This document shows, in pieces, positions 1-64,000 of a DNA stretch of 64,000 nucleotides. The DNA lies in the NCBI RefSeq assembly GCF_001552255.1, contig NZ_BCQV01000024.1, positions 1 through 64,000 on the forward strand, read 5' to 3'. The notes under the pieces were generated by a model, which was not told the origin of the DNA, made no database searches, and saw only the letters and a list, made by a program, of their open reading frames with translations. The position numbers and the translations under genes were made by a program. The DNA comes from Alicyclobacillus shizuokensis NBRC 103103. GTDB taxonomy: Bacteria > Bacillota > Bacilli > Alicyclobacillales > Alicyclobacillaceae. How positions within the stretch are numbered: position 1 is the first letter of the stretch; every line of letters begins with the position of its first letter.

Positions 1-346
1 GGGTCCTATACACGTAGTATACCTCATTGTGGGCGTCGTGCAAGCCTGGAATACGACCTCCAGGTCGGATGACGACCATTCGCATGCAGCATGCCATCAC
101 CGCCGCGCTCAGAGATCATCCTGACGGCTCCACGAACCGATGAGTTCGTACCAGCCACCGGTGCCTCTACGAAAGTGCCTGGCGCACTCGTAGGTAGCAC
201 GCGGTGGGCTTTTGATCGATTCAGGCGACAAGTTTCACAGGTGATTCCGCCCCCGCAGGCCGTACGAAAAACCGCCACTCAGACATGAGCAGCGGTCTCG
301 CACAAATCAGGAACAAATGGCCTATGTTTTTGCTATATCATTTGCT
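1..346. other. Intergenic stretch without a recognisable gene
   Basis: I see no convincing gene here. Short open frames exist on both strands between about 24 and 288, but none has a ribosome binding site or a recognisable motif. The stretch lies downstream of the DUF4097 gene, which ends at 347. No clear terminator hairpin followed by a T-run is visible. Confidence 0.5.
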
Positions 347-1390
347 TTACCTATTTACCGATTCTCGTCGATCGACCTTTACGCTACCATTTGTTGTACT
401 CAAGTATACCTCATGGTCCCCCGAACCCAGATTGACCCTGCCATGTTGCCTGGAAGCAAACGTCCAGTGTACGCCACCGCCAATGCTCCCATTGGTGGTC
501 TGAGCATGCACCGTCGCGTTGGTATCAGATGGGACGCTTAATTCAATGGCTCCATTAGTCGTCGAACACGTCCAATCTCCGCCGATCTCGGACGTCCCCC
601 GAATCCTCCCATTCGTCGTGTGTACGTCGACACGGCCTGCGATATTCTTCAGCGTGACCGTGCCATTACTGGTTCCCACGGTGACGTCACCTCTGACATC
701 CGTCAAGCCGACCACGCCATTGCTGGTATGAACAGTACTGGACGAGTTCATTTGCGCTACTTGCACGGAACCGTTGGACGTCACCACCTCGGTTGATAAC
801 GTCTTGGGGACTTGCACGTTCAAGTAAGGATGCGGGCCCGCAAAGCCCCCCATGAAACCGAGGGATGGCCTTGTATTCAAACGCATCTCAAGTACATCCC
901 CCACTTGATGGACAGACCATTGGGCATGAATTTTCCGCTCCGCGTCCCTTGGTGAAAACGCGCCAACGTCCAACTCGCCATCATAGGTCACCTCCGAGCC
1001 GGTCGCCCCAGTGACCGTCACCCGAGCGTTCTCGACCTCAATCTGAACCCTCTTGATTCCGTTGCCTACACTCACATGGCCGTTCACGGGTTCCACATAC
1101 CTCACACCGATGTGCTTCCCGATAAACCCGGATGCCCTTACAGATTGACCGATGCCCAACAACATCACCAGTACAATCAGAACCAGGCTCCATCCGCTCA
1201 CCTGCACACGCTGCTCGCGGTTCGTGAGATATCCCCAAACCAACTCCACGCCGAACGCGACGAGCAGGATTGGCCATAAGTACTTGAAAACCTCGTAGGA
1301 TACCAGCCCGCTTATATGCAAGACGATGACGACTCCGATTGCGATAAACGTGAACGCGCTTGTCAATATGCCGATTTTCACTGTCTTCAT
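347..1390 (-). CDS. LiaF-like membrane protein with DUF4097 beta-strand repeats
   Basis: This 347-residue protein starts at an ATG nine bases or less from GGGGGAAG. Residues 1-90 hold three to four hydrophobic segments like the LiaI/LiaF N-terminal region. The rest is a repetitive beta-rich domain of the DUF4097 type, with at least seven repeats built around S/T-N-G (TSNGS, TSNGV, TSNGT, TTNGR, TTNGA, TTNGS) spaced roughly 20 residues apart. DUF4097 proteins are predicted right-handed beta-helix, adhesin-like or stress-sensing proteins, often placed next to cell-envelope stress regulators. It is the last gene of a four-gene sigma/anti-sigma operon, so it is probably an effector or modulator of that envelope-stress system. 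A biochemical function cannot be read from the sequence. Confidence 0.8.
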   Translation of the reverse strand: MKTVKIGILTSAFTFIAIGVVIVLHISGLVSYEVFKYLWPILLVAFGVELVWGYLTNREQRVQVSGWSLVLIVLVMLLGIGQSVRASGFIGKHIGVRYVEPVNGHVSVGNGIKRVQIEVENARVTVTGATGSEVTYDGELDVGAFSPRDAERKIHAQWSVHQVGDVLEMRLNTRPSLGFMGGFAGPHPYLNVQVPKTLSTEVVTSNGSVQVAQMNSSSTVHTSNGVVGLTDVRGDVTVGTSNGTVTLKNIAGRVDVHTTNGRIRGTSEIGGDWTCSTTNGAIELSVPSDTNATVHAQTTNGSIGGGVHWTFASRQHGRVNLGSGDHEVYLSTTNGSVKVDRRESVNR

Positions 1391-1423
1391 GGATCTTCCC
1401 CCGTCAGCCTTGCTCGGCTTGTT

Positions 1424-1954
1424 TCATGACTTCTTGCTGTACGTTCGAATCAACCACAGCCCAAACCCTATCAATACGACCGCGAGCAGGATACTGCCGA
1501 TGTGCATGACTACCAGCATATGCCACACTATCGGAAAAACCTCTCTCACGAGTACCAACAGGCCGACGAGGATGCAGACACCGCCAATCCACAGTGGATT
1601 CACGGTGTTTTGTTCGCGCAAGGCCCGTAGCGGATCGATGGCTTGATCCAAATCTGTGGTCAGAGAATCACGGCCAATTCCTGCGTCTCCCGAGTCAGCC
1701 GGAATCGATGGGGCTCCCTGTTGCGAGGCCAGTGTATTTATCACTGTTGCCTTTTGCAACGCGTCGAACAGGGAATAGAACCAGAGAATCGCTAACACGA
1801 ACGGAAACACAAACGGCAACAGCGGAATCAAGATGATACAGGCGAAGAATGCAGCCATGAACTGAAGTCCCCGCTTATTGAGTCCGAGGTACAGGTGACC
1901 AAGCCCCGGAAGCCAGGAGAGCACAAATGTCAGAAATGCGCTTTTGCGTGTCAA
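1424..1954 (-). CDS. Small multispanning membrane protein of the sigma operon
   Basis: This is a 176-residue protein, probably started by TTG at 1954, eight bases after a GGAGG box (no better start is near). The N-terminus carries the TM2-domain-like signature LPGLGHLYLG followed by a hydrophobic hairpin (about residues 30-65). A hydrophilic loop (about 70-110) follows, then two further hydrophobic segments near residues 115-170 that resemble LiaI/LiaF-type transmembrane regions. It sits between the anti-sigma factor and the LiaF/DUF4097 protein with short gaps on both sides, so it is very likely co-transcribed. Its role is unknown. Membrane sensing or scaffolding in the envelope-stress response is inferred from context. 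Confidence 0.7.
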   Translation of the reverse strand: MTRKSAFLTFVLSWLPGLGHLYLGLNKRGLQFMAAFFACIILIPLLPFVFPFVLAILWFYSLFDALQKATVINTLASQQGAPSIPADSGDAGIGRDSLTTDLDQAIDPLRALREQNTVNPLWIGGVCILVGLLVLVREVFPIVWHMLVVMHIGSILLAVVLIGFGLWLIRTYSKKS

Positions 1955-1976
1955 GGTTGAACCTCCATTCCTTTAT

Positions 1977-2405
1977 TTACATATTGGATAAAAAATGCAT
2001 CAAACTGTATATTCGGTCTGACAGCACCAGGCCATTTTGCATCAGAGTCGCTCCTAAGCGTGCGAACACACCGAACTGAAACAGGGCCAGAGCGATGGAC
2101 GCGGCCAGCCCATAATGAACCAGCGTGATGCGAGAAGGAACGTTCCACCGTGGTGCCACGCCTGAATCCCCAAGCTCAGGAGATCTGTCTGCCACTTCAA
2201 GGCGTGAGAGCACCGCGTCCACCAGGTTAAGTCCTGATACCTGCACGTCCTCCATCCACACATCCGCCAGACCCAGAACCTCTTGGTGCCAGAGGCGGCA
2301 CTCTTCGCACGTCTTGATGTGGCGCCGAACGGCCTCGGCCTTCGTCGTCGGCAAGTCCCGCGTCACGAACGCGGCCATCAGGTCTTGAACCTCTGAACAC
2401 TTCAC
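1977..2405 (-). CDS. Zinc-finger anti-sigma factor (zf-HC2)
   Basis: This 142-residue protein has the ZAS-type motif H-x3-C-x2-C (H29, C33, C36, with an extra C3) at its N-terminus and one transmembrane helix near residues 90-115. That is the layout of anti-sigma factors which hold an ECF sigma factor at the membrane. The GTG start overlaps the stop codon of the sigma gene (GTGA), so translation is coupled, which keeps sigma and anti-sigma in step. The partner is almost certainly the sigma factor just upstream. The signal that releases the sigma factor is not visible. Confidence 0.88.
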   Translation of the reverse strand: MKCSEVQDLMAAFVTRDLPTTKAEAVRRHIKTCEECRLWHQEVLGLADVWMEDVQVSGLNLVDAVLSRLEVADRSPELGDSGVAPRWNVPSRITLVHYGLAASIALALFQFGVFARLGATLMQNGLVLSDRIYSLMHFLSNM

Positions 2406-2944
2406 CGCAACCCTTCTCCTTTCTCGCGCAGCATCCTCCTTGCCCTGTATAGCTGTGACTCGACTGTCTTGACCGACGTTCCCGTCCGTTCTGCAATCTC
2501 CTTGTAGGATTGTTGATAAAAATAGAACAGCTTGGTCACTGTGCGATATGGTTCCTGTAACCCCTCCACGAGCTCACGCAATCGCAGGGTCCGTTCCTTG
2601 TCCACCAAACTGCGTTCCGGTGTCTCCGAATCGGGCCATTCGTATTCGTCATATAGCGCTTCCCCGTGTCGTTGCCACTCTCGTTCCACCGAGCGTTTCC
2701 AATCCAGGCACTTGCGAACCGTAATTTGGTAAAGCCAAGTGGAAAACAAAGCATCCTGCCGAAAACCTGAAAGGGCATGGTACGCCTTGATAAAAACCTC
2801 TTGTGCCAGGTCTTCGGCCGCGTGTTCGTCGCGAGTGAACTTCAGGCAGACTCGGTACACCATGCTCTGGTATTTGGCGACCAGTTCGCCATAGGCGTCA
2901 CGATTTCCGGCCACGGCTTCGTGGATGCACTTGAGTTCGTCCAG
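2402..2944 (-). CDS. ECF-family RNA polymerase sigma factor
   Basis: This is an ECF sigma factor. Region 2 contains DEHAAEDLAQEVFIKAY, and the C-terminal region 4 helix-turn-helix contains YKEIAERTGTSVKTVESQLYRAR. It should direct RNA polymerase to stress promoters, including its own operon. The GTG at 2914 lacks a Shine-Dalgarno box and would remove the start of region 2. In frame 30 bases upstream, a CTG at 2944 follows GGGAGGAG by about nine bases and gives LDELKCIHEAVAGNRDAYG, the normal beginning of this family, so I place the start there (180 residues). Genes downstream are the anti-sigma factor and two membrane proteins, a typical envelope-stress unit. Confidence 0.88.
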   Translation of the reverse strand: MDELKCIHEAVAGNRDAYGELVAKYQSMVYRVCLKFTRDEHAAEDLAQEVFIKAYHALSGFRQDALFSTWLYQITVRKCLDWKRSVEREWQRHGEALYDEYEWPDSETPERSLVDKERTLRLRELVEGLQEPYRTVTKLFYFYQQSYKEIAERTGTSVKTVESQLYRARRMLREKGEGLR

Positions 2945-3246
2945 AGCACCTCACTCCTCCCGCTCATCCCATTAGACGATAAGGAGCATCGAGCCACTGC
3001 ACAATCAAATCCTGGCCACTGGTGACGAACGGATCCACATTATGTATGAAATATGGAATTGTAATTCGCACAACATCATTGGTCCGTGTCGAGTTCCAGG
3101 AGGTGAGAACCTCACGGCGGGCATGGGGCGAGTTTGAGGGACTTGTATACCCGCCAAATTGTGGGGCGGCATGCCGATTGGAGGATGGCCAAAGAGCTCG
3201 TCATTCAGGCTTTGGGGAAAGCGCATCAGCGCTGGTCGAGGATACA
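2945..3246. other. Intergenic region upstream of the sigma operon
   Basis: No gene is seen between the sigma factor and the end of the ROK gene. Being upstream of an autoregulated ECF operon, it should hold its promoter. On the minus strand an AT-rich patch near 3030-3075 could carry a sigma-A type -10, and CGTCTAA near 2973-2980 resembles an ECF -10, but neither has a convincing partner element. Confidence 0.35.
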
Positions 3247-4182
3247 TCAACACGGGTGAGAGTCGACTGCCGTCCTGCAGGCCAACCAGGGGAGGGCGGC
3301 CGCGCCGATGACGCCCGCTTTCGTCCCCAGATGAGCGGGTACAATTGGCACGTCCATGCCGTAGCTTTGGCGGAAGTAATTGTGCAAGACCGCCTCATGC
3401 AGGGCGTCGAACAGCGGCGGTCCGATGCGCGCCACACCCCCGCCGATGACAATCAAGTCCGGATCGTACAGGTTCACGATATTCACCAGACCGATGCCTA
3501 GATAGGAAAACGCCGTGTCGAGAACCTGCCGCGCCTTTTTGTCTCCACGCGCCGCCAGTTCAGCCACCTGCTCCGCCGTCAGGTCGCGCCTGAACGCCTC
3601 GCTCGCCATGCGTGCAATGGCCGTCCCCGACGCCACAGCCTCCAGGCAGCCGCGGTTGCCGCAGTGGCAGCGGGCGCCGGCTGGATCGACAATCATGTGG
3701 CCAATCTCGGCAAACCCGCCGGCGGCCCCCTGGCGCACCTGCCCATCCACCACCACGCCACCGCCGATGCCGGTGCTGACGGTGATGTACACCATCTGCC
3801 GGCTGCCCTGGCCGGCGCCAAAGCGGTGTTCGGCAATCGCAGCCGCGTTGGCGTCGTTCTCCAGGTATACGGGGAGGCCGTACACCTCATGCAGCTTGTC
3901 CCGCAGCGGAATGTGGTCCCATCCCGGCAGGTTGGGCGGACCCAACACCGTGCCGGTGTGCGGGTTGAGGGGCCCGGGAGCCCCAATGCCGATGCCGATG
4001 ACGTTGGCGTGCCCCACCCGATGCAGCATTTGATCGACGGTGCCGCGAATGCGATGGATGACGGCATCCGGGCCGTCTGTCGCCATCGTCGGCACTTCCA
4101 GAGTGTGATGCAGGGTTCCCTGCTCATCGAGAACCCCGGTCAAGATTTTGGTTCCGCCCAGGTCAACGCCAATACTGTACAC
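3247..4182 (-). CDS. ROK-family sugar kinase (glucokinase-like)
   Basis: This is a 311-residue ROK protein. The N-terminal phosphate loop is DLGGTK (residues 7-12), the catalytic aspartate lies in LENDAN (D110), and the ROK zinc site is H162 with C172, C174 and C179 in CHCGNRGC. It lacks the N-terminal helix-turn-helix of ROK repressors, so it is a kinase rather than a regulator. Glucose, mannose or a related hexose is the expected substrate. The GTG start lies 11 bases after GGGAGG. It is the third gene of the mannosidase operon and probably phosphorylates the hexose those enzymes release. Substrate specificity cannot be fixed from sequence. Confidence 0.88.
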   Translation of the reverse strand: MYSIGVDLGGTKILTGVLDEQGTLHHTLEVPTMATDGPDAVIHRIRGTVDQMLHRVGHANVIGIGIGAPGPLNPHTGTVLGPPNLPGWDHIPLRDKLHEVYGLPVYLENDANAAAIAEHRFGAGQGSRQMVYITVSTGIGGGVVVDGQVRQGAAGGFAEIGHMIVDPAGARCHCGNRGCLEAVASGTAIARMASEAFRRDLTAEQVAELAARGDKKARQVLDTAFSYLGIGLVNIVNLYDPDLIVIGGGVARIGPPLFDALHEAVLHNYFRQSYGMDVPIVPAHLGTKAGVIGAAALPWLACRTAVDSHPC

Positions 4183-4231
4183 GGCGGGTGTTCCTCCCTT
4201 TCCTAGCGCTGTCGGCGCACCCGCCGCGCGC

Positions 4232-6694
4232 TCATTCGTGATCGTACGTATCGTAGAGACTGGTCAACTGCAAAGCCTGCGCAAACTCGTCCCGGGACAA
4301 CGGGTGAGACAGAGACGATTTGGCCACCGTGACCGTACGCGGCGCATCGGCCGACAGGTCGAAGAAGTTGTCGCTGAACACCGCGTCCGCACCGGACAAA
4401 TCGACCGCCACGTACTTGGCGTACGCCTGCGCCGAAACGCGCACCACAAAGGCGTCGCCCGCGTCCTCCACAGCGGCGGACAGGTGCGGATCGACAAACT
4501 CAAAGTGTTTCGCCGGCACCAGCAGCAGCGTTCCCTGACGCACCCCGTCGCCAGTCTCGAAGCTGTATTCGAGATAGGTGCGGCGCCGCACGTCCATGTC
4601 TGTGAACACATCGGACAAATCGAGGTCGACGACCTTTTGCGGCGACAGCGCCGGCACCGTGACCGCCTGTTCGTCGGCGCGCAAAACCTGCGACCGCGGG
4701 TCGCAGAGCCGCCAGCGCACCGTGCCGGAGACCGGCTGCAAGCGGTCGTTGGTCAGCCACAGCGCCACCTGGCTGCCTTCCTCGCAGGCCGAGATGAGAA
4801 CCGGATCGAAAAAGCGTCTGGCGAAGTAGTGCAGCGCCTTCCACCGACCATAATAATCGATGCTCGCCCAAGAAGCGACCGGCCAGCAGTCGTTGAGCTG
4901 CCAGTAGATGGCCCCCATGCAGCGCCCGCGGTGGCGGCGCCAGTGCTCGACTCCGTACTTGATGGCTTCCGCCTGCAGGATTTGGGACGTGTACACGAGC
5001 GCGGGCAGGTCCTTCGGATAACGGAAGTTCTCCGCTAGGTAATATAAAATCTTGCCGTTGGCCGATCCGTTCTTCTGATGATTCTCCATCACGTACGAGA
5101 AGACGTTGCGGTCCTCGGGCTCGGTGAAGGTCCCTATCGTCTTGATGGACGGGAAAGACTGAAACCCAAACTCCGAGCAGAAGCGGAAATGGAACTTCCG
5201 GTATTCGGTGAACGGCTTGAGCCCGTGCCAGACTTCCCAGTAATGGACGTCGCCGCGGTTCTCGTCGTTCGGGTTGTCAAAGCCGCCCCCCGACGACGGC
5301 GAAGCCGGCCAGTAATCCACCTGCGGCGCCTCCTGGCGCGCCACCTCCGCCAACACCTGCTCAAACATCCTCAGGTAGTCCTGGCGCAGGTCATCGGGCT
5401 TCGGGAATTGCCAGTCTGCCCAGGCCACCTCCATCTCATTGTTGCCGCAGAGGAGGCCAAGGCTGGCGTGGTGGCGCAGCCGACGCAGGTTGTCGATGGC
5501 CTCCTGGCGGATGTTTTCTTCAAACTCGGGCGTCAGCCGATAGACCCCGCAGGCGAACATGAAGTCCTGCCAGACCACGAGCCCCAGCTCGTCGCACAGG
5601 TCGTAGAAGTAATCCTCCGGATACAAACCGCCGCCCCAGACGCGGATGAAGTTAAAGTTGGCCGCGACACAGTCTTTGAGCAGCCGCCTGGTTTTTTCCC
5701 GGCTACGCCGGGCCAACAGGTTGTCTTCCGGGATGTAGTTGGCTCCGCAAGCGAAGATGCGCACCCCGTTGACCTCAAACAGGAAGGATTCGCCCCACTC
5801 GTCTGGTTCCCGCACCAAGCGCACAGTGCGCAGCCCGATGCGCAGCGACCGCGCGTCCCGCGTCCGACCGGCTGCTGCAAGACGCACCTCCACATGATAC
5901 AGAGGCTGCTTCCCGTAGCCGTTCGGCCACCACAGCTCCGGGTTTTCGATCTCGACCGTCAGCGCGTTGTGCCCAGGCGCCGCGGATTGGCATGCGCGGT
6001 GGACCTGCCCATCCGGGGAGGTCACCTCCACCACCAGCTCGAGCGAAGTGTCCTGCCACGCCTCGACGTCCGTCAAGACGTCCAGCCGCACGCGGCCCTC
6101 CGAGTGGTGCTGGTCGATGCGCACATCGGCAATCCGGCCGACCCGGTAGGCGCGCAGAAAGATGTCGCGCCAGATACCCAAATCAGGAATCTTCGGGCCC
6201 CAGTCCCAGCCGAACATGTAGTGGCCCTTGCGCAGATGCGGAAACCCCTCCACCGAGTCGCCGGGTCCCCAGAGCGGATCCCGCGCGTTGGCCTCTAGGA
6301 TGTAGTTGAGGGCCGAACGAAAGACGATGCGAATGTGGTTCTGTCCGGGATGGAGCAGATGCTTCACATCGAACTCGTACGTCCGGTGCATATTGTCGGT
6401 GTGCGCAACATGCTGACCATTGACCTCAATGGCCGCCAGCGTATCGAGACCCAGGCAGGTCAGCAACACCTTGTCAGCGGCGAGCAACTGCTCATCCACC
6501 TGGAACTCGCGCTCGTACTCGTAATCCTGCTTCGCCACATCGAAAACGCGCAGTTCGTTGTCGCGATAGAATGGGTCGGGAATGCGGCCCGCCCGCAGCA
6601 GGTCCAAATACACCGACCCCGGCACCTGAGCGGGCACCCACTCCGCCGCATTCACAGCCTTCATGCGCCAGTTGCCGTTCAGATCTATGACCAC
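4232..6694 (-). CDS. GH2-family beta-mannosidase
   Basis: This is an 820-residue cytoplasmic glycoside hydrolase of family 2 with no signal peptide. It has the usual order of N-terminal jelly roll, immunoglobulin-like domain, TIM barrel and C-terminal beta domains. The acid/base glutamate is E420 in CGNNEMEVAW and the nucleophile is E508 in FRFCSEFGFQSFPS. WGPGDSVEGFPHLRKGHY and FGWDWGP are typical of beta-mannosidases rather than beta-galactosidases. It should release mannose from the non-reducing end of short beta-1,4-manno-oligosaccharides. The GTG start follows AGGAGG by eight bases. It lies between the GH113 enzyme and the ROK kinase, which supports intracellular manno-oligosaccharide breakdown. 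Confidence 0.93.
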   Translation of the reverse strand: MVIDLNGNWRMKAVNAAEWVPAQVPGSVYLDLLRAGRIPDPFYRDNELRVFDVAKQDYEYEREFQVDEQLLAADKVLLTCLGLDTLAAIEVNGQHVAHTDNMHRTYEFDVKHLLHPGQNHIRIVFRSALNYILEANARDPLWGPGDSVEGFPHLRKGHYMFGWDWGPKIPDLGIWRDIFLRAYRVGRIADVRIDQHHSEGRVRLDVLTDVEAWQDTSLELVVEVTSPDGQVHRACQSAAPGHNALTVEIENPELWWPNGYGKQPLYHVEVRLAAAGRTRDARSLRIGLRTVRLVREPDEWGESFLFEVNGVRIFACGANYIPEDNLLARRSREKTRRLLKDCVAANFNFIRVWGGGLYPEDYFYDLCDELGLVVWQDFMFACGVYRLTPEFEENIRQEAIDNLRRLRHHASLGLLCGNNEMEVAWADWQFPKPDDLRQDYLRMFEQVLAEVARQEAPQVDYWPASPSSGGGFDNPNDENRGDVHYWEVWHGLKPFTEYRKFHFRFCSEFGFQSFPSIKTIGTFTEPEDRNVFSYVMENHQKNGSANGKILYYLAENFRYPKDLPALVYTSQILQAEAIKYGVEHWRRHRGRCMGAIYWQLNDCWPVASWASIDYYGRWKALHYFARRFFDPVLISACEEGSQVALWLTNDRLQPVSGTVRWRLCDPRSQVLRADEQAVTVPALSPQKVVDLDLSDVFTDMDVRRRTYLEYSFETGDGVRQGTLLLVPAKHFEFVDPHLSAAVEDAGDAFVVRVSAQAYAKYVAVDLSGADAVFSDNFFDLSADAPRTVTVAKSSLSHPLSRDEFAQALQLTSLYDTYDHE

Positions 6695-6750
6695 ACGATG
6701 TCCTCCTATTCTCTATGTGCCCGTTCGTGCAGCACGAGCATCCCCGATGC

Positions 6751-7689
6751 TCATCCGGATGCCGCCTTGGCCGCGTAGTACGCACGAATGCGCTCGGCGG
6801 CCGGCTTGCCGTACATGCAGTAGCCGCGGTCCGTACTGGCCTGCTCCAAGGGATACAGGTGTGCCGGCCAGTCCCACAGCATATACCCATAGAACCAAGG
6901 TTCCTTATCCAACGCAGCAAACAGGGTCCGATAAAACTCGTCTTGTTCCCCGGGATTGGCTTCCCCCGGATGTGTCCAATCATAGGGCGCTTGGGCCGAT
7001 CCCGTCCGACTTGGGCAACCGACTTCCATGAAGAAAAAGGGTTTGCTCCAGCGCTCGGCAAACGCCCGCAGTTGCTGAACCCGCGCCGGCCAGCTGGCGA
7101 GCGCGTAGTAGCCACTGGACGAAATCACGTCCACCGCGTCCCAGAATTGCACACGCTCCTCTTGGTACTTATCGCAGTTATACGTGACCAGCCCGGAATA
7201 CACGTCCCGGACGCGGGCAACCAGTCTCCGCCAGTCGTCCACTCGCCTATCCGCCTGCACCATCTCGCAGCCCACGCAGAACATCTCACACTGCGTCCTT
7301 TCGGCGATGTCCGCGTAATGTAGGATGAAGTCGTCGTAGCTCTTCCACCACGCGCGCCACCCCGGCTCACCCGGCACCTCGTGGTCAAAGAAATTGATAT
7401 GCGCCCGCCATGTGCCGTCCCGACAATTGACCACCGGTTTGAGGCAGACCTTGATGCCCAGCCGGTGAAAGCGGCGGATGGCGCCAATAACTTCGTCGTC
7501 TGTCAGTGTGTCGCCGCCTGCAAAGTCGATGCGCGTGGACTGCGGCTCATCCTGCAACCCTTGAAACGCAAGCGTCACCCAGTTGATGCCCAACTTGACC
7601 GCTTCCGCCATCGAGTGCTCCGCCTCTGATGTCGCCCACGTACCGGGAATGCCTACCCAACCCCATGTCAATCCCCGGATATACTCCAT
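6751..7689 (-). CDS. GH113-family beta-mannanase/beta-mannosidase
   Basis: This is a 312-residue single TIM-barrel enzyme beginning MEYIRGLTWGWVGIPGTW. It resembles the GH113 mannanase first characterised in Alicyclobacillus acidocaldarius. The likely acid/base is E142 (CVGCEMVQAD) and the nucleophile E222 (FFFMEVGCP). No signal peptide is present, so it acts on oligosaccharides inside the cell. I chose the ATG at 7689 because GGGAGAGG lies nine bases upstream. An in-frame extension to 7749 has no such box and adds unrelated residues. It is the first gene of the operon, 82 bases downstream of a cre box, which suggests carbon catabolite control. Confidence 0.88.
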   Translation of the reverse strand: MEYIRGLTWGWVGIPGTWATSEAEHSMAEAVKLGINWVTLAFQGLQDEPQSTRIDFAGGDTLTDDEVIGAIRRFHRLGIKVCLKPVVNCRDGTWRAHINFFDHEVPGEPGWRAWWKSYDDFILHYADIAERTQCEMFCVGCEMVQADRRVDDWRRLVARVRDVYSGLVTYNCDKYQEERVQFWDAVDVISSSGYYALASWPARVQQLRAFAERWSKPFFFMEVGCPSRTGSAQAPYDWTHPGEANPGEQDEFYRTLFAALDKEPWFYGYMLWDWPAHLYPLEQASTDRGYCMYGKPAAERIRAYYAAKAASG

Positions 7690-7770
7690 CGACGCACCTC
7701 TCCCTGTCCGCCCGCGCCGTTCAAGCTCGGCCCCGAGACCAGGATGCATGGCCTCATGACCACACTCTAT

Positions 7771-7784
7771 CGAAATCGCTTACA
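7771..7784 (-). promoter_or_regulatory. cre box (CcpA operator) before the mannan operon
   Basis: On the minus strand the sequence reads TGTAAGCGATTTCG. This matches the cre consensus TGNAANCGNWNNCW at 13 of 14 positions, and the site lies 82 bases upstream of the GH113 start codon. CcpA binding there would repress the mannan genes when preferred sugars are present. Confidence 0.6.
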
Positions 7785-7910
7785 GGCGAACATGATATTG
7801 AATTGAGATTTATGGCGTTTCTATCGTCAATACAGGCTCTGTTCGGATAACAAACAACTAACAGAGACAAACAAGCAGATGTCGTACAGGTGCCACAGCC
7901 CCCGCACCGG

Positions 7911-8363
7911 TTAGTCGTTTTCCAGAAGCTCCACAATCACCTTCAGGGACTCGCCGGCATCCACATAGGCGTATCGACCGCCCTCGTAATCCCCACGTTG
8001 GACCAACGGGATGCCCATGGCATCCAATGCCTTCAGTTTCCCCTGCATGTCCTTGACTACAAACGCGATATGATGGACCCCTTCACCGTGCGTGTCGAGG
8101 AACTCCTGCCAGGTGCTCGGGCCTCCGACCGGCTCAATCAGTTCAATGTCGACCGATCCCATGTGGAAAAACGCCAGTTTTGCACGCGCATCCGTCGCTT
8201 CGCCCCGGTACTCGGTATGCGCCCTGTCCTGCCCATCCGTCAACTGCCAAGACGGGGTTTCCACACCGAAAAATTCCGCGAATTTCCGCGCCGTCTTCTC
8301 AATATCACGCACAATGATGCCAATCTGCGTCACAATCTGGGTTCCCAATACACCATTAGCCAC
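7911..8363 (-). CDS. VOC-superfamily protein, methylmalonyl-CoA epimerase-like
   Basis: This 150-residue single-chain vicinal-oxygen-chelate protein has two beta-alpha-beta-beta-beta modules. The pattern IGIIVRDIEKTARKFAEFFGV, VDIELIEPVGG, GVHHIAFVVKD and VIVELLE fits the methylmalonyl-CoA epimerase/lactoylglutathione-lyase branch, with probable metal ligands near the second HH pair and the terminal glutamate. The GTG start follows GGAGG. It has its own promoter-like sequence upstream and lies between the mannan operon and the nickel permease, so its substrate is not indicated by neighbours. A true epimerase would normally sit near methylmalonyl-CoA mutase genes, which are absent here. Confidence 0.7.
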   Translation of the reverse strand: MANGVLGTQIVTQIGIIVRDIEKTARKFAEFFGVETPSWQLTDGQDRAHTEYRGEATDARAKLAFFHMGSVDIELIEPVGGPSTWQEFLDTHGEGVHHIAFVVKDMQGKLKALDAMGIPLVQRGDYEGGRYAYVDAGESLKVIVELLEND

Positions 8364-8473
8364 GCGAATTCCTCCGTTTCCGCGGAAGGGGCAGATGCCA
8401 GCTTCCGCATGGATTCACGGCGCTCTTCACAACCTCGCCTAACAAGCACGAGCGCCGACCCATTGCTTAATTG

Positions 8474-8501
8474 ATTGTAGCGCTTCAACAAGCAAAAACA
8501 A
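8474..8501 (-). promoter_or_regulatory. Sigma-A type promoter for the VOC gene
   Basis: On the minus strand TTGTTT and TACAAT are separated by 16 bases, about 110 bases upstream of the VOC start codon. Both boxes are close to consensus. Confidence 0.45.
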
Positions 8502-8554
8502 TTGACATTCCGTGCAAGTATAGTCATCCTGTGTGCTGAATCGGGAGGATGCCC

Positions 8555-9541
8555 TCAATCGGACAGGCGTCGAGCCCCAGCGCCGCCGCGCGCGCGGGGC
8601 GTACGCAGGCTGCGCAGCCAAGCCATCCCCCACAAGCACAACAGAAGCCCCGTCAACCACAAGCCCCACATGTCCTCGTGGCACCACTCGCCCAGGTTGA
8701 TGGCCTGCCACATCGTGCCCACGAGACCTTCGGCAAAAATCTGTGTCCACTCAAAGGTGCCGACCATCCAGGCCGCCCCTGCCGACAGGGCAGTGACCGC
8801 CACGTTGTAGCGCCAGCGCCGCACGGGGTCTTGGTTCGCCCAGCCGTAGGCTCGGGCCATGCACAACCCGTCCAAACCGTCCAACAGACTCATGCCGGCC
8901 GAAAACAACAGGGGCAGCACCAGGACGCTCAGGGTTTCCAGAAGACTCCAGGCGTTCGTATGTACATCCCCGATTGTCGCCGTACCGAAAGCCAATAGGG
9001 CAATCTCAGTGGCCGTGTCGAAGCCGAGACCAAACAACAAGCCCACAAAGTACATGTGCCAGTCGCGGTTCACCCACCGCAGACTGACGCCGAACACGGT
9101 GCTCAGGATCCCCTTGCCTGCCGGCGCCTGCCTGTGCTCCGTGCCCGCATGCAGCCGTCTCTTGCGCAACAGGGTCCACAGCACCACCGCGTTCCAGATG
9201 GCCACCACGTAGAGGAAGGTCGCCGAAACCAGAGATCCGGTGAGCGTCAACGCGACCGGGGCGGCGGTGGCCACCCAGTGGCGGCCGCAGACCGCCAGGA
9301 CGGCAACCAACCCAAACACCACGGTGGAATGCCCCAGTGAGAAATACAGACCCACCGCCCGCGGGCGGGATCCCTCGTGCAAAAGTTTGCGCGTGGTGGT
9401 GTCGATGGCGACCATGTGGTCCGCATCGACCGCGTGGCGCAGACCAAACAGGTACGCCATTGGCCCAAGCGTCCACAGGCTCGACAAATGATGGGCCCCC
9501 AACCACCACGCGCCCCATCCCAGGCACTGCAGAACGCCCAT
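8555..9541 (-). CDS. NiCoT-family nickel permease
   Basis: This is a membrane protein of about 328 residues in the HoxN/NixA nickel/cobalt transporter family. The diagnostic motif in the second helix reads RHAVDADHMVAID, and further family motifs are SLGHSTVV and LGFDTATEIAL. It imports Ni2+, which the adjoining urease needs. It is the last gene of the amide/urea operon, about 70 bases after ureD. The start is uncertain: I use the ATG at 9541, six bases after GGAG. The ATG at 9547 and a TTG at 9586 preceded by GGGGGGAG are alternatives. The upstream open frame to 9829 overlaps ureD and is not credible. Confidence 0.88.
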   Translation of the reverse strand: MGVLQCLGWGAWWLGAHHLSSLWTLGPMAYLFGLRHAVDADHMVAIDTTTRKLLHEGSRPRAVGLYFSLGHSTVVFGLVAVLAVCGRHWVATAAPVALTLTGSLVSATFLYVVAIWNAVVLWTLLRKRRLHAGTEHRQAPAGKGILSTVFGVSLRWVNRDWHMYFVGLLFGLGFDTATEIALLAFGTATIGDVHTNAWSLLETLSVLVLPLLFSAGMSLLDGLDGLCMARAYGWANQDPVRRWRYNVAVTALSAGAAWMVGTFEWTQIFAEGLVGTMWQAINLGEWCHEDMWGLWLTGLLLCLWGMAWLRSLRTPRARGGAGARRLSD

Positions 9542-9611
9542 CACCATCTCCGGAGTGCGGCGACAAGGCGCGCCTTGTGGGCTCAATACTCTCCCCCCCT
9601 GTAAGACAGCC

Positions 9612-10466
9612 TTAATACTTGCGCAGCAGCTGCGGCGTCGCGCCGAACCATTCGCGCCAGATGCGCCCCCGAACAACATGAAAGACCTGCTCCACCTCGT
9701 CGGTGGACAATCCGAACACGCGCACCATAAACCCCGGGCCCGGCAGCGGCGACAAGCCGACGCACCCCTGTATACCAAGCCCTTGCACGGACTCGGCCAA
9801 CACGTTATGCGTCGGGTGGGAGAGCTCATAGCCCATCACCAGCAGTGTCCCGTAATGGGTGTAACCTTCCATCTGGCCGAGGCCCAGGAACGTGTTATCT
9901 GGGCACAGCCACTGATGGTCGTACAAAACGGGCCGGTCATCCACCCAAACTGTCAACCACGAGCGAAACTCGCTGTAACGGAACCACCCGCCGTCGGCGG
10001 ACCAGCCCGGGGTGAGAATCTCCGAATAAAGCAGCCGTGAGGAGGAGCTCATGCGCACGTGTGTGCGCTGGTGATAGCGGGCGTTCTCGTAGGGGATGAT
10101 GACATCCGGGCGAAAGTCCAAGCAGCCGCCTGGCGCCAGTTCGATGGCGAGGGACTGTGTGACAGGCCGCACCGGACTCTTGTATACCTTGGTCGCGGAC
10201 TGTGTGGTTAACACCGCCCGCGATCCGCTCTCACAGACCACGGTCAGCTCGTACGCGTCCCCCTCCACACACCCGCCGCCCACGTGAATCAGGTATAATT
10301 GTGGATCTGGCCCCACTCCGTACACCGGGCGGGACAAGCGAAACTCGCCTTCTTCGACCAGGGACTCAATCTCGGTCCGCCCCCGCCGCTCCGCCAACTC
10401 AATCCACAACCGCCCCGTCAACTTCGGACAGCGGGAGTCAGAGCCCGGCCAAGAATGCGTGCTCAT
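9612..10466 (-). CDS. ureD: Urease accessory protein UreD
   Basis: This 284-residue UreD/UreH chaperone forms a complex with UreF and UreG on apo-urease for nickel insertion. Family motifs seen are [29 protein letters not shown] and [13 protein letters not shown]. The ATG at 10466 overlaps the end of ureG by 29 bases, so the two are translationally linked. It follows UreG in the operon, the E-F-G-D order common in Bacillota. Confidence 0.92.
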
Positions 10467-11046
10467 GCAACCACCCCACCACTTCGGCCACACCAACGTC
10501 ATCCCGCAGATTGGTCAGAAACAGTGGACGCCCCGCCCGTGCCCGCAGCGCATCTTGCTCCATGACTTCCAAGCGGGCTCCGACGTACGGTGCCAGGTCA
10601 ATCTTGTTGATGATGAGCAAGTCAGATTTGATCATCCCCTGCCCGTTCTTGCGCGGAATCTTCTCCCCCTGGGCCACGTCAATCACGTAAATGGAGAGAT
10701 CGACGAGCTCCGGGCTGAAGGTTGCCGACAGGTTGTCGCCACCGCTCTCGACAAAAATGACATCCAGGTGTCCGTGACGCTGAAGCAGTTCGTCCATCGC
10801 GGCGAAATTCATGGAAGCATCCTCGCGGATGGCGGTGTGCGGGCACCCGCCCGTCTCGACCCCGATGATGCGGTCCTCGGGCAGCACCCCTGCGCGGATG
10901 AGGTAATTCGCGTCTTCCTTGGTATAGATATCATTGGTAATGACTGCAACACTGAGCTGCGGATACAGCTGGCGCGTCAGTTTATCCACCAACATGGTCT
11001 TGCCGGCGCCAACCGGGCCGCCAATGCCAATACGCACCGTGTCCAA
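10438..11046 (-). CDS. ureG: Urease accessory GTPase UreG
   Basis: This 202-residue SIMIBI-class GTPase supplies nickel to urease. The P-loop is GGPVGAGKT, the UreG metal/dimer motif CPH is in [13 protein letters not shown], the switch region is ESGGDNLSA and the base-specificity motif is NKID. I place the start at TTG 11046, nine bases after AGGAGG. The long open frame upstream overlaps ureF out of frame and is not coding. It lies 20 bases after ureF. Confidence 0.94.
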
Positions 11047-11066
11047 ACCGGAATCCCTCCTGACGA

Positions 11067-11756
11067 CTAGGACATGAAGATTCGCACGTGAACCTGGCTG
11101 TGCCGCAGCTGGGCCATCTCCAGTCCCGGGGATACCGCGCCAAAGTCGCAATCCTGCAGTTGCAGCACCCTGCTGACGGAGTCGGGAATCTGGGCGCGCA
11201 GCGCAAACAGCAACAGCTGTCCATCGGTCTGCCCCAGCGGGATGGCGCGCACCCCGTTCTGCACCTGGACAGCCAAACTGCTGTACAAATAGCCGGCCAA
11301 TCCAAGCGGCATGTCGATCCCGGCGGCGTGCGCAGCCAATCCATACACCACCGCAGGATGCCCATGAACACGACCGGCCCGAACGCCCTCCGCATATTCC
11401 CTCAGCAGCGTGTCCTCTGGAAACAAGGAGCGGGCAGTCACCACCAACCGAGTGCCCATGCGGCACGCCGCGCCGCGGGTCTCCTGCGGAACGTTGTTCA
11501 CATACAGACGCTCGTCCACGCTGGCGATCCGCCCGAAGTCGTGGTCTGCAGCCGCCTCGTGAACAATCCGGAAAGCGAAGCCATCCGTGTACACCAGCGG
11601 CCCTCGCAGATAGGCCTCCAGGTACTCCCGAAACGTCGCCGCATCACACACGCGGCCGTCCTGGATGTACGTCTCCAGCCCCAACGAGTGAGCGTAAGCG
11701 CCGGATGGAAAATTGGAATCGTACAATTGAAGAAGGGTTAACAGCGCGTCCAGCAT
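11067..11756 (-). CDS. ureF: Urease accessory protein UreF
   Basis: This is a 229-residue, mostly helical UreF. The N-terminus [20 protein letters not shown] and HSLGLETYI are highly characteristic. UreF acts as a checkpoint in the UreD-UreF-UreG activation complex. ATG 11756 gives the family-typical N-terminus. A TTG at 11768 that overlaps the ureE stop codon (TTGA) is an alternative start that would couple translation. Confidence 0.92.
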
Positions 11757-11764
11757 GTCGACAG

Positions 11765-12235
11765 TCAATCATGCCCGTGCCCGTGACTATGGCCGTGCTC
11801 CGCGATATGCCGAAACGGCTCCCGCAGCACCCGCTCTTCACGGGCAAAAGGGACGTCGAGGCTGACAAACAACTGCTCCAGCAGTGGATCGTCGGCGACG
11901 ATAAGGGTGTCCCCCTCAAACTGGGCCGGCACATGACGGTTCCCCAGACGGTGCGCCACCTCGCCCATCTCCCGCAATGACCTGGGGGAAACCACCAGCA
12001 CAGGCTCCGGCAACACCGACACCACGACAGCCGCCTCATCATCCATCCACAGGATATCTCCATCGTGCAAAGTTCCGCTGTCCGCCGGCAGCCGCAGCCC
12101 CAGTTCCCGCCCTGATTCTGTGCGAAGCCGCTGTATGCGTTTCAGCAGCGCGTCCGAATTCACCCACACCCTATCCAACCGGCGGGAACCCGCGGCGTCC
12201 CGGTGTACATTGCCCACCACCTTGGTGCAAATCAC
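11765..12235 (-). CDS. ureE: Urease nickel chaperone UreE
   Basis: This 156-residue metallochaperone delivers Ni2+ to UreG. It ends in a histidine-rich tail (HGHSHGHGHD), a nickel-binding feature of many UreE proteins. The peptide-binding half contains DRVWVNSDALLKRIQRLRTESG and the metal-binding half contains LGNRHVPAQ. The GTG start at 12235 follows GGAGG by seven bases. The in-frame extension upstream would run into ureC and is rejected. Confidence 0.92.
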   Translation of the reverse strand: MICTKVVGNVHRDAAGSRRLDRVWVNSDALLKRIQRLRTESGRELGLRLPADSGTLHDGDILWMDDEAAVVVSVLPEPVLVVSPRSLREMGEVAHRLGNRHVPAQFEGDTLIVADDPLLEQLFVSLDVPFAREERVLREPFRHIAEHGHSHGHGHD

Positions 12236-12293
12236 GAAAAAACCTCCGTTTCTCTTGTGGTCATGGGCCGGCGACGGATGGAGCTGCCAGTGC

Positions 12294-14009
12294 TCAAAAC
12301 AGAAAGTACCTCTGCGCCATCGGCAACCTATCCGCAGGTTCACAGTGAACCGGCTCCCCATCCACCCGCACCTCATAAGTCTGCGGATCGATCTCGATCT
12401 CCGGGGTCAGGTCGTTGTGCCGCATGTCCGACTTCTGCAGACGCCTCGTCCCCGACACGGGCAGCGTACGTTTGTGCAAGCCCAGCCTCTGGCCAATCTG
12501 GCTCTCCTGCGCCACCTGGGAGACAAAGGTCACGCAGGTGTCAAACCGCGCCCCGCCCAGAGCTCCGAACATGGGACGATACAGGACAGGCTGGGGCGTC
12601 GGGATGGAGGCATTGGCATCCCCCATCGCCGAGAGCACAATCATGCCGCCTTTGAGCACCAGGTCGGGCTTGATCCCGAAAAAGGCCGGATCCCACAGGA
12701 CCAGGTCCGCCAGCTTTCCTTCCTCCACCGAACCCACATAGTCGCTGATGCCATGGGTGATGGCCGGATTGATGGTGTACTTCGCGACATACCGCTTCAC
12801 CCGCGCATTGTCCCCCACCCGCCCGGCATCCTCCGGCAGCTTCCCGCGCTGGCGCTTCATTTTGTCCGCCGTCTGCCAGGTGCGGATAATCACCTCGCCG
12901 ACACGCCCCATCGCCTGCGAGTCGGAACTCATCATGCTGATGGCGCCCATGTCGTGCAGAATGTCCTCCGCCGCAATCGTCTCTGGGCGAATCCGCGAGT
13001 CGGCAAACGCGATGTCCTCCGGCACGTTCGGATCTAGGTGGTGGCAGACCATCAGCATGTCAAGGTGTTCAGCTACCGTGTTCACGGTGAACGGACGAGT
13101 CGGATTGGTGGAGGACGGCAGGATGTGGGGATACGAAGCCACTTTCATGATGTCCGGAGCGTGTCCTCCCCCGGCGCCCTCCGTATGATAGGTATGAATC
13201 ACGCGTCCCGCAATGGCCTCCAGCGTCCGTTCGACGAACCCGCTCTCGTTCAACGTGTCAGTATGGATGGCCACCTGCACATCCATCTCATCAGCGACCC
13301 GCAGGGCCGCGTCTATCGCCGCCGGCGTGGAGCCCCAGTCCTCGTGCAGCTTCAACCCAATCGCGCCAGCCTCCACCTGCTCCACCAGCGGATCCGCATG
13401 GGACGCGTTGCCCTTGCCGAGAAACCCCACGTTCACGGGCAACCCGTCGGCCGCACGCAGCATCCGGTGCAGGTTCCATACGCCGGGTGTGCACGTCGTC
13501 GCGTTCGTACCGTCCGCCGGGCCGGTGCCCCCGCCGAGCATGGTGGTGATCCCGGATGCCAACGCCGTCGGCACCTGCTGCGGAGAGATGAAGTGAATGT
13601 GCGCATCCACGCCCCCCGCTGTGAGGATTTTCCCCTCGCCCGCAATCACCTCGGTGCCCGCGCCAATCAGGATGTTGACCCCGTCCATTACCCATGGATT
13701 GCCCGCCTTGCCGATGGCCGCAATGCGACCATCGCAAATCCCGACATCCGCCTTGTATATCCCGGAGGCGTCCACAATCACCGCGTTCGTGATCACCAGA
13801 TCCATCACCCCATCCGCCCGCGTGGCGTGAGGGTGCTGTCCCATGCCGTCCCGAATCACTTTTCCCCCGCCAAATTTCACCTCGTCCCCGTACACGGTGA
13901 GGTCTTTCTCGATCTCGATGAACAGCTCCGTGTCGGCCAACCGCACGGCATCCCCGGTCGTGGGACCAAACATGTCCGCGTACTGTCTGCGGGACATCCA
14001 AAGTGTCAT
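12294..14009 (-). CDS. ureC: Urease alpha (catalytic) subunit
   Basis: This 571-residue urease catalytic subunit hydrolyses urea to ammonia and carbamate. The whole active site is present: H137 and H139 (DAHIHF), the carbamylated lysine K220 (GLKLHEDWG), H249, H275, and the mobile-flap C322-H323 (MVCHHLDP). These fall at the standard positions of the Klebsiella numbering. The start ATG overlaps the ureB stop (ATGA). The gene is intact and full length, so the urease should be active provided nickel is available. Confidence 0.98.
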
Positions 14010-14335
14010 GGCTCGGTTTTCTCCTCCAGTGGACCTTCCGCGCGGGCGTTGAACCCGTGCACGCGGCGCTCCCCGGCAAACGGCACCAGTTCCACCGTCC
14101 GGGCATCCCCCGGCTCAAACCGAGCTGCCGTTCCGGATGGAATATTCAGGCGCTTACCCCACGCCTGCGAGCGGTCAAAGACCAGCGCCTCGTTGACCTC
14201 ATAGAAATGATAGTGAGAGCCCACCTGAACCGGCCTGTCGCCGCGATTGACCACGGTCACCGTGACCACCGGCCTGCCCTCGTTGCATGTTATCGGATCG
14301 TCCAAAAGTACATATTCTCCCGGTATCAAAGCCAC
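14006..14335 (-). CDS. ureB: Urease beta subunit
   Basis: This 109-residue UreB-type subunit has [18 protein letters not shown] at the start and the family motif [28 protein letters not shown]. It forms part of the (UreA-UreB-UreC)3 trimer. The assigned GTG at 14335 is only a few bases from its purine-rich box. A TTG at 14329 would give the family-typical MIPGEY start. Confidence 0.95.
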
Positions 14336-14394
14336 TCCACCTTTGATGAAAGTTCAGGGTCTTGCCCAGTGGATCCGGCGCGACGGCTCCGCTA

Positions 14395-14697
14395 CTACGA
14401 GATGGGATTGTGCACAGTGACCAATTTGGTTCCGTCCGGAAACGTCGCCTCCACCTGAATCTCAGGGATCATTTCGGGAATTCCTTCCATGACATCGTCG
14501 CGCGAGAGCACCTGTCGGCCCAATACCATCAGTTCCTCCACCGACTTGCCGTCCCGCGCACCTTCCAAGATCTCGCAGGTGATGAGCGCCACAGCCTCAG
14601 GGTGGTTCAGCTTCAACCCCCGCTCTCTCCGCCGCCGCGCCAAATCCCCCGCCACGACCAGCAACAGTTTTTCCGTCTCCCTATCGGTCAGTCTCAC
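14395..14697 (-). CDS. ureA: Urease gamma subunit
   Basis: This 100-residue small urease subunit has the family signature [14 protein letters not shown] near residue 28 and ends in [11 protein letters not shown]. The GTG start at 14697 lies one base after the amiE stop codon, showing that the urease genes are read through from the amidase genes. That supports one operon for formamide, acetamide and urea use. Confidence 0.95.
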
Positions 14698-14698
14698 G

Positions 14699-15754
14699 TC
14701 AGGTCTCCACCGGTTCCTTGTCCAGCACCGTCTCGGGCTGAGGAATACCCGGGACCGGACACTCTTCGTATCCAATCGTTGGCCGAGTCAACCGTTCAAC
14801 CCGCGCCACCGCCTCGTCCGGGCGGGCCACCCATTCCTTGTAAAAGTCGAACGGGCACTCGGCAACCCCTTTGTCCCCTTCTCCGGAGTGATAGATACCG
14901 GTGTAGCCGCGGTGCAGCAGCTTGAACAGATGATTTTGCGACTGCGCGCTGCGGCGAAAATCGCGAATCTGCGACACGGACAACTCCGCGTACTGGACGC
15001 TGTTCTCCTCTGCCCCGCACTCGCCGAGCGTTCGCCCATCAAAACCGATGATGGCAGAGTGGCCAAAATAGGAATAGACCCCGTCGAATCCACTGGCATT
15101 GGCCACCGCCACATAACAGTTGTTGGCCCACGCCATCGCCTTGGCCATCCACACCTGCTGTTCCTGCGCTGGATACATGTATCCCTGAGCACGCACAATC
15201 AACTCCGCGCCCTTCATCGCGCAATCCCGCCAGATCTCCGGATAGTTGCCGTCATCGCAGATGATCAGGCTGATCATCAAGCCTTTCGGCCCCGGCGTGA
15301 CCAATGTCTGGTTCCCGGGATACCACCCCTCAATCGGCGTCCAGGGCATGATTTTGCGGTACTTCTGCACGATGTTCCCTTCGTTGTCCATGAGCACGAG
15401 CGTATTGTACGGACGCTTGAGGGGGTGATCTTCATGGCGCTCGCCCGTAATGGAGAAGACCCCCCATGTGTTGGCAGCGCGGCAGGCTTGCGCAAAGATC
15501 TCCGTCTCCTTGCCTGGAATCGTAGTTGCCGTCGCCATCATTTCGTCCACGTCATACATGATTCCATGCGTGCTGTACTCGGGGAATACCACCAGGTCCA
15601 TGCCCGGCAGCCCCTGCTTCATGCCCACAATCATGTTGGCAATCCGACGCGCGTTATCAATGACCTCCAATTTGGTGTGCAATCTCGGCATTTTGTAATT
15701 GACGACTGCAACCCCCACCGTATCCTTGCTGCTGGAGATATCCCCATGGCGCAT
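14699..15754 (-). CDS. amiE: Aliphatic amidase
   Basis: This 351-residue nitrilase-superfamily amidase begins [20 protein letters not shown], nearly identical to the start of the Pseudomonas aeruginosa AmiE. The catalytic triad is E59 (VVFPEYS), K134 (VQKYRK) and C166 (ICDDGNYPE). It hydrolyses short aliphatic amides such as acetamide and propionamide to the acid and ammonia. Formamide is a possible substrate, as with the close relative AmiF. The start follows GAGAGGAG by eight bases. It lies between fmdB and ureA, one base from the latter. Confidence 0.95.
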
Positions 15755-15794
15755 CGCACTCGCTCCTCTCGCAGATGGTTGATCCGCCGTTTCC

Positions 15795-16076
15795 TCAGTG
15801 CCCGATTTGCCACGGACGATGCGCACGCTGCACCGCAGCCGGGTGATGATGGTGCGCCTGCGCGCGCCACTCGGCGGCCGACACCCGCCTCGGCTCGGAA
15901 CCGCGTTCCATCCGCTGCCTGAGTAAGGCGGATTGCTGAAGCACCCCAAACGGCCTGTACACGCGCAGCGCCTCGCCGCCGCACTGCGGACACGCCGCCA
16001 CCGAAACGGCCTCGCGCATGCTCAGCGTGAGTTGAAACTCCCCACATTGCCCACAGCGAAACCCATACTCCGGCAT
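15795..16076 (-). CDS. fmdB: FmdB-type zinc-ribbon protein
   Basis: This 93-residue protein starts [12 protein letters not shown] and has a second C-x2-C (CPQCGG), the CxxC-CxxC zinc ribbon of the FmdB family. FmdB was proposed as a regulator of formamidase expression in Methylophilus. It sits directly after fmdA. The C-terminus is histidine-rich (AQAHHHH), which might bind metal. Its exact role remains unproven. Confidence 0.85.
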
Positions 16077-16099
16077 AAGCCTCCCCCTCGCTAGAAATG

Positions 16100-17281
16100 T
16101 TACGCGTGCGGCAGCACGTCCCGGTCAAAGATGGCCGTCGGGATGGCCAGCGTGCAACAGGCGTTGGGCACATCGACGATGCCGCTGATGCGCCCCTCCA
16201 CAGGCGCCGTGCCCAAGATCATGTAGCCCTGTTCCGCCGTGTAGCCCAACACCTGCAGGTACGCGATGGCGTTTAGACAGGCCCGCCTATAGGCCACGTT
16301 GGCGTCCAGGTAGTGCTGGGTGCCGGTTGTCTCCTCCACCGAAATCCCTTCAAATACCAGGTACTCGCTGAAGCGAGGCTCCACGGGCCCCGGCCGAAAT
16401 ACAGGATTGTCCGTAATGCCGTATTTGGCCATTCCGCCCTTGATAACGTCGACGTGCAGGTCTATCCATCCACTCATCTCGATGGCGCCGCAGAACGTGA
16501 TCTCTCCGTCCCCCTGCGAAAAATGAATGTCACCGACGGACAACTTGGCCCCGGGCACGAACACAGGGAAGTAGATACGGCTGCCTTTCGACAGGTTTTT
16601 GATGTCACAATTGCCCCCATTTTCTCTCGGCGGCACGGTGCGGGCAGCCTCTGCGGCCACCCTGTCGAATTGCGCACCACGCAGTGAACCCAAGACCGCG
16701 CTTCGCGGTTCAGGCAGGTTGGCCAAAGGCGGAATCCGGCCTGGGTTGGATTTGACCAATTCTCGCTCACGCGCGTTCCACGCATCCAACAATTCGTGGG
16801 AAGGCGCCACCCCTATCAACCCCGGGTGAATCAAGCCGGGAAATCGAACGCCAGGCACGTGACGGGACGTGGTGTAAATTCCGTGGAAATCCCAAATCGA
16901 CTTGCCCGCCTCGGGGAAGTAGTCAACCAGAAACCCGCCCCCGTTCTCGCGCGCGAAGATACCATTGTATCCCCATTCGGCCCCTGGCAGGGCGCCTATG
17001 TCGAGGATGTCCACCACCAGCAGGTCGCCCGGTTCTGCGCCCTCAATGTGGACCGGACCGCTGAGCACGTGCACCCGGGTGAGGTCCACGTCACGAATAT
17101 CGGTCGGATCGTCATTGTTCTGAATCTGCCCATCGGTCCAGTCCTTGCATTCGATGCGAAATTCGGAGCCGGCCTTGACCGATACCGCGGCAGGGATGTC
17201 GGGGTGCCAACGATTGTGTCCAGGTACATCCTGTTCTTCCATTGGTTTAGATAGGTCGATGTGGAACAGAACCTCAGGCAT
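16100..17281 (-). CDS. fmdA: Formamidase (FmdA/AmdA family)
   Basis: This 393-residue enzyme of the acetamidase/formamidase family differs from nitrilases. It begins MPEVLFHIDLSKPMEEQDVPGHNRWHPDIPAA. Other typical stretches are EFRIECKDWTDGQI, VHVLSGPVHIEGAEPGDLLVVDI and GDIHFSQGDGEITFCGAIE. It converts formamide to formate and ammonia. ATG 17281 follows GGGGAGG by nine bases. An in-frame extension to 17335 lacks a binding site. It is the first gene of the operon that runs to the nickel permease, and it faces the divergent NCS1 permease, which probably brings in a substrate for it. Confidence 0.94.
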   Translation of the reverse strand: MPEVLFHIDLSKPMEEQDVPGHNRWHPDIPAAVSVKAGSEFRIECKDWTDGQIQNNDDPTDIRDVDLTRVHVLSGPVHIEGAEPGDLLVVDILDIGALPGAEWGYNGIFARENGGGFLVDYFPEAGKSIWDFHGIYTTSRHVPGVRFPGLIHPGLIGVAPSHELLDAWNARERELVKSNPGRIPPLANLPEPRSAVLGSLRGAQFDRVAAEAARTVPPRENGGNCDIKNLSKGSRIYFPVFVPGAKLSVGDIHFSQGDGEITFCGAIEMSGWIDLHVDVIKGGMAKYGITDNPVFRPGPVEPRFSEYLVFEGISVEETTGTQHYLDANVAYRRACLNAIAYLQVLGYTAEQGYMILGTAPVEGRISGIVDVPNACCTLAIPTAIFDRDVLPHA

Positions 17282-17392
17282 GGACGGTGTCCTCCCCTCA
17301 GCGAACTGCAGACAGAAATGGGATTGAAGATTCACTGCATGACGTCTGCAGAGACCACTCTAGCACGTCAAAAACAAAACACAACGTTTATT

Positions 17393-17407
17393 GTTATATT
17401 TTATAAC
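17393..17407. promoter_or_regulatory. AT-rich palindrome in the fmdA/permease intergenic region
   Basis: GTTATA-TTT-TATAAC is a perfect 6+6 inverted repeat in the middle of the 321-base divergent region (17282-17602). Its position between two divergent units suits an operator controlling both, but no regulator gene is adjacent. No gene is visible in the rest of this region. Confidence 0.35.
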
Positions 17408-17538
17408 ATAAATTCCGAATGCCCGGCCTTTCTACCGACAAAAACAGCCGAGAACGATCTTTTTTCGTTCTGAAATTGTCAAGTTAAATTACAACCAAGA
17501 TTGAAGTGTGCTGGTTTCACGTGATAAAGTGTCCTCAC

Positions 17539-17584
17539 CCACGCCAAATCAACGAAAAACTATATCCATTCTCAATTGGCGTGG
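17539..17584 (+). promoter_or_regulatory. Leader hairpin just before the permease ribosome binding site
   Basis: CCACGCCAA and TTGGCGTGG form a perfect 9-bp stem with a 28-base loop, ending four bases before the GAGAGGAG box of the permease gene. It could influence translation or mRNA stability. I do not recognise it as a known riboswitch. Confidence 0.4.
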
Positions 17585-17602
17585 CAGAGAGGAGTGGAGC
17601 AG

Positions 17603-19306
17603 ATGTCCGTGCTGGATGTGGAACAGAGCCGAAACGCCAGACAGAGGAGAACGTTCAATCGTTGGGTCAACAACCCGGTGATGGAAGACTACGCACTGCG
17701 CTACGCGCCGCGTTCGTTCCGCCGATGGAGTGAATTCACGGTGGCCAACTCGGCATTGGGCGGTATCGCCTACATGGCCGACTTTGCCATCGGCGGTTCT
17801 ATCGCGTTGAGTTTCGGGTTCGCCAATTCGTTGTGGGCCATTCTCGTCGTTGCGGCCATCATCTTCGCCACCGGCATTCCGATTGCCTACTATTCCGCCC
17901 GATACAACATCGACATGGACCTGCTCACCCGCGGCGCCGGATTCGGGTATTATGGATCCACCCTGACCTCCCTGGTCTATGCGTCGTTCACGTTCATCTA
18001 CTTCGCCACCGAAGGATCCGTCATGGCGCAGGCATTAAACCTCTTCTTTCATATCCCGCTGGCGGTCGCATACCTCATCTGCTCCTTGATTGTCATCCCG
18101 CTGGTGATGTACGGGATGACCGCTTTGTCCAAGCTGCAGGTCCTTACGCAGCCTGTCTGGCTGATCATGATGCTCGGTCCACTGGCCGCCATAGCCATCA
18201 AAGACCCGAGCGCGTTCACGGCCTGGAGCCATTTCGCCGGTGCGTCCGCATCAGGGGCGGCGTTCAGCCCGGTTGAATTTGGCCTAGCCTGCGGCGTAAC
18301 GCTCTCCCTCATTGCCCAAATTGGAGAGCAGGTGGATTATCTGCGCTTCATGCCCGACCTGACCCCGTCCAACCGCTCCAAGTGGTGGATGGCGGTCCTC
18401 ATCGCGGGCCCCGGCTGGGTGATTCTCGGCGCCTTGAAACAACTTGCCGGCTCCTTCATGGCTTTTTACATCGATCCGCTGGTCGGCAAGGTGCAGGCGG
18501 ATGAACCGATTCATATGTACACCTACGCCTTCCACACCGTCATCCCGAGCATGTTCGCCGCGCTGGCGGTGGCCACCTTCTTCGTGCTCCTGTCGCAGAT
18601 CAAAATCAATGTCACGAACGCCTATTCGGGGTCCCTGTCCTGGTCCAACTTCTTCTCCCGCATTTTCCACTTTCATCCCGGCCGGGTGGTCTGGCTGTTC
18701 TTGAACGTAGCCATCGCGCTGGCCCTGATGGAGTGGGGAATCTTTGGCTTCCTCAACACGGTGCTCGGGTTCTATTCTAATGTCGCCGTGGCCTGGATAG
18801 GCGCCCTGGTGGCGGACATCGTTGTCAACAAAATGATTCTGGGCATCAGCCCGAAATCCATCGAGTTCAAACGGGGACACCTGTACAACTTCAATCCGGT
18901 CGGATTCGGCTCCATGATCATCGCCTCAGCCGTCTCCATCGCCGCCTTCTTTGGCGCGTTCGGATCCACCCTGCAGGCGTTTTCGGCGCTCTTGTCCCTC
19001 GTCCTGGCGTTTGTACTGGCCCCCATCATCGCGCTGGCGACGAAGGGAAAATACTATATCGCACGCGACAGCCGTCAAGACCATGACGTCGCGACGGCTC
19101 CAGATACGGCGACACTGCACCCGCAGGGTCAGGCTGAGGTCACCTGTTCGTGCTGTGGCTACTCGTATGAACCCGCAGACATCCTGCATTGCCCTTTTCA
19201 CGCCGCTCCGATTTGCTCCTTGTGCTGCAGTCTGGAACAGGCATGTCATGATCAATGTAAGAAAACTCCCCAGACCGTCACGGAGACAAAGGCACTGCGC
19301 GCATAA
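17603..19306 (+). CDS. NCS1 permease with cysteine-rich C-terminal domain
   Basis: This 567-residue protein has about 12 membrane segments in residues 45-490 that match the nucleobase:cation symporter-1/purine-cytosine permease family (GFGYYGS, IAQIGEQVDYLRFMPD, INVTNAYSGSLSWSNFFSR). The last 65 residues are soluble and unlike normal permeases: CSCCGYSYEPADI, then HCPFH, ICSLCCSLE and ACHDQCK, with ten cysteines and several histidines in a probable metal-binding or redox-active fold. ATG 17603 follows GAGAGGAG by eight bases. It is divergent from the formamidase-amidase-urease operon, so an amide, urea-like compound or nucleobase is a sensible substrate. The tail may make it a sensor as well as a carrier, but that is inference. 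Confidence 0.85.
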   Translation: MSVLDVEQSRNARQRRTFNRWVNNPVMEDYALRYAPRSFRRWSEFTVANSALGGIAYMADFAIGGSIALSFGFANSLWAILVVAAIIFATGIPIAYYSARYNIDMDLLTRGAGFGYYGSTLTSLVYASFTFIYFATEGSVMAQALNLFFHIPLAVAYLICSLIVIPLVMYGMTALSKLQVLTQPVWLIMMLGPLAAIAIKDPSAFTAWSHFAGASASGAAFSPVEFGLACGVTLSLIAQIGEQVDYLRFMPDLTPSNRSKWWMAVLIAGPGWVILGALKQLAGSFMAFYIDPLVGKVQADEPIHMYTYAFHTVIPSMFAALAVATFFVLLSQIKINVTNAYSGSLSWSNFFSRIFHFHPGRVVWLFLNVAIALALMEWGIFGFLNTVLGFYSNVAVAWIGALVADIVVNKMILGISPKSIEFKRGHLYNFNPVGFGSMIIASAVSIAAFFGAFGSTLQAFSALLSLVLAFVLAPIIALATKGKYYIARDSRQDHDVATAPDTATLHPQGQAEVTCSCCGYSYEPADILHCPFHAAPICSLCCSLEQACHDQCKKTPQTVTETKALRA

Positions 19307-19321
19307 GCAAAAGCACTCAGT

Positions 19322-19364
19322 CCGCGCCTCGGAGAAGGACACCCGTCCACAGTGCGAGGCGCGG
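19322..19364. terminator. Hairpin between convergent permease and aldehyde dehydrogenase genes
   Basis: CCGCGCCTCG and CGAGGCGCGG form a perfect 10-bp GC-rich stem with a 23-base loop, 15 bases after the permease stop. It lies between convergent genes and may stop transcription from both sides. There is no T-run, so factor-independent termination would be weak. Confidence 0.45.
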
Positions 19365-19411
19365 CACGCCCATTGCGAAGACTCTTCACGTTGGCCTCAT
19401 GCACTCCCTGA

Positions 19412-20869
19412 TTAAAACGGGTAAACACGCGGCTGGCGCTGGACGGACACCCAACGTACGGTGGTAAACTCCTCCAGGGACCACTCGGCGCCGAAACGCC
19501 CCAGACCTGACGCCTTTTCTCCGCCAAACGCGACGTTGGGCTCATCATTGATGCTCTGGTCGTTGACGTGTACCATTCCCGTTTGGATGCGCAGTGCCAC
19601 ATCGACGCCGTGCTCCAGGTCCCTTGAAAACACGGAGCCACTCAGGCCGTGCTCACTCTCGTTCGCGACACGAATCGCCTCTTCCTCGTCGTCGAATGGG
19701 ATAATCGAGGCCACGGGACCGAACACCTCATGCTGCGCAATCTCCATGTCGTTGCGCACATCGGCCAGGACAAACGGCCTGACCAGACAGCCCTCGATGG
19801 TACCGCGGAGCACGACGCGGGCTCCCTCGCGCTCGCCCGCTTCAATCAGACGAGCCACCTTTTCCGCTTGGCGGCGATTGATGAGCGGACCAATGGTCAC
19901 GGACGGATCGGCTGGGTCGCCTGCTTTCAACTGGCTAGCGTGGGCGACAAACTTTTCGACAAATGAGTCGTACACGTTGCGATGAACCAGGATGCGGTTG
20001 AGACACATGCAAATCTGGCCCTGATGCATAAACTTTCCGAATATCGCGGCTCGGACGGCCTGCTCTACATCCGCGTCAGCGAGAACAATCATCACGTTGT
20101 TGCCACCCAACTCCAGCGCGACACGCTTGAGGTGACGGCCACAAATCTCGCCGATGCGCCTACCCACAGCGGTGGACCCGGTAAACGAGATGAGTCTCGG
20201 AATGGGGTGCTCAACGAACGCATCACCCACCTCGGCTATGTCCGGCACCACCATGTTCAACACGCCCGCGGGGAGTCCAGCCTGTTCAAACAACTGTGCA
20301 ACCAGAGATCCGCCGGTCAAAAAGGTTTGTGGATCCGGCTTCAGCACGACCGCATTGCCGGCAGCAATGGCAGGAGCCACCGAACGAATGGAGAGGGCCA
20401 GCGGAAAGTTGAACGGACTGATGACGCCCACGACACCTATCGGGAGACGATAGATTCGATTCTCCTTCCCCGGGATCATGGAGGGGCGGATGCTGCCTTC
20501 CATACGCAGCGGCAGGTCGCTGGCCGCACGCAGCATGCCGAGGGCGATGTCGATTTCGACGTGGGCCTTGACCTGAGTGCCTCCCAGCTCTTCGACAATC
20601 AGCTGGACAATGTCTTGTCGCTTTTGTTCAAGCAAACCAGCCACCCGCTGCAGCAAGGCGGAGCGTTCGTAAGCTGACGTTTTCCCCCAGTTTGGCTGCG
20701 ACCGCAAGGCGGCGTGATACGCATCATCAATGTCAGCCACCGACGCAAAGCGTATTTGGGCAATCGATTCTTGAGAATATGGATTTACGTCGGAATATAC
20801 CGTTTCACTACGACCCTCGCACCATACGCCGTCAATATACTGGCGGCTCAGCGCGCGTTTATCCAGCAC
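19412..20869 (-). CDS. NAD(P)-dependent aldehyde dehydrogenase (benzaldehyde/vanillin type)
   Basis: This is a 485-residue aldehyde dehydrogenase. The catalytic glutamate is in VALELGGNN and the nucleophilic cysteine in GQICM. The Rossmann motif is FTGSTAVGRRI. The substrate-pocket pattern PFNFPLALSIRSVAPAIAAGNAVVLKP is shared with benzaldehyde and vanillin dehydrogenases, which suggests an aromatic aldehyde. The GTG start follows GGAGG by nine bases. It is a single-gene unit, preceded by a cre-like sequence. The nearest other genes are a DHA2 exporter and an isochorismatase-type hydrolase, so the exact substrate is not fixed by context. Confidence 0.88.
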   Translation of the reverse strand: MLDKRALSRQYIDGVWCEGRSETVYSDVNPYSQESIAQIRFASVADIDDAYHAALRSQPNWGKTSAYERSALLQRVAGLLEQKRQDIVQLIVEELGGTQVKAHVEIDIALGMLRAASDLPLRMEGSIRPSMIPGKENRIYRLPIGVVGVISPFNFPLALSIRSVAPAIAAGNAVVLKPDPQTFLTGGSLVAQLFEQAGLPAGVLNMVVPDIAEVGDAFVEHPIPRLISFTGSTAVGRRIGEICGRHLKRVALELGGNNVMIVLADADVEQAVRAAIFGKFMHQGQICMCLNRILVHRNVYDSFVEKFVAHASQLKAGDPADPSVTIGPLINRRQAEKVARLIEAGEREGARVVLRGTIEGCLVRPFVLADVRNDMEIAQHEVFGPVASIIPFDDEEEAIRVANESEHGLSGSVFSRDLEHGVDVALRIQTGMVHVNDQSINDEPNVAFGGEKASGLGRFGAEWSLEEFTTVRWVSVQRQPRVYPF

Positions 20870-20888
20870 GGAATACCACCTCCGACAA

Positions 20889-20902
20889 GAAAATCGCTTT
20901 CA
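20889..20902 (-). promoter_or_regulatory. cre-like box upstream of the aldehyde dehydrogenase
   Basis: On the minus strand TGAAAGCGATTTTC agrees with cre at about 12 of 14 positions. It lies 20 bases before the start codon, close to the ribosome binding site, where CcpA could act as a roadblock. The match is weaker than the two other cre boxes of the window. Confidence 0.35.
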
Positions 20903-21015
20903 ATCATGGCTTGTGAGAGTCGTAAAGATTGGGTATTATTGGTCAGTTTAGGACGGAGATATGGAGATCGACAAGGCGTGGGTTCCGCACAGCGAAACGA
21001 AGCAGGACGAAAATT

Positions 21016-21047
21016 GAAAAAGCGGCCCCGCAACACGGGGTCGCCGC
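21016..21047 (-). terminator. Rho-independent terminator of the DHA2 exporter gene
   Basis: Read on the minus strand, GCGG-CGA-CCCCG, the loop TGTTG and CGGGGCCGC are followed directly by TTTTTC. This GC stem with one small bulge and a T-run lies about 55 bases after the exporter stop codon. Confidence 0.65.
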
Positions 21048-21100
21048 ATTATGTTACCGAGATACCTGTCCAGGACCGGGGACCGGCCCGCCGCGTCGGA

Positions 21101-22651
21101 CTACTCCCGCACCCCCAAAGCCACGCGCCGCGAGATGCGTGTCTTTTGACGGCGGCTCCGGGCCACGGAAATGAAATCGGGCATGGGCGTGGTCTTCTGC
21201 AGGAAAAATGCCAGAATGAAAGCCACAACCAACAGTCCCGTAGCAATCATAAACGCGTCGTTGATGCCCATGACCAGCGCCTGCCGGCTGAGATCGGCCA
21301 CCTGCACCTTGTCTGTAGGCAAGATGTGATGACTGACCATCAACTGCTTCAAATGTGCAGCCGCGCGACTGGCCATGATACTGACCAACAACGCCATGCC
21401 GACGGCGCCTGATACCATGCGCAGCGTGTTCGACATCGCGGTGCCGTGAGGATAGTAGCGTTGCGGCAATTGATTCAGCCCCGCCGTCATGATGGGCATC
21501 ATGAGGATTGACATGCCAAACATGCGCGCCGTGTACACCGCAGTCACGTACGCAAAACTGGTGTCCAGCTGCAGCCGCGTCAACGCGTAATTGGTCACGG
21601 TGGTGACACCCAAACCGACCACCGCGAGCCAGCGCGCGCCAATCTTATCGAACAACCGGCCTGTGATGGGCGACATGATGCCCATCACCACGCCGCCGGG
21701 CAGCAGCATCAGCCCTGACATCAAGGGTGAAAAGCCACGCACGTTCTGCATGTAAATTGGCATCAGCAGCATCCCGGCGAACATCGCCATCGTCACAATC
21801 AGCAGGATGACGGTGGTCAGGGTGAACATCGGGTAGCGGAAAATGCGGAATTCAAGAATCGGCTGGTCAATGCTCAACTGCCGCCAAACAAAGCCCAACA
21901 GACTGATGCCCCCGACCGCAAACGAAATCACCACATCGGTCGCTCCCCAACCGACGCTGCCAGCATTGCTGAACCCATACAGGATGCCGCCGAAACCCAG
22001 GCTGGACAAAATTACGCCCCACACATCCAGGCTGGGATTCCTCGTTTCCGTCTCATTACGCAGGAACAATACCGATACAACCAAATCCACCAACGCGATC
22101 GGCAAGATAATAAAGAACAGAATTCGCCAAGAGTGGTGCTCGACAATCCACCCTGACAAGGTCGGCCCCAGTGCCGGCGCAAAGTTCAGCGCTATGCCGA
22201 ATATACCCATGGCCCAGCCGCGGCGCTGCACGGGAAACAAGGAAAAGATCACATTGGTCACAAGCGGCATCAGCACACCCGCGCCTGCCGCCTGAATGAC
22301 ACGCCCGGCCAGGAGCGTGAAAAAGTTCGGTGCAACACCGCAGACCAAGGTCCCGGCGGCGAACAATGCCATCGACACCAAATAGAGTTGGCGCGTCGTA
22401 AACCGTTCCAGCAGGAAGGCGGTGATGGGAATGACAATGCCGTTCACCAACATATAGATGCTGGCCAACCAGTCCGCGGTCGTCGCGCTGATATGCAGCC
22501 GATCCATGATCTGCGGCAGAGCCACATTCATCAAAGTCTGATTCAAAAAGGCGACAAAAGCACCCGCAATCATCAGCGCGAAGATGGGCGCCACACGAAC
22601 CCCGCCGTTTTGTTCATTCGAACTTCGCGGTACCATCTGTTCTTGGCTCAT
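21101..22651 (-). CDS. DHA2-family (EmrB/QacA-type) MFS multidrug exporter
   Basis: This 516-residue MFS exporter has about 14 predicted membrane helices. The DHA2 motif C signature appears as GIALNFAPALGPTLSGWIVEHHSWRILFF, and the N-terminal LNQTLMNVALPQIMDRLHIS is typical of EmrB. It would pump hydrophobic or aromatic toxicants out using proton motive force. ATG 22651 follows GAGAGGAG by nine bases. The in-frame upstream extension lacks helices and a box. A T-run terminator follows. No EmrA partner is present, as is usual in Bacillota. Confidence 0.9.
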   Translation of the reverse strand: MSQEQMVPRSSNEQNGGVRVAPIFALMIAGAFVAFLNQTLMNVALPQIMDRLHISATTADWLASIYMLVNGIVIPITAFLLERFTTRQLYLVSMALFAAGTLVCGVAPNFFTLLAGRVIQAAGAGVLMPLVTNVIFSLFPVQRRGWAMGIFGIALNFAPALGPTLSGWIVEHHSWRILFFIILPIALVDLVVSVLFLRNETETRNPSLDVWGVILSSLGFGGILYGFSNAGSVGWGATDVVISFAVGGISLLGFVWRQLSIDQPILEFRIFRYPMFTLTTVILLIVTMAMFAGMLLMPIYMQNVRGFSPLMSGLMLLPGGVVMGIMSPITGRLFDKIGARWLAVVGLGVTTVTNYALTRLQLDTSFAYVTAVYTARMFGMSILMMPIMTAGLNQLPQRYYPHGTAMSNTLRMVSGAVGMALLVSIMASRAAAHLKQLMVSHHILPTDKVQVADLSRQALVMGINDAFMIATGLLVVAFILAFFLQKTTPMPDFISVARSRRQKTRISRRVALGVRE

Positions 22652-23187
22652 GAGAGTCTCCTCTCCCTCCAGCAGGTTCTCTATGTTTTTTGGCAATCGG
22701 AAATTCCGGTCCCCGGACAACCGGCCGCGGGGACACCGGATCGTCACCGTAGTCTGCCCCCGTACGTCTTCCCACATTGTGACCGATCCGCTCCACCTGC
22801 AGGCCATCGAGTCGCATCCAACAGACACAACCTATGTCGTCGCTGGCCATCCCCCGACTCGTGCACTAATTTATCCCAAATGTCACCCGTGTTATGGGGG
22901 AGACAGTTGATGTGGAGCTACGTCTTATGTGCATCAAGATGCATTCCAGCTGTCGCGCTGCTTTGTCGCAGAATAAAGCAGTCCCCGACGGATGCCCTGC
23001 ATCCCGGAGACCGCTCGACTGTCATATTATATCCTACAGCTTATCACGAAATCTCGTATGCGCAAGAGGAAAGATGTGAAAAAAGTGTTAACAGAGCCGG
23101 CAAGGTCCAGTTTTGACACGGGGACTGGTTAAGCGCCACCTCTTCCCCGAACAGCAACACCGCTGGGGGCAGAGAAGTAAAGCAGGA
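22652..23187. other. Intergenic region with the exporter leader
   Basis: No convincing gene is visible in these 536 bases. About 60 bases before the exporter start, GTCCCCG (22709-22715) can pair with CGGGGAC (22728-22734), with partial extension on both sides. This is a possible leader hairpin. The AT-rich part near 23020-23090 could hold the exporter promoter. No regulator gene is adjacent. Confidence 0.35.
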
Positions 23188-23217
23188 GAGGCTGAGACAA
23201 GGGCCCTTCTCAGCCTC
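23188..23217 (-). terminator. Terminator hairpin after the isochorismatase-type gene
   Basis: GAGGCTGAGA and TCTCAGCCTC form a perfect 10-bp stem with a 10-base GC-rich loop, starting 18 bases after the stop codon. Downstream bases on the minus strand are pyrimidine-rich (CTGCTTTACTTCTC), without a pure T-run. Confidence 0.6.
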
Positions 23218-23235
23218 CCGTCGGCTACGCCATCG

Positions 23236-23871
23236 TTATTCGCTGGCGTCCAGTTCGGCCACGACAGTGTCCGTATCCGTCACACATCCGAAGGCACGCC
23301 GAATAGTCTCGAGCGTGGCTTGCTGTGACGCCTCGTCGAATCCGCCGTTTGCATCACTGACAAAGACCACCTTCAAGTCTCGCATATAGGCACTGCGCGC
23401 CGTGCTCTCACAGCAAATGCTGGTCACCGTCCCTGTAATGATGACCGTGTCAACCTGCCCAGGGCTGCGAACGGTACGGATGAGTGTTTCGAGTTGCGTA
23501 TTGTAAAACGCATCATAGCGATGCTTTGGCACCACAAACTCTTCGGCTAGCGGCTGCAGTTCCGAAACGATGTCAATACCATCAGTGCCATAGCGGATGC
23601 CTTCGCGTTGCAAGTGCGGCTGGATTCGCACCTCCAGAGGGGAGATATTTACATGATCGTACAGAATATGTTGGGTAAAAATCACGGGTACGCCATGACG
23701 GCGACAAGCGTGGAGAATCCGCTGCATATTAGGCAGGAATTGGCGCGCCATAGGGACTTCCATTGGAGCCCCTGCACGGACAAAGTCATTTTGCATGTCG
23801 ATGACCAACAGCGCCGTCCGCAGCGGATCCACCCGCCAAATCGGCTCACTGGTGTATTGAACCACGCGCAT
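23236..23871 (-). CDS. Isochorismatase-fold cysteine hydrolase
   Basis: This 211-residue protein of the isochorismatase/nicotinamidase superfamily has the complete triad: aspartate in VIDMQNDF, lysine in VPKHRYDAF and cysteine in SICCESTARSA, with the preceding cis-peptide-type GTVTS. Relatives hydrolyse amides such as N-carbamoylsarcosine, maleamate, peroxyureidoacrylate or biuret. I use ATG 23871 because the longer frame to 23910 would place the start inside a perfect palindrome that looks like a GntR operator. The Shine-Dalgarno spacing is poor for this ATG, and a GTG at 23865 is possible. A shared operator type links it to the ring-cleavage locus upstream, where it could remove an amide nitrogen from a cleavage product. 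Confidence 0.82.
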   Translation of the reverse strand: MRVVQYTSEPIWRVDPLRTALLVIDMQNDFVRAGAPMEVPMARQFLPNMQRILHACRRHGVPVIFTQHILYDHVNISPLEVRIQPHLQREGIRYGTDGIDIVSELQPLAEEFVVPKHRYDAFYNTQLETLIRTVRSPGQVDTVIITGTVTSICCESTARSAYMRDLKVVFVSDANGGFDEASQQATLETIRRAFGCVTDTDTVVAELDASE

Positions 23872-23886
23872 TCCCCCAACTGAATT

Positions 23887-23900
23887 CTTTGTTGACAAAG
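23887..23900. promoter_or_regulatory. Probable GntR/FCD operator before the hydrolase gene
   Basis: CTTTGT-TG-ACAAAG is a perfect inverted repeat. It contains TTGT-NN-ACAA, the pattern of FCD-type GntR operators, and lies 16 bases upstream of the chosen start codon. Similar palindromes precede two other units of this locus. Confidence 0.55.
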
Positions 23901-23964
23901 TCATCAACATGATTAGTGACGATAATCCAGAACTGCACCATCGTCCAGTATTGTTTCCTTCCCA

Positions 23965-25239
23965 TCACGAGAGCGACGCAGCAGATCCCTCGCCGACCTG
24001 CCCATGTACAGGCCGGTTCTTCACAGGCGCGGTTTCCTTAACGGCAAACGCAATTAAAGCGCTTATAAACGCGCCGCCAGCCGCAATCCACAGCGGCGCA
24101 ACCAATCCATAATGGTCTGCCGCAATACCGCCGATAGTCGGTACTGCTGTTCCGCCGATCAATTCACCAACCAACTGAACTAAACCGACGGCGGTGCCGA
24201 CATACTTCGGAGACAGGGATTCGCTCGGAACAACAACCATGAACAGTGGGAAGCACGCCTGACCGACACAGGTCAAAAATCCAATAATGCTCATTACCGC
24301 GACTGATCCGTGAACGAGGGCCAAACATACCGGTGAAAGCACTGCGATAAACGAGAACAAAATCAGCGTCGGCTTACGTCCCCATTTGTCGGAGATCCAG
24401 GGGCCAACGAATCCCCAGAAGAAGGTGCCAAGGCCCATAAATGCTGTGATAACGCCCATCTGGGTGCCGGAGAATTTGTCGTGTTCAGTTAAGAAGGTCG
24501 GTGCAAACGTGGTAAATGCGAAGAGCCACGTCATCATAAATACAGCAATAAACATCGTAATCCAGACGTTCCTCGTGCGGAAGACAACCGGGTAATCTTC
24601 ACGGCGAAGCCGATGTTCATGTTTCGCCAACTGTTCTTTCGACATCCTTCGGTTGGGCTCTTTCATCCAAAACAGCAGGACAAAAAACATGATTAATCCC
24701 GGTACACCGGCCAGGTAAAAACCCGCATGCCATGAATACTTTGTGGCCACATAGGTCAAAACGAGCGGTGCGACCGCAGAGCCAATCAAACCCAAAGAAC
24801 TTTGCACAAAGCCCATGTTGAACCCTCGGCGGTGCGGCTGTGAGTCCGCAACTACAGAAGCTTGGGCAATCGGAAGAACCGGGCCTTCGGATACACCCAT
24901 CAGACCGCGAATCACCAGCATTGAACCGATGCTCCTTGCAATACCTGTTAAAAAGGAGAAAATTGAGAATGCCAACGTAATCGGCAACAGTACTTTCTTA
25001 CGCGATCCAATCAAGTCAGACAGGGAACCAAATACGAATCCGGACAGGGACCAGCAAATCGCCAATATGGAAGTCATCAACCCAAGGTCTGCATTATTCA
25101 TTTTCAATGCGGGACCAAAGAACGGAAACAGAAAAGAAACACTGAGCCGCTCCATAAAGACAAAGCCAAAAGTGAAAAACATCATCAGTACGATAGCGTT
25201 TTCATATCGAAAAAACGATTTTTTCGATCCGTTCGTCAT
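23965..25239 (-). CDS. MFS transporter, anion:cation symporter-like
   Basis: This is a 424-residue MFS permease with about 12 helices. The motif-A like loop is GSLSDLIGSRKK and the second-half copy is GPWISDKWGRKP. GLMGVSEGPVLPIAQASV resembles the ACS family, which takes up organic acids such as phthalate, hydroxyphenylacetate or tartrate. It probably imports the aromatic or carboxylic substrate of the adjoining ring-cleavage genes. Codon use looks less GC-rich than in neighbouring genes. ATG 25239 is used, 11 bases after GAAGGG. ATG 25272 is possible but has no box. A cre box lies 68 bases upstream. Confidence 0.85.
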   Translation of the reverse strand: MTNGSKKSFFRYENAIVLMMFFTFGFVFMERLSVSFLFPFFGPALKMNNADLGLMTSILAICWSLSGFVFGSLSDLIGSRKKVLLPITLAFSIFSFLTGIARSIGSMLVIRGLMGVSEGPVLPIAQASVVADSQPHRRGFNMGFVQSSLGLIGSAVAPLVLTYVATKYSWHAGFYLAGVPGLIMFFVLLFWMKEPNRRMSKEQLAKHEHRLRREDYPVVFRTRNVWITMFIAVFMMTWLFAFTTFAPTFLTEHDKFSGTQMGVITAFMGLGTFFWGFVGPWISDKWGRKPTLILFSFIAVLSPVCLALVHGSVAVMSIIGFLTCVGQACFPLFMVVVPSESLSPKYVGTAVGLVQLVGELIGGTAVPTIGGIAADHYGLVAPLWIAAGGAFISALIAFAVKETAPVKNRPVHGQVGEGSAASLS

Positions 25240-25306
25240 ACGGTACACCGTCCCTTCCCCATGGATTTTCATAGAATGAATGCCGATAACCTACTTTGCG
25301 CCCTTT

Positions 25307-25320
25307 GGTAATCGCTTTCA
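25307..25320 (-). promoter_or_regulatory. cre box (CcpA operator) before the MFS gene
   Basis: On the minus strand TGAAAGCGATTACC matches the cre consensus at 13 of 14 positions. It lies 68 bases upstream of the transporter start codon, in the gap after the dehydrogenase gene. Confidence 0.6.
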
Positions 25321-25427
25321 AAGTTATCGAACCACCTCCCTTCCGCTCTTGCTCAACACACTATCCCGCGTATTCCTCTCACAGGAACCACCTTGTTCCT
25401 CCATGCGGAATACGACAGAACTTTTGT

Positions 25428-26315
25428 TTAAGGACCAGTCGGCTCCTGGGATGAAACCGCACTCAACAATGCACGCAGCCACTCTCGACACGGCAGTACC
25501 TTGGTAGTGCTGGTCTGAGATCGCACCTTGGCCGACCACTCCAGCCGCTGTGCGGCACCTTCAGTTACCAGCGGCTCTACTCCGAGCCCCTGGAGAGTCA
25601 AAGCCGCTTCCTTCATTTCCTGTGCGCGCCGCTTCCCGTGTTCTTGATTACGTCGCAGCAGATACTCGGCGAACTCGCCCCAGCGCACCTGCGGAAAGGA
25701 GGCATCCAGCGACTTCAAGACCTGGTCAGTCACATCTGCGGACTCAGCTGCCAACAACGATTCCAGAAACAGTGCCTCTAAGCCCTTCACCAGGACACTG
25801 CGGCACATTTTCAGCACTGCTGAAACACCCACAGGGCCATCCATGACCTCAATCCGCATACCGTACGGACTCAGCGTAGCCTGCAATGGCCGAGCCCCGG
25901 GACCATCCGCCACCATGGGTACGCGGTGGCGCCACGGCGGTACAGCCGCCATCACGGACACGCACGCAAACAAGGCCTCACAACCAGCGCCTTCCAGAAC
26001 TTTTCCGATCTCCCGCTTGGTTTGCGGTGAACACGAATTCAGATCCGCATAAACAGCTCCGGATCGTACATACGGGGCTGCGGCCTGCGCCACGGGCAGG
26101 GCGACCGCAGCTGTGACCATCGAGAGGATGATATCCACTGACTGCACCAGTTCGGGAAGGCTGTTCACCCATTCCACGCCAGCAGCCTGCGCGCGTTCCT
26201 GCAACGCCGGGGAATCGGCCGAGTCAAACGCCGCCATGCCGCGCAGGCCAGCTTCGCTAAGCCCAGCGGCAATGGCTGAAGCCGCCTCACCGAAACCGAT
26301 GAATCCGACTCGCAC
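25428..26315 (-). CDS. 6-phosphogluconate-dehydrogenase-like oxidoreductase (DUF1932)
   Basis: This 295-residue protein has an N-terminal Rossmann fold (VGFIGFGEAASAIAAGL) and the DUF1932 C-terminal domain (GPVGVSAVLKMCRSVLVKGLEALFLE, with the conserved lysine in LKMCRS). It belongs to the beta-hydroxyacid dehydrogenase superfamily. The GTG start at 26315 follows GGGGGGAG by six bases. It is the last gene of the DUF6282-GalB-LigK operon, 48 bases after the aldolase. It may oxidise or reduce a hydroxy-acid formed from ring cleavage. The substrate is not known. Confidence 0.8.
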   Translation of the reverse strand: MRVGFIGFGEAASAIAAGLSEAGLRGMAAFDSADSPALQERAQAAGVEWVNSLPELVQSVDIILSMVTAAVALPVAQAAAPYVRSGAVYADLNSCSPQTKREIGKVLEGAGCEALFACVSVMAAVPPWRHRVPMVADGPGARPLQATLSPYGMRIEVMDGPVGVSAVLKMCRSVLVKGLEALFLESLLAAESADVTDQVLKSLDASFPQVRWGEFAEYLLRRNQEHGKRRAQEMKEAALTLQGLGVEPLVTEGAAQRLEWSAKVRSQTSTTKVLPCREWLRALLSAVSSQEPTGP

Positions 26316-26363
26316 GGAGTACTCCCCCCACACCGTGTTCATTGTTTCACTGAACAGTTCGCG

Positions 26364-27044
26364 TCAGCGCTCCACATACTCCACACCCAGTTGACGGAGC
26401 TTCGCTCGCAAGCCATAGATGTCTATCCCCAGTTCGCCGCGTGCCAATCTTGCCCGCGTGTCATTCTCTCGACGCGTTCGCTCCTGCGCTCGCGCGGCAA
26501 CAACAGCCGCCTGTTCCTTCGGTACGACCACCACGCCGTCAGCGTCGCCTAGAACGATGTCGCCAGGGCGAATCCACACACCGGCGCAGACGACCGGGAC
26601 ATTGACCCAACCGGGACTCTCCTTAACTGTGCCTTTTGCTGAGACGGCCTTGGCCCACACAGGGAACCGCATATCCGTCAGCACTTTCGTATCGCGCACC
26701 CCAGCCTCAATAATCAGTCCCTTGACCCCATGTGCCCGAGCCGACACGGCCAACAACTCACCAAACATGCCGTCAGTGGACGAAGACGTGGTTGTAACGA
26801 CCAAGACATCCCCCGGTCGGCAGGCCTCTATAGCGGCGTGAATCATCAGGTTGTCCCCCGGCTGGCAACAGACAGTGACCGCTGTCCCGCAGAGTTCAGC
26901 ATCTGGATAGATAGGCCGCATATAGGGGTGCATTAAACCGGTCTTGTTCATCGATTCGTGCACGGTGGCACTCCCGAATGGAGCTAATGCATCGACAACC
27001 GCAGGCGAAGGACGCTCAATATCCAAGACAACTGTCGGTTTCAC
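26364..27044 (-). CDS. ligK: LigK/RraA-type 4-carboxy-4-hydroxy-2-oxoadipate aldolase
   Basis: This 226-residue protein of the RraA-like class II pyruvate aldolase family has the metal/catalytic motif G-x-R-D in LIIEAGVRDTKVL and the pyruvate-binding GELLAV segment. TTTSSSTDGMFGELL and the C-terminal helix (TRARLARGELGIDIYGLRAKL) favour the LigK/ProA aldolase over the RraA RNase inhibitor. It would split 4-carboxy-4-hydroxy-2-oxoadipate, or a related acid, into pyruvate and oxaloacetate. The GTG start at 27044 overlaps the stop codon of the hydratase gene (GTGA). Pairing with a GalB homologue strongly supports this function. Confidence 0.85.
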   Translation of the reverse strand: MKPTVVLDIERPSPAVVDALAPFGSATVHESMNKTGLMHPYMRPIYPDAELCGTAVTVCCQPGDNLMIHAAIEACRPGDVLVVTTTSSSTDGMFGELLAVSARAHGVKGLIIEAGVRDTKVLTDMRFPVWAKAVSAKGTVKESPGWVNVPVVCAGVWIRPGDIVLGDADGVVVVPKEQAAVVAARAQERTRRENDTRARLARGELGIDIYGLRAKLRQLGVEYVER

Positions 27045-27748
27045 ACCAACTCGCCTCCCACAGACGGATACACACGCTGATAGGCCTCCGCATAACGAAT
27101 AGATTGCCCGGAATTGCGTCCGGCCTGCACACCACGGCGTTTCGCCACATCCGTGTAGTAGGCCCACAGGTGTTCCTGCGCCTCCATACATTCCATCGCC
27201 TGACGCTTGCGCTCGAATACGGACGAGATGTCCAAGAGCGCATCAATACGAAACTGGCACTGTTCGGGCTGATGAGGCTCATAGAGAAACACGGGCGGTG
27301 CACCAATCGGTGGATACGGTGACGGATAGCCGTGTGCCTGTGCGAGAATCCGGCATTCTAGAACAAGCTGCGTGGTCCGCGGGTGGTCGGCGTTGTAGGG
27401 ATCCGTCAAGCTGTGCGTGAGGATGAGATCCGGCTGATGTTCGCGAAACTCCTGAACCAACTTGTCGCGTAGTTCCGGTGTCACCTCCAGAGGATAGTCT
27501 CCCGCATCCAAAAAACGGATGTCGGCCCCAAGAATCTGAGCTGCATGTTCAGCCTCCGCATGGCGAATGGACTTGATGTCATCCAACGTCTTGCCACTCT
27601 TCCAGAGTCTCGCGGATTCCCCTCGTTCCCCATAGGATAGGCACAAGACTCGAACCTGCCATCCCTTGTCATGATAGAGCGCGATGGCTCCCCCAGCCCT
27701 CCATACGAAATCGGCTGCGTGCGCGCTGACGACCATCAAGGTTGCCAT
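27041..27748 (-). CDS. galB: GalB-type 4-oxalomesaconate hydratase (PIG-L/LmbE family)
   Basis: This 235-residue zinc-dependent PIG-L/LmbE-family protein lacks the usual HPDD motif. Instead it has SAHAADFVWRAGG, the version found in GalB, the 4-oxalomesaconate hydratase of gallate catabolism. A later zinc ligand lies in ADHPRTTQ. The reaction hydrates 4-oxalomesaconate to 4-carboxy-4-hydroxy-2-oxoadipate, which the next gene product cleaves. ATG 27748 follows GGGGAGGAG by eight bases. The stop codon overlaps the aldolase start. An N-deacetylase role is possible for the family but less likely here. Confidence 0.82.
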   Translation of the reverse strand: MATLMVVSAHAADFVWRAGGAIALYHDKGWQVRVLCLSYGERGESARLWKSGKTLDDIKSIRHAEAEHAAQILGADIRFLDAGDYPLEVTPELRDKLVQEFREHQPDLILTHSLTDPYNADHPRTTQLVLECRILAQAHGYPSPYPPIGAPPVFLYEPHQPEQCQFRIDALLDISSVFERKRQAMECMEAQEHLWAYYTDVAKRRGVQAGRNSGQSIRYAEAYQRVYPSVGGELV

Positions 27749-27833
27749 CTGATGTGCTCCTCCCCTACGTGAATCCCATTGAAAATCCATTTGGATAACA
27801 AACTGACCATCTCCATGGTGCGATGCGTCGCGC

Positions 27834-28760
27834 TCACCGATCTACCAGGCGGCGTGTGTTGTCGACCATCATCAGCTGAACGTCGCGCTCCTGAAACCCA
27901 GCGGCCAGCAACCGCTCTGCAAAGTTGATCAAGCCGTCCACAATCGGTGGGTTCACTTTCTGGCCCAAATCTGAAGACAACACACACCGGTCAGGTCCCA
28001 CGGCGCGTATGGAATCAAACAGTGTATCCCAATCGCATTTCCCGGTGTAAAACGTGGTGTAACAGTGTTCAATCAGGGCTCCCAGGTCAGCCAATTCCAC
28101 TTGTTCCTCAATCGTCAAAGCTTCGGCCGGGAATAAGGCGTGCGTCACGACAACGTGATCCACCCCAGCCCGTTTGGCCTCACGTACTACGGTGAATATT
28201 TCGTCTCTATCCAGGTGACCGGTGGCCAGAGCCATTCCGTAATCCGCCACTAAGCCAAGACAGGTACGGAGATCGGATCGCAATTCCCCGTTCTCGTCGA
28301 ATACGGTGAGAGGAGCAAGCGAAATCCCTTTCTCGCGGATTTCTTGTTGGATTCGCGCCCAAAAAGGCACGCGATGTTCTCCTCTCTGACGTTGCCGCTC
28401 CGTACTTTCGTTGGCAGCATCGACCGTCGGCAACCACACGATGCGGGCTCCCGCACGCCCAGCCAGGTCGACAGCTACAGGATTGAATCCACCCACCGAG
28501 TGATTGAGCGCAATGGCTCCGTATGCGTGGGCACCAGGCACTGCTCGATTAACGACTTGGGCTCGTTCCACGGTCGGGAAGTAGTGCGATTTCAGTACAA
28601 ATCCATGCCATCCAATACTGAGCATGTATCGCGCCAAACTCAGGTCATCTGTTTGCCTCTCCAGTAAGTCAGGCTCCACATGGATGTGTGTATCGCAAGC
28701 GCCTTGTAAGAGTTCACGTATGTACGCTCGTTGGTCGGTCTTGTCCGCTCCGATAGGCAT
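27834..28760 (-). CDS. DUF6282-family amidohydrolase-like protein
   Basis: This 308-residue metal-dependent hydrolase-like protein has an HxH metal motif early (DTHIHVEPDLL), a conserved lysine-histidine pair (VLKSHYFP), ATGHLDRDEI, VVTHALFP and a late SSDLGQKVNPP. These follow the order of the amidohydrolase superfamily barrel. ATG 28760 is chosen because CAGGGAGGG lies nine bases upstream. Upstream in-frame methionines have no box. It is the first gene of the GalB-LigK operon, behind a GntR-type palindrome. It might open a lactone, for example a pyrone dicarboxylate as LigI does, or act as a decarboxylase. This is inference. Confidence 0.7.
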   Translation of the reverse strand: MPIGADKTDQRAYIRELLQGACDTHIHVEPDLLERQTDDLSLARYMLSIGWHGFVLKSHYFPTVERAQVVNRAVPGAHAYGAIALNHSVGGFNPVAVDLAGRAGARIVWLPTVDAANESTERQRQRGEHRVPFWARIQQEIREKGISLAPLTVFDENGELRSDLRTCLGLVADYGMALATGHLDRDEIFTVVREAKRAGVDHVVVTHALFPAEALTIEEQVELADLGALIEHCYTTFYTGKCDWDTLFDSIRAVGPDRCVLSSDLGQKVNPPIVDGLINFAERLLAAGFQERDVQLMMVDNTRRLVDR

Positions 28761-28881
28761 ACGCTCTGTCCCTCCCTGCGCCTCATTTATGCCCATCTTG
28801 CCTGGACACCGGCTGCTGTCAGCAGAATTTCGCCAAGAGCCAGCCAGAGGTATCTGCGGCCACCCCAAAATCATAAACATT

Positions 28882-28893
28882 ATTGTTAACAAT
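28882..28893. promoter_or_regulatory. Probable GntR/FCD operator before the DUF6282-galB-ligK operon
   Basis: ATTGTTAACAAT is a perfect 12-base palindrome containing TTGT-TA-ACAA. It lies 122 bases upstream of the DUF6282 start and directly downstream of the gntR stop codon. TATGAT on the minus strand nearby may be the -10. Confidence 0.6.
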
Positions 28894-28927
28894 CACAGTG
28901 CTAGCATCCCCTTCTCCCACATTCCGT

Positions 28928-29587
28928 TTACACGCCTGGCTTTATCTGCCGCAAAGTCTCACACACATGGGCCAAGTGGATTTTCATCGCCGCTTCGGCC
29001 GCATCGGGATTGCGGGCGGCTACTGCATCCACGATCTCCCTGTGTTCACGTAAAGAGCTCTCCGGCCGGCCTTGCGCCATGATGGTGCGGTATTGGTAGC
29101 GCACACTCTGGGAATTTAACGTGTCCAACAAGCGCTCCGCCGTATGATGACCTGCCATCGCCACCAGCTTGCGGTGCAGCCTGGCGTTATTCTCGGAGTA
29201 ACTGATGAGGTCATTGCGCTCCTGACAGCGGCGCATGTCCTCCAAGATCTCCTGTAGAGCCGCGACATCTGCATCAGTAGCGTGCATAGCCGCGTATCGA
29301 GCAATCAACGCTTCCAGCGCCGCCCTGACTTCCAAAATCTCTACGGCTTCAGCATGGGTGACCATGCGTACTCGCGCACCTCGGTAACGCTCCCGTTCCA
29401 CCAATCCTTCCTGTTCCAGCCGTGCCAACACCGTTCGAACCGTGGCTCGACTGGCGTTCATAGACTTGACCAAATCCATTTCCACCAAGTGCTGATTTGG
29501 CATCAACGTGCCGTCAACGATCGCCTTGCGGAGACGCTGATAGCACTCTTCCTCGGTCAATAAACCCGTCTGCGGCATTGTCGACAT
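28928..29587 (-). CDS. GntR-family transcriptional regulator, FCD/FadR subfamily
   Basis: This is a 219-residue regulator. The N-terminal winged helix is EECYQRLRKAIVDGTLMPNQHLVEMDLVKSMNASRATVRTVLARLEQEGLV, cited as residues 13-63, with key SRATVRT recognition residues. The C-terminal FCD domain has the metal-ligand helices EVRAALEALIARY, NNARLHRKLVAMAGH and EHREIVDAV. Such proteins usually repress catabolic genes and release DNA on binding a carboxylic acid. ATG 29587 gives the family start. The gene follows the dioxygenase by 37 bases and is co-transcribed with it, so it should be autoregulated through the operator at 30618-30635. Confidence 0.88.
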   Translation of the reverse strand: MSTMPQTGLLTEEECYQRLRKAIVDGTLMPNQHLVEMDLVKSMNASRATVRTVLARLEQEGLVERERYRGARVRMVTHAEAVEILEVRAALEALIARYAAMHATDADVAALQEILEDMRRCQERNDLISYSENNARLHRKLVAMAGHHTAERLLDTLNSQSVRYQYRTIMAQGRPESSLREHREIVDAVAARNPDAAEAAMKIHLAHVCETLRQIKPGV

Positions 29588-29624
29588 AGCGAAGCTTCCC
29601 ATCCTCTGTTCATGAATGTCTTCA

Positions 29625-30584
29625 TTATACCCCCTCCACCACGGGTGTACCGTAGCGATGGAAGCTCGCGACCGTCGGATTGCCCCAGGCTTGCCCGCGT
29701 TTCCGTTCGGTCTCTGTCCACGTGATCGGCTGCCAATCCGGCGCCAGGACAAGGTATCCGCCGGAGCAAACCTCAATTCGATTTCCTCCTGGTTCATACA
29801 CGTAGACAAAATAGGTTTGGTTGATGGCGTGTTTGCTCGGCGCAAATTCAATGTAGACACCGTGATCGACAAACAGGTCGGCCGCGCGCCAAATGGACTC
29901 ATTGCTGTCCACGCGAAACGCGATGTGATGCAGCCGGCTTTTGGCACCGGTTTCATCATAGGTATACACCAGATCATATGATTTGTTGGCGACACGATAC
30001 CATAGGCCCGCGTGGCGACCATTGTCCAGCACAATCTGTTCGGTCAGCCGCAGGCCCAGCACGTCCTCGACCATCTGACCGTCCGCTTCCGGGTTGGAAG
30101 AAAGGTAGTTAATATGGTCCAGGGTCTTAACTGATGCGCCACGACCTGTAAACTTCTGAGGTTGATTTTTTAGTGTCGGGCGAAGCTCCGCTGGCGGCTG
30201 GTAGTAAGTCGTTTCATAGTATAACTCCATGAGATGGCCGTCGGGCCCAGAAAATTGATAGGCGGGACCGTGTCCACGGTCTCCTTCGACCCATTTCCCG
30301 TTAACACCCCGATCTTTGAGGGCTTCAATCCGCCGGTCCAGTGCCTCTGGACTCATCGTTCTCAGCGCCGTGTGGCCCACACCAGGTTGAGGTGACTGCG
30401 TCACCTTCAGCGAGTAGCGCTCATAGTCACCCCAACACCGTAGGTAGACCGACGCGCTATCTTCGTCGACCACTTCCATACCCAACACGTCGCGAAAGAA
30501 CCAGACACTTTTCTCCAAGACCGGCGTAAGGAGCTCCACATGACCGAGATGAGCGATTTCAAACATCGGTGCAGCCACAAGCAT
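29625..30584 (-). CDS. Type I extradiol ring-cleavage dioxygenase
   Basis: This is a 319-residue, two-domain VOC extradiol dioxygenase of the catechol 2,3-dioxygenase family. The iron ligands sit in the C-terminal half: histidine in TLDHINYL, histidine in LHHIAFRVD and glutamate in NRIEVCSGGY. Other typical stretches are YLRCWGDYERYSLKV and FSGPDGHLMELYYE. It opens a catecholic ring next to the hydroxyls using Fe(II) and O2. ATG 30584 has AAGGAG six bases upstream. The next genes (GntR, GalB, LigK) suggest a carboxylated or trihydroxylated substrate such as protocatechuate or gallate, though those are usually cut by unrelated LigAB-type enzymes. Confidence 0.88.
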   Translation of the reverse strand: MLVAAPMFEIAHLGHVELLTPVLEKSVWFFRDVLGMEVVDEDSASVYLRCWGDYERYSLKVTQSPQPGVGHTALRTMSPEALDRRIEALKDRGVNGKWVEGDRGHGPAYQFSGPDGHLMELYYETTYYQPPAELRPTLKNQPQKFTGRGASVKTLDHINYLSSNPEADGQMVEDVLGLRLTEQIVLDNGRHAGLWYRVANKSYDLVYTYDETGAKSRLHHIAFRVDSNESIWRAADLFVDHGVYIEFAPSKHAINQTYFVYVYEPGGNRIEVCSGGYLVLAPDWQPITWTETERKRGQAWGNPTVASFHRYGTPVVEGV

Positions 30585-30617
30585 CCTCCTCTCCTTCACA
30601 GAATCGGTGCACTCAAC

Positions 30618-30635
30618 AAAATTGTCAACAATTTT
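30618..30635. promoter_or_regulatory. GntR/FCD operator at the dioxygenase promoter
   Basis: AAAATTGT-CA-ACAATTTT is a perfect 8+8 inverted repeat with TTGT-NN-ACAA at its core. It begins one base downstream of the -10 box of the dioxygenase promoter and so covers the probable start point, the expected position for a repressor. Confidence 0.7.
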
Positions 30636-30636
30636 G

Positions 30637-30664
30637 ATTATAATCTCCGCAGGGCATCTGTCAA
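30637..30664 (-). promoter_or_regulatory. Sigma-A promoter of the dioxygenase-gntR unit
   Basis: On the minus strand TTGACA (30659-30664) and TATAAT (30637-30642) are both perfect consensus boxes, separated by 16 bases. The start codon lies about 50 bases downstream. The operator described above overlaps the initiation region, so repression by the co-transcribed GntR protein is likely. Confidence 0.8.
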
Positions 30665-30848
30665 TAGGGAACAGACAGTCGATTACAAATCCAATCACGC
30701 CTGGAATAGGCGGTGGCGGCGGGACAGCTGGCGACATTTGCGCTATGAGAAGACATCCGGCATGTCGCAGAGATGCCCTTGACCAGTGCCGGCAGGGCGG
30801 ACAAGCGGCGCTTTACAATGCCCTCAGCCGACCGAGAGCCAGGGTCTT

Positions 30849-30881
30849 CCGAGGCCGCGCGTACGCCTGCGCAAGCCTCGG
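30849..30881 (-). terminator. Possible terminator after the pyrimidine permease
   Basis: CCGAGGC and GCCTCGG form a 7-bp stem about 50 bases after the permease stop codon, with further GC pairing possible in the loop. No T-run follows. It would separate the pyrimidine operon from the dioxygenase promoter. Confidence 0.3.
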
Positions 30882-30928
30882 TGTCAGTTCCTGAAGGAGA
30901 TTGACCCTTTCGTCCCATCACCCCCACA

Positions 30929-32443
30929 TCACACGTCGGCCACCACACCGCCTACCGGCGTCGGGTCGGTTTCCACCTTCGTCATCCGCTGGTAATCGGC
31001 AACGTCCAGTACCGACGGATGGCCGCGCATCAACAGGACGTAAGCGATGAGTCCGCCGAGCAGGCTGAATAACCAGCCACCGCTCCAGAGAAAGTGGAGC
31101 GAAGGAAACACCAGGCCCAACAGGGCAATCACCCAGCCAATGACGAGCGCCCCCAGCGCACGCAGGTTGAAGCCACGGTCGTAGTCGTAGCGCCCCTCGG
31201 TCGAGTAGAGGGCGAGCAGGTCGAGCCGGCAGGAACGAACCAGCCAGTAGTCGGCGATGGCGATGCCGTCAAACGGCCCGAGGAGAGTGCCGTAGGTGCC
31301 GAGCCAGTTGTAAATGTAGTTGCTGAACTCAGACATCACATACCATGGCTGCATACACAGAGCCAACAGACCGGTGATGGCGGCCCCGACGCCAAACGTG
31401 ATGCGCCGCGGCCACAAATTTTCAAAAGCGCGAGCGGGAGCCATCACGTTGGCGCCCACATTGATGGTCACCGAAGACAAGATCACAACTATCCCCGACA
31501 CGATGACCATGATGGTGGGAAACTTAACGATGAGTTGGACCGGATCCCAAAGCGCTTGGTGATAGAGCATCACCGTCGCCGAAGTGACGGCAATCCCGAT
31601 GAAGGAAAACCAGGCCATGGTCAACGGCATGGACAGGGTCTGACCGAGCACCTGTCCCTTTTGCGTCTGCGCGTAGCGAGTGTAGTCGGGAATGTTGAGA
31701 GCCATCGTCGCCCAGAAGGCGATCACGCCAATCACCGAGGGATAGAACGCGGCCCAAAACTTGGCGCCGTGGATAGTCGCCGGAGCGGACAGCATCGCGC
31801 CAAAACCGCCCGTCCGAAAAGCGGCCCACAACAGCAACACGACCGCCCCGACGGCCAGTGTGGGCGCCGCCACCACGGCCAGCTTGCCGATGGCCTGTGG
31901 ACCGCGCATGGCTATGAGGATGTTGATGGCCCAAAAAACGAGAAACGCGATGCCAAGGTGCCACGCGAATCCGCTCCAACCCGGGATGACCCGGCCCAGA
32001 ATGGCGTCGAGCGCCTGGCCGCCAAACCAGGAGTTAATGCCAAACCACCCGGCTGCGATGACGGCGCGCGCCAGGGCGGGAATGTGCGCCCCCCTCTTGC
32101 CGAACCACAGCCGTGCAAAGACGGGGTACGGAATCCCGAACTTGGTGCCTGCGTGCGACATCAAAAGGATGGGAATTAACACAATACAGCTTCCCACCAG
32201 CACCGTGAGGACCGCCTCCCACCAGTTCATGCCCAGCGCGATGAACCCGCTGGCCATCGAGTAGGTGGGCAGACAGATGCACATGCCAATCCACAACGAC
32301 GCAAACTTCATCCCGGGCCATGCGTGCTCCTTGCGCGTACACGGGCGCAGGTCCTCGTTCCACAGTGTATGGTTGCCTGCCACCGAGCGGGCCGCGGCCT
32401 CGGTCAACATGACGGTATCGCCTCGCTGCACCTGAGTCTGCAC
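30929..32443 (-). CDS. NCS1 permease for pyrimidine/hydantoin-type substrates
   Basis: This 504-residue symporter with about 12 helices belongs to the NCS1 branch that includes Mhp1 hydantoin and PucI allantoin permeases. Signatures are LWNEDLRPCTRKEHAWPGMKFASLW (residues 27-51), WFGINSWFGGQA, MALNIPDYTRYA and NVGANVMAPARAFENLWP. It should import uracil, thymine, dihydropyrimidines or hydantoins with Na+ or H+. The GTG start follows AAAGGAGG by eight bases. It is the last gene of the reductive pyrimidine operon, preceded by an intercistronic hairpin. It lacks the cysteine-rich tail of the other NCS1 permease of the window. Confidence 0.9.
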   Translation of the reverse strand: MQTQVQRGDTVMLTEAAARSVAGNHTLWNEDLRPCTRKEHAWPGMKFASLWIGMCICLPTYSMASGFIALGMNWWEAVLTVLVGSCIVLIPILLMSHAGTKFGIPYPVFARLWFGKRGAHIPALARAVIAAGWFGINSWFGGQALDAILGRVIPGWSGFAWHLGIAFLVFWAINILIAMRGPQAIGKLAVVAAPTLAVGAVVLLLWAAFRTGGFGAMLSAPATIHGAKFWAAFYPSVIGVIAFWATMALNIPDYTRYAQTQKGQVLGQTLSMPLTMAWFSFIGIAVTSATVMLYHQALWDPVQLIVKFPTIMVIVSGIVVILSSVTINVGANVMAPARAFENLWPRRITFGVGAAITGLLALCMQPWYVMSEFSNYIYNWLGTYGTLLGPFDGIAIADYWLVRSCRLDLLALYSTEGRYDYDRGFNLRALGALVIGWVIALLGLVFPSLHFLWSGGWLFSLLGGLIAYVLLMRGHPSVLDVADYQRMTKVETDPTPVGGVVADV

Positions 32444-32469
32444 AATATCGCCTCCTTTCTTGACGGCGG

Positions 32470-32493
32470 AGGCAAGGAGACACCGCCTTGCCT
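32470..32493 (-). promoter_or_regulatory. Intercistronic stem-loop between ureidopropionase and permease genes
   Basis: AGGCAAGG and CCTTGCCT form a perfect 8-bp stem with an 8-base loop in the 69-base gap before the permease. It may act as a partial terminator or RNA-stability element that lowers permease expression relative to the enzymes. Confidence 0.4.
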
Positions 32494-32512
32494 TGTCGCC
32501 GCTGGGGCCCCT

Positions 32513-33406
32513 CTACGGCAACAGGCCCACCATGTCCGTATACGTTTCGGGCCGCCGATCCCGATAGAATTGCCACGTGTTGCGCACCTCGGCAATCTGG
32601 CGTCGGTCCATCACACCCAGGACCACCTCGTCCTGATCACGAGATCCGAGCGCCACAAACTCGCCGCGCGGATTCACCAGGTACGACTGGCCATAGAACT
32701 CGCCCATGTTCCAGGGCGCCTCCCAGCCGACCCGGTTGATGGCGCCAACGTAATAGCCGTTGGCAACCGCGTGAGCCGGCTGTTCCAGCTTCCACAGGTA
32801 TTCCGACAGCCCGGCCACCGTCGCCGACGGGTTGAGCACCAACTCCGCCCCGTGCAAGCCCAACAGCCGCGCCCCTTCCGGGAAGTGGCGGTCATAGCAG
32901 ATGTACACCCCGATTTTGGCGTACTGCGTGTCAAACACCGGGTATCCACCATTACCCGGCTTGAAGTAATACTTCTCCCAGAATCCGCAGCCAGCCGGAC
33001 CGGCTTGTACCTGCGGGATATGGTGCTTGCGGTATTTGCCCAGGTACCGCCCGTCTCCGTCGATCACGGCCGCTGTGTTGTAGTAGACGCCCGGCATCTC
33101 CTCTTCATAAACGGGCACCACCAACACCACTTGAAGCTCCTTGGCCAGCTCCTGCATGCGCCGGATGGTCGGGCCGTCGGGCACAGGCTCGGCCGCCTCG
33201 TACCACTTCGGGTCCTGCTCGGTACAGAAATAGGGCCCGTAAAACAACTCCTGCAAACAGACAATCTTCGCTCCCACAGCCGCCGCCTCGCGGATGAGAC
33301 AGACGTGCTTCTCAATGGCCGCCTGCTTGTGCACAGCCACCGGCTCTCGTCCATCCACGTCGTGATGCGCCTGGATTAAGCCAATCGTCACTTCGCTGCC
33401 CGCCAT
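32513..33406 (-). CDS. Beta-ureidopropionase / N-carbamoyl-beta-alanine amidase
   Basis: This 297-residue nitrilase-superfamily amidase has the catalytic residues glutamate in CLQELFYGPYFC, lysine in YRKHHIPQ and cysteine in YICYDRHFPEGAR. The pattern fits the plant/bacterial N-carbamoyl-beta-alanine amidohydrolases and N-carbamoylputrescine amidases. Next to dihydropyrimidinase it should hydrolyse N-carbamoyl-beta-alanine to beta-alanine, CO2 and ammonia, the third step of reductive pyrimidine breakdown. ATG 33406 follows AAAGGAGG by seven bases and lies 23 bases after the dihydropyrimidinase stop. Confidence 0.9.
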   Translation of the reverse strand: MAGSEVTIGLIQAHHDVDGREPVAVHKQAAIEKHVCLIREAAAVGAKIVCLQELFYGPYFCTEQDPKWYEAAEPVPDGPTIRRMQELAKELQVVLVVPVYEEEMPGVYYNTAAVIDGDGRYLGKYRKHHIPQVQAGPAGCGFWEKYYFKPGNGGYPVFDTQYAKIGVYICYDRHFPEGARLLGLHGAELVLNPSATVAGLSEYLWKLEQPAHAVANGYYVGAINRVGWEAPWNMGEFYGQSYLVNPRGEFVALGSRDQDEVVLGVMDRRQIAEVRNTWQFYRDRRPETYTDMVGLLP

Positions 33407-33429
33407 GGACGAGCCTCCTTTCGCGGTCT

Positions 33430-34821
33430 TCAAAGTACAGTCGCACTCACCCGACCGCAGCGTTGAAACCGTCCCATCCCCGGGTGGCCATAGAACTGCC
33501 CGCCATCCACAATCACCTGGCCGCGAAGCAGCACCGTGCGCGCCTGGCCGCGTACGCGCATGCCCTCAAAGATGCTGTTGTCCACGTTCATGTGATGAGT
33601 GGCTGCGGAGATGGTGCGTTCGACGTCCGGATCCCAGATCACCAGGTCGGCGTCGCTGCCCACGGCCACCGTGCCCTTGCGCGGGAACAGGCCGAACAAC
33701 TTGGCATTGTTGGTCGATGTCAGGGCGACGAAGCGATTGAGAGAAATACGCCCCTCGTTGACCCCATAGTGATACAAAATCGCCATCCGGTCCTCTATTG
33801 TCGGCGCACCGTTCGGGATCTTGGAGAAATCGTTACGTCCGAGCTCCTTCTGGCCTTGGAAATTAAACGAACACTGGTCCGATCCGAACGCCACCAGTTC
33901 CCCGTTGCGCAGGCTGCTCCACAACACCTTCTGGTGAAATGGCTCGCGCAGGGGCGGGGACATCACGTACTTGGCCCCCTCGAAGCCGGGACGCTCGTAG
34001 TCACTGAAGTCGCAGACCAGATACTGCGGGCAAGTCTCGCCAAAAATCGGAAGGCCGCGTTTGCGCGCGTCGCTAATGGCCTCTGCTGCCTGAGCGCATG
34101 TGACGTGCACGACATACAATGGCGCCCCCGCAATCTCCGCCAGTCGAATGGCCCGCTCAGTCGCCTCTCCCTCCGCCTCGGGCGGCCGGGTCAGGGCGTG
34201 ATATTTGGGTTCCACATGGCCCTGGGCCAACGCCTCGCGCACCAGGACATCAATCACATCCCCGTTTTCCGCATGCACCTGCACCAGGGCGCCGCTTTGC
34301 GCCGCCATGCGCAGGGTTTGGAACAGGGTCTCGTCGTCGACCTGGAGGTTGTTTTTGTAGGCGAGAAACACTTTGAAGGAGGACACGCCCTCTTCCTCGA
34401 CGATGCGCGGGATTTCGTTGCGCACCTGCTCATTCATGTCGCCAACCATCACGTGGAACGCGTAGTCGATGGTCGCCTTGCCCTCGGCTTTGCCGTGCCA
34501 GGTGCGAATCGCGTTTTGCAGCGTGTCTCCCTTACTGTGCAGGGCAAAGTCAATCACGGTGGTGGTGCCACCGAAGGCGGCGGCCACCGTACCGGTGCGA
34601 AAGTCGTCAGCCGTAACCGTGCCGCCAAAGGGCATGTCGAGGTGGGTGTGCGGATCGACCCCGCCTGGGAACACGTAACAGCCGGCCGCCTCCACCACTT
34701 GGTGACCCGACGTGTCGATACGGCGGGCAATGGCAGTCACCACCTCGCCTTCAATCAGGATGTCCGCCTCCTGGGTATCGGTCGCGGTCACCACCGTCCC
34801 TCCACGAATCACCGTTCCCAT
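33430..34821 (-). CDS. hydA: Dihydropyrimidinase (D-hydantoinase)
   Basis: This 463-residue cyclic amidohydrolase opens dihydrouracil or dihydrothymine to the N-carbamoyl amino acid. It has the metal motif DPHTHLDMPF, the bridging lysine in SSFKVFLAYKN, further metal histidines in VQVHAENGD and YVVHVTCAQAAE, and the late aspartate in AFGSDQCSF. It matches dihydropyrimidinases in length and motif order. The ATG is preceded by GGGAGGG. It lies 124 bases after preA and 23 before the ureidopropionase gene, completing the second step of the pathway. Confidence 0.95.
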   Translation of the reverse strand: MGTVIRGGTVVTATDTQEADILIEGEVVTAIARRIDTSGHQVVEAAGCYVFPGGVDPHTHLDMPFGGTVTADDFRTGTVAAAFGGTTTVIDFALHSKGDTLQNAIRTWHGKAEGKATIDYAFHVMVGDMNEQVRNEIPRIVEEEGVSSFKVFLAYKNNLQVDDETLFQTLRMAAQSGALVQVHAENGDVIDVLVREALAQGHVEPKYHALTRPPEAEGEATERAIRLAEIAGAPLYVVHVTCAQAAEAISDARKRGLPIFGETCPQYLVCDFSDYERPGFEGAKYVMSPPLREPFHQKVLWSSLRNGELVAFGSDQCSFNFQGQKELGRNDFSKIPNGAPTIEDRMAILYHYGVNEGRISLNRFVALTSTNNAKLFGLFPRKGTVAVGSDADLVIWDPDVERTISAATHHMNVDNSIFEGMRVRGQARTVLLRGQVIVDGGQFYGHPGMGRFQRCGRVSATVL

Positions 34822-34945
34822 AGGTCCAGCCCTCCCTGATCACACAAATCCAACAGCATCATCGGCTTGCCGTTTGAAGATGGACGTCTCCTGCCATAGC
34901 CTTAACGCCGTATGTCGCCTTTCACAACGCTCACCCAAGCATTTG

Positions 34946-36202
34946 TCACGCGTGGATGGACTGCCACTGACGCCACGTCTCAGGCGGCCGGCCCGTGTCA
35001 ACCTCGACCATCGTGATGCACCCCTCGACCGGACACACCATATGGCAGAGGTTGCAGCCGACACACTCGTTGACGTCCACAACCAACTGCTGCCCGCCGC
35101 TGCCGTCCTCCGCCGGATGAATGCACTGGTGGGCGGCGTCCTCGCAGGCGATGTAGCAGCGATTGCAATGGATGCACAGGTCCTGGTCGATGTTCGCAAC
35201 CACTTTGTAGGAAAGGTTGAGGTCGTTCCAGTCCACATACTTGTGCACCGACTTTCCGACAAGGTCCTCCACACTGGCCAAGCCGCGGGCGTCCAGGTAA
35301 TGGTTCAGACCTTCCACCAAGTCCTCAATGATGCGAAAGCCTTGGTACATGACCGCGGTGCAGACCTGGACATTGCTTGCGCCCATCAACAGAAACTCCG
35401 CCGCGTCCTGCCACGTCGCCACCCCGCCGATACCGGAGATGGGGAGGGGCACGCCGGGATCGCGCGCGCAATCGGCCACCATGTGCAAGGCGATGGGTTT
35501 CACGGCTGGACCGCAGTAGCCACCGTGCGCTCCGAGTCCGTCCACGTGCGGGATGGGATTCCATGTGTCCAAGTCCACACCCATCAAACTATTGATGGTG
35601 TTGATCATGCTGACTGCATTGGCTCCGCCCTGAGCCGCGGCCCGGGCGGTGTGGCGGACGTCGGTGATATTGGGGGTGAGCTTGACGATGACCGGAACCT
35701 CAGCCACCTCCGCCACCCATTCGGTGTTTTGGCGGACCAAGTCGGGTACCTGTCCGACCGCTGACCCCATCCCCCGCTCCGACATGCCGTGGGGACAACC
35801 GAAATTCAACTCAAACCCATCCACCCCAGCGTCTTGTACGCGCTTGACCACTTCCTGCCAGCGCTCCCGCTTGGGTTCTATCATCAGCGACGCAATTACG
35901 GCCCTGTCGGGGAACCGTCGTTTGACCTCGCGGATCTCGCGCAGGTTATCCTCCAGCGGCCGATCGCTGATGAGTTCAATGTTGTTCATCCCGGCCATCG
36001 ATTGTCCGCGAAAACGCAGCCCGGCAAAACGAGAGCTGACATTGACGACCGGATCGTCCGTGAGAGTTTTCCACACCGCCCCGCCCCAGCCGGCCTCAAA
36101 CGCGCGCATGACCTGATAACCGCTGTTGGTCGGCGGCGCAGAAGCCAACCAGAACGGATTCGGGCTGCGAATGCCGGCCAGGTTTGTGGACAGGTCGGCC
36201 AT
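34946..36202 (-). CDS. preA: NAD-dependent dihydropyrimidine dehydrogenase, PreA subunit
   Basis: This 418-residue subunit has an FMN-binding dihydroorotate-dehydrogenase-like barrel (FELNFGCPHGMSERGMG with the active-site cysteine) followed by two C-terminal [4Fe-4S] clusters: CIHCNRCYIACEDAAHQC and CVGCNLCHMVCPVEGC. With PreT it reduces uracil and thymine to dihydropyrimidines. The ATG lies two bases after the preT stop. The subunit is full length with both ferredoxin motifs intact. Confidence 0.95.
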   Translation of the reverse strand: MADLSTNLAGIRSPNPFWLASAPPTNSGYQVMRAFEAGWGGAVWKTLTDDPVVNVSSRFAGLRFRGQSMAGMNNIELISDRPLEDNLREIREVKRRFPDRAVIASLMIEPKRERWQEVVKRVQDAGVDGFELNFGCPHGMSERGMGSAVGQVPDLVRQNTEWVAEVAEVPVIVKLTPNITDVRHTARAAAQGGANAVSMINTINSLMGVDLDTWNPIPHVDGLGAHGGYCGPAVKPIALHMVADCARDPGVPLPISGIGGVATWQDAAEFLLMGASNVQVCTAVMYQGFRIIEDLVEGLNHYLDARGLASVEDLVGKSVHKYVDWNDLNLSYKVVANIDQDLCIHCNRCYIACEDAAHQCIHPAEDGSGGQQLVVDVNECVGCNLCHMVCPVEGCITMVEVDTGRPPETWRQWQSIHA

Positions 36203-36204
36203 GC

Positions 36205-37572
36205 TCAGACACCCCCTTGGGCTTGCCCAGACAGAAAAGCATGTACCTGGCGGGCCGTGCGCTTGCCCTGTTCGGCCGCCTCCACTACCATGGCCTCACG
36301 TCCACCCTTGGCGAACGTACAGTCGCCGGCCGCGAACACCTTGCTCAGATTCGTGCGGCCGTCCGTGGTCTTGACGACGCCCGCTTCATGTTCTACGCCC
36401 AGCGCCTCCAGCAGACGCGCCCGGCGTGACTGGCCGATGGCGCGTATCACCGTGTCGACGGCCACCATAAACTCGCTGCCCGGTACAGGCTGAACGCGTT
36501 GGCCGCCATTGGCATCCTGTACCAGGTCGGTGGCGACAAACTCAATGCCCTGCACCCGCCCGGACCCGCCGAGAATGCGTACCGGCAGACAGCGCCAGCG
36601 AAACACCACCCCTTCCGATTTGGCAAAGGCGAATTCGCTGGGATACGCGGTCATCTCTGCCTCGCTGCGCCGATAGTAAATCACCACCTCCTCGGCCCCA
36701 AGCCGGCGCGCGCAAGTGGCCGCGTCTATAGCCGTATTCCCGGCGCCAATGACGGCCACGCGGCCGGGTACGGGAACGGGCTCGCCCATCTTCACCCGTT
36801 CAATCAACTCAATCGCGTCCCACACCCCCTGCAAATCCTCGCCCGGGATTCCCAGCTCCGGCACGTAGCCCATGCCGCAGGCGAGCACCACCGCGTCGAA
36901 CTGGGAAAGAACGGTATCAGCGGAGATGTCCAGCCCGACGACTGTCCCGGTGCGGACCTCCACACCCAGGGCCGTCACCTGCTCAGCCTCCCAGAGGGAG
37001 ACAGCAGCCGGCAGCCGGAAGGGCACGATGCCGTACGTATCCAGTCCGCCCAGCTGGGATTTGGCCTCAAACACCGTGACGGCGTGGCCGAGAAGGCGCA
37101 GCTCTCGGGCCGCCGACAGACCGGCGGGTCCACCGCCGATAATGGCTACCTGGCGACCACTGCCCGGCCCTGGGGTGAACAACTTCACACCGGTCGCACG
37201 CGCCCAGTCGGTCACGTAACGCTGCAGGTCGCCAATGCGTATCGGAGACTCATCATGGCTCAGCACGCAAGCCCCTTCGCACAGGTACTCCGTCGGACAT
37301 ACCCGGGCACAACTGGCGCCAATCGGATTGGCCTCCATGATGACGCGGGCGCTGCCCAGCAGATTGTCGGTTGCGATTTTGCGAATGAAGGCAGGAACAT
37401 CGATATGGGTTGGGCAGGCCCGGGTGCACGGGGCGTCGTAACAGTACAGGCAACGATTGGCCTCATGCCGGACCTGGAGATGGCCCAAAGGTGGATGAAT
37501 ACTCACGTGGGCGGCATCCTCTTCAGCCAACGCGGGCCTATCCAGAGGCGATTTGAAAGCAGGACCCGTCAC
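36205..37572 (-). CDS. preT: NAD-dependent dihydropyrimidine dehydrogenase, PreT subunit
   Basis: This 455-residue flavoprotein is related to the glutamate synthase small subunit. It has N-terminal iron-sulfur cysteines (RCLYCYDAPCTRACPTHIDVP and GASCARVCPTEYLCEGAC), an FAD motif (VAIIGGGPAGLSAA), a nicotinamide dinucleotide motif (VAVIGAGNTAIDAA) and a terminal FAD motif (VFAAGDC). It takes electrons from NADH and passes them to PreA. The GTG start at 37572 follows AAGGAGG by seven bases. It is the first gene of the pyrimidine operon, behind an AT-rich upstream region. Confidence 0.93.
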   Translation of the reverse strand: MTGPAFKSPLDRPALAEEDAAHVSIHPPLGHLQVRHEANRCLYCYDAPCTRACPTHIDVPAFIRKIATDNLLGSARVIMEANPIGASCARVCPTEYLCEGACVLSHDESPIRIGDLQRYVTDWARATGVKLFTPGPGSGRQVAIIGGGPAGLSAARELRLLGHAVTVFEAKSQLGGLDTYGIVPFRLPAAVSLWEAEQVTALGVEVRTGTVVGLDISADTVLSQFDAVVLACGMGYVPELGIPGEDLQGVWDAIELIERVKMGEPVPVPGRVAVIGAGNTAIDAATCARRLGAEEVVIYYRRSEAEMTAYPSEFAFAKSEGVVFRWRCLPVRILGGSGRVQGIEFVATDLVQDANGGQRVQPVPGSEFMVAVDTVIRAIGQSRRARLLEALGVEHEAGVVKTTDGRTNLSKVFAAGDCTFAKGGREAMVVEAAEQGKRTARQVHAFLSGQAQGGV

Positions 37573-37753
37573 GAGAATTCCTCCTTCCCATGTGCGCTTG
37601 CTGCATGATGTTTCATGTGAATTATATGGGCACGCCCGTCCTCCCAAAAGCTAAAATGTTAAAAATCATGACATATATCTCAGGATTTTTTTCTGTTCAC
37701 ATGCGTAGATACTCTAATCTGTTATAATTACTTACAAATTACCGCGTCAGAGG

Positions 37754-37790
37754 GCCGAGCACCAAGTGACACATATGCCTGTGTCTCGGC
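37754..37790 (-). terminator. Hairpin after the mmsA gene
   Basis: GCCGAG and CTCGGC enclose an inner GACACA/TGTGT pairing, 22 bases after the mmsA stop codon. It can form a long imperfect stem and may end the aminotransferase-mmsA transcript. No T-run follows, so read-through into preT is possible. Confidence 0.35.
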
Positions 37791-37811
37791 TTCCCTGTCC
37801 GGCACAGACAC

Positions 37812-39260
37812 CTAACTGTCAAACCAGCGCGTGGTCACGACCTTTTTGCGCGTGTAAAACTCCACACCGTCGCGCCCGGTGGCATGGAGATCGCCATAGA
37901 AGGAACCCTTCCATCCGGAGAAGGGGTAGAACGCCATCGGCGCCGGCACCCCCACATTGACGCCAATCATGCCGGCCTGAATGCGTTCGCGAAACTTGCG
38001 TGCTGCGGCACCGCTTTGCGTATACAGCACGGCCGCGTTCCCATAGCGCGATAAGTTGGCGATCGCGATCGCCTCATCCAGGTCCTGGACACGGATGACG
38101 GATAGCACCGGACCGAAAATCTCCTCGCGGGCGATGGTCATCTCGGGGCGGACGTGATCAAACAAGGTGGCCCCCAGGAAGAAGCCGGGACTCTGGACCA
38201 ATGGGGCCTGACGTCCGTCGCAGACCAGTACGGCCCCCTCGGCTACCCCCTGTTCGATGAAGCGGACAATCCTGTCCCGGTGCTCCGGGCGAATGACCGG
38301 CCCCAGTTCTTTGCCCGGCTCGAGGCCGCTGCCCATCGGCAGAACCCGGGCGGCAGCGGCCAACCGGGACACCAACTCGTCTGCTATCGCCTCCTCCACC
38401 ACGGCCACACTCCCGGCCAAGCACCGCTCGCCGGCGTTTCCGTAGGCGGAAGCCACGAGGATTTCTATGGTCCGGTCCAGCGGTGCGTCGCGCAGGATGA
38501 TGTGGTGGTTTTTTGCTCCGGCCAGGGCTTGCACGCGTTTGCCGTGAGCGGCCGCGGTTCGGTAGACATACTCGGCGACGGGGGCGGAGCCGACAAACGA
38601 AATGGCTTGGATGTCCGGATGGGCCAGGAGCGCGTCCACCACCTCCTTGCCCCCGTGAACCATGTTGAACACCCCTGCCGGCAGACCGGCTTCGGCGAGC
38701 AGTTCCGCCTGTCGCACCGCAGACAACGGAGTCCGTTCGGACGGCTTCAGGATGAAGGTGTTGCCGCAGGCGATGGCGATAGGGTACAGCCAAAGAGGAA
38801 CCATCAGCGGAAAGTTGAACGGTGTGATGCCAGCGACCACACCGAGCGGGTAGCGGTATACCTCCGAGTCGATGCCGCGCGACACATCGGGAACCGTCTG
38901 CCCCATCATGAGTGTGGGCATGCCGCAGGCAAATTCGACCACCTCGATGCCCCGCCTCACCTCGCCCCGGGCGTCCTCGAGGTTCTTCCCGTTTTCGGTC
39001 GTCACTAGCACAGCCAGGTCTTCCTTGTAACGCTCAAGCAAGTCGCGATAGCGAAACATGACGCGAGCCCGTTCCACCACCGGCACGACGGCCCAATCCG
39101 CCGCCACCGACAAGGCAGCCGCCACCGCCTTTTCGGCTTCGGATGCGGCGGACAACGGCAGTTCAGCCAGCTGCTCTCCGGTTGCTGGATTGGGCACCTC
39201 GAGTACACCGACCTCTTCGCCCGCGCAGAATTCGCCGCCGATATAATTCTTGAGTTTCAT
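37812..39260 (-). CDS. mmsA: CoA-acylating (methyl)malonate-semialdehyde dehydrogenase
   Basis: This 482-residue ALDH of the MmsA type has the catalytic cysteine in NAGERCLAGS. The usual ALDH glutamate position is replaced (QALAGAKNHHIIL), as expected for the CoA-dependent MmsA group, and MMGQTVPDVSRGIDSEVYRYPLGV is typical. It converts malonate semialdehyde to acetyl-CoA and CO2, or methylmalonate semialdehyde to propionyl-CoA. ATG 39260 follows AGGGAGG. It lies 17 bases after the aminotransferase gene and takes the carbon from beta-alanine made by the pyrimidine operon. Confidence 0.94.
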   Translation of the reverse strand: MKLKNYIGGEFCAGEEVGVLEVPNPATGEQLAELPLSAASEAEKAVAAALSVAADWAVVPVVERARVMFRYRDLLERYKEDLAVLVTTENGKNLEDARGEVRRGIEVVEFACGMPTLMMGQTVPDVSRGIDSEVYRYPLGVVAGITPFNFPLMVPLWLYPIAIACGNTFILKPSERTPLSAVRQAELLAEAGLPAGVFNMVHGGKEVVDALLAHPDIQAISFVGSAPVAEYVYRTAAAHGKRVQALAGAKNHHIILRDAPLDRTIEILVASAYGNAGERCLAGSVAVVEEAIADELVSRLAAAARVLPMGSGLEPGKELGPVIRPEHRDRIVRFIEQGVAEGAVLVCDGRQAPLVQSPGFFLGATLFDHVRPEMTIAREEIFGPVLSVIRVQDLDEAIAIANLSRYGNAAVLYTQSGAAARKFRERIQAGMIGVNVGVPAPMAFYPFSGWKGSFYGDLHATGRDGVEFYTRKKVVTTRWFDS

Positions 39261-39277
39261 GCCGATCCGCCTCCCTT

Positions 39278-40594
39278 TCACTCGCTGACATGCCGCAGTT
39301 CCGGCTCCTCCGCCACCATGCCGGCCAGCGCCTCTCCCATCACAGCGAGCGCATCATCCACCTGTGTGGCATTGACCGACAGGGGCGGGGCGATACGCAC
39401 CGTGTTGCCGTACAGCCCGCCCTTGCCAAGCAACAGTCCGTTCTGTTTGGTGTACTCGAGAAAGCGGCTGACCAAATCGGGCGCTGGCTGTTTGTGGCTG
39501 CGCACAAACTCCAGCCCCTGCATCAGTCCCCTGCCGCGCACGTCGCCTATCATCGGGTATCTGGCCTGCAACTCCTCCAAGCCGATGCGCAGGCGCTCGC
39601 CCTGGATGCGCGCATTGCCCGTCAGGTCCTGTTCCTCGATGACGTCCAGCGTCGCCAGAGCGGCCCGCATCGACACTGGATTGCCACCGAAGGTGGATAT
39701 GGTGTTGGACTGATACGATGTAGCCACGTCTCGCGTGGCGATGGTGGCACCGACAGGCAGTCCGTTGGCCAATCCTTTGGCAAACGTCATCAGATCCGGA
39801 CGGACCCCGGCGTGCTCAATCCCAAACATCCGGCCCGTGCGCCCAAACCCAGTCTGCACCTCGTCGGCGATAAACAGGCCGCCGTACTTGCGAACGATGC
39901 GCCAAATCTCTTGAAAGTAGACGTCCGGGGGCGTGATGAAGCCGCCCACCCCCTGAATCGGCTCCGCAATCACAGCCGCGACGCGACCCGAAGTTGAAGT
40001 GCGAATCGTCTCCTCCATGTCTTTGGCGCACTCCAAGGCACACGTGTCGGGCGTGCGGCCGAACGGACAGCGGTAGCAGTAGGCGTTCATGGCGTGCACC
40101 ACGCCTGGGATGCCGTGCATGCCCAGCTTCCAGCTCGCTTGACCCGTCAGTGTCGTGGCCAGGGCGGATCGGCCACTGTAGCTGTGACGCAGGGCAATCA
40201 CCTCATAGGCGCGGGTGGCCATGCGTGCCATGGCGACAGCCGTCTCGTTGGCCTCGGTGCCGCTGGTGGTGAAGAAACTGACCTCAAGGTTGCCAGGTGT
40301 CATGCGCGCCAATCGTTCGGCAAGGTCCACCATCGGCTGCGTGACATACAGCGTGGAGACATGCGTGAGCTTCTGAATCTGATCTGCCACGGCCGCATTC
40401 ACCCGCGCCTGGGCATGCCCCACCGAGACTGTCAGAATGCCGCCAAAGAAATCAAGATAACGCTTGCCATCAGCGTCAAACAGACAGCACCCTGACCCAT
40501 GGCTGAACACCAAAGGCTGCTCGTAATAGGTCGCCACACTGGGAGCCAGGTACCGTCTCTGCCGGGCAATCAGCGCTTCCGTCGTCTCCGCCAT
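39278..40594 (-). CDS. Class III omega-aminotransferase (beta-alanine/aminoisobutyrate:pyruvate type)
   Basis: This is a 438-residue PLP enzyme. The PLP-lysine is in MTFAKGLANGLP and the cofactor aspartate in LFIADEVQTGFGRTG. It resembles AGXT2-like alanine-glyoxylate/beta-alanine-pyruvate aminotransferases. An unusual C-x-x-C region (YCYRCPFGRTPDTCALEC), shared by bacterial relatives, lies near residue 175. It should move the amino group of beta-alanine to pyruvate and yield malonate semialdehyde for MmsA. ATG 40594 follows AGGAGG by seven bases. It is the first gene of the unit facing the PucR gene. Confidence 0.9.
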   Translation of the reverse strand: MAETTEALIARQRRYLAPSVATYYEQPLVFSHGSGCCLFDADGKRYLDFFGGILTVSVGHAQARVNAAVADQIQKLTHVSTLYVTQPMVDLAERLARMTPGNLEVSFFTTSGTEANETAVAMARMATRAYEVIALRHSYSGRSALATTLTGQASWKLGMHGIPGVVHAMNAYCYRCPFGRTPDTCALECAKDMEETIRTSTSGRVAAVIAEPIQGVGGFITPPDVYFQEIWRIVRKYGGLFIADEVQTGFGRTGRMFGIEHAGVRPDLMTFAKGLANGLPVGATIATRDVATSYQSNTISTFGGNPVSMRAALATLDVIEEQDLTGNARIQGERLRIGLEELQARYPMIGDVRGRGLMQGLEFVRSHKQPAPDLVSRFLEYTKQNGLLLGKGGLYGNTVRIAPPLSVNATQVDDALAVMGEALAGMVAEEPELRHVSE

Positions 40595-41117
40595 GGTTAT
40601 CCTCCTGTCCCGCAAAGCCTCTCACCCCACCCGGAATCCGCGTCGTCTGGGTACCTTAGCAACCATTCGAATTGTCATGATAGACCGGGCTTGCGAATAA
40701 GGTATCATAGGTGAAATTCCACATCACGATACACACTGTACGACTGTCAGAGAGGTACCTTTTACAACCTGTCGAACCGTTCAGGTAACGCTCTATTAAG
40801 GACAGGACCAGCTTCGTGTAAGAATTTTGACATACATCACCGCTTTGGCGAAAACTTTCAGACCTTCACGCGGGAAATGATGTCCTCAATCCTTCCAATC
40901 GATCTTGCGCATTCACCTCAAAAGTGCGATCTTACCCATAGAAACCATCGAATACCTCTTCTGCTGATTGTTCGCTTCTTTTAGGTAGATTGCACTTGAT
41001 GGTCTTATCATCGAGGAACCATCTCATAAGTATCAGTATCCCTGGGCTTTCATACCACTACTGAGTATTCGCTCGTCTTTCTCCGACTGAACCGCCGTCG
41101 AAACGGAGGCATGTGTG
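40595..41117. other. Divergent intergenic region between the pyrimidine genes and pucR-type regulator
   Basis: No gene is visible in these 523 bases. They must hold the promoters of the leftward aminotransferase-mmsA unit and the rightward regulator, and probably the regulator's binding site. GAAC-C-GTTC near 40774 is a short palindrome. Nothing stronger is seen. Confidence 0.45.
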
Positions 41118-42389
41118 ATGTCCGCTTGGCTCCGGGTGTGCGATGTCCTGAAACGACCGCCGTTTCAATCTGCCCTGCTCGCCGCGGGACAAGGAGGGCT
41201 CTCACGGCCCATCCGCTGGGTGCACATCCTGGACGTTCCAAACGCCCGCGGGCACATCCACGGCGGAGAACTGGTGCTGACGACCGGACTGGGCTTCGGA
41301 AAACATCCGTATCAGTTCCAATCGTTTATCGAAGAGCTGATTGAAGGCCAGGCAGCCGCGCTCTGCATTGAGTTGGGCACCGCCATTCGTGAGCTGCCAA
41401 CCGCCATCCGACGCCTGGCTGACGCCAACAACTTCCCCGTTCTGTTGTTTCCGAAACACGTGCGATTTGTCGACATCACACAGGACCTGCACAAACAGAT
41501 CCTCATCCACGAGCGCCAGGCCCTGTCTGAACAGACCTGGGTGGAAACCGTCATCAGCGGTCAAACCGTGTGGGATACAGAACCCTTGGCAGCGGCGATG
41601 TTACCCACACGATGGTTCTGCGTTGCCGTGTTGGCCCTCGATGAGCTGGTGGCCAGCAGAGCCGCGAATCCAAGCGTGGCGCTGGAAGTCTCGGAACAGC
41701 ACAGGCACACGGAATCCGATTGGATGCAACTGACCGCGTCGGCTTGGCGCGACGTGATCCCGTTCATCCGTCCGGCGTTTCGAGCTGAGGGACTGCGGAC
41801 ACATTTGGCTATGCGCCAGGAAGAGGTGATTGCGGTGCTGGAATTCAGCGATCCCGAACGGGACTGGGTGAGTGTCCTGAACACCGGTTTTTCGGCCGTT
41901 CAATCGGCGTGCTCAGAGTGCCTCGGCGCGCCGGCGGCCACTGCCCTGCACATGGGAGTGGGCAGACCGGTCAACGGTCTGGCCCAAGTACCGAACAGCT
42001 ATCAGGACGCGCGCAAAGCGCTTCTCATCTCGCGGCGGGTGCCCGGGCGCAGGTGGTGGATGTACGACGAGGCCGGTGTATTCCGTTGGCTGACACTGCT
42101 GGCCGGCTCACAAGCCGCGGCGGAACTGGCCGCGCGCGACCTCGATGAGTTGGCAGCCTACGACCGCCGGCATGGCACCCAGTTGCTGCAGACCCTGCGC
42201 GTCTACCTGGATTGCGACCGCTCCAAGCAACGCACTGCCGCCGCGCTGTACATCCATCGTCAGACGCTGTACCACCGATTGGAACAAATGGAGGCCATTC
42301 TGCGGTCCAACCTGGATGATCCCGTGCAACGTCTGTCCCTTCACCTCTCCGTGTATTACCGGACGTTCTTTCAACACCAACCCCATTGA
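41118..42389 (+). CDS. PucR-family transcriptional regulator
   Basis: This 423-residue regulator has an N-terminal PucR domain (LRVCDVLKRPPFQSALLAAG through PVLLFPK), a central GGDEF-like CdaR domain, and a C-terminal PucR-type helix-turn-helix (LRVYLDCDRSKQRTAAALYIHRQTLYHRLEQME, residues about 355-390). Such proteins activate purine and pyrimidine catabolic genes when a pathway intermediate binds. ATG 41118 lies eight bases after GGAGG (GTG 41115 is also possible). It is divergent from the beta-alanine/pyrimidine genes and is the likely activator of both that unit and the pre operon. Confidence 0.9.
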   Translation: MSAWLRVCDVLKRPPFQSALLAAGQGGLSRPIRWVHILDVPNARGHIHGGELVLTTGLGFGKHPYQFQSFIEELIEGQAAALCIELGTAIRELPTAIRRLADANNFPVLLFPKHVRFVDITQDLHKQILIHERQALSEQTWVETVISGQTVWDTEPLAAAMLPTRWFCVAVLALDELVASRAANPSVALEVSEQHRHTESDWMQLTASAWRDVIPFIRPAFRAEGLRTHLAMRQEEVIAVLEFSDPERDWVSVLNTGFSAVQSACSECLGAPAATALHMGVGRPVNGLAQVPNSYQDARKALLISRRVPGRRWWMYDEAGVFRWLTLLAGSQAAAELAARDLDELAAYDRRHGTQLLQTLRVYLDCDRSKQRTAAALYIHRQTLYHRLEQMEAILRSNLDDPVQRLSLHLSVYYRTFFQHQPH

Positions 42390-42525
42390 TGTCCATTCTG
42401 AATCACCCATTTGTCCTCTCACGCGTTTTTAGTATCACACATTTTATTTATATATGATATACTCATTTCGGATTCAGCCCTGTTAATTTGCCGATCATGT
42501 CCAATCCTGATTTGGGGGGCCTTCC

Positions 42526-45183
42526 ATGAGCAAATGGGTATATCGATTCGATGATCCCGTTCATCCCGACAAGATGATCTTGGGCGGCAAAGGTGCCAAT
42601 CTGATGGAGATGACCCAGGCCGGACTGCCGGTGCCTCCGGGGTTCACCCTGACGACCGAGCTGTGCCCGGTCTATCGAGAGCACCACGACCTGCCGGAGG
42701 CCGTGTTTCGTGAAGTCGAGGCGGCGATTGCGTGGCTTGAGCAGCGTACCGGCAAGACGTTTGGCGATGCCGACAACCCGCTCCTGGTTTCCGTTCGCTC
42801 GGGTGCGCCCATCTCGATGCCGGGGATGATGGATACCATTCTCAACCTGGGCCTCAATCCGGAGACAGTGGAAGGATTGGCCCGGCGCACCCAGAACCGG
42901 CGGTTTGCCTTCGACTCGTACCGCCGCTTCATCCAGATGTTTGCCGACGTCGTCCTCGGTGTCCCCAACCATCGGTTTGAACAGCAGCTGGAGGCAGCCC
43001 GCCGACGGGCCCGAGTGCAAACAGATCAGGACCTCGGCGAGGAGACGTTGGCCGAGTTGGTCCAATCCTACCTGGACATCGTCGAGCGCGAAACCGGCCT
43101 GCCCTTTCCTCTGCATCCCCACCAACAGCTGCGCATGGCCATCTGCGCTGTGTACGCCTCGTGGGACAACGAGCGCGCAAAGGTGTATCGAAAGGTGAAC
43201 GGGATTCCCGACACCCTCGGCACCGCGGTCAATGTGCAGAGCATGGTGTTCGGCAACATGGGCGACGACTCCGGCACCGGCGTCGCGTTCACGCGTAACC
43301 CATCCACCGGCGAGCCGGGCGTCTTTGGCGAATACCTGATCAACGCCCAGGGAGAGGACGTTGTCGCCGGCATCCGCACGCCACAGCCGATTCACCGCCT
43401 GGCTGAACACATGCCGGCCGTCTTCGCCCAGTTCCTCAGCGTTTGCAACCAGTTGGAGGCGCACTTTCAGGACGTCCAGGACATCGAGTTTACCGTCGAG
43501 CGCGGGCGCCTGTATCTGCTGCAGACCCGCTCTGCCAAGCGCACTCCCGAGGCGGCGGTCCGCATCGCCGTCGACCTCGTGGAAGAGGGGCGGATCGACC
43601 GCAAGACCGCACTCAGCCGCATTCCTCCGACCACGCTCGGCCAGCTCCTGCATACACGGATGGATCCGTCCGCACCTGTCACCGACCTGGCCAAGGGCCT
43701 GCCTGCTTCGCCCGGCGTCGCCAGCGGGCGCATTGTCTTCACGGCAGATGACGCCGAGGCATGGGCGCGGCGCGGCGAAAAGGTTATTCTGGTGCGCAGC
43801 GAGACGACACCCGAGGACATCCACGGCATCCTGGCCGCAGAAGGCATCCTGACCAGCCGCGGCGGCATGACCAGCCATGCAGCCGTGGTCGCCCGGGGCA
43901 TGGGCAAGCCGTGCGTGTGCGGCTGCGACGCGCTGCGTGTGAACGAGCGCCAGCGGACGCTCGAAGTGGACGGCCGCGTGCTGGCCGAAGGCGACGTGTT
44001 GAGCATCGACGGCGCCAGCGGCCGGGTGCTGTTGGGCGAGGTGCCGCGCGTCGCCCCCAAGCTCTCATCCCATTTCGAAAAGTTGCTGGCCTGGGCGGAT
44101 GAAACGCGCCGATTGGGCGTACGCGCCAACGCTGACACGCCGGAGGACGCGCTGCGAGCCCGCGAATTGGGGGCGCAGGGCATCGGGCTGTGTCGCACCG
44201 AGCACATGTTCATGCATCCGGATCGGGTGCCGGTGGTGCAGGCGATGATCCTCGCATCCACCAAGGAAGATCGACAGCGCGCGCTGCAACAGCTGCTGCC
44301 CATGCAGGAGGAAGACTTTTACGGGATCCTCCGAGCGATGGACGGGCTGCCGGTTACCATTCGTCTGCTCGATCCGCCCCTGCACGAGTTCCTCCCCAAC
44401 CTGGAGCAACTCGCCGCTCGCCAAGCCGCCCTGCGCACGCGGCGCGAGATGAGTGACAAACAGGGAGTGGCGGAGTTGGAGCAGGAATTGGCGGAAGTCG
44501 AGCGCATGCTGGCCCAGGTGCGCGCACTGCATGAACTCAACCCGATGCTCGGCCATCGCGGCTGTCGGCTCGGCATCACCTTCCCGGAGGTGTACGAGAT
44601 GCAGGTGCGCGCCATTTATCAGGCGGCGGCTCGACTGACACAGGAGGGGCTGCAGCCGCGCCCGGAGGTGATGATCCCGCTGGTCGGCCACGTGGAGGAA
44701 CTGCGGCGCCTCAAGCGCCTGGTTGTGGACACTGCGCGGGCGGTGCAGGCGGAGACGGGTGTGGAGATACCGGTCAGCGTCGGGACGATGATCGAGGTGC
44801 CGCGCGCCGCTCTGACCGCAGACCGCATCGCCGAAGAGGCGGAATTTTTCTCTTTCGGGACAAACGACCTGACGCAGACCACCTTTGGCTTCAGCCGGGA
44901 TGATGCCGAGGGCAAATTCCTGCACCAGTACATGGAAGAGGGTATCCTCCCCCACAACCCATTTGCCGTCCTGGACGACGAGGGGGTCGGACAGTTGATA
45001 GCGATGGGTGTCGAGCGCGGACGCCGCACCAGAGCCGGCCTGAAGACCGGTGTGTGCGGGGAACACGGGGGCGATCCGTCCTCCATCCGCTTCTGCCACG
45101 CCGCCGGCCTGGACTATGTCAGCTGCTCCCCGTTCCGCGTCCCGGTGGCCCGGCTAGCCGCCGCCCAGGCGATGCTTGCGTAA
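42526..45183 (+). CDS. ppdK: Pyruvate, phosphate dikinase
   Basis: This full-length enzyme of 885 residues interconverts pyruvate + ATP + Pi and PEP + AMP + PPi. The N-terminal ATP-grasp domain starts at GGKGANLMEMTQAGLPVPPGF. The phosphohistidine is H451 in GGMTSHAAVVARGMGKPCVCG. The C-terminal PEP/pyruvate barrel contains FGTNDLTQTTFGFSRDDAEGKF and the catalytic C844 in GVCGEHGGDP. The start is an ATG about 10 bases after GGGGGG. It stands alone, without the PPDK regulatory kinase (DUF299). It probably serves gluconeogenesis during growth on acetyl-CoA- or pyruvate-yielding substrates. Confidence 0.97.
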   Translation: MSKWVYRFDDPVHPDKMILGGKGANLMEMTQAGLPVPPGFTLTTELCPVYREHHDLPEAVFREVEAAIAWLEQRTGKTFGDADNPLLVSVRSGAPISMPGMMDTILNLGLNPETVEGLARRTQNRRFAFDSYRRFIQMFADVVLGVPNHRFEQQLEAARRRARVQTDQDLGEETLAELVQSYLDIVERETGLPFPLHPHQQLRMAICAVYASWDNERAKVYRKVNGIPDTLGTAVNVQSMVFGNMGDDSGTGVAFTRNPSTGEPGVFGEYLINAQGEDVVAGIRTPQPIHRLAEHMPAVFAQFLSVCNQLEAHFQDVQDIEFTVERGRLYLLQTRSAKRTPEAAVRIAVDLVEEGRIDRKTALSRIPPTTLGQLLHTRMDPSAPVTDLAKGLPASPGVASGRIVFTADDAEAWARRGEKVILVRSETTPEDIHGILAAEGILTSRGGMTSHAAVVARGMGKPCVCGCDALRVNERQRTLEVDGRVLAEGDVLSIDGASGRVLLGEVPRVAPKLSSHFEKLLAWADETRRLGVRANADTPEDALRARELGAQGIGLCRTEHMFMHPDRVPVVQAMILASTKEDRQRALQQLLPMQEEDFYGILRAMDGLPVTIRLLDPPLHEFLPNLEQLAARQAALRTRREMSDKQGVAELEQELAEVERMLAQVRALHELNPMLGHRGCRLGITFPEVYEMQVRAIYQAAARLTQEGLQPRPEVMIPLVGHVEELRRLKRLVVDTARAVQAETGVEIPVSVGTMIEVPRAALTADRIAEEAEFFSFGTNDLTQTTFGFSRDDAEGKFLHQYMEEGILPHNPFAVLDDEGVGQLIAMGVERGRRTRAGLKTGVCGEHGGDPSSIRFCHAAGLDYVSCSPFRVPVARLAAAQAMLA

Positions 45184-45219
45184 GGTGTGCACCATCCTGT
45201 GCATTCCCATGAATGTTGA

Positions 45220-45254
45220 AAGGCGCCCGACGGCCGACCGCCGCCGGGCGCCTT
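45220..45254 (+). terminator. Terminator hairpin after ppdK
   Basis: AAGGCGCCCG and CGGGCGCCTT form a perfect 10-bp stem with a 15-base GC-rich loop, 36 bases after the ppdK stop. It is followed by CTGCAATTG, without a T-run. Confidence 0.55.
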
Positions 45255-45346
45255 CTGCAATTGACACCTCTGGTCGTGCGCGTATACAATTTTAAGACGA
45301 TTACCGATGGCGTGCGCAACCCAGAGCGCCTGCCTGGGCGAAGCGG

Positions 45347-45910
45347 GTGTTTAGAGTGGACAGTGGCAAACCGGCGGCTATCGACAAGACAATTGTCTTC
45401 ACCGGCTTCATGGGAGCCGGCAAGACGACCCTTGGCCGTGAAGTCGCGCACCGATTGGGACGCACCTTTGTCGATGTCGACGAGAAGATTGTACAAGATT
45501 TCGGCATGAGCATTCCCGACATCTTCAAGACGCACGGAGAGCCGGCTTTTCGCGCGCGTGAGCGGGAATTGGTGTTCCGCCACTGCGAAGCGTCGCGCAG
45601 TGTCCTCTCCCTGGGCGGTGGAGCGTTTCTCCAAGAGGACATCCGCGCGGCCTGCCTGCGCCACTGTATCGTCGTATACCTCGACATCGACTGGCACTAC
45701 TGGGTCAACGAGCGGTACCATCTTGTCGTCGACTCGCGTCCGCTGTTGCAGCAGCTTGATTTGGAGGAGATCCACCAGCTGTTTCAACGCCGCCGCGCCG
45801 TCTACCAAGCCTACCACACGTGCCTCAAATTGGATTATTCCACGGCAGACAGGGCGGTGGACCTGCTCCTGGAACTGATCTGCGAGCAAATGCTCACCCG
45901 GGCGTCCTAG
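45347..45910 (+). CDS. aroK: Shikimate kinase
   Basis: This is a 187-residue P-loop kinase. GFMGAGKTT is the Walker A motif, DVDEKI the shikimate-binding aspartates, FRARERE the conserved arginine region, SLGGGAF the GGG motif and SRPLL the lid-region arginine. These are the AroK/AroL landmarks. It phosphorylates shikimate in the aromatic amino-acid pathway. The start is not firm: GTG 45347 or GTG 45356, neither with a strong box. No other aro gene is near, so it may be a second copy or belong to quinate/shikimate use with the downstream AAHS transporter. Confidence 0.85.
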   Translation: MFRVDSGKPAAIDKTIVFTGFMGAGKTTLGREVAHRLGRTFVDVDEKIVQDFGMSIPDIFKTHGEPAFRARERELVFRHCEASRSVLSLGGGAFLQEDIRAACLRHCIVVYLDIDWHYWVNERYHLVVDSRPLLQQLDLEEIHQLFQRRRAVYQAYHTCLKLDYSTADRAVDLLLELICEQMLTRAS

Positions 45911-46010
45911 CGCATATTTTTCGGCGTCCTTGCTTTGCGTTGCATCTGCCTGCGCATGGAGCCGGGAGATGGCTCGGCGAGTGTTCGGATTTCCCAGGGA
46001 GGTCGATAGC

Positions 46011-47264
46011 ATGTCCAGTTCAAGCCACGTCTCGCAGGCCCCCATCCCTACCTCACAACACACACGCGGCAACAGTATGAAAGCGCTTGTGTCCATCGGT
46101 CTGGCCTGGGCGTTCGACGCCATGGACTTTTCGATTCTGACCTTTGTCCTCACCGACATCATGAAAGACTACGGCGTCGCGCTGACCTTGGCCGCCGGCG
46201 TTTCCTCCGCCACGACATTCGCCCGGTTGGGCGGCGGACTGCTGGGAGGACTGATGGGCGACGCCTGGGGGCGGAAGATCAGCTTGGTTCTTTCCATCGT
46301 ATGGTTCAGTGTGTTTGAATTCTTGACCGGATTTTCCTTGGGATTTACCATCCTGTACATCGTTCGCATCCTGTATGGCATCGGCATGGGCGCCATGTAC
46401 GCCAACGGTACGCCGATGTTGATGGAAATGGTACCGGCCAAATGGCGCGGATTCGCCTCCGGGCTGATGCAATCGGGGTTCTCATTCGGTTACATTTTCG
46501 CCGCCATCATCTACCGGGTTTGGTATGGCGATCTCGGTTGGCACGCGATATTTTGGATTGCCTGCATCCCGGCTCTTCTGGTAGCCATCTACATATGGGC
46601 GCAACTGCCCGAATCGTCGCGTTGGCAGACGGAGCGCAGGGACAGCCGCGCACACGCCGTGCCGGTCTCCCATCTGTTTTCTGGAGGGCAAACCTGGAGC
46701 ACCGTGCACGCCGCCATCATCGCCCTGGTCGCGTTTGCCATCACATACCCCATCAACGTGTTCTACGCGACCCTGCTCAAGACAGGCGGCCATTTCAATC
46801 CTGAGGTGGTGGCGGACACCATCATCATCCTGAACGTCGCCGGCATTGTGGGAAACCTCCTGGGCGGATGGGTGTCGGACCTGATTGGTCGACGCTGGAC
46901 CATCATCTTGTCCTCGCTCGGCACCATCGCCTGCTCCTTTGTCTTCCAGTCCATCGCGACCGATTGGGAACGAAACGTGTTTACCTTCCTGATTGGATTG
47001 TTCTCCATCGGAGGCGTGTGGGCCGCCATTCCAACCTACCTGGCCGAACATTTCCGGACGACGATCCGCTCGACCGGCCAAGGCACGACTTATCATTTTG
47101 GCGCCGCCGTCGGCGGAGCCGTCATCCCGCTCATTGTCTCGTCTATCGCGCCCGACGTCGGTGGACTAGGACACGCAATGACCTATGCGGTGGCCATCGC
47201 CTCGGCCGTGATGGTCATCCTGGTGCTATTGTGGGGGGAATCGAAGGGAACCGAGTTACGCTGA
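46011..47264 (+). CDS. MFS transporter, aromatic acid:H+ symporter-like
   Basis: This is a 417-residue MFS carrier with 12 predicted helices. The first helix carries the AAHS-type signature WAFDAMDFSILTFVLTDIM. Motif A is GGLMGDAWGRKISL and its second-half copy GGWVSDLIGRRW. The family imports aromatic acids, shikimate-like acids, lactate or sialic acid. ATG 46011 follows AGGGAGG by seven bases. It follows the shikimate kinase by 100 bases in the same direction, so uptake of shikimate or quinate feeding that kinase is a reasonable but unproven idea. Confidence 0.82.
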   Translation: MSSSSHVSQAPIPTSQHTRGNSMKALVSIGLAWAFDAMDFSILTFVLTDIMKDYGVALTLAAGVSSATTFARLGGGLLGGLMGDAWGRKISLVLSIVWFSVFEFLTGFSLGFTILYIVRILYGIGMGAMYANGTPMLMEMVPAKWRGFASGLMQSGFSFGYIFAAIIYRVWYGDLGWHAIFWIACIPALLVAIYIWAQLPESSRWQTERRDSRAHAVPVSHLFSGGQTWSTVHAAIIALVAFAITYPINVFYATLLKTGGHFNPEVVADTIIILNVAGIVGNLLGGWVSDLIGRRWTIILSSLGTIACSFVFQSIATDWERNVFTFLIGLFSIGGVWAAIPTYLAEHFRTTIRSTGQGTTYHFGAAVGGAVIPLIVSSIAPDVGGLGHAMTYAVAIASAVMVILVLLWGESKGTELR

Positions 47265-47351
47265 CACTAGGCGGTCCCAAGCTTGAACCGAGTTTCGCTG
47301 GCGGCCTGGAAGTGATCCAGGAAAGCGGTGGACTCCAAGCCTGTCCTCATT

Positions 47352-47734
47352 CTATCCAGTGTGGCGATGTGTGTCCAGACCCAGCGGTCGATCAAACACG
47401 TAGACGGTCATAGCGGTGTCCGATCCCACGTCAAAATCGCAGTACAGCTGTACCAGCTTCGCGCCCACTGTGTCCTCGACCTCTTTGCGCACCGCCTCAT
47501 CCTTGTAGATCTGCTTGACGAAGGTGGTGCGCAGTTCGTGCACAATGCGCGGTCCTTCTGCGGTTTTCGCCACAAACTTTTGCATACCCGTCAAAGTCCC
47601 TCTCATCTCACAGATGGCCCACGAACCGAGAAAGCGGGTGGTAATCTGCTCCGGTCCCTTTCGGTATGCTTTTTTCGCACCTCGCGCACCAGGTTGTTGA
47701 AATCGTGCACCACTTGCGCGGTGTCCACGGCCAT
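47352..47734 (-). CDS. DUF2294-family protein, requires a -1 frameshift
   Basis: The gene is split over two frames. From ATG 47734 (or GTG 47728, six bases after AAGGGGG) the first frame gives MAVDTAQVVHDFNNLVREVRKK. It then reaches A-AAA-AAG at 47669-47675. Continuing in that frame ends after about 20 unrelated residues. A slip of -1 after the AAG leads into AYRKGPEQIT... and the full DUF2294 domain (CEMRGTLTGMQKFVAKTAEG, RIVHELRTTF, VYVFDRP) to the stop at 47352. DUF2294 proteins are small (about 115-120 residues), of unknown function, common in Bacillota. Either the A6 tract has lost one base (mutation or sequencing error), or expression uses programmed frameshifting. It lies downstream of the aminotransferase-permease-amidase operon. 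Confidence 0.7.
47669..47675 (-). other. Slippery heptamer A-AAA-AAG
   Basis: On the minus strand A-AAA-AAG is in the correct zero-frame register (CGA-AAA-AAG) for a -1 shift, the same heptamer as in E. coli dnaX. The shift joins the two halves of the DUF2294 gene exactly. I did not find a clear stimulating hairpin downstream. Confidence 0.5.
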
Positions 47735-47836
47735 CCCCCTTGTGCACGCCCATCCCTTGGTCGAAACTGGATTCTATATTACCCCCCGCACCCGTTCTGG
47801 TTCAATCCAGCGTCCCGACGAAGCTGCGGGCGGCAC

Positions 47837-48685
47837 TTACTCGGACGATGTCAACCGACCATACAGATCCGGCCGCCGGTGCGCCCGGTAATCCAGCGCC
47901 GCATCCAGTTCCCGGCACAGACTCACCTCGATGTCGGCAACGACCACCCCTTCCTCGGACCGCGCTTCCACCAGCCAGCGGCCGAGCGGATCGACCACGC
48001 CGGATCCACCGCAAAAATGGATACCGCGTTCTTCCCCGACGCGGTTGCTGTAGATGACAAACAGGTTATTCTCCATCGCCCGCGCGGCGGCGAATACGTG
48101 ATGGAAATCGCCGTAGGGGTGCATGTTGTTGCTGGGACAGATTATGAAATTGGTCCGTTGCAGCCCGAGGATTCGCGCTGCCTCGGGAAATTCCAGGTCG
48201 TAGCACACAAGCAGCCCAACGCGCCCCCAGGGCGTATCCCAGACCGGCATCGTGAGCCCGGCGGCAAACGTGGCCGGCTCCTCTCCGAACAGGTGCACCT
48301 TGGCATACGTGGCGACGACACCTTGTCCGTTGACGATGGAGACCGCGTTGTACAGAGACGGCTGGGAGCGGATGGGCTGACCGCCCACGTCGGCCGTCGG
48401 CCAATCCAAGTTGTCAGCGTGATACGACGGGTGGCCCACCACCACCCATACGCCGGCCTCGCCGGCCGCCCGGCGCACCTGGTCCAGCCAGTCCTGCACG
48501 TCATCCGGGCTGGGGCGGCCTGGCCACAATTCGGGTACATACCCGGTCACGTATAACTCCGGGAATACCACCCAGTCCGCACCGAGTCCGTCGCGCCCGG
48601 CCTGGTGAACCCAGCGGCGCAGCGCGGCCAGATTGTCAGCCGACCGGCCGGGCACCGGTGCTGCCTGTATCAGAGCCACCCGCAC
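47837..48685 (-). CDS. Nitrilase-family amidase, 5-aminovaleramidase (DavA)-like
   Basis: This 282-residue C-N hydrolase has glutamate in VVFPELYVTGY, lysine in YAKVHLFGEE and cysteine in LVCYDLEFPEAAR. The stretch HLFGE...FAAGLTMPVWDT and CGGSGVVDPLG follow the DavA pattern of Pseudomonas lysine catabolism, which hydrolyses 5-aminovaleramide to 5-aminovalerate. An omega-amidase or carbamoylputrescine-type role is possible. The GTG start follows AAGGGGGG. It lies 27 bases after the permease and in one operon with a GabT/DavT aminotransferase, which would take the resulting amino acid. Confidence 0.82.
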   Translation of the reverse strand: MRVALIQAAPVPGRSADNLAALRRWVHQAGRDGLGADWVVFPELYVTGYVPELWPGRPSPDDVQDWLDQVRRAAGEAGVWVVVGHPSYHADNLDWPTADVGGQPIRSQPSLYNAVSIVNGQGVVATYAKVHLFGEEPATFAAGLTMPVWDTPWGRVGLLVCYDLEFPEAARILGLQRTNFIICPSNNMHPYGDFHHVFAAARAMENNLFVIYSNRVGEERGIHFCGGSGVVDPLGRWLVEARSEEGVVVADIEVSLCRELDAALDYRAHRRPDLYGRLTSSE

Positions 48686-48712
48686 TCCAATCCCCCCTTG
48701 TGCCTGCTCGTC

Positions 48713-50059
48713 TCAACCATCCATGGCGGTCCAATCGTCCAATCGCATCTCCGGCGGCGCCACGCGGAACCCGCGCGTCAACACCGTGAGGTAAATCAGC
48801 CCCACGACCAGCCAAATGGCGCCCAAAATCATCGCGTTCCGGTCCAGATTCAGCCACAGCCAGGCGTCGAAGCCAAAGCCAATCAGCGGTAGCAATCCGT
48901 AGAGAATGGCGCCCCATCCGCCGCGCAAACGCTGCTGGACAAAGTAGTGAACGATCACCGCCAGGTTGACGAATGCGAACGCCGTGAAAGCGCCAAAATT
49001 GATGAACGAGGTCGACGTTTCGACGCTGAAGAACAGCGCCAGCAAACCAAAGAGCCCAACCAGCAGGATGTTCAAATCCGGCGTGCGAAAGCGCGCATGG
49101 ATGCGGCCAAAAAAGCGGCGCGGCAACACCTTGTCGCGGCCCATCGCGTACAGCAGGCGTGCGGCGCTGGCCTGGGCGGAAATACCGGAGGAAAGCTGGG
49201 CGATGATGAGCCCCGCCGTGAACACGGCCGTGAACAGGTTGCCGCCAATCTGCCGGGCAATCTCGACCGCCCCCGCGTCGGCATTCGCAAACTTGGTGTA
49301 ATCCGGATACACCAGCTGCGTAAAGTACGTCGCGGCGATGAAAATCACTCCGCCTATCAGGACAATCAGCATAATGGCGCGCGGCACCGTGGGCTCCGGA
49401 CGGATCGTCTCCTCAGTCATGGTGGTGACGGCATCGAAACCGAGAAAGGAATAACAGGCAATGCTGGCACCCGCCATGATGAAGCCAAACTGGACGTGCG
49501 GATTCACAAAGGGCTGCGCCGACAGAAGACGGCCCGCCCCCATTCCGTGCGCAACATCCCGGATACTGAGGGCCAGGAAAATCGCAATCACTAAGAACTG
49601 GAACATCATCAACAGCAGGTTGACATTGGTGCTGACGCGGATGCCGACCACATTGATAATCGTCGTGACGACAATGAACAGCACAATCCAAATCCACGTC
49701 GGGACGCCGGGCAGCACGGCGTTCAAGTAGACGCCGCCAATCAACCAGATGACCATGGGCAGGAAAAAGTAGTCCAGCAGGGTTACCCAGCCGATGACAA
49801 AACCAAGATGCGAACCCATGGTCCGCCGAACGTACGTGTACGCCGAGCCAGAAATCGGATACGCTTTCGCCATTCGCCCGTAGCTGTACGCGGTGAACAG
49901 CATCGCTACGGAAGCGATGATATAAGCCGTAACCGCCGACCCGTGCGTGGTCTGGTCCATGACGCCAAAGGTGCCGAAAACAATCATAGGGGCCATGTAG
50001 GCCAGTCCGAACAACACCAGCGGATAGAGGGTCAGCGTGCGCCGCAACCCATGCTCCAT
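48713..50059 (-). CDS. APC-family amino acid/polyamine permease
   Basis: This is a 448-residue permease of the amino acid-polyamine-organocation superfamily with about 12 helices. Helix 1 has LYPLVLFGLAYMAPMIVFGTFG, helix 6 has SIACYSFLGFDAVTTMTEET, and LSSGISAQASAARLLYAMGRD follows. It is most like putrescine (PuuP) and GABA importers. The ATG follows GGAGGAG. It lies 16 bases after the aminotransferase gene, so it probably imports the amine, GABA or aminovaleramide consumed by the operon. Confidence 0.87.
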   Translation of the reverse strand: MEHGLRRTLTLYPLVLFGLAYMAPMIVFGTFGVMDQTTHGSAVTAYIIASVAMLFTAYSYGRMAKAYPISGSAYTYVRRTMGSHLGFVIGWVTLLDYFFLPMVIWLIGGVYLNAVLPGVPTWIWIVLFIVVTTIINVVGIRVSTNVNLLLMMFQFLVIAIFLALSIRDVAHGMGAGRLLSAQPFVNPHVQFGFIMAGASIACYSFLGFDAVTTMTEETIRPEPTVPRAIMLIVLIGGVIFIAATYFTQLVYPDYTKFANADAGAVEIARQIGGNLFTAVFTAGLIIAQLSSGISAQASAARLLYAMGRDKVLPRRFFGRIHARFRTPDLNILLVGLFGLLALFFSVETSTSFINFGAFTAFAFVNLAVIVHYFVQQRLRGGWGAILYGLLPLIGFGFDAWLWLNLDRNAMILGAIWLVVGLIYLTVLTRGFRVAPPEMRLDDWTAMDG

Positions 50060-50075
50060 CTAGGCATCTCCTCCG

Positions 50076-51413
50076 TTAACCATGCAGCGCCCGGACCGCG
50101 CCAAGAATGGCTCGCTTTAGGCGATCCAGTCCGTCCACAAGCTCTTCGTCCTGGATGACAAGCGGGCTCAACATGCGAATGACGTTGTTGTAGACCCCCG
50201 CCTTGATGGTCAGCAACCGCTCCTCCAGACAGCGGCGCGAGATCTCCGCCACCAGCTCCGGATAAGGGGCCTTGTCGGCTCCACGGACAAACTCGACGGC
50301 GACCATGGCGCCTTGTCCGCGCACCTCGCCGATGTACGGAACCTCCCTCTGCAGCTCCCGCAGGCGGGCCATGCTGATTTCGCCAATCCTGCGAGCCCGT
50401 GCGGGCAAGTCGTCGCGCTCCATGATTTCAATCACCTTGAGCGCGGCCGCCGCCGCCACCGGATTGCCGCCATACGTCCCACCGAGTCCGCCGACCTCCG
50501 TCGAGTCGAGGATCTCCGCACGGCCAACGACGGCGGAGATGGGCAGTCCCGCGCCCATCGACTTGGCCATCGTGATGACGTCCGGATTGAGCCCGGGATA
50601 GTGCTCGGTGGCAAACAGCCGGCCCGTGCGGGCAAACCCGGTCTGCACCTCGTCGACGATGAAAACGATGCCATGCTCGCGGCACAAGCGGCGCAGCTCG
50701 TACAGGAAAGCGGCCGGTGGGACGATGAATCCACCCTCGCCCTGCACAGGCTCGAGAATGACCGCCGCGACATTGTTGGCGTCGACGTACATGTCAAAGG
50801 CGCGTTTGACCATGGCCACACTCTCGTCGACAAACTCCTCCTCGCTCTGCCCCTCCGGACGGCGATACGGGTTGGGATAAGGCAGGCGGTAGACTTCCGG
50901 AACAAACGGACCAAAGCCAGCTTTGTACGGGTGCACCTTGCTCGTCAGCGCCAAGGTGAAGTTGGTGCGTCCATGAAACGCCTGTTCAAATGCAATGACG
51001 GCCGACCGGCCCGTGTAGCTCCGGGCCACCTTGACCGCGTTCTCCACGGCCTCGGCGCCGCTGTTTAGCAGCAGCGCTTTCTTCGATCCGGTAATTGGAG
51101 TGATTTCGCACAGCTTCTTCGCTAACTCCAGGTAGGGTTGGTTGAGGGTGACATGCACGCAGGTGTGAAACAGTTTGGCAGCCTGCTCCTGCACCACCTG
51201 CACGACCTCCGGGTGCGCGCTGCCGATGTTCAAGCAGCCGATGCCTCCGGCGAAATCCAGGTACTCATTGCCAGCGTCATCCCACATGCGGGCGCCCTCA
51301 CCGCGGACGATGCAAACCGGGTTCTGCACGCTCACGCCGTTGGGGATGTAGCGACGGTACGAGGCCTCGGCAGGGGCGTCGGTCTTGACAGGGGTTGATC
51401 CGGATACACTCAC
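50076..51413 (-). CDS. gabT: 4-aminobutyrate/5-aminovalerate aminotransferase
   Basis: This 445-residue class III aminotransferase has LLLNSGAEAVENAVKVAR, FIVDEVQTGFARTGRLFA (PLP aspartate) and VITMAKSMGAGLPISAVVGR (PLP lysine). Its length and motifs match GabT/DavT, which transfer the amino group of GABA or 5-aminovalerate to 2-oxoglutarate. The GTG start follows AGGAGG by eight bases. It is the first gene of the operon, with a sigma-54 type promoter about 55 bases upstream and a divergent sigma-54 activator gene. Confidence 0.93.
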   Translation of the reverse strand: MSVSGSTPVKTDAPAEASYRRYIPNGVSVQNPVCIVRGEGARMWDDAGNEYLDFAGGIGCLNIGSAHPEVVQVVQEQAAKLFHTCVHVTLNQPYLELAKKLCEITPITGSKKALLLNSGAEAVENAVKVARSYTGRSAVIAFEQAFHGRTNFTLALTSKVHPYKAGFGPFVPEVYRLPYPNPYRRPEGQSEEEFVDESVAMVKRAFDMYVDANNVAAVILEPVQGEGGFIVPPAAFLYELRRLCREHGIVFIVDEVQTGFARTGRLFATEHYPGLNPDVITMAKSMGAGLPISAVVGRAEILDSTEVGGLGGTYGGNPVAAAAALKVIEIMERDDLPARARRIGEISMARLRELQREVPYIGEVRGQGAMVAVEFVRGADKAPYPELVAEISRRCLEERLLTIKAGVYNNVIRMLSPLVIQDEELVDGLDRLKRAILGAVRALHG

Positions 51414-51468
51414 GATGCATTCCTCCTAAGTAGCCTAAGTATCCTATCTTTCGTACCTCTTGGTAAAC

Positions 51469-51483
51469 GCAAAAATCATGCCA
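51469..51483 (-). promoter_or_regulatory. Sigma-54 (-24/-12) promoter of the gabT operon
   Basis: On the minus strand TGGCATG-ATTT-TTGC matches TGGCACG-N4-TTGC with one mismatch, and GG and GC are at the exact 12-base spacing. The -12 element lies about 55 bases before the gabT start codon. The divergently encoded enhancer-binding protein is the obvious activator. Confidence 0.75.
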
Positions 51484-51662
51484 ACGTTGCACCGAATCTC
51501 CCATGGTAACGCGGTTGGCCTGCAACCGGAAGCAAGAAGCCACAAGTGATGCCGGAACCTCACCCAGGCTGCCCGCTGTCCTCTGGGGCGGCGACGCCTC
51601 GCCAGAGACCAGATGCATACAACCCGACTTGCTTTCGCTGCAGAGATGGTTCATATTTTGAT

Positions 51663-51678
51663 GCAAATATGCATTTGC
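51663..51678. promoter_or_regulatory. Possible enhancer (UAS) for the sigma-54 activator
   Basis: GCAAAT-ATGC-ATTTGC is an inverted repeat with 6-base arms, about 185 bases upstream of the -24/-12 promoter, the normal range for enhancer-binding proteins. Related ATGCA/TGCAT copies lie nearby at about 51613 and 51691. It also lies just before the activator gene, allowing autoregulation. Confidence 0.45.
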
Positions 51679-51744
51679 CTGGGCAGATGTGCATCAGTGG
51701 TCCTGCCCTCTGTGTGGGAAAATATTCCATAGAATGAGGAGACG

Positions 51745-53412
51745 ATGCGGATGGAGTCGACAGCCCTGTTGTCGGTGCTGGATACACCGCTGCTGTGGGT
51801 GACGCAGGAACGCGTGGCATGGGCCAATCCGGCCGCCAACGCCCTATTCGCGTCCGCGCCTACAGGGCGGCCCTGGCAAGAAATCACGCAGAACCTTCCG
51901 GACGGCTACACATATCGGCTGCATCCGCTGACGGCGACTACGCAGGCTGGCATGCTGATGGAGTGCATCCCAAAAGCCAGCGACGAACTCTGGCGCGAAG
52001 TTCAGCGCCTGGCCGCGGAAAACCGGGAATTGGAACAGATTCTTGATTCTTGCCTGGACGAGGTATTCGTCACCGATGCCGACGGACGAACGGTTCGCGT
52101 GAACGAGGCGGCCGCGCAGATGTACGGCATGACCCGGGAAGAACTGATTGGCCAATCGGTTTACGAGCTCGAGCAGGCTGGGGTCTTCTACCCGTCTGTC
52201 ACCTCGATGGTACTGCGCGAGAAAAAGCGGGTATCGGTACTTCAGACCACCCGATCCGGGAGACGGTTGATGGCCTCGGCCAATCCGGTCTTCGACGCAG
52301 ACGGAAATATTGTTCAGGTAGTGACGAGCGCCAAAGACGTGACCGAGTTAGACCTGCCCCCGCTGATACCGCACACCGCCCAGCGGGCAGACGCAGAGGG
52401 CGCAGCATTTGGGCCCACAATCACTCTGGTGGCCGAGAGCCCGCGCATGCAATCCGTGTTGAAAACCGCCACTCGTGCGGCCGCCACCGACGTGACGGTG
52501 CTGATACTGGGAGAAACAGGCGTCGGCAAAAATCGCTTGGCCGAGTACATTCACGCCCACAGCCGACGCAACGGTCAACCGTTTGTGCGTGTCGACTGCG
52601 CGTCCATTCCCGAGAACCTGTTGGAAAGTGAATTGTTTGGCTACGAGCCGGGGGCCTTCACGGGCGCCGGCCGGCGTGGCAAACCGGGGTTGGTCGAGAT
52701 GGCGGACGGGGGCACACTGTTTCTGGACGAGATTGCCGAGCTGCCGCCCACCGTACAATCCAAGTTGTTGCAGTTTGTACAGGAACAGAGCTTCACCCGT
52801 GTCGGTGGTGTGCGTCCAACCCGGGTCAATACCCGGATTGTCGCCGCGACCAACCGCGACCTCAGGAGCATGGTTTACCAGGGAACGTTTCGTGCTGACT
52901 TGTATTACCGGCTGAGCGTGCTGCCGATTGCGATACCGCCACTGCGTGAACGTCGTGAGGACGCGTCGCGGCTGTTCCGCGAAGCCGTGGACAGATACGC
53001 CCGCCGCTTCGGCACGTCGCCCAGGACGGTGACTCGGGAAACGTTGCGCTGTATCGAATCCTTGCCATGGCCGGGCAACATCCGCCAGCTGGAGAACGTC
53101 GCACAACGAGTCGTCCTGTTGTCGGACATAGCCGTCATCACGCCACACGTGGTGCGCCAGGCCATGGAAGAACCGACATGGGAGACCGACGCCCAGTGGG
53201 AGATTCCGCATCCTCCGGTTTCAGCCGTCAGGCAGCCTGCGCAACTCCCAACGGGCCAAACCCTCAAGGAACTGCTGGAAGAATACGAACGACACATTTT
53301 GGCGCAGGCGGCAACGTCCCATGCTTCCACCTACGCGATGGCCAAGGCGCTGGGCATCAGCCAATCCAGCGTCGTGCGCAAGCTGAGGCGATATGGAATC
53401 GGGGGAAGGTGA
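51745..53412 (+). CDS. Sigma-54-dependent transcriptional activator with PAS sensor
   Basis: This is a 555-residue enhancer-binding protein. A first small domain (residues 1-75) and a PAS domain (about 90-200, LDEVFVTDADGRTVRVNEAAAQMYG) are followed by the AAA+ domain. That domain has Walker A GETGVGKN, the sigma-54 contact loop GAFTGA in ELFGYEPGAFTGAG, Walker B GGTLFLDEI and the arginine region RFRADLYYRLSVLPI-like. The C-terminus is a TyrR/Fis-type helix-turn-helix (AMAKALGISQSSVVRKLRRYG). Walker A ends in N where E is commoner. It should activate the gabT operon at the -24/-12 promoter, perhaps on sensing an amino-acid intermediate, like RocR in Bacillus. Confidence 0.94.
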   Translation: MRMESTALLSVLDTPLLWVTQERVAWANPAANALFASAPTGRPWQEITQNLPDGYTYRLHPLTATTQAGMLMECIPKASDELWREVQRLAAENRELEQILDSCLDEVFVTDADGRTVRVNEAAAQMYGMTREELIGQSVYELEQAGVFYPSVTSMVLREKKRVSVLQTTRSGRRLMASANPVFDADGNIVQVVTSAKDVTELDLPPLIPHTAQRADAEGAAFGPTITLVAESPRMQSVLKTATRAAATDVTVLILGETGVGKNRLAEYIHAHSRRNGQPFVRVDCASIPENLLESELFGYEPGAFTGAGRRGKPGLVEMADGGTLFLDEIAELPPTVQSKLLQFVQEQSFTRVGGVRPTRVNTRIVAATNRDLRSMVYQGTFRADLYYRLSVLPIAIPPLRERREDASRLFREAVDRYARRFGTSPRTVTRETLRCIESLPWPGNIRQLENVAQRVVLLSDIAVITPHVVRQAMEEPTWETDAQWEIPHPPVSAVRQPAQLPTGQTLKELLEEYERHILAQAATSHASTYAMAKALGISQSSVVRKLRRYGIGGR

Positions 53413-53482
53413 CTAGCCAGTGAACGGGCTGCAGCTGCACGAATCATATCATAAACGCTATACTACGACGATACTGACCGTC

Positions 53483-53547
53483 GCGAATCCGTGCGCCGTG
53501 TCGTGTTGTACTTTGCAAATTTATGTGGGGCAGGGTGGCGGATTCGC
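53483..53547. repeat. Long-loop inverted repeat between convergent genes
   Basis: GCGAATCCG (53483-53491) and CGGATTCGC (53539-53547) are perfect 9-base arms around a 47-base loop, in the gap between the sigma-54 activator and the catechol dioxygenase gene. It may be a shared terminator. No transposase is near. Confidence 0.35.
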
Positions 53548-53615
53548 AACATGCCGTCACCGCAGGCCATCGAAACGAAGCACAATGGCATTTACCCCAC
53601 CCCGAAAACAGCTTG

Positions 53616-54542
53616 TCAGGTCGTGACACCGGTGAAACCTTCGAGCCACTCCTGGCGGTGGTTGAAATAGAAGATGCCGCGCGCCAACTGATCCACCGTC
53701 CACTTCACCACAGGCATATCGGGATAGGCAATATATCCTCCGGTAAACACTTCGTTGCGATTCCCTGACGGATCGAAATAATAGATTGTCTGACCGCGCG
53801 TGATACCGTGACGCTCAATTCCAACGTCAATCGGCACATCATGCTTGGAAAATATATCTCCAGCTTTGCGCAACTCGTTGAATTCATCCAACCAGAACGC
53901 AAAGTGGTGAAGGCCTTCGTCTCTGCCTGGGATGACCGCGATATCATGGGGCGTGTTGCTCCTGAACAACCATGCTGACATGGGGGTATCCGAACGCTCG
54001 TTCTCAACCACCTTTTCACTCATATAGAAATTCAGTGATTTCATAAGAAATTCGATTGTCTCGTGCGGTCTCTCTGCTGTAATGAGCAAGTGGTCTATCC
54101 GAGGAACCCCGACACCTATGAGACCTTCAGGCGCCGGTACGGGATTAATCTGCGGAATGGCTTTACCTACATAGTCCATGTCGACAAACAATTCCATAAT
54201 ATGGCCCGACGGCAACCGAAACCGAATTCCCTCACCCACCTTGAAATTTTCGTTTTTGGATACACGGGTTACTATAGCGCCATGCTGATGAACTTGTTTT
54301 TCCAATCTCTCGAGGTCTTCATACGTGTGAACCTTGAATGCCATTTTGACCAGACCGGCCCGATCAGACTGACGAAGCACGATGGAATGGTGGTCGTACT
54401 CGTCCCAACCTTTCAGATAGACTGTGTCTTCAGTCCGGCTAGTCTCTTGCAACCCCATCACGTCGACATAGTGTTGGCTCGCCGCCTCTAAATCCGTTAC
54501 GCGAACGTCAACGAAACCCAAGCGCATGATTCCTTCTCCCAT
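53616..54542 (-). CDS. dmpB: Catechol 2,3-dioxygenase (DmpB/XylE type)
   Basis: This 308-residue type I extradiol dioxygenase has iron ligands in RIDHLLIT (His), LHHFAFWLD (His) and NRNEVF (Glu). ERHGITRGQTIYYFDPSGNRNE and WTVDQLARGIFYF are near-identical in pattern to DmpB of the Pseudomonas phenol pathway. It converts catechol to 2-hydroxymuconate semialdehyde. I place the start at ATG 54542, eight bases after AAGGAGG that overlaps the ferredoxin stop codon. Other ATGs are close by. It is the last gene of the phenol operon. Confidence 0.95.
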   Translation of the reverse strand: MGEGIMRLGFVDVRVTDLEAASQHYVDVMGLQETSRTEDTVYLKGWDEYDHHSIVLRQSDRAGLVKMAFKVHTYEDLERLEKQVHQHGAIVTRVSKNENFKVGEGIRFRLPSGHIMELFVDMDYVGKAIPQINPVPAPEGLIGVGVPRIDHLLITAERPHETIEFLMKSLNFYMSEKVVENERSDTPMSAWLFRSNTPHDIAVIPGRDEGLHHFAFWLDEFNELRKAGDIFSKHDVPIDVGIERHGITRGQTIYYFDPSGNRNEVFTGGYIAYPDMPVVKWTVDQLARGIFYFNHRQEWLEGFTGVTT

Positions 54543-54556
54543 CTGCATTTCCTCCT

Positions 54557-54934
54557 TCATTTTTCTCTACATGTAGAGTTGCCCACATGTTTTCGCCGCA
54601 GCATAACCAACCTTTCAAGGCGACTTGTCATGTATATGGAGACATGAGTTTTGAGCAACGACTTGCACGCTAGAATGTATCCTTGTGCCTTTTCATCATC
54701 CGGAAGAGCAGCTCGAGAATAAACCGCGCTGTGATCCACGTCTCCAAAGAGCAGACGCATCTTACATGAGGCACATCCTCCCCGCCGACAACCGAAAAAC
54801 AAGGGATGGCCTTCCCTGCCATAAAATTGGCGCATGAGTGCCTGCAGAAGGGTTTCACCCGGAAGCCCCCTCACCTCTTTTCCGTAGGGTTCAACATGGA
54901 CCAAAAATCCATCGTCACTGCTATTAAGTTCCAT
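54557..54934 (-). CDS. dmpQ: Plant-type [2Fe-2S] ferredoxin (XylT/DmpQ-like)
   Basis: This 125-residue ferredoxin has the plant-type cluster ligands C-x4-C-x2-C in GCRRGGCASC and a later cysteine in YILACKS. In meta-cleavage operons a ferredoxin of this kind (XylT, DmpQ) re-reduces the oxidised iron of catechol 2,3-dioxygenase. Its position right before the dioxygenase, with stop codon next to that gene's Shine-Dalgarno box, supports this role. The C-terminal 25 residues beyond the ferredoxin fold are basic. A perfect palindrome is embedded in the last codons. Confidence 0.88.
   Translation of the reverse strand: MELNSSDDGFLVHVEPYGKEVRGLPGETLLQALMRQFYGREGHPLFFGCRRGGCASCKMRLLFGDVDHSAVYSRAALPDDEKAQGYILACKSLLKTHVSIYMTSRLERLVMLRRKHVGNSTCREK
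54565..54578. promoter_or_regulatory. Perfect palindrome CTCTACATGTAGAG
   Basis: This 14-base perfect palindrome lies at the 3' end of the ferredoxin gene, just before the catechol dioxygenase. Ten of its bases (CTCTACATGT) recur upstream of the first monooxygenase gene at the other end of the operon, so it may be an operator of the phenol regulator. Confidence 0.45.
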
Positions 54935-54985
54935 ATCCCCACCCTTTCGCTATGCTCGTCATAAGGTGGTTCAGATACGAAAACA

Positions 54986-55417
54986 TCACAAGTATTCCTG
55001 CTGGATAATTGCCAACGCCGCTTCGCACACGGCTTCGTCCTCAGCTTCAGATCCTCCACTCACCCCAATGGCTCCAATCATCTCTCCGTCAACTTCGATA
55101 GGTGCCCCGCCGCCAAAGATGACCAGGTCCGGCGTATGGGGAATACCCAGTAATAGCCGTGGATTTTCTTTTAGCATGTTGTACCACCGATTTGTCGGCA
55201 TCCGGAAGGCGGCAGCGCTGTACGCCTTCCTCTGGGCAATTCCAATCGACAGCAGTGGTGCCTTATCCATTCTGCGAAACGCCTTAAGATGCCCCGCCTC
55301 GTCAGTAATGGCGATGTTGACCACCACCCCCAATTCCTTTGCCTTTTCTGTGGCACGTTGAATCAGCGCTTCCGCAAAGTCGATGGTTATGCACTTCTCA
55401 ACTTGGTACCTGTCCAC
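54986..55417 (-). CDS. HbpS/GlcG-family (DUF336) protein
   Basis: This 143-residue protein of the HbpS-like/GlcG family has the typical pattern ITIDFAEALIQRATEKAKELG, VNIAITDEAGHLKAFRRMDKAP, GIAQRKAYSAAAF and GGGAPIEVDGEMIGAIGVSGGS. Family members bind haem or small aromatics, and some occur in meta-cleavage gene clusters, but the function there is not settled. The GTG at 55417 is the most suitable start, although the GGGAGG box is 12 bases away. It sits between the ring-fission hydrolase and the ferredoxin. Confidence 0.8.
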   Translation of the reverse strand: MDRYQVEKCITIDFAEALIQRATEKAKELGVVVNIAITDEAGHLKAFRRMDKAPLLSIGIAQRKAYSAAAFRMPTNRWYNMLKENPRLLLGIPHTPDLVIFGGGAPIEVDGEMIGAIGVSGGSEAEDEAVCEAALAIIQQEYL

Positions 55418-55504
55418 TAATACATTCCGCCTCCCTGTATGAAACCTCTTTCCCACCGAGACACCACTTATCGTGAAGGTACGTCCATAGTGAACATCAA
55501 GTAA

Positions 55505-56362
55505 TCAAATATTCATTCTCTCACGACCATCACTTCCCAGAAGAAAATCCGAAACCAGCACGCAGAATCCATCTTTGCGCTCAATTTGCGTCCAATGACC
55601 ACACTGACCAAACACATGTAGCTCCGCTCTCGGCAAAAGCGTGAACAAACGATACGCATTCTCCAGTGGAATGACCTCATCTTCCCGTCCGTGAATAATC
55701 AAGGTCGCATTCTCGATCTTCCGAATATCATCATCTGGCGTAACCATGTCCCGTAACCGTTCCTCCAGGGGTTCACCAAACATTCGTTCGTACGCAGTGC
55801 GAGCCTCCGGATGCAGACTGTCTTGGTAGCGCATTTCCGCCAATCCAGGCGTGAGGTACTCCTTGTTGTAAGTGAAAATGTCCAGAAGTCGTTCCATTTC
55901 CTGCAGGTCCCGCGCCCTGTATCCCCAGACTGCTCGCAAGCCTTCCGTCATTTCAAACGGAACTCCCACCGACCCCATTAAAACCAATCTGCGACAGAGT
56001 TCTGGGTGCTCCGTTGCCAGGCGCAACGTCAGTGCCCCACCCATTGAATTGCCAATGAGATGCACCGGTTCACTCGTGACAGCGCGGACGAAGTCGTAGA
56101 TATGCCGGACCCACACATCCATGCCATACGAAATCCCCACAGGTCTTTGCGTTTTGCCAAACCCCACAATGTCTGGCGCATAGACCCGAAAGTGGTTACC
56201 GAAAAAGGGGATAACCCGCCCCCAATTCGCCCAAGCAGAAACTCCGGGTCCCGAGCCGTGAATCATCACCAAAGGAGGTCCATCACCGTGGACGTGATAA
56301 TGAGTCAAAATTCCACCTGCATCGATGTACTCGCCCTGTTCAAGTGCGTCTTCGTCAAGCAT
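55505..56362 (-). CDS. dmpD: 2-hydroxymuconate semialdehyde hydrolase (DmpD/XylF-like)
   Basis: This is a 285-residue alpha/beta hydrolase. The nucleophile serine is in GNSMGG, the oxyanion motif is HGSGPGVSAWANW, the acid is the aspartate in HGREDEVIP and the histidine is in FGQCGHWTQIE. These match the C-C bond hydrolases that split 2-hydroxymuconate semialdehyde (or its alkyl derivatives) to 2-hydroxypentadienoate and an acid. It supplies the hydrolytic branch after catechol 2,3-dioxygenase. The later hydratase, aldolase and acetaldehyde dehydrogenase genes are not in the window. Confidence 0.92.
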   Translation of the reverse strand: MLDEDALEQGEYIDAGGILTHYHVHGDGPPLVMIHGSGPGVSAWANWGRVIPFFGNHFRVYAPDIVGFGKTQRPVGISYGMDVWVRHIYDFVRAVTSEPVHLIGNSMGGALTLRLATEHPELCRRLVLMGSVGVPFEMTEGLRAVWGYRARDLQEMERLLDIFTYNKEYLTPGLAEMRYQDSLHPEARTAYERMFGEPLEERLRDMVTPDDDIRKIENATLIIHGREDEVIPLENAYRLFTLLPRAELHVFGQCGHWTQIERKDGFCVLVSDFLLGSDGRERMNI

Positions 56363-56474
56363 GGCCTACACTCCTCAACCTGGAATCAGGAACGCCGGGT
56401 CTTCATCCACTAGATACATATATTCGAGCGACTTAGATCACAAAAACTCCAGCCCCTGGCACACAGGAACACTC

Positions 56475-57500
56475 TTAAAATTCGTCGTAGAATATATTGG
56501 AGCTTCTCAACCCGCCCTTGTACAAAACCTTTAATGTGGTTTGAATGAGAATTGGCGGGCCACACAGGTATGCGTCCATGCCCAGGAAATCCTCCATGTA
56601 TTTGGCCACCACATCAGCAATGTACCCTTCCTCCCCAGACCACTCATCGAGCGGTTCCTTGTCCGACAAAGCCGGAATGAAGTGGAACCTGTCGTGAGTC
56701 TCCTGCAGATTGGTCCAATAATCGAGCAGATACAGGTCTTTCTTTGTCCGGGCACCATAGAAAAACCAAACATCATCGGTAATCGGCTGGGTGAACAAAT
56801 CCTCGAGCATCGCCTTGATTGGCGCCATCCCCGACCCGCCGGCGACGAACAACAACGGCTTGCTTCTATTCCTTAAGTACATTTTTCCATATGGCCCAGA
56901 TCCTTGGATCGAGTCTCCAGGTTGGAGGTCGCACATGTAATTGGACCCTTTGCCTCCCGGAATCCGCTTGATATGAAACTCCAGAAGCCCGGCATTGGTG
57001 CACGGGGTGGCCATAGAATAGGCCCGCGAATCCTCCATGCCGGGGATGACAAACTCACAAAACTGCCCAGCAGCATAGTCGAAGTTCGGCCTGTCCATCT
57101 GTACCGTCAGTTTGTGAATGTCGTGTGTGTAAGGCGTGTTTTCGACCACCACCCCGTCAAAGTCATGGATGGGATAGTACCTAGCCCCCTCCTCTTCTTC
57201 GAGTTCCTCGACTTCGACGACCATGTCGCTCTCCGGGAGGGTGCTGCACATCAGGACGTATCCTTCGCTGCGCTCAAAGCTCATGAGCGCGAACTCCGAA
57301 ACTCGGTCCATCAACTGATAGTCACCCTCTAACACGCGCGCCTTGCAAGACGAACAGTTGCCGTGGCGACACCCGTACGGTATCGGAAACCCCGAGCGAA
57401 GGACCGCGTCCAAGAGTGTCTGTCCTTCCTTGCAGACCACCTCACGACCGCTGGGCTCCAAGCTAATCCGGTATGTGGTCAACGAGTCAATCGCGTTCAT
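56475..57500 (-). CDS. dmpP: Phenol hydroxylase reductase component (DmpP-like)
   Basis: This 341-residue NADH reductase has an N-terminal plant-type [2Fe-2S] domain (YGCRHGNCSSC and LMCSTLPES), an FAD domain (RAYSMATP) and an NAD domain (VAGGSGMAPIKAML, FYGARTKKDLYL, YLCGPP). It transfers electrons from NADH to the diiron hydroxylase. ATG 57500 follows GGAGGAGG by nine bases and overlaps the end of the regulator gene by 14 bases, so regulator and reductase are translated from the same transcript. In most phenol operons the reductase follows the other hydroxylase genes directly. Here the regulator is in between. Confidence 0.93.
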   Translation of the reverse strand: MNAIDSLTTYRISLEPSGREVVCKEGQTLLDAVLRSGFPIPYGCRHGNCSSCKARVLEGDYQLMDRVSEFALMSFERSEGYVLMCSTLPESDMVVEVEELEEEEGARYYPIHDFDGVVVENTPYTHDIHKLTVQMDRPNFDYAAGQFCEFVIPGMEDSRAYSMATPCTNAGLLEFHIKRIPGGKGSNYMCDLQPGDSIQGSGPYGKMYLRNRSKPLLFVAGGSGMAPIKAMLEDLFTQPITDDVWFFYGARTKKDLYLLDYWTNLQETHDRFHFIPALSDKEPLDEWSGEEGYIADVVAKYMEDFLGMDAYLCGPPILIQTTLKVLYKGGLRSSNIFYDEF

Positions 57501-59439
57501 CCACTGCTTCCTCCTCCGTGAGTTGGGCACTGGCCAAGGATGGGAGCGTCATGTGATGGGTCCCCTGCCCACCTATGCGGGGGTCAAGTGCGGCCAAAGA
57601 TAAGCTGTCATGAATCTGTAACGCCATTTGCACGACAAATCGGTCGTGTCCACGGTTCAAGTCCAGTCCGCATAACTCCTGAATCTTGCCGACTCGGTAG
57701 CGGACACCCGTTTCTGAGACGTACAATTCACTCGCAACGCGCCGAATGTTGCCCGTGTGTTCCAAGTACGTACGCAGGGTCGGCAAAAGCTCCCCACGAT
57801 GTGCCGCATCGTATTGCACCAGCCGCCCGAGCACCGATTCATAAAACCGCATCACATCCGGATGCCCGACACTCTTCACCAACATCAGCACCGTCTGAAA
57901 TCCCTCGAAGATCCCAAATGCATGTCCGCAGGTTGGTGTGCTGTGCCCTTGTGCAAGGACCCAGTCGGCAATCAGTTTCGCGTCTTCGTAGCTGTTGCCG
58001 ATATCGGACATGGAGGATACCATCCGCCCACACCCCACGGACACCGATACAGCCTTGAGCCTGCGACGGATGTGAAGAACGATGGACTGGCACAGTTTTT
58101 CTAAGTCCCAGGGCGGGTTTTGGACTTTCGTGCAGCAAATCAGACCAAGGATGTGACAGCCTTTGCTGAAGAAGTGGAAATCTTGAAACCGATTACGAAT
58201 CAGCTCGAGCACATCGTCCTGCTGCTCCTCAGGTTCTACACGCACGGCCATGACCCGATATGCATCCTCCGGATTGAGGTCCAACATGCGTGCTCGGTAC
58301 GCTATCTCCTGTTCACTGTAGCTGCCTTGCAGGATACCGTCCAGAAAGTCGCCGATCTTCTGTTCACTATCCTTGAGCAACAGCTGCTCATAAAACATCT
58401 GTACAGCGCACACGTTGAGCGCCCGCTCCACAAGGACGTACGCTTCCTCTGCGATTGGGCTGTCCCCCACCAAAACCAGTCGCCCCAACCGTGTGCGATT
58501 TGCGAGGATGACAAACGCGTCAATGCAGACGCCATCCACTTCACACTGAACGTGCGGGCCTACCGGAGACTCTCGGTTGGGAACGGGGTTATCCTGGCGT
58601 TTCCAACTCGTATACGAAAACCGATGAGATGTCTCGTGCCAGGAACTCAATAACAGTTGCCCCCTTCTCCCTTCCAACACGACGCTGCGCTGCATGACCT
58701 CTTGAATGACCTGTACAATAATGGAGAGGTTCTTCCCCTCAAACACTAATTCACTCAGCCGCCTATGGAGGTTCAGCGATTGAATCAGCGTCTGGTTCAG
58801 GTGATGTAGCCTGCGATAGGCTAAATCCAGTTCAGTGGCCAGCGACTCCGCCTCAAAATAACGGAACATCTGGCGTTCTTGCTCACTGCAATTCGCTAAT
58901 GACTTGGCCACATATACACACTGGGAGTCCCCTTTTCCTCGACACTTAGACTCCGTAACCAGGACTGGCTCGCCAAAGATTTCCGATAGGTAACCGCTTG
59001 CATAGCCGAGCAGTGTGTAACAGACCGGCTCGTCACTCATGCCAAAGTGCCGCACATGTTCGTCCACTTCATACGAGTTGCGCCACTCTCCGGTGAAGTA
59101 CAACGTATGGCTGTCTTTATCGACATGGAGTTCCCACGGCTCGACGGTGACAGTCCCCTCCAGTGTGTGGAGAGTGGGGCCGGCCAGGTACAGTTCCCTC
59201 TCAGAATCCCAGGAAAACATGGTCTGAATCGATTGGGCGTCATGTTGCCCGCACGCCCATCCGTAGCGCATCAAAAACCCTTTGGCCCGCTCCATGCCGA
59301 GCGTACTGGCCAAGTCTCTGCGTAAAATCCCCAACGCCTCCACCGAAATGAGTGTCATCCGTTTATCATTGAATCGTATCGTCCCATTCCGCCGGTCAAT
59401 ATCCATGAGTCGCTCCAACAGCAGTTCCCTGGCCTTCAC
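57487..59439 (-). CDS. Aromatic-responsive regulator: XylR/DmpR-type sensor fused to PucR-type output
   Basis: This is a 650-residue regulator with a mixed architecture. Residues about 15-180 match the sensory half of DmpR/XylR: the activator-of-aromatic-catabolism domain (RDLASTLGMERAKGFLMRYGWACG) and the V4R domain with zinc-type cysteines C140, C166 and C174 (CYTLLGYASGYLSEIFG, CRGKGDSQC). DmpR and XylR continue with an AAA+ sigma-54 ATPase. Here there is none. Instead a GAF-like/helical middle (about 210-370) is followed by a CdaR/GGDEF-like domain and a PucR-type helix-turn-helix (TLRTYLEHTGNIRRVASELYVSETGVRYRVGKIQ, key residues about 555-590). The GTG start follows GGGAGGGG. It should sense phenols and activate ordinary sigma-A transcription. 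It is embedded between the fourth hydroxylase gene and the reductase gene. Confidence 0.88.
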   Translation of the reverse strand: MKARELLLERLMDIDRRNGTIRFNDKRMTLISVEALGILRRDLASTLGMERAKGFLMRYGWACGQHDAQSIQTMFSWDSERELYLAGPTLHTLEGTVTVEPWELHVDKDSHTLYFTGEWRNSYEVDEHVRHFGMSDEPVCYTLLGYASGYLSEIFGEPVLVTESKCRGKGDSQCVYVAKSLANCSEQERQMFRYFEAESLATELDLAYRRLHHLNQTLIQSLNLHRRLSELVFEGKNLSIIVQVIQEVMQRSVVLEGRRGQLLLSSWHETSHRFSYTSWKRQDNPVPNRESPVGPHVQCEVDGVCIDAFVILANRTRLGRLVLVGDSPIAEEAYVLVERALNVCAVQMFYEQLLLKDSEQKIGDFLDGILQGSYSEQEIAYRARMLDLNPEDAYRVMAVRVEPEEQQDDVLELIRNRFQDFHFFSKGCHILGLICCTKVQNPPWDLEKLCQSIVLHIRRRLKAVSVSVGCGRMVSSMSDIGNSYEDAKLIADWVLAQGHSTPTCGHAFGIFEGFQTVLMLVKSVGHPDVMRFYESVLGRLVQYDAAHRGELLPTLRTYLEHTGNIRRVASELYVSETGVRYRVGKIQELCGLDLNRGHDRFVVQMALQIHDSLSLAALDPRIGGQGTHHMTLPSLASAQLTEEEAVDERD

Positions 59440-59540
59440 CGAGACCCCTCCCTCTACGTGAGTCTGGTGATCTCTCGACGCCTTCGGAGACGATGTGCTA
59501 GGAATGTGAACGTCATTGGCATCGATCCGCGGACAGTCCG

Positions 59541-59783
59541 TTAACCCAGTAGGTCGATCGGATCGCCATCACGAAGCCCGTTCTCCTGCAGCGTTTTATC
59601 CAGATGCACGGGTTGTTGACCGGTGGCGTGCAAACGAACCAATTGGTATGTTTTTCCTTCTGGTAACCCCCACATTTGAGTTGCCTTATCCAACAGTTCT
59701 TGGGCCTTCATGTCGGGGTGAGCCGGCACTCCCTGGTGACTCAGAAACCGGTCGTCAGATGGCACTCGCACCCATACCAGCAC
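59541..59783 (-). CDS. Ubiquitin-like small subunit of the monooxygenase (TmoB-like)
   Basis: This 80-residue protein has a ubiquitin-like layout: two N-terminal beta strands (VLVWVRVPSDDRFLSHQG), a helix (MKAQELLDKATQMWG), then TYQLVRLHATGQQPVHLDKTLQENGLRDGDPIDLL. It resembles TmoB, the gamma subunit of toluene-4-monooxygenase, more than the larger DmpO P4 subunit of classical phenol hydroxylases. GTG 59783 follows AGGGGG by eight bases and lies 15 bases after the hydroxylase alpha gene. It probably stabilises the hydroxylase complex. Motif evidence is modest because the protein is short. Confidence 0.72.
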   Translation of the reverse strand: MLVWVRVPSDDRFLSHQGVPAHPDMKAQELLDKATQMWGLPEGKTYQLVRLHATGQQPVHLDKTLQENGLRDGDPIDLLG

Positions 59784-59798
59784 GAACGATGCCCCCTC

Positions 59799-61307
59799 TC
59801 AAACCGTTTCAAACCTTTTGTCTAAGCCCAGTTCCTCGCGGTAGCGGATCCAACGGTGATAATCTCGCGAGGAATAATGTTCATTGGCCTCTTCCGGCGT
59901 GAACCCGAAATACTCAAACATGTCTTCCAACGATGAACCGAACTCCCCGGACAGATACGACTCGGCCGGCCACCACCACTGCATGTATTTCTCAGGTTCC
60001 GCAAGGAAAATGTCGCGACAACCTGGAGAACAGAGCATGTGTGTCTTCCCGTTGTACTCTACATACTGCGTCCAAGATTCCTGGGGCCTATCCGGGTTTG
60101 GATATTCACACGGGATTTGGCATACCGCGCAAACCGCCGGTAGGCCAGGAGAGGCCACAGCCATGACGTGATCATCCATCTTACGGAAAAACGGCGCGTA
60201 ATACCGCTCGAAAGTGTTCGGATACTCTCTGGACAACCAATCATAATCGTCCGGCTGCAGGCGAAAACCGCGGAAGTAGTTGGCGTGCTTGTAATGATCA
60301 AGAATCCTCATGGTGGCATGCGAATAATGTTCTTTCTCTTTCATACTGTCCTCAAAGTGGCGCGGTGGCCGTATACCATATTTGAAAAGGTCCTTGAATA
60401 GACCGTTTAACACCTGGTCCTCGACGTACATTTCAAACGCTTTCTTCCAAGAGATGGCTCGTATTCGTGGATAGTAATCCACCAACGTCGAGATGACAGC
60501 GAACACGCGGTAGCATCGCCAAAACCATTTATCCAACCAGCGCTGGACAATCGGGATATTCCTATCGTCTTCCTCCAGCAGCATCTTTAACGCCGCCATG
60601 CCAAGCGCCATATGACGCGATTCATCCGACTGAACGCTTTTTCCGACGGACGCAAAGTGTTCGTCTCCCACAGCCGCGGCTGAAGAAGCAAATGGGAGAA
60701 ACAAGATGTTTGTGAACACATATTCAAACGAGAACGAAATGGCGATCAACGCCTCGAAGGGCCCGGACGTGAGGGCGTCGTCAAAAAATGACTTGGGGAC
60801 TGTGTTGAACCAAAGATTCTCGTTTGTCTTCGAGTAGGCATGCAATCCGTCATAATACCGACTCATGTGAGCGTAGTGTTTGATTTCTATTTGGGCGTGA
60901 CGAAGTTCGTCAACAGCCTGGTTGAAGGTGGCAAAGCGAATGGCCTCAATCGGAATATTTCTCCCAATGTAGGCCATCAACCGGTGTGCCGCGTACTCTG
61001 CCGGTTGCACCGCGACAGCAAACGCCTTGACCCCCTCGAACCAGCGACTGTCCACAATGCGGGCGTGCCCGTGATTGGCCTCAAACGCGCCGCGAATTGC
61101 ATGGTGCAAATGCTCCTTTTCGGATTGAATTTTTACATACTGGTTAAAGGTCATGCGAAATGGGTCTTCCCAGCGTTTGGGGTCGCGAATGTGAATCCCC
61201 TCCGCTTCAATCAGCGGATAAATCTCCTTTATATTCACGTCCTTAGGGTCCCACATCAGGTCCCGTGTAAGCGCTTTATATCGCGTGCTGACATTTAACT
61301 TGGCCAT
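59799..61307 (-). CDS. dmpN: Phenol/toluene monooxygenase hydroxylase alpha subunit (DmpN-like)
   Basis: This is the 502-residue diiron hydroxylase. All six iron ligands are present and canonically spaced: E104, E134 and H137 (DELRHAQ), E195, E229 and H232 (DESRHMAL). A YHS-like domain follows near residues 385-435 (CAVCQIPCEYPN, MLCSPGCRDIFLAEPEKY), typical of phenol hydroxylase and toluene monooxygenase alpha chains. It hydroxylates phenol or toluene-type rings with O2. The ATG is preceded by GAGGGGGGG. Substrate (phenol versus toluene/benzene) cannot be fixed from sequence. Confidence 0.95.
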   Translation of the reverse strand: MAKLNVSTRYKALTRDLMWDPKDVNIKEIYPLIEAEGIHIRDPKRWEDPFRMTFNQYVKIQSEKEHLHHAIRGAFEANHGHARIVDSRWFEGVKAFAVAVQPAEYAAHRLMAYIGRNIPIEAIRFATFNQAVDELRHAQIEIKHYAHMSRYYDGLHAYSKTNENLWFNTVPKSFFDDALTSGPFEALIAISFSFEYVFTNILFLPFASSAAAVGDEHFASVGKSVQSDESRHMALGMAALKMLLEEDDRNIPIVQRWLDKWFWRCYRVFAVISTLVDYYPRIRAISWKKAFEMYVEDQVLNGLFKDLFKYGIRPPRHFEDSMKEKEHYSHATMRILDHYKHANYFRGFRLQPDDYDWLSREYPNTFERYYAPFFRKMDDHVMAVASPGLPAVCAVCQIPCEYPNPDRPQESWTQYVEYNGKTHMLCSPGCRDIFLAEPEKYMQWWWPAESYLSGEFGSSLEDMFEYFGFTPEEANEHYSSRDYHRWIRYREELGLDKRFETV

Positions 61308-61377
61308 GGAAAATCCCCCCCTCTACAGTTTTGAATCCCGTCCCGTTTGATAGAAATAGCATGGAACCCAGCTCGTT

Positions 61378-61680
61378 TCAGGACTCGTCCGCGCTCCAGC
61401 GAATGACAAGCTTCTCCTCATCCCACTCTTCGATAAAACCAAAGTATGAGGCCATCACCATGTGTAACTCCTGAAGGTCCCAGTTGCGTCCCAAGATGTC
61501 CTCCACCAGTTGTCGGCGAATGATCATCCGCTGCGGAGCTTTGACCTTGACGTAAATATTGAAGTCAACCAGCTCGACACCGGGATTGTCCTGCTGAATC
61601 GCCTCCACAACCGCGTCGGTGACAGCCCCACCATTCTTATCGAGATCCACGCCTACGTACTGCTGTTGTGACGTCGCCAC
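61378..61680 (-). CDS. dmpM: Monooxygenase effector/coupling protein (MmoB/DmpM family)
   Basis: This 100-residue regulatory protein of the MmoB/DmpM family has no cofactor. It begins YVGVDLDKNGGAVTDAVVEAI, and the core VDFNIYVKVKAPQRMIIRR with LGRNWDLQELHMVMASYFG is typical of DmpM. It binds the hydroxylase and couples O2 activation to substrate turnover. The GTG start follows AAGGGGAG. It sits between the beta and alpha hydroxylase subunit genes, the conserved L-M-N order. Confidence 0.92.
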   Translation of the reverse strand: MATSQQQYVGVDLDKNGGAVTDAVVEAIQQDNPGVELVDFNIYVKVKAPQRMIIRRQLVEDILGRNWDLQELHMVMASYFGFIEEWDEEKLVIRWSADES

Positions 61681-61692
61681 ATCTATCTCCCC

Positions 61693-62805
61693 TTAAACCG
61701 ATATTTTTACATCAATACCGCACTTTTCTAAGGTGGGAAGGATGTAACTTGCCATGGCACGTTCCATCACAGGTTCAACCGCACAAGAGATACCGTGGCG
61801 ATCCAACAGACTTTGCAGCGGCGTCACCGCCTGTATGGCTCTGCTGATCCACTTGCTCGCCCACTGCGACATAATTTCCTGATTGGTCAAGGTTTCTTCC
61901 GGGGTGCTTTTCGGATTCGACAAGGTTCTCCCCCAACGGTAATCCCCAGGCCAGTCTTCGTACCCGAGCGACTTCAGATAGTCCCAACGGCTGGTGGTAG
62001 GATCAGTGGCAATCAACTGAAAGAGACTGGCCGTCCAGTTTTCTTGCCATTGCACCTGCTCGGAGCAGATAAGCGCCAATTCGGCCAATACAGGATCCCC
62101 GTGTTCAATTGAAATCGCATTCAGCTGTTCATACGCCAGACGGTCTAGGATGGGCTCAATCGCCAAGTGCAAGGCGACCAACACCTCGACCCAATCGTCC
62201 GTAACAAGCACGTGTTCCATGTAGCTGCGCAGCTTATCGTAAGATTCGTCCTCCAGCCACAGTTGGCGAGCGTGTTGCAAGGCTTGCAGCCCTTCCCCGC
62301 CGGCAAACTCCAAAGCCCACGTACTCAACCACTGCGCGCGTCCCTGCTTATCGAACGCGGTGTACGTAGCGGCCTGCTCGATAGGACACCCCATGGCGTA
62401 GCGTACGACGTGCTGCAGCTGCACAGCTCCGGCGTACTCGTAGTGGCGCAGGGGTGTATAGAAGGCGAGACTGAATTTCCTCCAGGCTGGGTCCACCCGT
62501 TCGTAGATGGCCAACTTGCCTGCGCGTTCAAACAACGCTTCTACCTCATCCGCCATCTTCTTGCGCGTCATCACGTACGTCTGATACCATAACTTTTTAG
62601 GATCACGAAACGCTTCCCAGTCACGCACGCGGACGCGCGTGTAGCGCGGATCGTAGATATCGTAGTCTGGCTTGTAATACTTGTTTCGGTAGTGACCATG
62701 GATGTAAGGCTGTTCCCGCAAAGTGACTTCTTCGTACTCATTCTTGGTCGCCCAGTCCCATGGCTGCTGTCGAATCGGCTGCAGGTTTCTGGCCTGCATG
62801 GTCAC
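61693..62805 (-). CDS. dmpL: Phenol/toluene monooxygenase hydroxylase beta subunit (DmpL-like)
   Basis: This 370-residue subunit has the ferritin-like fold but no iron ligands. The start of the chain (QPWDWATKNEYEEVT), DPAWRKFSLAFYTPLRHYEYAGAVQLQHVVRYAMG, and QWLSTWALEFAGGEGLQALQHARQLW match DmpL/TomA1. It forms the (alpha-beta-gamma)2 hydroxylase with DmpN. The GTG start at 62805 is six bases after AGGGGGGG (ATG 62799 is possible). It is the first gene of the operon. A DmpK-like P0 gene is absent upstream. Confidence 0.93.
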   Translation of the reverse strand: MTMQARNLQPIRQQPWDWATKNEYEEVTLREQPYIHGHYRNKYYKPDYDIYDPRYTRVRVRDWEAFRDPKKLWYQTYVMTRKKMADEVEALFERAGKLAIYERVDPAWRKFSLAFYTPLRHYEYAGAVQLQHVVRYAMGCPIEQAATYTAFDKQGRAQWLSTWALEFAGGEGLQALQHARQLWLEDESYDKLRSYMEHVLVTDDWVEVLVALHLAIEPILDRLAYEQLNAISIEHGDPVLAELALICSEQVQWQENWTASLFQLIATDPTTSRWDYLKSLGYEDWPGDYRWGRTLSNPKSTPEETLTNQEIMSQWASKWISRAIQAVTPLQSLLDRHGISCAVEPVMERAMASYILPTLEKCGIDVKISV

Positions 62806-63123
62806 GGCAGTCCCCCCCTTCCATGTGGATGTTCATGTCTACCTTGTAGAAAAACTCTCTACATGTGGCCGTCACCCCTCTCCGTGCGCAATCGGGTGCT
62901 TCTGGCTCGAACTCGTTGTTCATCCTCATTTTCTCCTGACGTCGGTTGCGCGGAAAGTGTGTATTTATATAAAATTCAGCCCGATATAGCGAGGATTTCG
63001 CAAAACGGTGGTTGGCTTTTCCCTTCACCCCGTTCCGCCGCAGCATGCGTCTGCTATGATGTCTTCAGATGCGCGAGCGGCCACAGGCCCCAATGCGCTG
63101 GGAAAAGGAGAGGAGTGGACACG
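62806..63123. other. Divergent promoter region of the phenol operon and yoaK-like gene
   Basis: No gene is visible in these 318 bases. On the minus strand an AT-rich patch near 62960-62980 (TTTTATATAAATAC) is a likely -10 region for the phenol operon. Inverted sequences around 62833-62866 (CATGT...ACATG, and GTCTAC with GTAGA) are candidates for regulator binding. No good -24/-12 promoter is present. Confidence 0.45.
62857..62868. promoter_or_regulatory. CTCTACATGTGG, partial copy of the phenol-operon palindrome
   Basis: Ten bases (CTCTACATGT) are identical to the perfect palindrome at 54565-54578. The site lies about 55 bases upstream of the first monooxygenase gene, a suitable place for an operator. 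Confidence 0.4.
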
Positions 63124-63870
63124 ATGAACTCCCTGGGGATCCGCATGTTCACGGTCTTGCTGACCCTGACCTCAGGCTGTGTGGACGCCATCAGCTTCCT
63201 CTCGTTAGGCCAAGTGTTCACCGCCGCCATGACCGGCAACACGGTATTGCTCGGCCTGGCCGTGGCGCACGCGCCGGGATTGACGGCAATGCGCTACGTC
63301 GCAGCGCTCGGAGGATTTACCGCGGGAGCGGCCCTGGGCGCCTGGATTTTCCGCAACCGGACCGAATCTGCCCGCCTGAATGTTCGGCTCTCCGCCGTCC
63401 TTGCGTGTGAATGGGCAGCATTGCTGGCGTTTCTCGTCCTGGCCACATATGGAGGGACCCAGATTCCCAACCGGGACTTCTACTTAATTGTCGCCTTGTC
63501 GATGGCCATGGGGCTGCAGGGCACCGGTGCCCGCCGCATTGGCATTCCCGGTGTGACCACAGTGGTCATCACCAGCACCCTGCTGGGCCTGGTGGAAACG
63601 GTGGTGTGGCAGTGGCGGAGTTGGATCCAACGGGGCAACCGAAATACGGAACAACGCAGTGCTGCGCGCGCCAGTCTCCAATCGATACTGACATGGATCA
63701 CTGTCATCGTCACGTACGGGATCGGCGCGCTGGTCTGTGGATTGTGCGTGCGCCGTTTCGGCTTGCAAGCCGTTTGGCTGCCGATTGTCATCGTCTTTGT
63801 CGTCGTGATTGCGTCCTGCTACTCGTGGTTGCGCGTGGGTGCAGGACGCAACACTCGCGTCACCTTGTGA
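63124..63870 (+). CDS. YoaK/DUF1275-family membrane protein
   Basis: This 248-residue membrane protein has six to seven predicted helices. The family signature is SGCVDAISFLSLGQVFTAAMTGNTVLLGLA, followed by GFTAGAALGAWIFR and GLQGTGARRIGIPGVTTVVITSTL. The function of DUF1275 is unknown. The TGN(T/I)V segment is the best conserved part. ATG 63124 follows AAGGAGAGGAG. It is divergent from the phenol operon and may be unrelated to it. Confidence 0.85.
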   Translation: MNSLGIRMFTVLLTLTSGCVDAISFLSLGQVFTAAMTGNTVLLGLAVAHAPGLTAMRYVAALGGFTAGAALGAWIFRNRTESARLNVRLSAVLACEWAALLAFLVLATYGGTQIPNRDFYLIVALSMAMGLQGTGARRIGIPGVTTVVITSTLLGLVETVVWQWRSWIQRGNRNTEQRSAARASLQSILTWITVIVTYGIGALVCGLCVRRFGLQAVWLPIVIVFVVVIASCYSWLRVGAGRNTRVTL

Positions 63871-64000
63871 CCGCATTGCGCCCCCGGTCTTGAAGGAAGC
63901 ACCACGGCTTCATCACAAGGACAGCCCGTCCCCGCCTGAGCGGAGACGGACGTTTGGCGTTTCGGCAATGATGGACTACAATCAACCGCCGCTGTGAACC

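Follow-up and report, generated by a model that had tools for sequence, protein, structure and literature searches.

The gene at positions 17603-19306 of the window, i.e. of the whole 64,000-nucleotide stretch of DNA that was analysed, encodes a membrane carrier with a predicted NCS1-like fold that ends in a conserved module of eight cysteines. The same carrier and module are joined to a histidine kinase in relatives from Pseudomonadota and in most of the cyanobacterial members, sensor kinases being fusion partners that an earlier note on this DNA had proposed to look for with the tail. The protein is probably a secondary carrier for short-chain amides and/or urea equipped with an eight-cysteine coupling module, the fused form being a sensor. 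The carrier, with its NCS1-like (LeuT) fold, would import the substrates of the divergently transcribed operon (formamide, acetamide and/or urea), and the module would form an independent cytoplasmic domain at the base of the carrier, coupling it to something intracellular. The standalone form would be an uptake system that replaces an ABC importer of the UrtABCDE/FmdDEF type. In the fused form, carrier and module are joined to two further predicted helices and a histidine kinase, and this protein would sense the same substrates and turn on the urt/fmd genes through a LuxR-type regulator.

The tailed carrier and its locus

The open reading frame of the carrier starts with ATG, immediately preceded by aggag, and a longer frame is possible from a TTG at 17576. 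The encoded chain ends 15 residues past C552, with no kinase in the same chain. The features of the locus are the following:

8555-9829, minus strand: urease-cluster gene for a probable nickel/cobalt transporter (by eye, from the motif GLRHAVDADH, typical of NiCoT proteins)
9612-11768, minus strand: accessory genes, presumably UreF-, UreG- and UreD/H-like (by eye, from the list of open reading frames)
11765-12376, minus strand: UreE (PF02814 and PF05194)
12294-14009, minus strand: urease alpha subunit (PF00449 and PF01979)
14006-14775, minus strand: presumed beta (14006-14335) and gamma (14395-14775) subunits of urease (by eye, from the list of open reading frames)
14699-15949, minus strand: nitrilase-type amidase/formamidase, AmiE/AmiF-like (PF00795, E 3e-50; open reading frame as listed, the real start being probably further in)
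16100-17335, minus strand: acetamidase/formamidase, FmdA_AmdA (PF03069, E 6e-188)
17336-17602, no strand: intergenic stretch between the carrier gene and the divergent fmdA-type operon (from the list of open reading frames)
17603-19306, plus strand: standalone NCS1-like carrier with C-terminal eight-cysteine module, 567 residues (open reading frame and relatives)
17684-19066, plus strand: membrane domain, residues 28-488, with predicted NCS1-like / LeuT fold (AlphaFold2, Foldseek, VIA and hhalign)
19067-19138, plus strand: fast-evolving linker, residues 489-512 (dN/dS and pLDDT)
19139-19264, plus strand: eight-cysteine module, residues 513-554 (cysteine conservation and dN/dS)

The clusters CSCC, HCPFH, ICSLCC and ACHDQC described in the earlier note are all present as written in this protein, and the second NCS1 protein of the window (30929-32443), cited there as a carrier of the ordinary kind, has indeed no cysteine tail in its translation and matches PF02133 at 5e-101. 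The NCS1 label given to the tailed protein itself stands as a distant one, since profile-profile comparison and the predicted fold agree with it but PF02133 does not match the carrier. None of 21 scanned members matches that family at E≤1, the four PF02133 matches in the own genome include neither of its two tailed proteins, and no Pfam model reaches the cut-off for either the membrane domain or the tail. The NCBIfam models gave a weak cytosine-permease match to the carrier (3e-6), and a match of this weak kind was found in two of 21 relatives.

An AlphaFold2 model, on which the fold assignment rests, was built from 21 sequences and reached a mean pLDDT of 76.3 and a pTM of 0.78, the pLDDT falling below 50 at residues 488-510. 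When the PDB was searched with Foldseek, Mhp1 and CodB occupied all of ranks 1-5 (E 1e-8 to 5e-7). VIA-align gave a Z of 31.0 for CodB (rmsd 3.8, 397 aligned) and of 27.5 for Mhp1 (rmsd 3.9, 421 aligned), the best chain of another family reaching 23.7. NCS1 chains outranked SLC5 chains for the window protein with both programs, the two folds being related. With hhalign in global mode, 109 members set against 21 NCS1 rows, which count the NCS1 protein of the window twice, gave 99.5% (E 3e-21, 469 columns), a smaller family profile against a single NCS1 sequence gave 13.6%, and a profile search of the PDB sequences found nothing. The membrane part, as modelled, is NCS1-like and lies outside the curated NCS1 family.

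The likeness to Mhp1 and CodB covers the predicted fold over residues 27-490, the profile match and two aligned sites, namely Glu137 and Asn339, both present in 111 of 111 aligned members and facing Gln121 and Asn318 of Mhp1. The family differs from these carriers in escaping PF02133, in the extra module, in having Tyr, Phe or Leu at position 133 where Mhp1 has Trp117, and in position 334, which is Lys in 109 and Arg in two of the 111 members. This position aligns with Ser312 of Mhp1, a sodium ligand on helix 8. Because Lys or Arg stands instead of Ser/Thr at this sodium site, the protein is named here NCS1-like and not a classical NCS1 member. A positive charge replacing the sodium ligand suggests proton coupling, or no coupling to sodium. 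In the carrier-derived sensor kinase CbrA, a lysine (K196) is also present and its protonation is discussed in the accessible part of the source (PMC13022988).

Standalone and fused members also differ in the membrane part. In the standalone group, helix 1 contains D60 in 28 of 31 members and helix 8 contains S342/S346 in 29 of 31, whereas fused members have Leu or Met at position 60, and E61, A342 and A346 in 73 of 73, changes which suggest that the two forms have different jobs. The fusion apparently arose once, so that these fused-specific changes count as one event and are no proof of function. The standalone exceptions at position 60 (L029, L114 and L124) are the three members that have an amidase-signature enzyme as neighbour, and they cluster on the tree (98/93); this link is therefore also a single event, and L029 provided the amidase-signature reference and hence matches itself. 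Judging from these alignments, positions 60 and 61 are a lead for substrate choice.

The eight-cysteine module

Nine of the 11 cysteines of the carrier are located within residues 511-567, the last 57 of the chain. The module has the pattern C515-x2-C518-x11-C530-x7-C538-x2-C541-C542-x5-C548-x3-C552-K and is followed by 13 loose residues, and C517, the ninth tail cysteine, varies among relatives. Across the aligned members with a full tail, all eight cysteines and their spacing are the same in 106 of 106 (73/73 fused, 31/31 standalone including the window protein and 2/2 divergent members). This set includes a deep branch, L128 and L129, whose membrane part is only about 30% identical, and by eye the eight cysteines are present in L235 as well. 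Most members were retrieved with a profile of the tail, which biases this conservation upwards; as a check, the membrane part was used on its own in two further searches.

The dN/dS ratio of the module was 0.035 against A. kakegawensis and 0.120 against A. herbarius, and the linker before it gave 0.54 and 0.65, respectively; a third comparison, with A. pomorum, was saturated. A low ratio in the module beside a loose linker indicates a separate folded domain and not drift or a frameshift. A frameshift and the absence of the tail from all homologues, which the earlier note had named as grounds for abandoning its proposal, are excluded by these ratios and by relatives of other genera that have the same module in frame, and a chance origin of the tail was rejected as well. 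No clear case of a gene consisting of the tail alone was found, three places with short frames having been checked. L232 (G354) and L234 (G355) are decayed remnants adjoining ureC, L233 (G347) is split by an unread stretch, and L237 (G366) is a fused kinase truncated by the end of a contig.

The module was modelled at low confidence (block pLDDT 43-61), so zinc sites cannot be read from the model, and the tail profile retrieved from the PDB only weak zinc-finger fragments. Eight invariant cysteines are compatible with two four-ligand sites. In five Actinomycetota members with half a tail, C515, C518, C530, H533, C538 and C541 are kept (five of the eight cysteines, including the CxxC...CxxC pair), and C542, C548 and C552 are lost together, a joint loss consistent with the disappearance of one of two metal sites. 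On the basis of these patterns, the module is probably a two-site zinc fold, with zinc as the likeliest ligand.

Relatives, kinase fusions and gene neighbourhoods

A first scan of GTDB genomes yielded 22 loci, of which 16 stop shortly after the tail and five continue as a histidine kinase; the remaining one, L022, has a broken frame. The standalone relatives found in it belong to Alicyclobacillus, Sulfobacillus, Thermogemmatispora, Rubrobacteraceae, two cyanobacteria and others. When the tail profile was used, 52 of 398 Pseudomonadota genomes were positive, with 57 places that all have frames of 883-1365 residues, and 10 of 194 cyanobacterial genomes contained ten fused and one standalone member. 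The order of the window genome was positive in 21 of 59 genomes (full standalone frames of 513-628 residues and some fragments), Chloroflexota in 7/201 (576-629 residues) and Actinomycetota in 8/246, of which two have a full tail, five half a tail and one a broken frame. Bacillota at large, searched at a looser cut-off, gave 5/299, the own genome alone being convincing and the other four being short partial hits of about 18 bits.

The membrane part alone retrieved four of 299 Bacillota genomes: the own genome, those of the tail-less L249 and L250 (about 33% identical) and that of the more distant tail-less L251 (23%). The same search in Actinomycetota gave eight of 198 genomes, seven of them strong (two full tail, five half tail) and one weak (G1146). 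Since tail-less relatives such as L249 and L250 exist, the module is not required for the fold.

The chain continues for 1-23 residues past the tail in standalone members and for at least 167 in fused ones (167 being set by a contig end), with no intermediates. Pfam recognizes HisKA, HATPase_c and a receiver domain in the Pseudomonadota fusions L018, L025, L026 and L236, and in the Elainella fusion it finds HATPase_c and a HisKA under the cut-off but no receiver domain. A profile of the kinase core, made from the fusions themselves, matches 56/56 Pseudomonadota and 9/9 cyanobacterial fused loci, all nine of the latter having been missed with a single-protein reference. In a model of a fused protein (pTM 0.54), the module and the kinase core are separated by helices at 561-595 and 603-706, and the model matches kinase structures as well as Mhp1. 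Plasmid records name the fused genes 'ATP-binding protein', 'response regulator', 'hybrid histidine kinase' or 'ArcB'.

In a tree with an NCS1 outgroup (26 of the 111 alignment rows and seven others, L247 not used), the tail-less relatives branch first, then the tailed standalone carriers (90/84) and then the fused clade (100/99), which is the sister of the cyanobacterial standalone carriers (99/99). In a larger quick tree, drawn from 78 of the 111 rows, the 40 fused rows included all fall on one side of a branch (99). From the underlying alignment, L130 and L187 were dropped as fragments and L188 as a duplicate, and L022, L027 and L202 were never part of it; both trees have long branches, and the placement of the divergent rows and the deepest part are unsure. 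From this order, the tail seems older than the kinase fusion, in which case it must serve a carrier without kinase.

Gene neighbourhoods were scored in flanks of up to about 10 kb, shorter at contig ends, with reference proteins from the window, the own genome and annotated plasmids. At least one amide/urea gene was located near 54 of the 56 fused Pseudomonadota loci with flanks (UrtA in 45, FmdA in 37, AmiF in 18 and UreC in 10), and a LuxR-type regulator near 54. UrtA is divergent from the fused gene in 43 of the 45 cases, and in 37 the matches start less than 1 kb apart. The 11 fused loci without UrtA comprise two with FmdA alone, four with UreC alone, three with UreC and UrtC-E at the edge of the stretch, and two on short contigs, L176 and L187, which have no partners. 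FmdA is present and UrtA absent at the fused loci L019, L156 and L171, where the protein may both import and sense; L019, the 57th Pseudomonadota place and outside the 56, also has FmdB.

Among 33 standalone loci, FmdA was found near 13, AmiF near 12, UreC near 12, an amidase-signature enzyme near three and UrtA near none; at least one such enzyme is near 27, and at six neither UrtA nor any of the searched enzymes was found. From the 22 loci of the first scan, L022, L007 (the same as L008) and L003-L005 (the same as L119, L127 and L113) were left out of this set, and the near-copies L013/L131 and L009-L012/L021 were kept; these counts come from few loci, some of them near-copies. The window is absent from the 33 used for the enzymes and present in the 34 used for the kinase count given below. 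The searched enzymes and importer genes were near none of nine cyanobacterial fused loci, and a comparison of ten cyanobacterial loci all against all revealed no widely shared neighbour. None of the searched amide/urea genes was near the five half-tail Actinomycetota genes, nor in control stretches from eight of these genomes at a distance of 1 Mb (0/8).

The linkage is indirect evidence for an amide or urea substrate, and the distribution of the importer separates the two forms. Among 26 genomes with the standalone form (one copy broken), UrtA exceeded the curated cut-off in one, Elainella, which also has the fused form; nine more such genomes gave weaker UrtA matches, two of them to a different fusion. 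The importer is thus usually absent with the standalone carrier and usually present with the kinase form, which argues that the former imports and the latter senses. Both forms meet within about 9 kb in Elainella (L188), where the standalone carrier and FmdA run in one direction and the fused kinase and an overlapping regulator gene in the opposite one. This regulator has a weak receiver domain, just under the Pfam cut-off, and a MarR-like DNA-binding domain.

Alternative functions, known systems and significance

Two other roles for the carrier itself have been considered, both of them unlikely. The standalone protein could be a transceptor that transports little and whose tail docks a separate kinase or a nitrogen-status protein, reporting amides to the divergent operon. 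Its tail does have the pattern of the fused kinases, maintained by selection, and the kinase-core profile matched in the flanks of four of 34 standalone loci (L114, L125, L006 and L014), that of L125 lying less than 1 kb upstream of the carrier gene together with a receiver-domain gene. However, the kinase at L014 is the Elainella fused kinase, four of eight control stretches also contain a kinase, and the 10 kb or so on either side of the window gene contain none. At least among close neighbours, then, the standalone form does not regularly have a separate kinase. Moreover, with UrtA missing from the standalone loci and from nearly all of their genomes, another protein would have to take up the substrate, and the changes in the membrane part (D60 to Leu/Met60 plus E61, S342A, S346A) also speak against a shared job. 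The earlier suggestion of a carrier that also reports on substrate or metal status fits the fused relatives; for the window protein, uptake is better supported than reporting. The carrier could also import another nitrogen compound, such as a pyrimidine or a carbamate, the amidases being part of a longer pathway. NCS1 relatives transport nucleobases, hydantoins and allantoin, and the paralogue on C30 adjoins an amidase and an isochorismatase-like gene, but the neighbours that recur across phyla are amide/urea hydrolases and amide/urea importers.

For the tail, a redox or iron site of rubredoxin-like CxxC...CxxC type that gates the carrier by its oxidation state appears improbable. Single sequences gave rubredoxin matches (E 0.002) and the half tail of Actinomycetota retains the CxxC...CxxC pair, but rubredoxin has four cysteines and the module eight, and the weak likeness, restricted to the CxxC...CxxC part, was not repeated with the tail profile, so that membership of the rubredoxins was rejected. 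A role of the tail in sensing or storing nickel for the adjoining urease is very improbable. The urease genes lie within the same divergent cluster in the window, and the earlier note held that a carrier reporting on substrate or metal status would suit a place beside these nickel-dependent genes. A special connection with nickel or urease is not borne out by the neighbourhoods: UreC is near only 12/33 standalone and 10/56 fused loci, none of the searched genes accompanies the nine cyanobacterial fusions, and the same tail occurs beside formamidase, amidase or importer genes with no UreC in reach. The tail has three histidines in residues 511-567 and no His-rich stretch, and by eye the urease cluster seems to have its own nickel transporter.

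A secondary carrier for amides and/or urea, with a sensor as its fused form, is the reading followed here, and several known systems resemble it in part. Importers of the UrtABCDE/FmdDEF type belong to the same operons as this family but are ABC systems. The fmd genes of Methylophilus are induced by formamide and urea, as stated in the available text of a review (PMC10781810), and urtABCDE co-located with formamidase has been interpreted as serving formamide uptake in the accessible part of PMC13209695. The urt/fmd loci are described in the portions available of PMC13209695 and PMC13296017, and a figure legend on urea genes in the latter marks a hybrid kinase and a LuxR regulator. For fmd induction, the accessible text on UrtABCDE/FmdDEF systems gives FmdB as a putative positive regulator and names no sensor.

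CbrA and the other SLC5-STAC histidine kinases have a carrier domain, a small intracellular domain and a histidine kinase in one chain, according to the accessible part of PMC13022988, and the fused relatives share this layout. They differ in being NCS1-like and not SLC5, and in having the eight-cysteine module and, in the model, two helices at the position of the helical STAC domain of CbrA as described in that partial text. The Pfam scan of the fused proteins reported no STAC domain, although Pfam may hold no STAC model. The window protein differs further from CbrA in being without a kinase. Comparison with the ammonium-transporter histidine kinase of Kuenenia, of the Ks-Amt5 type, is valid for the fused relatives only, and the fold is Amt in one case and NCS1-like in the other. 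In the Kuenenia protein, a transporter fold serves as the kinase sensor for a nitrogen source, as given in the available part of PMC5764959.

Carrier-derived sensor kinases are few, CbrA being called rare in the accessible text of PMC13022988, and the tailed-carrier family is apparently undescribed. No description of an NCS1-like histidine kinase or of the eight-cysteine module was found in the literature searched, which took in few subscription papers, and the accessible parts of PMC11109136, PMC8399564, PMC6296734 and PMC12918730 contain nothing on the family. It is easily overlooked because Pfam gives no match above the cut-off and the fused genes have varied names in plasmid records.

A more tentative proposal, somewhat short of an even chance in our judgement, is that a family of kinases which sense urea and short-chain amides and are common in Pseudomonadota evolved in three traceable steps, from a plain carrier through a tailed carrier to the two-helix histidine kinase fusion, with the acidic residue of helix 1 moving from D60 to E61. 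In the standalone form, the tail would already have acted as a conformational output or a docking port. The apparent intermediates survive as carriers that have no tail, a tail only, or a tail and a kinase, the last two sharing the Elainella locus with a formamidase, so that the transition from carrier to receptor is directly testable. Candidate residues for such tests are the eight cysteines, D60/E61, K334 and E137, and the fused family is a candidate for the sensor that induces the fmd/urt operons.

Tailed carriers elsewhere and their gene neighbours

A second carrier with the cysteine tail, 57% identical to the carrier of the window, is encoded in the same genome (locus L029), and the helix 1 residue D60 is absent from it. 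The two genes adjoining it were named by eye.

L029:8718-10391, (-), second tailed carrier
L029:10446-11855, amidase-like gene
L029:8050-8658, isochorismatase-like gene

The form in which carrier and tail run on into a histidine kinase is found on a Klebsiella plasmid, with urtABCDE-formamidase genes divergent from it, and of the 506 plasmid records that matched the tail, 338 are from Klebsiella.

L028:8519-11899, (+), fused kinase

Broken or decayed tailed copies were located beside urease or amide hydrolase genes.

L232, about 6980-7374, beside ureC
L234, about 6751-6867, beside ureC
L202, about 9885, beside ureC and fmdA
L022, beside an AmiF-like gene

In Actinomycetota, loci L198-L201 and L203 encode carriers that keep half of the tail, with C542, C548 and C552 (window carrier numbering) jointly lost; none of the amide genes searched for lies near these loci.

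Other clusters of the window

A pyrimidine or hydantoin catabolic cluster, judged by eye, lies at 30929-37647 and includes an NCS1 carrier, which matches PF02133, and N-carbamoyl amidohydrolase-like, dihydropyrimidinase-like and PreA/PreT-like genes, assigned by eye. At 56475-62805, inspection by eye points to genes for a multicomponent monooxygenase, with a reductase and two ferritin-like subunits, accompanied by a regulator.

UrtA-like domain joined to a sigma-54 activator

In two Alicyclobacillus relatives, the UrtA-like binding domain (Peripla_BP_5) is joined to a sigma-54 activator.

L238:4163-7033, (-), fusion with Fis-type HTH
L239:4827-6923, (+), fusion whose frame ends early

Since Peripla_BP_5 starts at residue 7 in both fusions, a signal peptide is apparently absent, and the fusions are possible cytoplasmic sensors of amide or urea.

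Follow-up and report, generated by a model that had tools for sequence, protein, structure and literature searches.

The window (the whole 64,000-nucleotide stretch of Alicyclobacillus shizuokensis DNA analyzed here) carries on its reverse strand an operon for phenol degradation, in which the gene of a PheR-type regulator is placed between a dmpO-like open reading frame (ORF) and a dmpP-like reductase gene. The operon order is dmpL, dmpM, dmpN, dmpO-like ORF, regulator, dmpP, hydrolase, HbpS-like gene, ferredoxin, and catechol 2,3-dioxygenase, with the following coordinates:

61693 to 62805, reverse strand: dmpL-like phenol hydroxylase subunit (Phenol_Hydrox), the first recognized gene of the operon
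61378 to 61680, reverse strand: dmpM-like gene (MmoB_DmpM)
59799 to 61307, reverse strand: dmpN-like large hydroxylase subunit (Phenol_Hydrox and YHS)
59541 to 59783, reverse strand: dmpO-like small ORF (LVWVRVPSDDRFLSHQ...), directly upstream of the regulator gene
57487 to 59439, reverse strand: PheR-type regulator gene, 650 amino acids, with a GTG start and the ribosome-binding site GGGAGGGG directly upstream
56475 to 57500, reverse strand: dmpP-like reductase (2Fe-2S and FAD/NAD), with its ATG at 57500
55505 to 56362, reverse strand: meta-cleavage product (HMSA-type) hydrolase
54986 to 55456, reverse strand: HbpS-like protein
54557 to 54934, reverse strand: 2Fe-2S ferredoxin (DmpQ/XylT-like)
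53616 to 54560, reverse strand: catechol 2,3-dioxygenase (TIGR03211, above the cutoff)

The dmpO-like ORF was named from its position and its likeness to the small ORF that follows dmpN in relatives. The start of dmpP (57500) overlaps the 3′ end of the regulator gene, whose stop lies at 57487. The regulator gene also stands directly before dmpP in at least four related operons, and the gene order dmpN(O)-regulator-dmpP repeats in related operons, sometimes with a hydrolase gene preceding the regulator. HbpS-like genes occur in or near many such aromatic operons, and 17 regulators have one close by.

A Pfam scan, a structural model, and Foldseek searches divide the regulator into the following parts:

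59119 to 59418, reverse strand: XylR_N domain, residues 8 to 107 (Pfam, E = 8e-30), containing H91
58903 to 59085, reverse strand: V4R domain, residues 119 to 179 (Pfam, E = 3e-14), containing W119 and the zinc ligands C140, E163, C166, and C174
58741 to 58842, reverse strand: long helix, residues 200 to 233 (model), which by its location would correspond to the coiled-coil B-linker of DmpR
58465 to 58728, reverse strand: GAF-like domain, residues ∼238 to 325 (model, Foldseek, and a weak match to the CodY GAF profile)
residues 331 to 370, reverse strand: 40-residue helix after the GAF-like domain (model)
57973 to 58326, reverse strand: GGDEF_2 (GGDEF-like) domain, residues 372 to 489 (Pfam, E = 4e-14; structural matches Rv2242 [9f80] and 3onq)
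57613 to 57789, reverse strand: HTH_30 PucR-type DNA-binding domain, residues 551 to 609 (Pfam, E = 7e-18; structural match Rv2242 [9f80])

The scores of XylR_N, V4R, GGDEF_2, and HTH_30 each exceed the Pfam curated cutoff. A preliminary description of this DNA had proposed XylR_N and V4R in the N-terminal part, a CdaR/PucR-type helix-turn-helix (HTH) at the C terminus, and the absence of an AAA+ domain. The scan agrees on each point: every domain was found at the positions given above, and no AAA+ family was detected in the middle or elsewhere in the 650 residues. The motifs CRGKGDSQC and GYASGY, cited in the same description, are both present. The Pfam scan also found neither a Fis-type HTH, in whose place HTH_30 stands, nor PF07905, the N-terminal domain of classical PucR proteins. 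The preliminary description had passed over the GAF-like domain at residues ∼238 to 345, the GGDEF-like domain, the location within a phenol operon, and how widely the architecture is distributed.

A sequence search of the PDB matched MopR, DmpR/CapR, and PoxR, in each case the sensor domain (E values down to 1e-40). The nearest NCBIfam models, both below their cutoffs, were MobR for the N-terminal third (residues 8 to 234) and AdeR for the C-terminal half. An AlphaFold2 model built from 78 natural sequences has a mean pLDDT of 89, while its pTM is 0.63, and the relative placement of the domains is therefore uncertain. In Foldseek, the N-terminal 190 residues match the sensor structures of PoxR, MopR, and DmpR, with target TM-scores of 0.82 to 0.91 for the PoxR and MopR domains, in line with the resemblance to the DmpR sensor that had been suggested from sequence. 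The C-terminal part matches the PucR-type protein Rv2242 (9f80) as well as 3onq, and the nearest fold to the GAF-like domain is the CodY GAF (2gx5; target TM-score, 0.63 to 0.68). These searches confirm that one protein joins a DmpR/MopR-type aromatic sensor to a PucR/CdaR-type output.

The regulator shares with DmpR, MopR, PoxR, and XylR the sensor fold, the phenol-positioning His/Trp, the zinc site, and the subsequent coiled coil. Those four proteins, however, have an AAA+ ATPase (with GAFTGA or GAYTGA) and a Fis-type HTH and need sigma-54, whereas the regulator has the GAF-like, GGDEF-like, and HTH_30 domains in the place of AAA+ and the Fis-type HTH. Its GGDEF-like domain and HTH_30 output are shared with Rv2242 (MabR) (PMC11617747), whose N-terminal sensor is globin-like rather than XylR_N/V4R. 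Classical PucR proteins differ in having PF07905, which the regulator lacks; one of them (PF07905, GGDEF_2, and HTH_30) is encoded in the window at 41115 to 42389.

The same combination can be recognized in a published lineage. PheR of Geobacillus stearothermophilus DSM 6285 is a 642-amino-acid protein whose gene is cotranscribed with the phenol genes of the phe operon (BMC Microbiol 2008, PMC2590616). That paper described a subdomain arrangement unlike that of DmpR and XylR, made no mention of PucR, and left the mode of action of PheR to further work, how Gram-positive bacteria regulate phenol degradation being an open matter at the time (PMC2590616). On the Parageobacillus plasmid pNCI001, which has a phe-like gene order, a 642-amino-acid protein in the PheR position contains XylR_N, V4R, GGDEF_2, and HTH_30 (Pfam). 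Judged through this protein, by its equal length and gene order and not by the deposited DSM 6285 sequence, PheR has the sensor-PucR architecture, and like the regulator its gene lies within a phenol meta-pathway operon. The two are only about 25% identical, and the phe operon encodes a two-component flavin phenol hydroxylase where the window operon encodes a multicomponent di-iron enzyme. The regulator is a further member of the known PheR kind and is ordinary for Bacillota. That kind is known but biochemically unstudied. In the literature searched we found no study of Gram-positive phenol regulation after 2008, and a search whose coverage left out most subscription journals found no paper naming the XylR_N-V4R-PucR combination.

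We surveyed how widely the architecture occurs. XylR_N was detected in 43 of 399 genomes of the class, and the regions around 40 of these matches contained 43 regulator ORFs, all with a PucR-type C terminus and none with a GAFTGA motif. Across the phylum, 7 of the 398 genomes drawn had XylR_N; none of the seven matches had AAA+, and several ended before the HTH could be read. Every readable XylR_N protein in the sampled Bacillota genomes is of the sensor-PucR type. When 24 members were scanned, all had XylR_N and V4R at the N terminus; scans of family members likewise gave GGDEF_2 and HTH_30 at the C terminus and no AAA+. Two of the phylum-level matches (L162 and L165) are longer versions, open frames of ∼800 amino acids in which, judged by eye, an extra GAF-like domain follows V4R.

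The full-length regulator as a query gave no match against species genome contigs, unlike an alignment-based scan of species genomes, which returned at least 489 related stretches; of these, the 80 best were retained, all titled Bacillota. The pooled set of 115 distinct proteins has the HTH region throughout, with no AAA+ match and no instance of G.[FY]TGA, a pattern used since true sigma-54 proteins carry GAFTGA or GAYTGA. The class and phylum surveys are the less biased evidence because the scan-derived proteins were chosen by resemblance to the regulator family. In a plasmid collection, six records match at least 80% of the query at a single place, all from Priestia and Parageobacillus, while the Proteobacterial matches listed extend little beyond the sensor and, where annotated, belong to sigma-54 regulators. 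RefSeq entries from Priestia and Parageobacillus plasmids titled "XylR N-terminal domain-containing protein" are 27 to 37% identical to the regulator over ∼95% of the length; they carry only this name, with no function assigned past the domain. Many proteins combine XylR_N, V4R, and HTH_30. The preliminary description implied something out of the ordinary; this does not hold, as the fusion is the only XylR_N architecture in the sampled Bacillota and is common to the published PheR lineage. A rare or lone fusion event is ruled out by the class and phylum surveys.

To consider the ligand, we aligned the sensor with structurally characterized relatives. H91, W119, C140, E163, C166, and C174 of the regulator align with positions 106, 134, 155, 178, 181, and 189 of the MopR chain, and PoxR and DmpR have identical residues at these six sites (PDB sequence alignments). 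In DmpR, the phenol hydroxyl sits between His100, which aligns with H91, and Trp128, while three cysteines and one glutamate coordinate a zinc ion (PMC7264223; its cysteine numbers are two above those from the alignment). Of 125 homologues, 124 retain H91, and all retain the other five residues. XylR has a tyrosine at the position of the DmpR histidine (PMC7264223), and our alignment, as an internal control, places a tyrosine there in XylR of pDK1, a toluene/xylene-type regulator. Because the His/Trp pair and the zinc residues are conserved, a phenol-type ligand is likely, as far as aligned residues can indicate.

Pocket conservation leaves the ligand specificity unfixed, and the effector may be a pathway intermediate or another aromatic compound (catechol, a cresol, or a hydroxyphenylacetate-type compound) in place of phenol. 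The family occurs in several pathway types: a gene of the meta-cleavage, phenol-hydroxylase, or HpaB type lies no more than 7 kb from 91 of the 115 distinct regulators. Multicomponent phenol hydroxylases accompany 15 regulators and HpaB-type monooxygenases 45, and no regulator has both. Crystal structures of MopR with catechol, o-cresol, and 3-chlorophenol also exist. However, the His/Trp pair orienting the phenol hydroxyl is retained and the operon starts with a phenol hydroxylase, so that we regard a nonphenol effector as possible but doubtful.

Upstream of dmpL, we examined the region in which the promoter presumably lies:

62940 to 63000, reverse strand: presumed operon promoter region, with the AT-rich −10-like element TTTTATATAAAT

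No good −35 accompanies TTTTATATAAAT, and a short inverted repeat (GCGA-N5-TCGC) is found directly upstream. A search for a −24/−12 site upstream of dmpL, where the promoter position is presumed only, found none, and a promoter scan of the region ahead of dmpL gave nothing above chance, with fewer sites than chance. The combination of TTTTATATAAAT with no good −35 would fit an activator-dependent sigma-A promoter and hints weakly at one; it is plausible that the regulator acts at a promoter of this class.

The same module could also work in the opposite sense, as a phenol-responsive repressor whose HTH_30 domain occupies the operon promoter without effector and leaves the DNA with phenol. PucR/CdaR-type outputs are not confined to activators, and some repress; a gene within its own operon suits autorepression as well, and we infer the activator role at a promoter that is itself presumed. 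The poor −35, on the other hand, is as expected where an activator is needed, and in every case studied to our knowledge (DmpR, XylR, MopR, and PoxR), the XylR_N/V4R sensor belongs to an activator. We therefore consider repression unlikely.

A candidate operator was sought in related operons. The inverted repeat CGACGAAT-N12-ATTCGTCG matches at 16 of 16, 14 of 16, and 13 of 16 positions in three of them, in each case directly upstream of a −10-like element:

L079, 2499 to 2526; L045, 4322 to 4349; L046, 15755 to 15782: CGACGAAT-N12-ATTCGTCG repeat, ahead of the first gene of the operon

The repeat is a candidate operator in these three relatives. In the window it could not be clearly made out, and as an operator common to the window operon it was set aside and remains a lead.

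The preliminary description had also pointed to a true sigma-54 activator 4 kb from the regulator and to sigma-54 activation in the host, and both claims are borne out. The ORF has a Sigma54_activat domain, and the genome encodes sigma-54 (PF04552, E = 1.5e-63). The fusion is not forced by a lack of sigma-54 because the host encodes it. The relevant features are as follows:

51745 to 53412, forward strand: sigma-54 activator, divergent from the GABA-transaminase gene gabT
about 51660 to 51680, reverse strand: palindrome GCAAATGCATATTTGC, farther upstream of gabT in the activator-gabT spacer
51468 to 51483, reverse strand: −24/−12-like site (TGGCATGATTTTTGCG), ∼55 bp ahead of gabT

The activator has PAS domains and its nearest models are of the PrdR/NifA type; the domain search found no XylR_N/V4R in it. 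It probably serves the gabT operon and not the phenol operon because it is divergent from gabT with a −24/−12-like site before that gene. As chance alone predicts 5.45 such matches in the 64-kb window at the stringency used, the argument rests on position, by which TGGCATGATTTTTGCG is likely the target of the sigma-54 activator and no part of phenol regulation. The gabT locus itself is probably an amine operon of the GABA type under sigma-54 control, which also encodes a permease and a nitrilase-family enzyme. Control of the phenol operon by this activator was rejected, there being no −24/−12 site at that operon and one ahead of gabT. Cooperation between the regulator and the activator, with sigma-54 still driving the phenol operon, would draw on the proximity of 4 kb and the sigma-54 gene, but the orientation toward gabT, the site and palindrome in that spacer, the empty search before dmpL, and the PAS-based, PrdR/NifA-type makeup of the activator make it highly improbable.

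Our preferred reading, to which we assign a probability of about 0.7, is that the regulator is a one-component, phenol-type sensor of the PheR kind exerting positive control over the dmp-like operon that holds its own gene. A phenolic effector would bind between H91 and W119 in the XylR_N/V4R dimer, which contains zinc. The signal would then run through the coiled coil of residues 200 to 233, the GAF-like domain, and the helix of residues 331 to 370 to the GGDEF-like/HTH_30 module, which would bind or remodel a palindromic site beside a sigma-A-type promoter. The regulator would then recruit RNA polymerase, with neither ATP hydrolysis nor sigma-54 needed. Because its gene lies inside the operon, induction would raise the expression of the regulator itself, in a positive feedback.

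The history of the fusion was approached with a sensor-domain tree of 115 PucR-type and 12 sigma-54-type proteins. The tree splits cleanly by output, with one change (SH-aLRT, 99); it is unrooted, and its sigma-54 side is a small sample from Proteobacterial plasmids. This topology is compatible with the output module having been exchanged once, in either direction. We give an even chance to the proposal that one event in Bacillota coupled the entire XylR_N/V4R sensor lineage to a PucR output with a relay GAF, by which the phenol switch that frees an ATPase in Proteobacteria would govern DNA binding or polymerase recruitment at sigma-A promoters. If that is true, the mechanism is new biochemistry, although the proteins are common. 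One small-molecule sensor drives two unrelated outputs, a sigma-54 ATPase in Proteobacteria versus a PucR-type module in Bacillota, which amounts to a natural domain-swap experiment. Phenol-responsive regulators of this kind are expected to work without sigma-54 and could find use in Gram-positive and thermophilic biosensors.

The operon as a whole (53600 to 62900) has a G+C content of 50 to 55%, versus ∼58 to 66% in the 13 kb past its 3′ end. Only 1 other of 41 family genomes yielded a dmpN homologue, and neither of two same-genus genomes did. Because of the lower G+C content and the missing dmpN in the two same-genus genomes, the phenol operon is probably acquired DNA. The dmpN-like subunit shares 83 to 91% identity with the corresponding proteins of six related operons, where identity falls to about 48 to 68% for DmpL, DmpM, and DmpP. 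Between the G379 operon and the window, dmpN is 83% and the regulator 35% identical, as if the regulator had been swapped inside a near-identical operon. Most other proteins of that pair are likewise just 49 to 57% identical and the ferredoxin 33%; on this account a swap was rejected, dmpN being simply the slowest-changing gene.

The same genome encodes a second sensor-PucR regulator (G000:C23; L032, 8374 to 10404, reverse strand). No aromatic genes were recognized near it; its gene is divergent from those for a cupin, a likely MFS transporter, and a zinc alcohol dehydrogenase.
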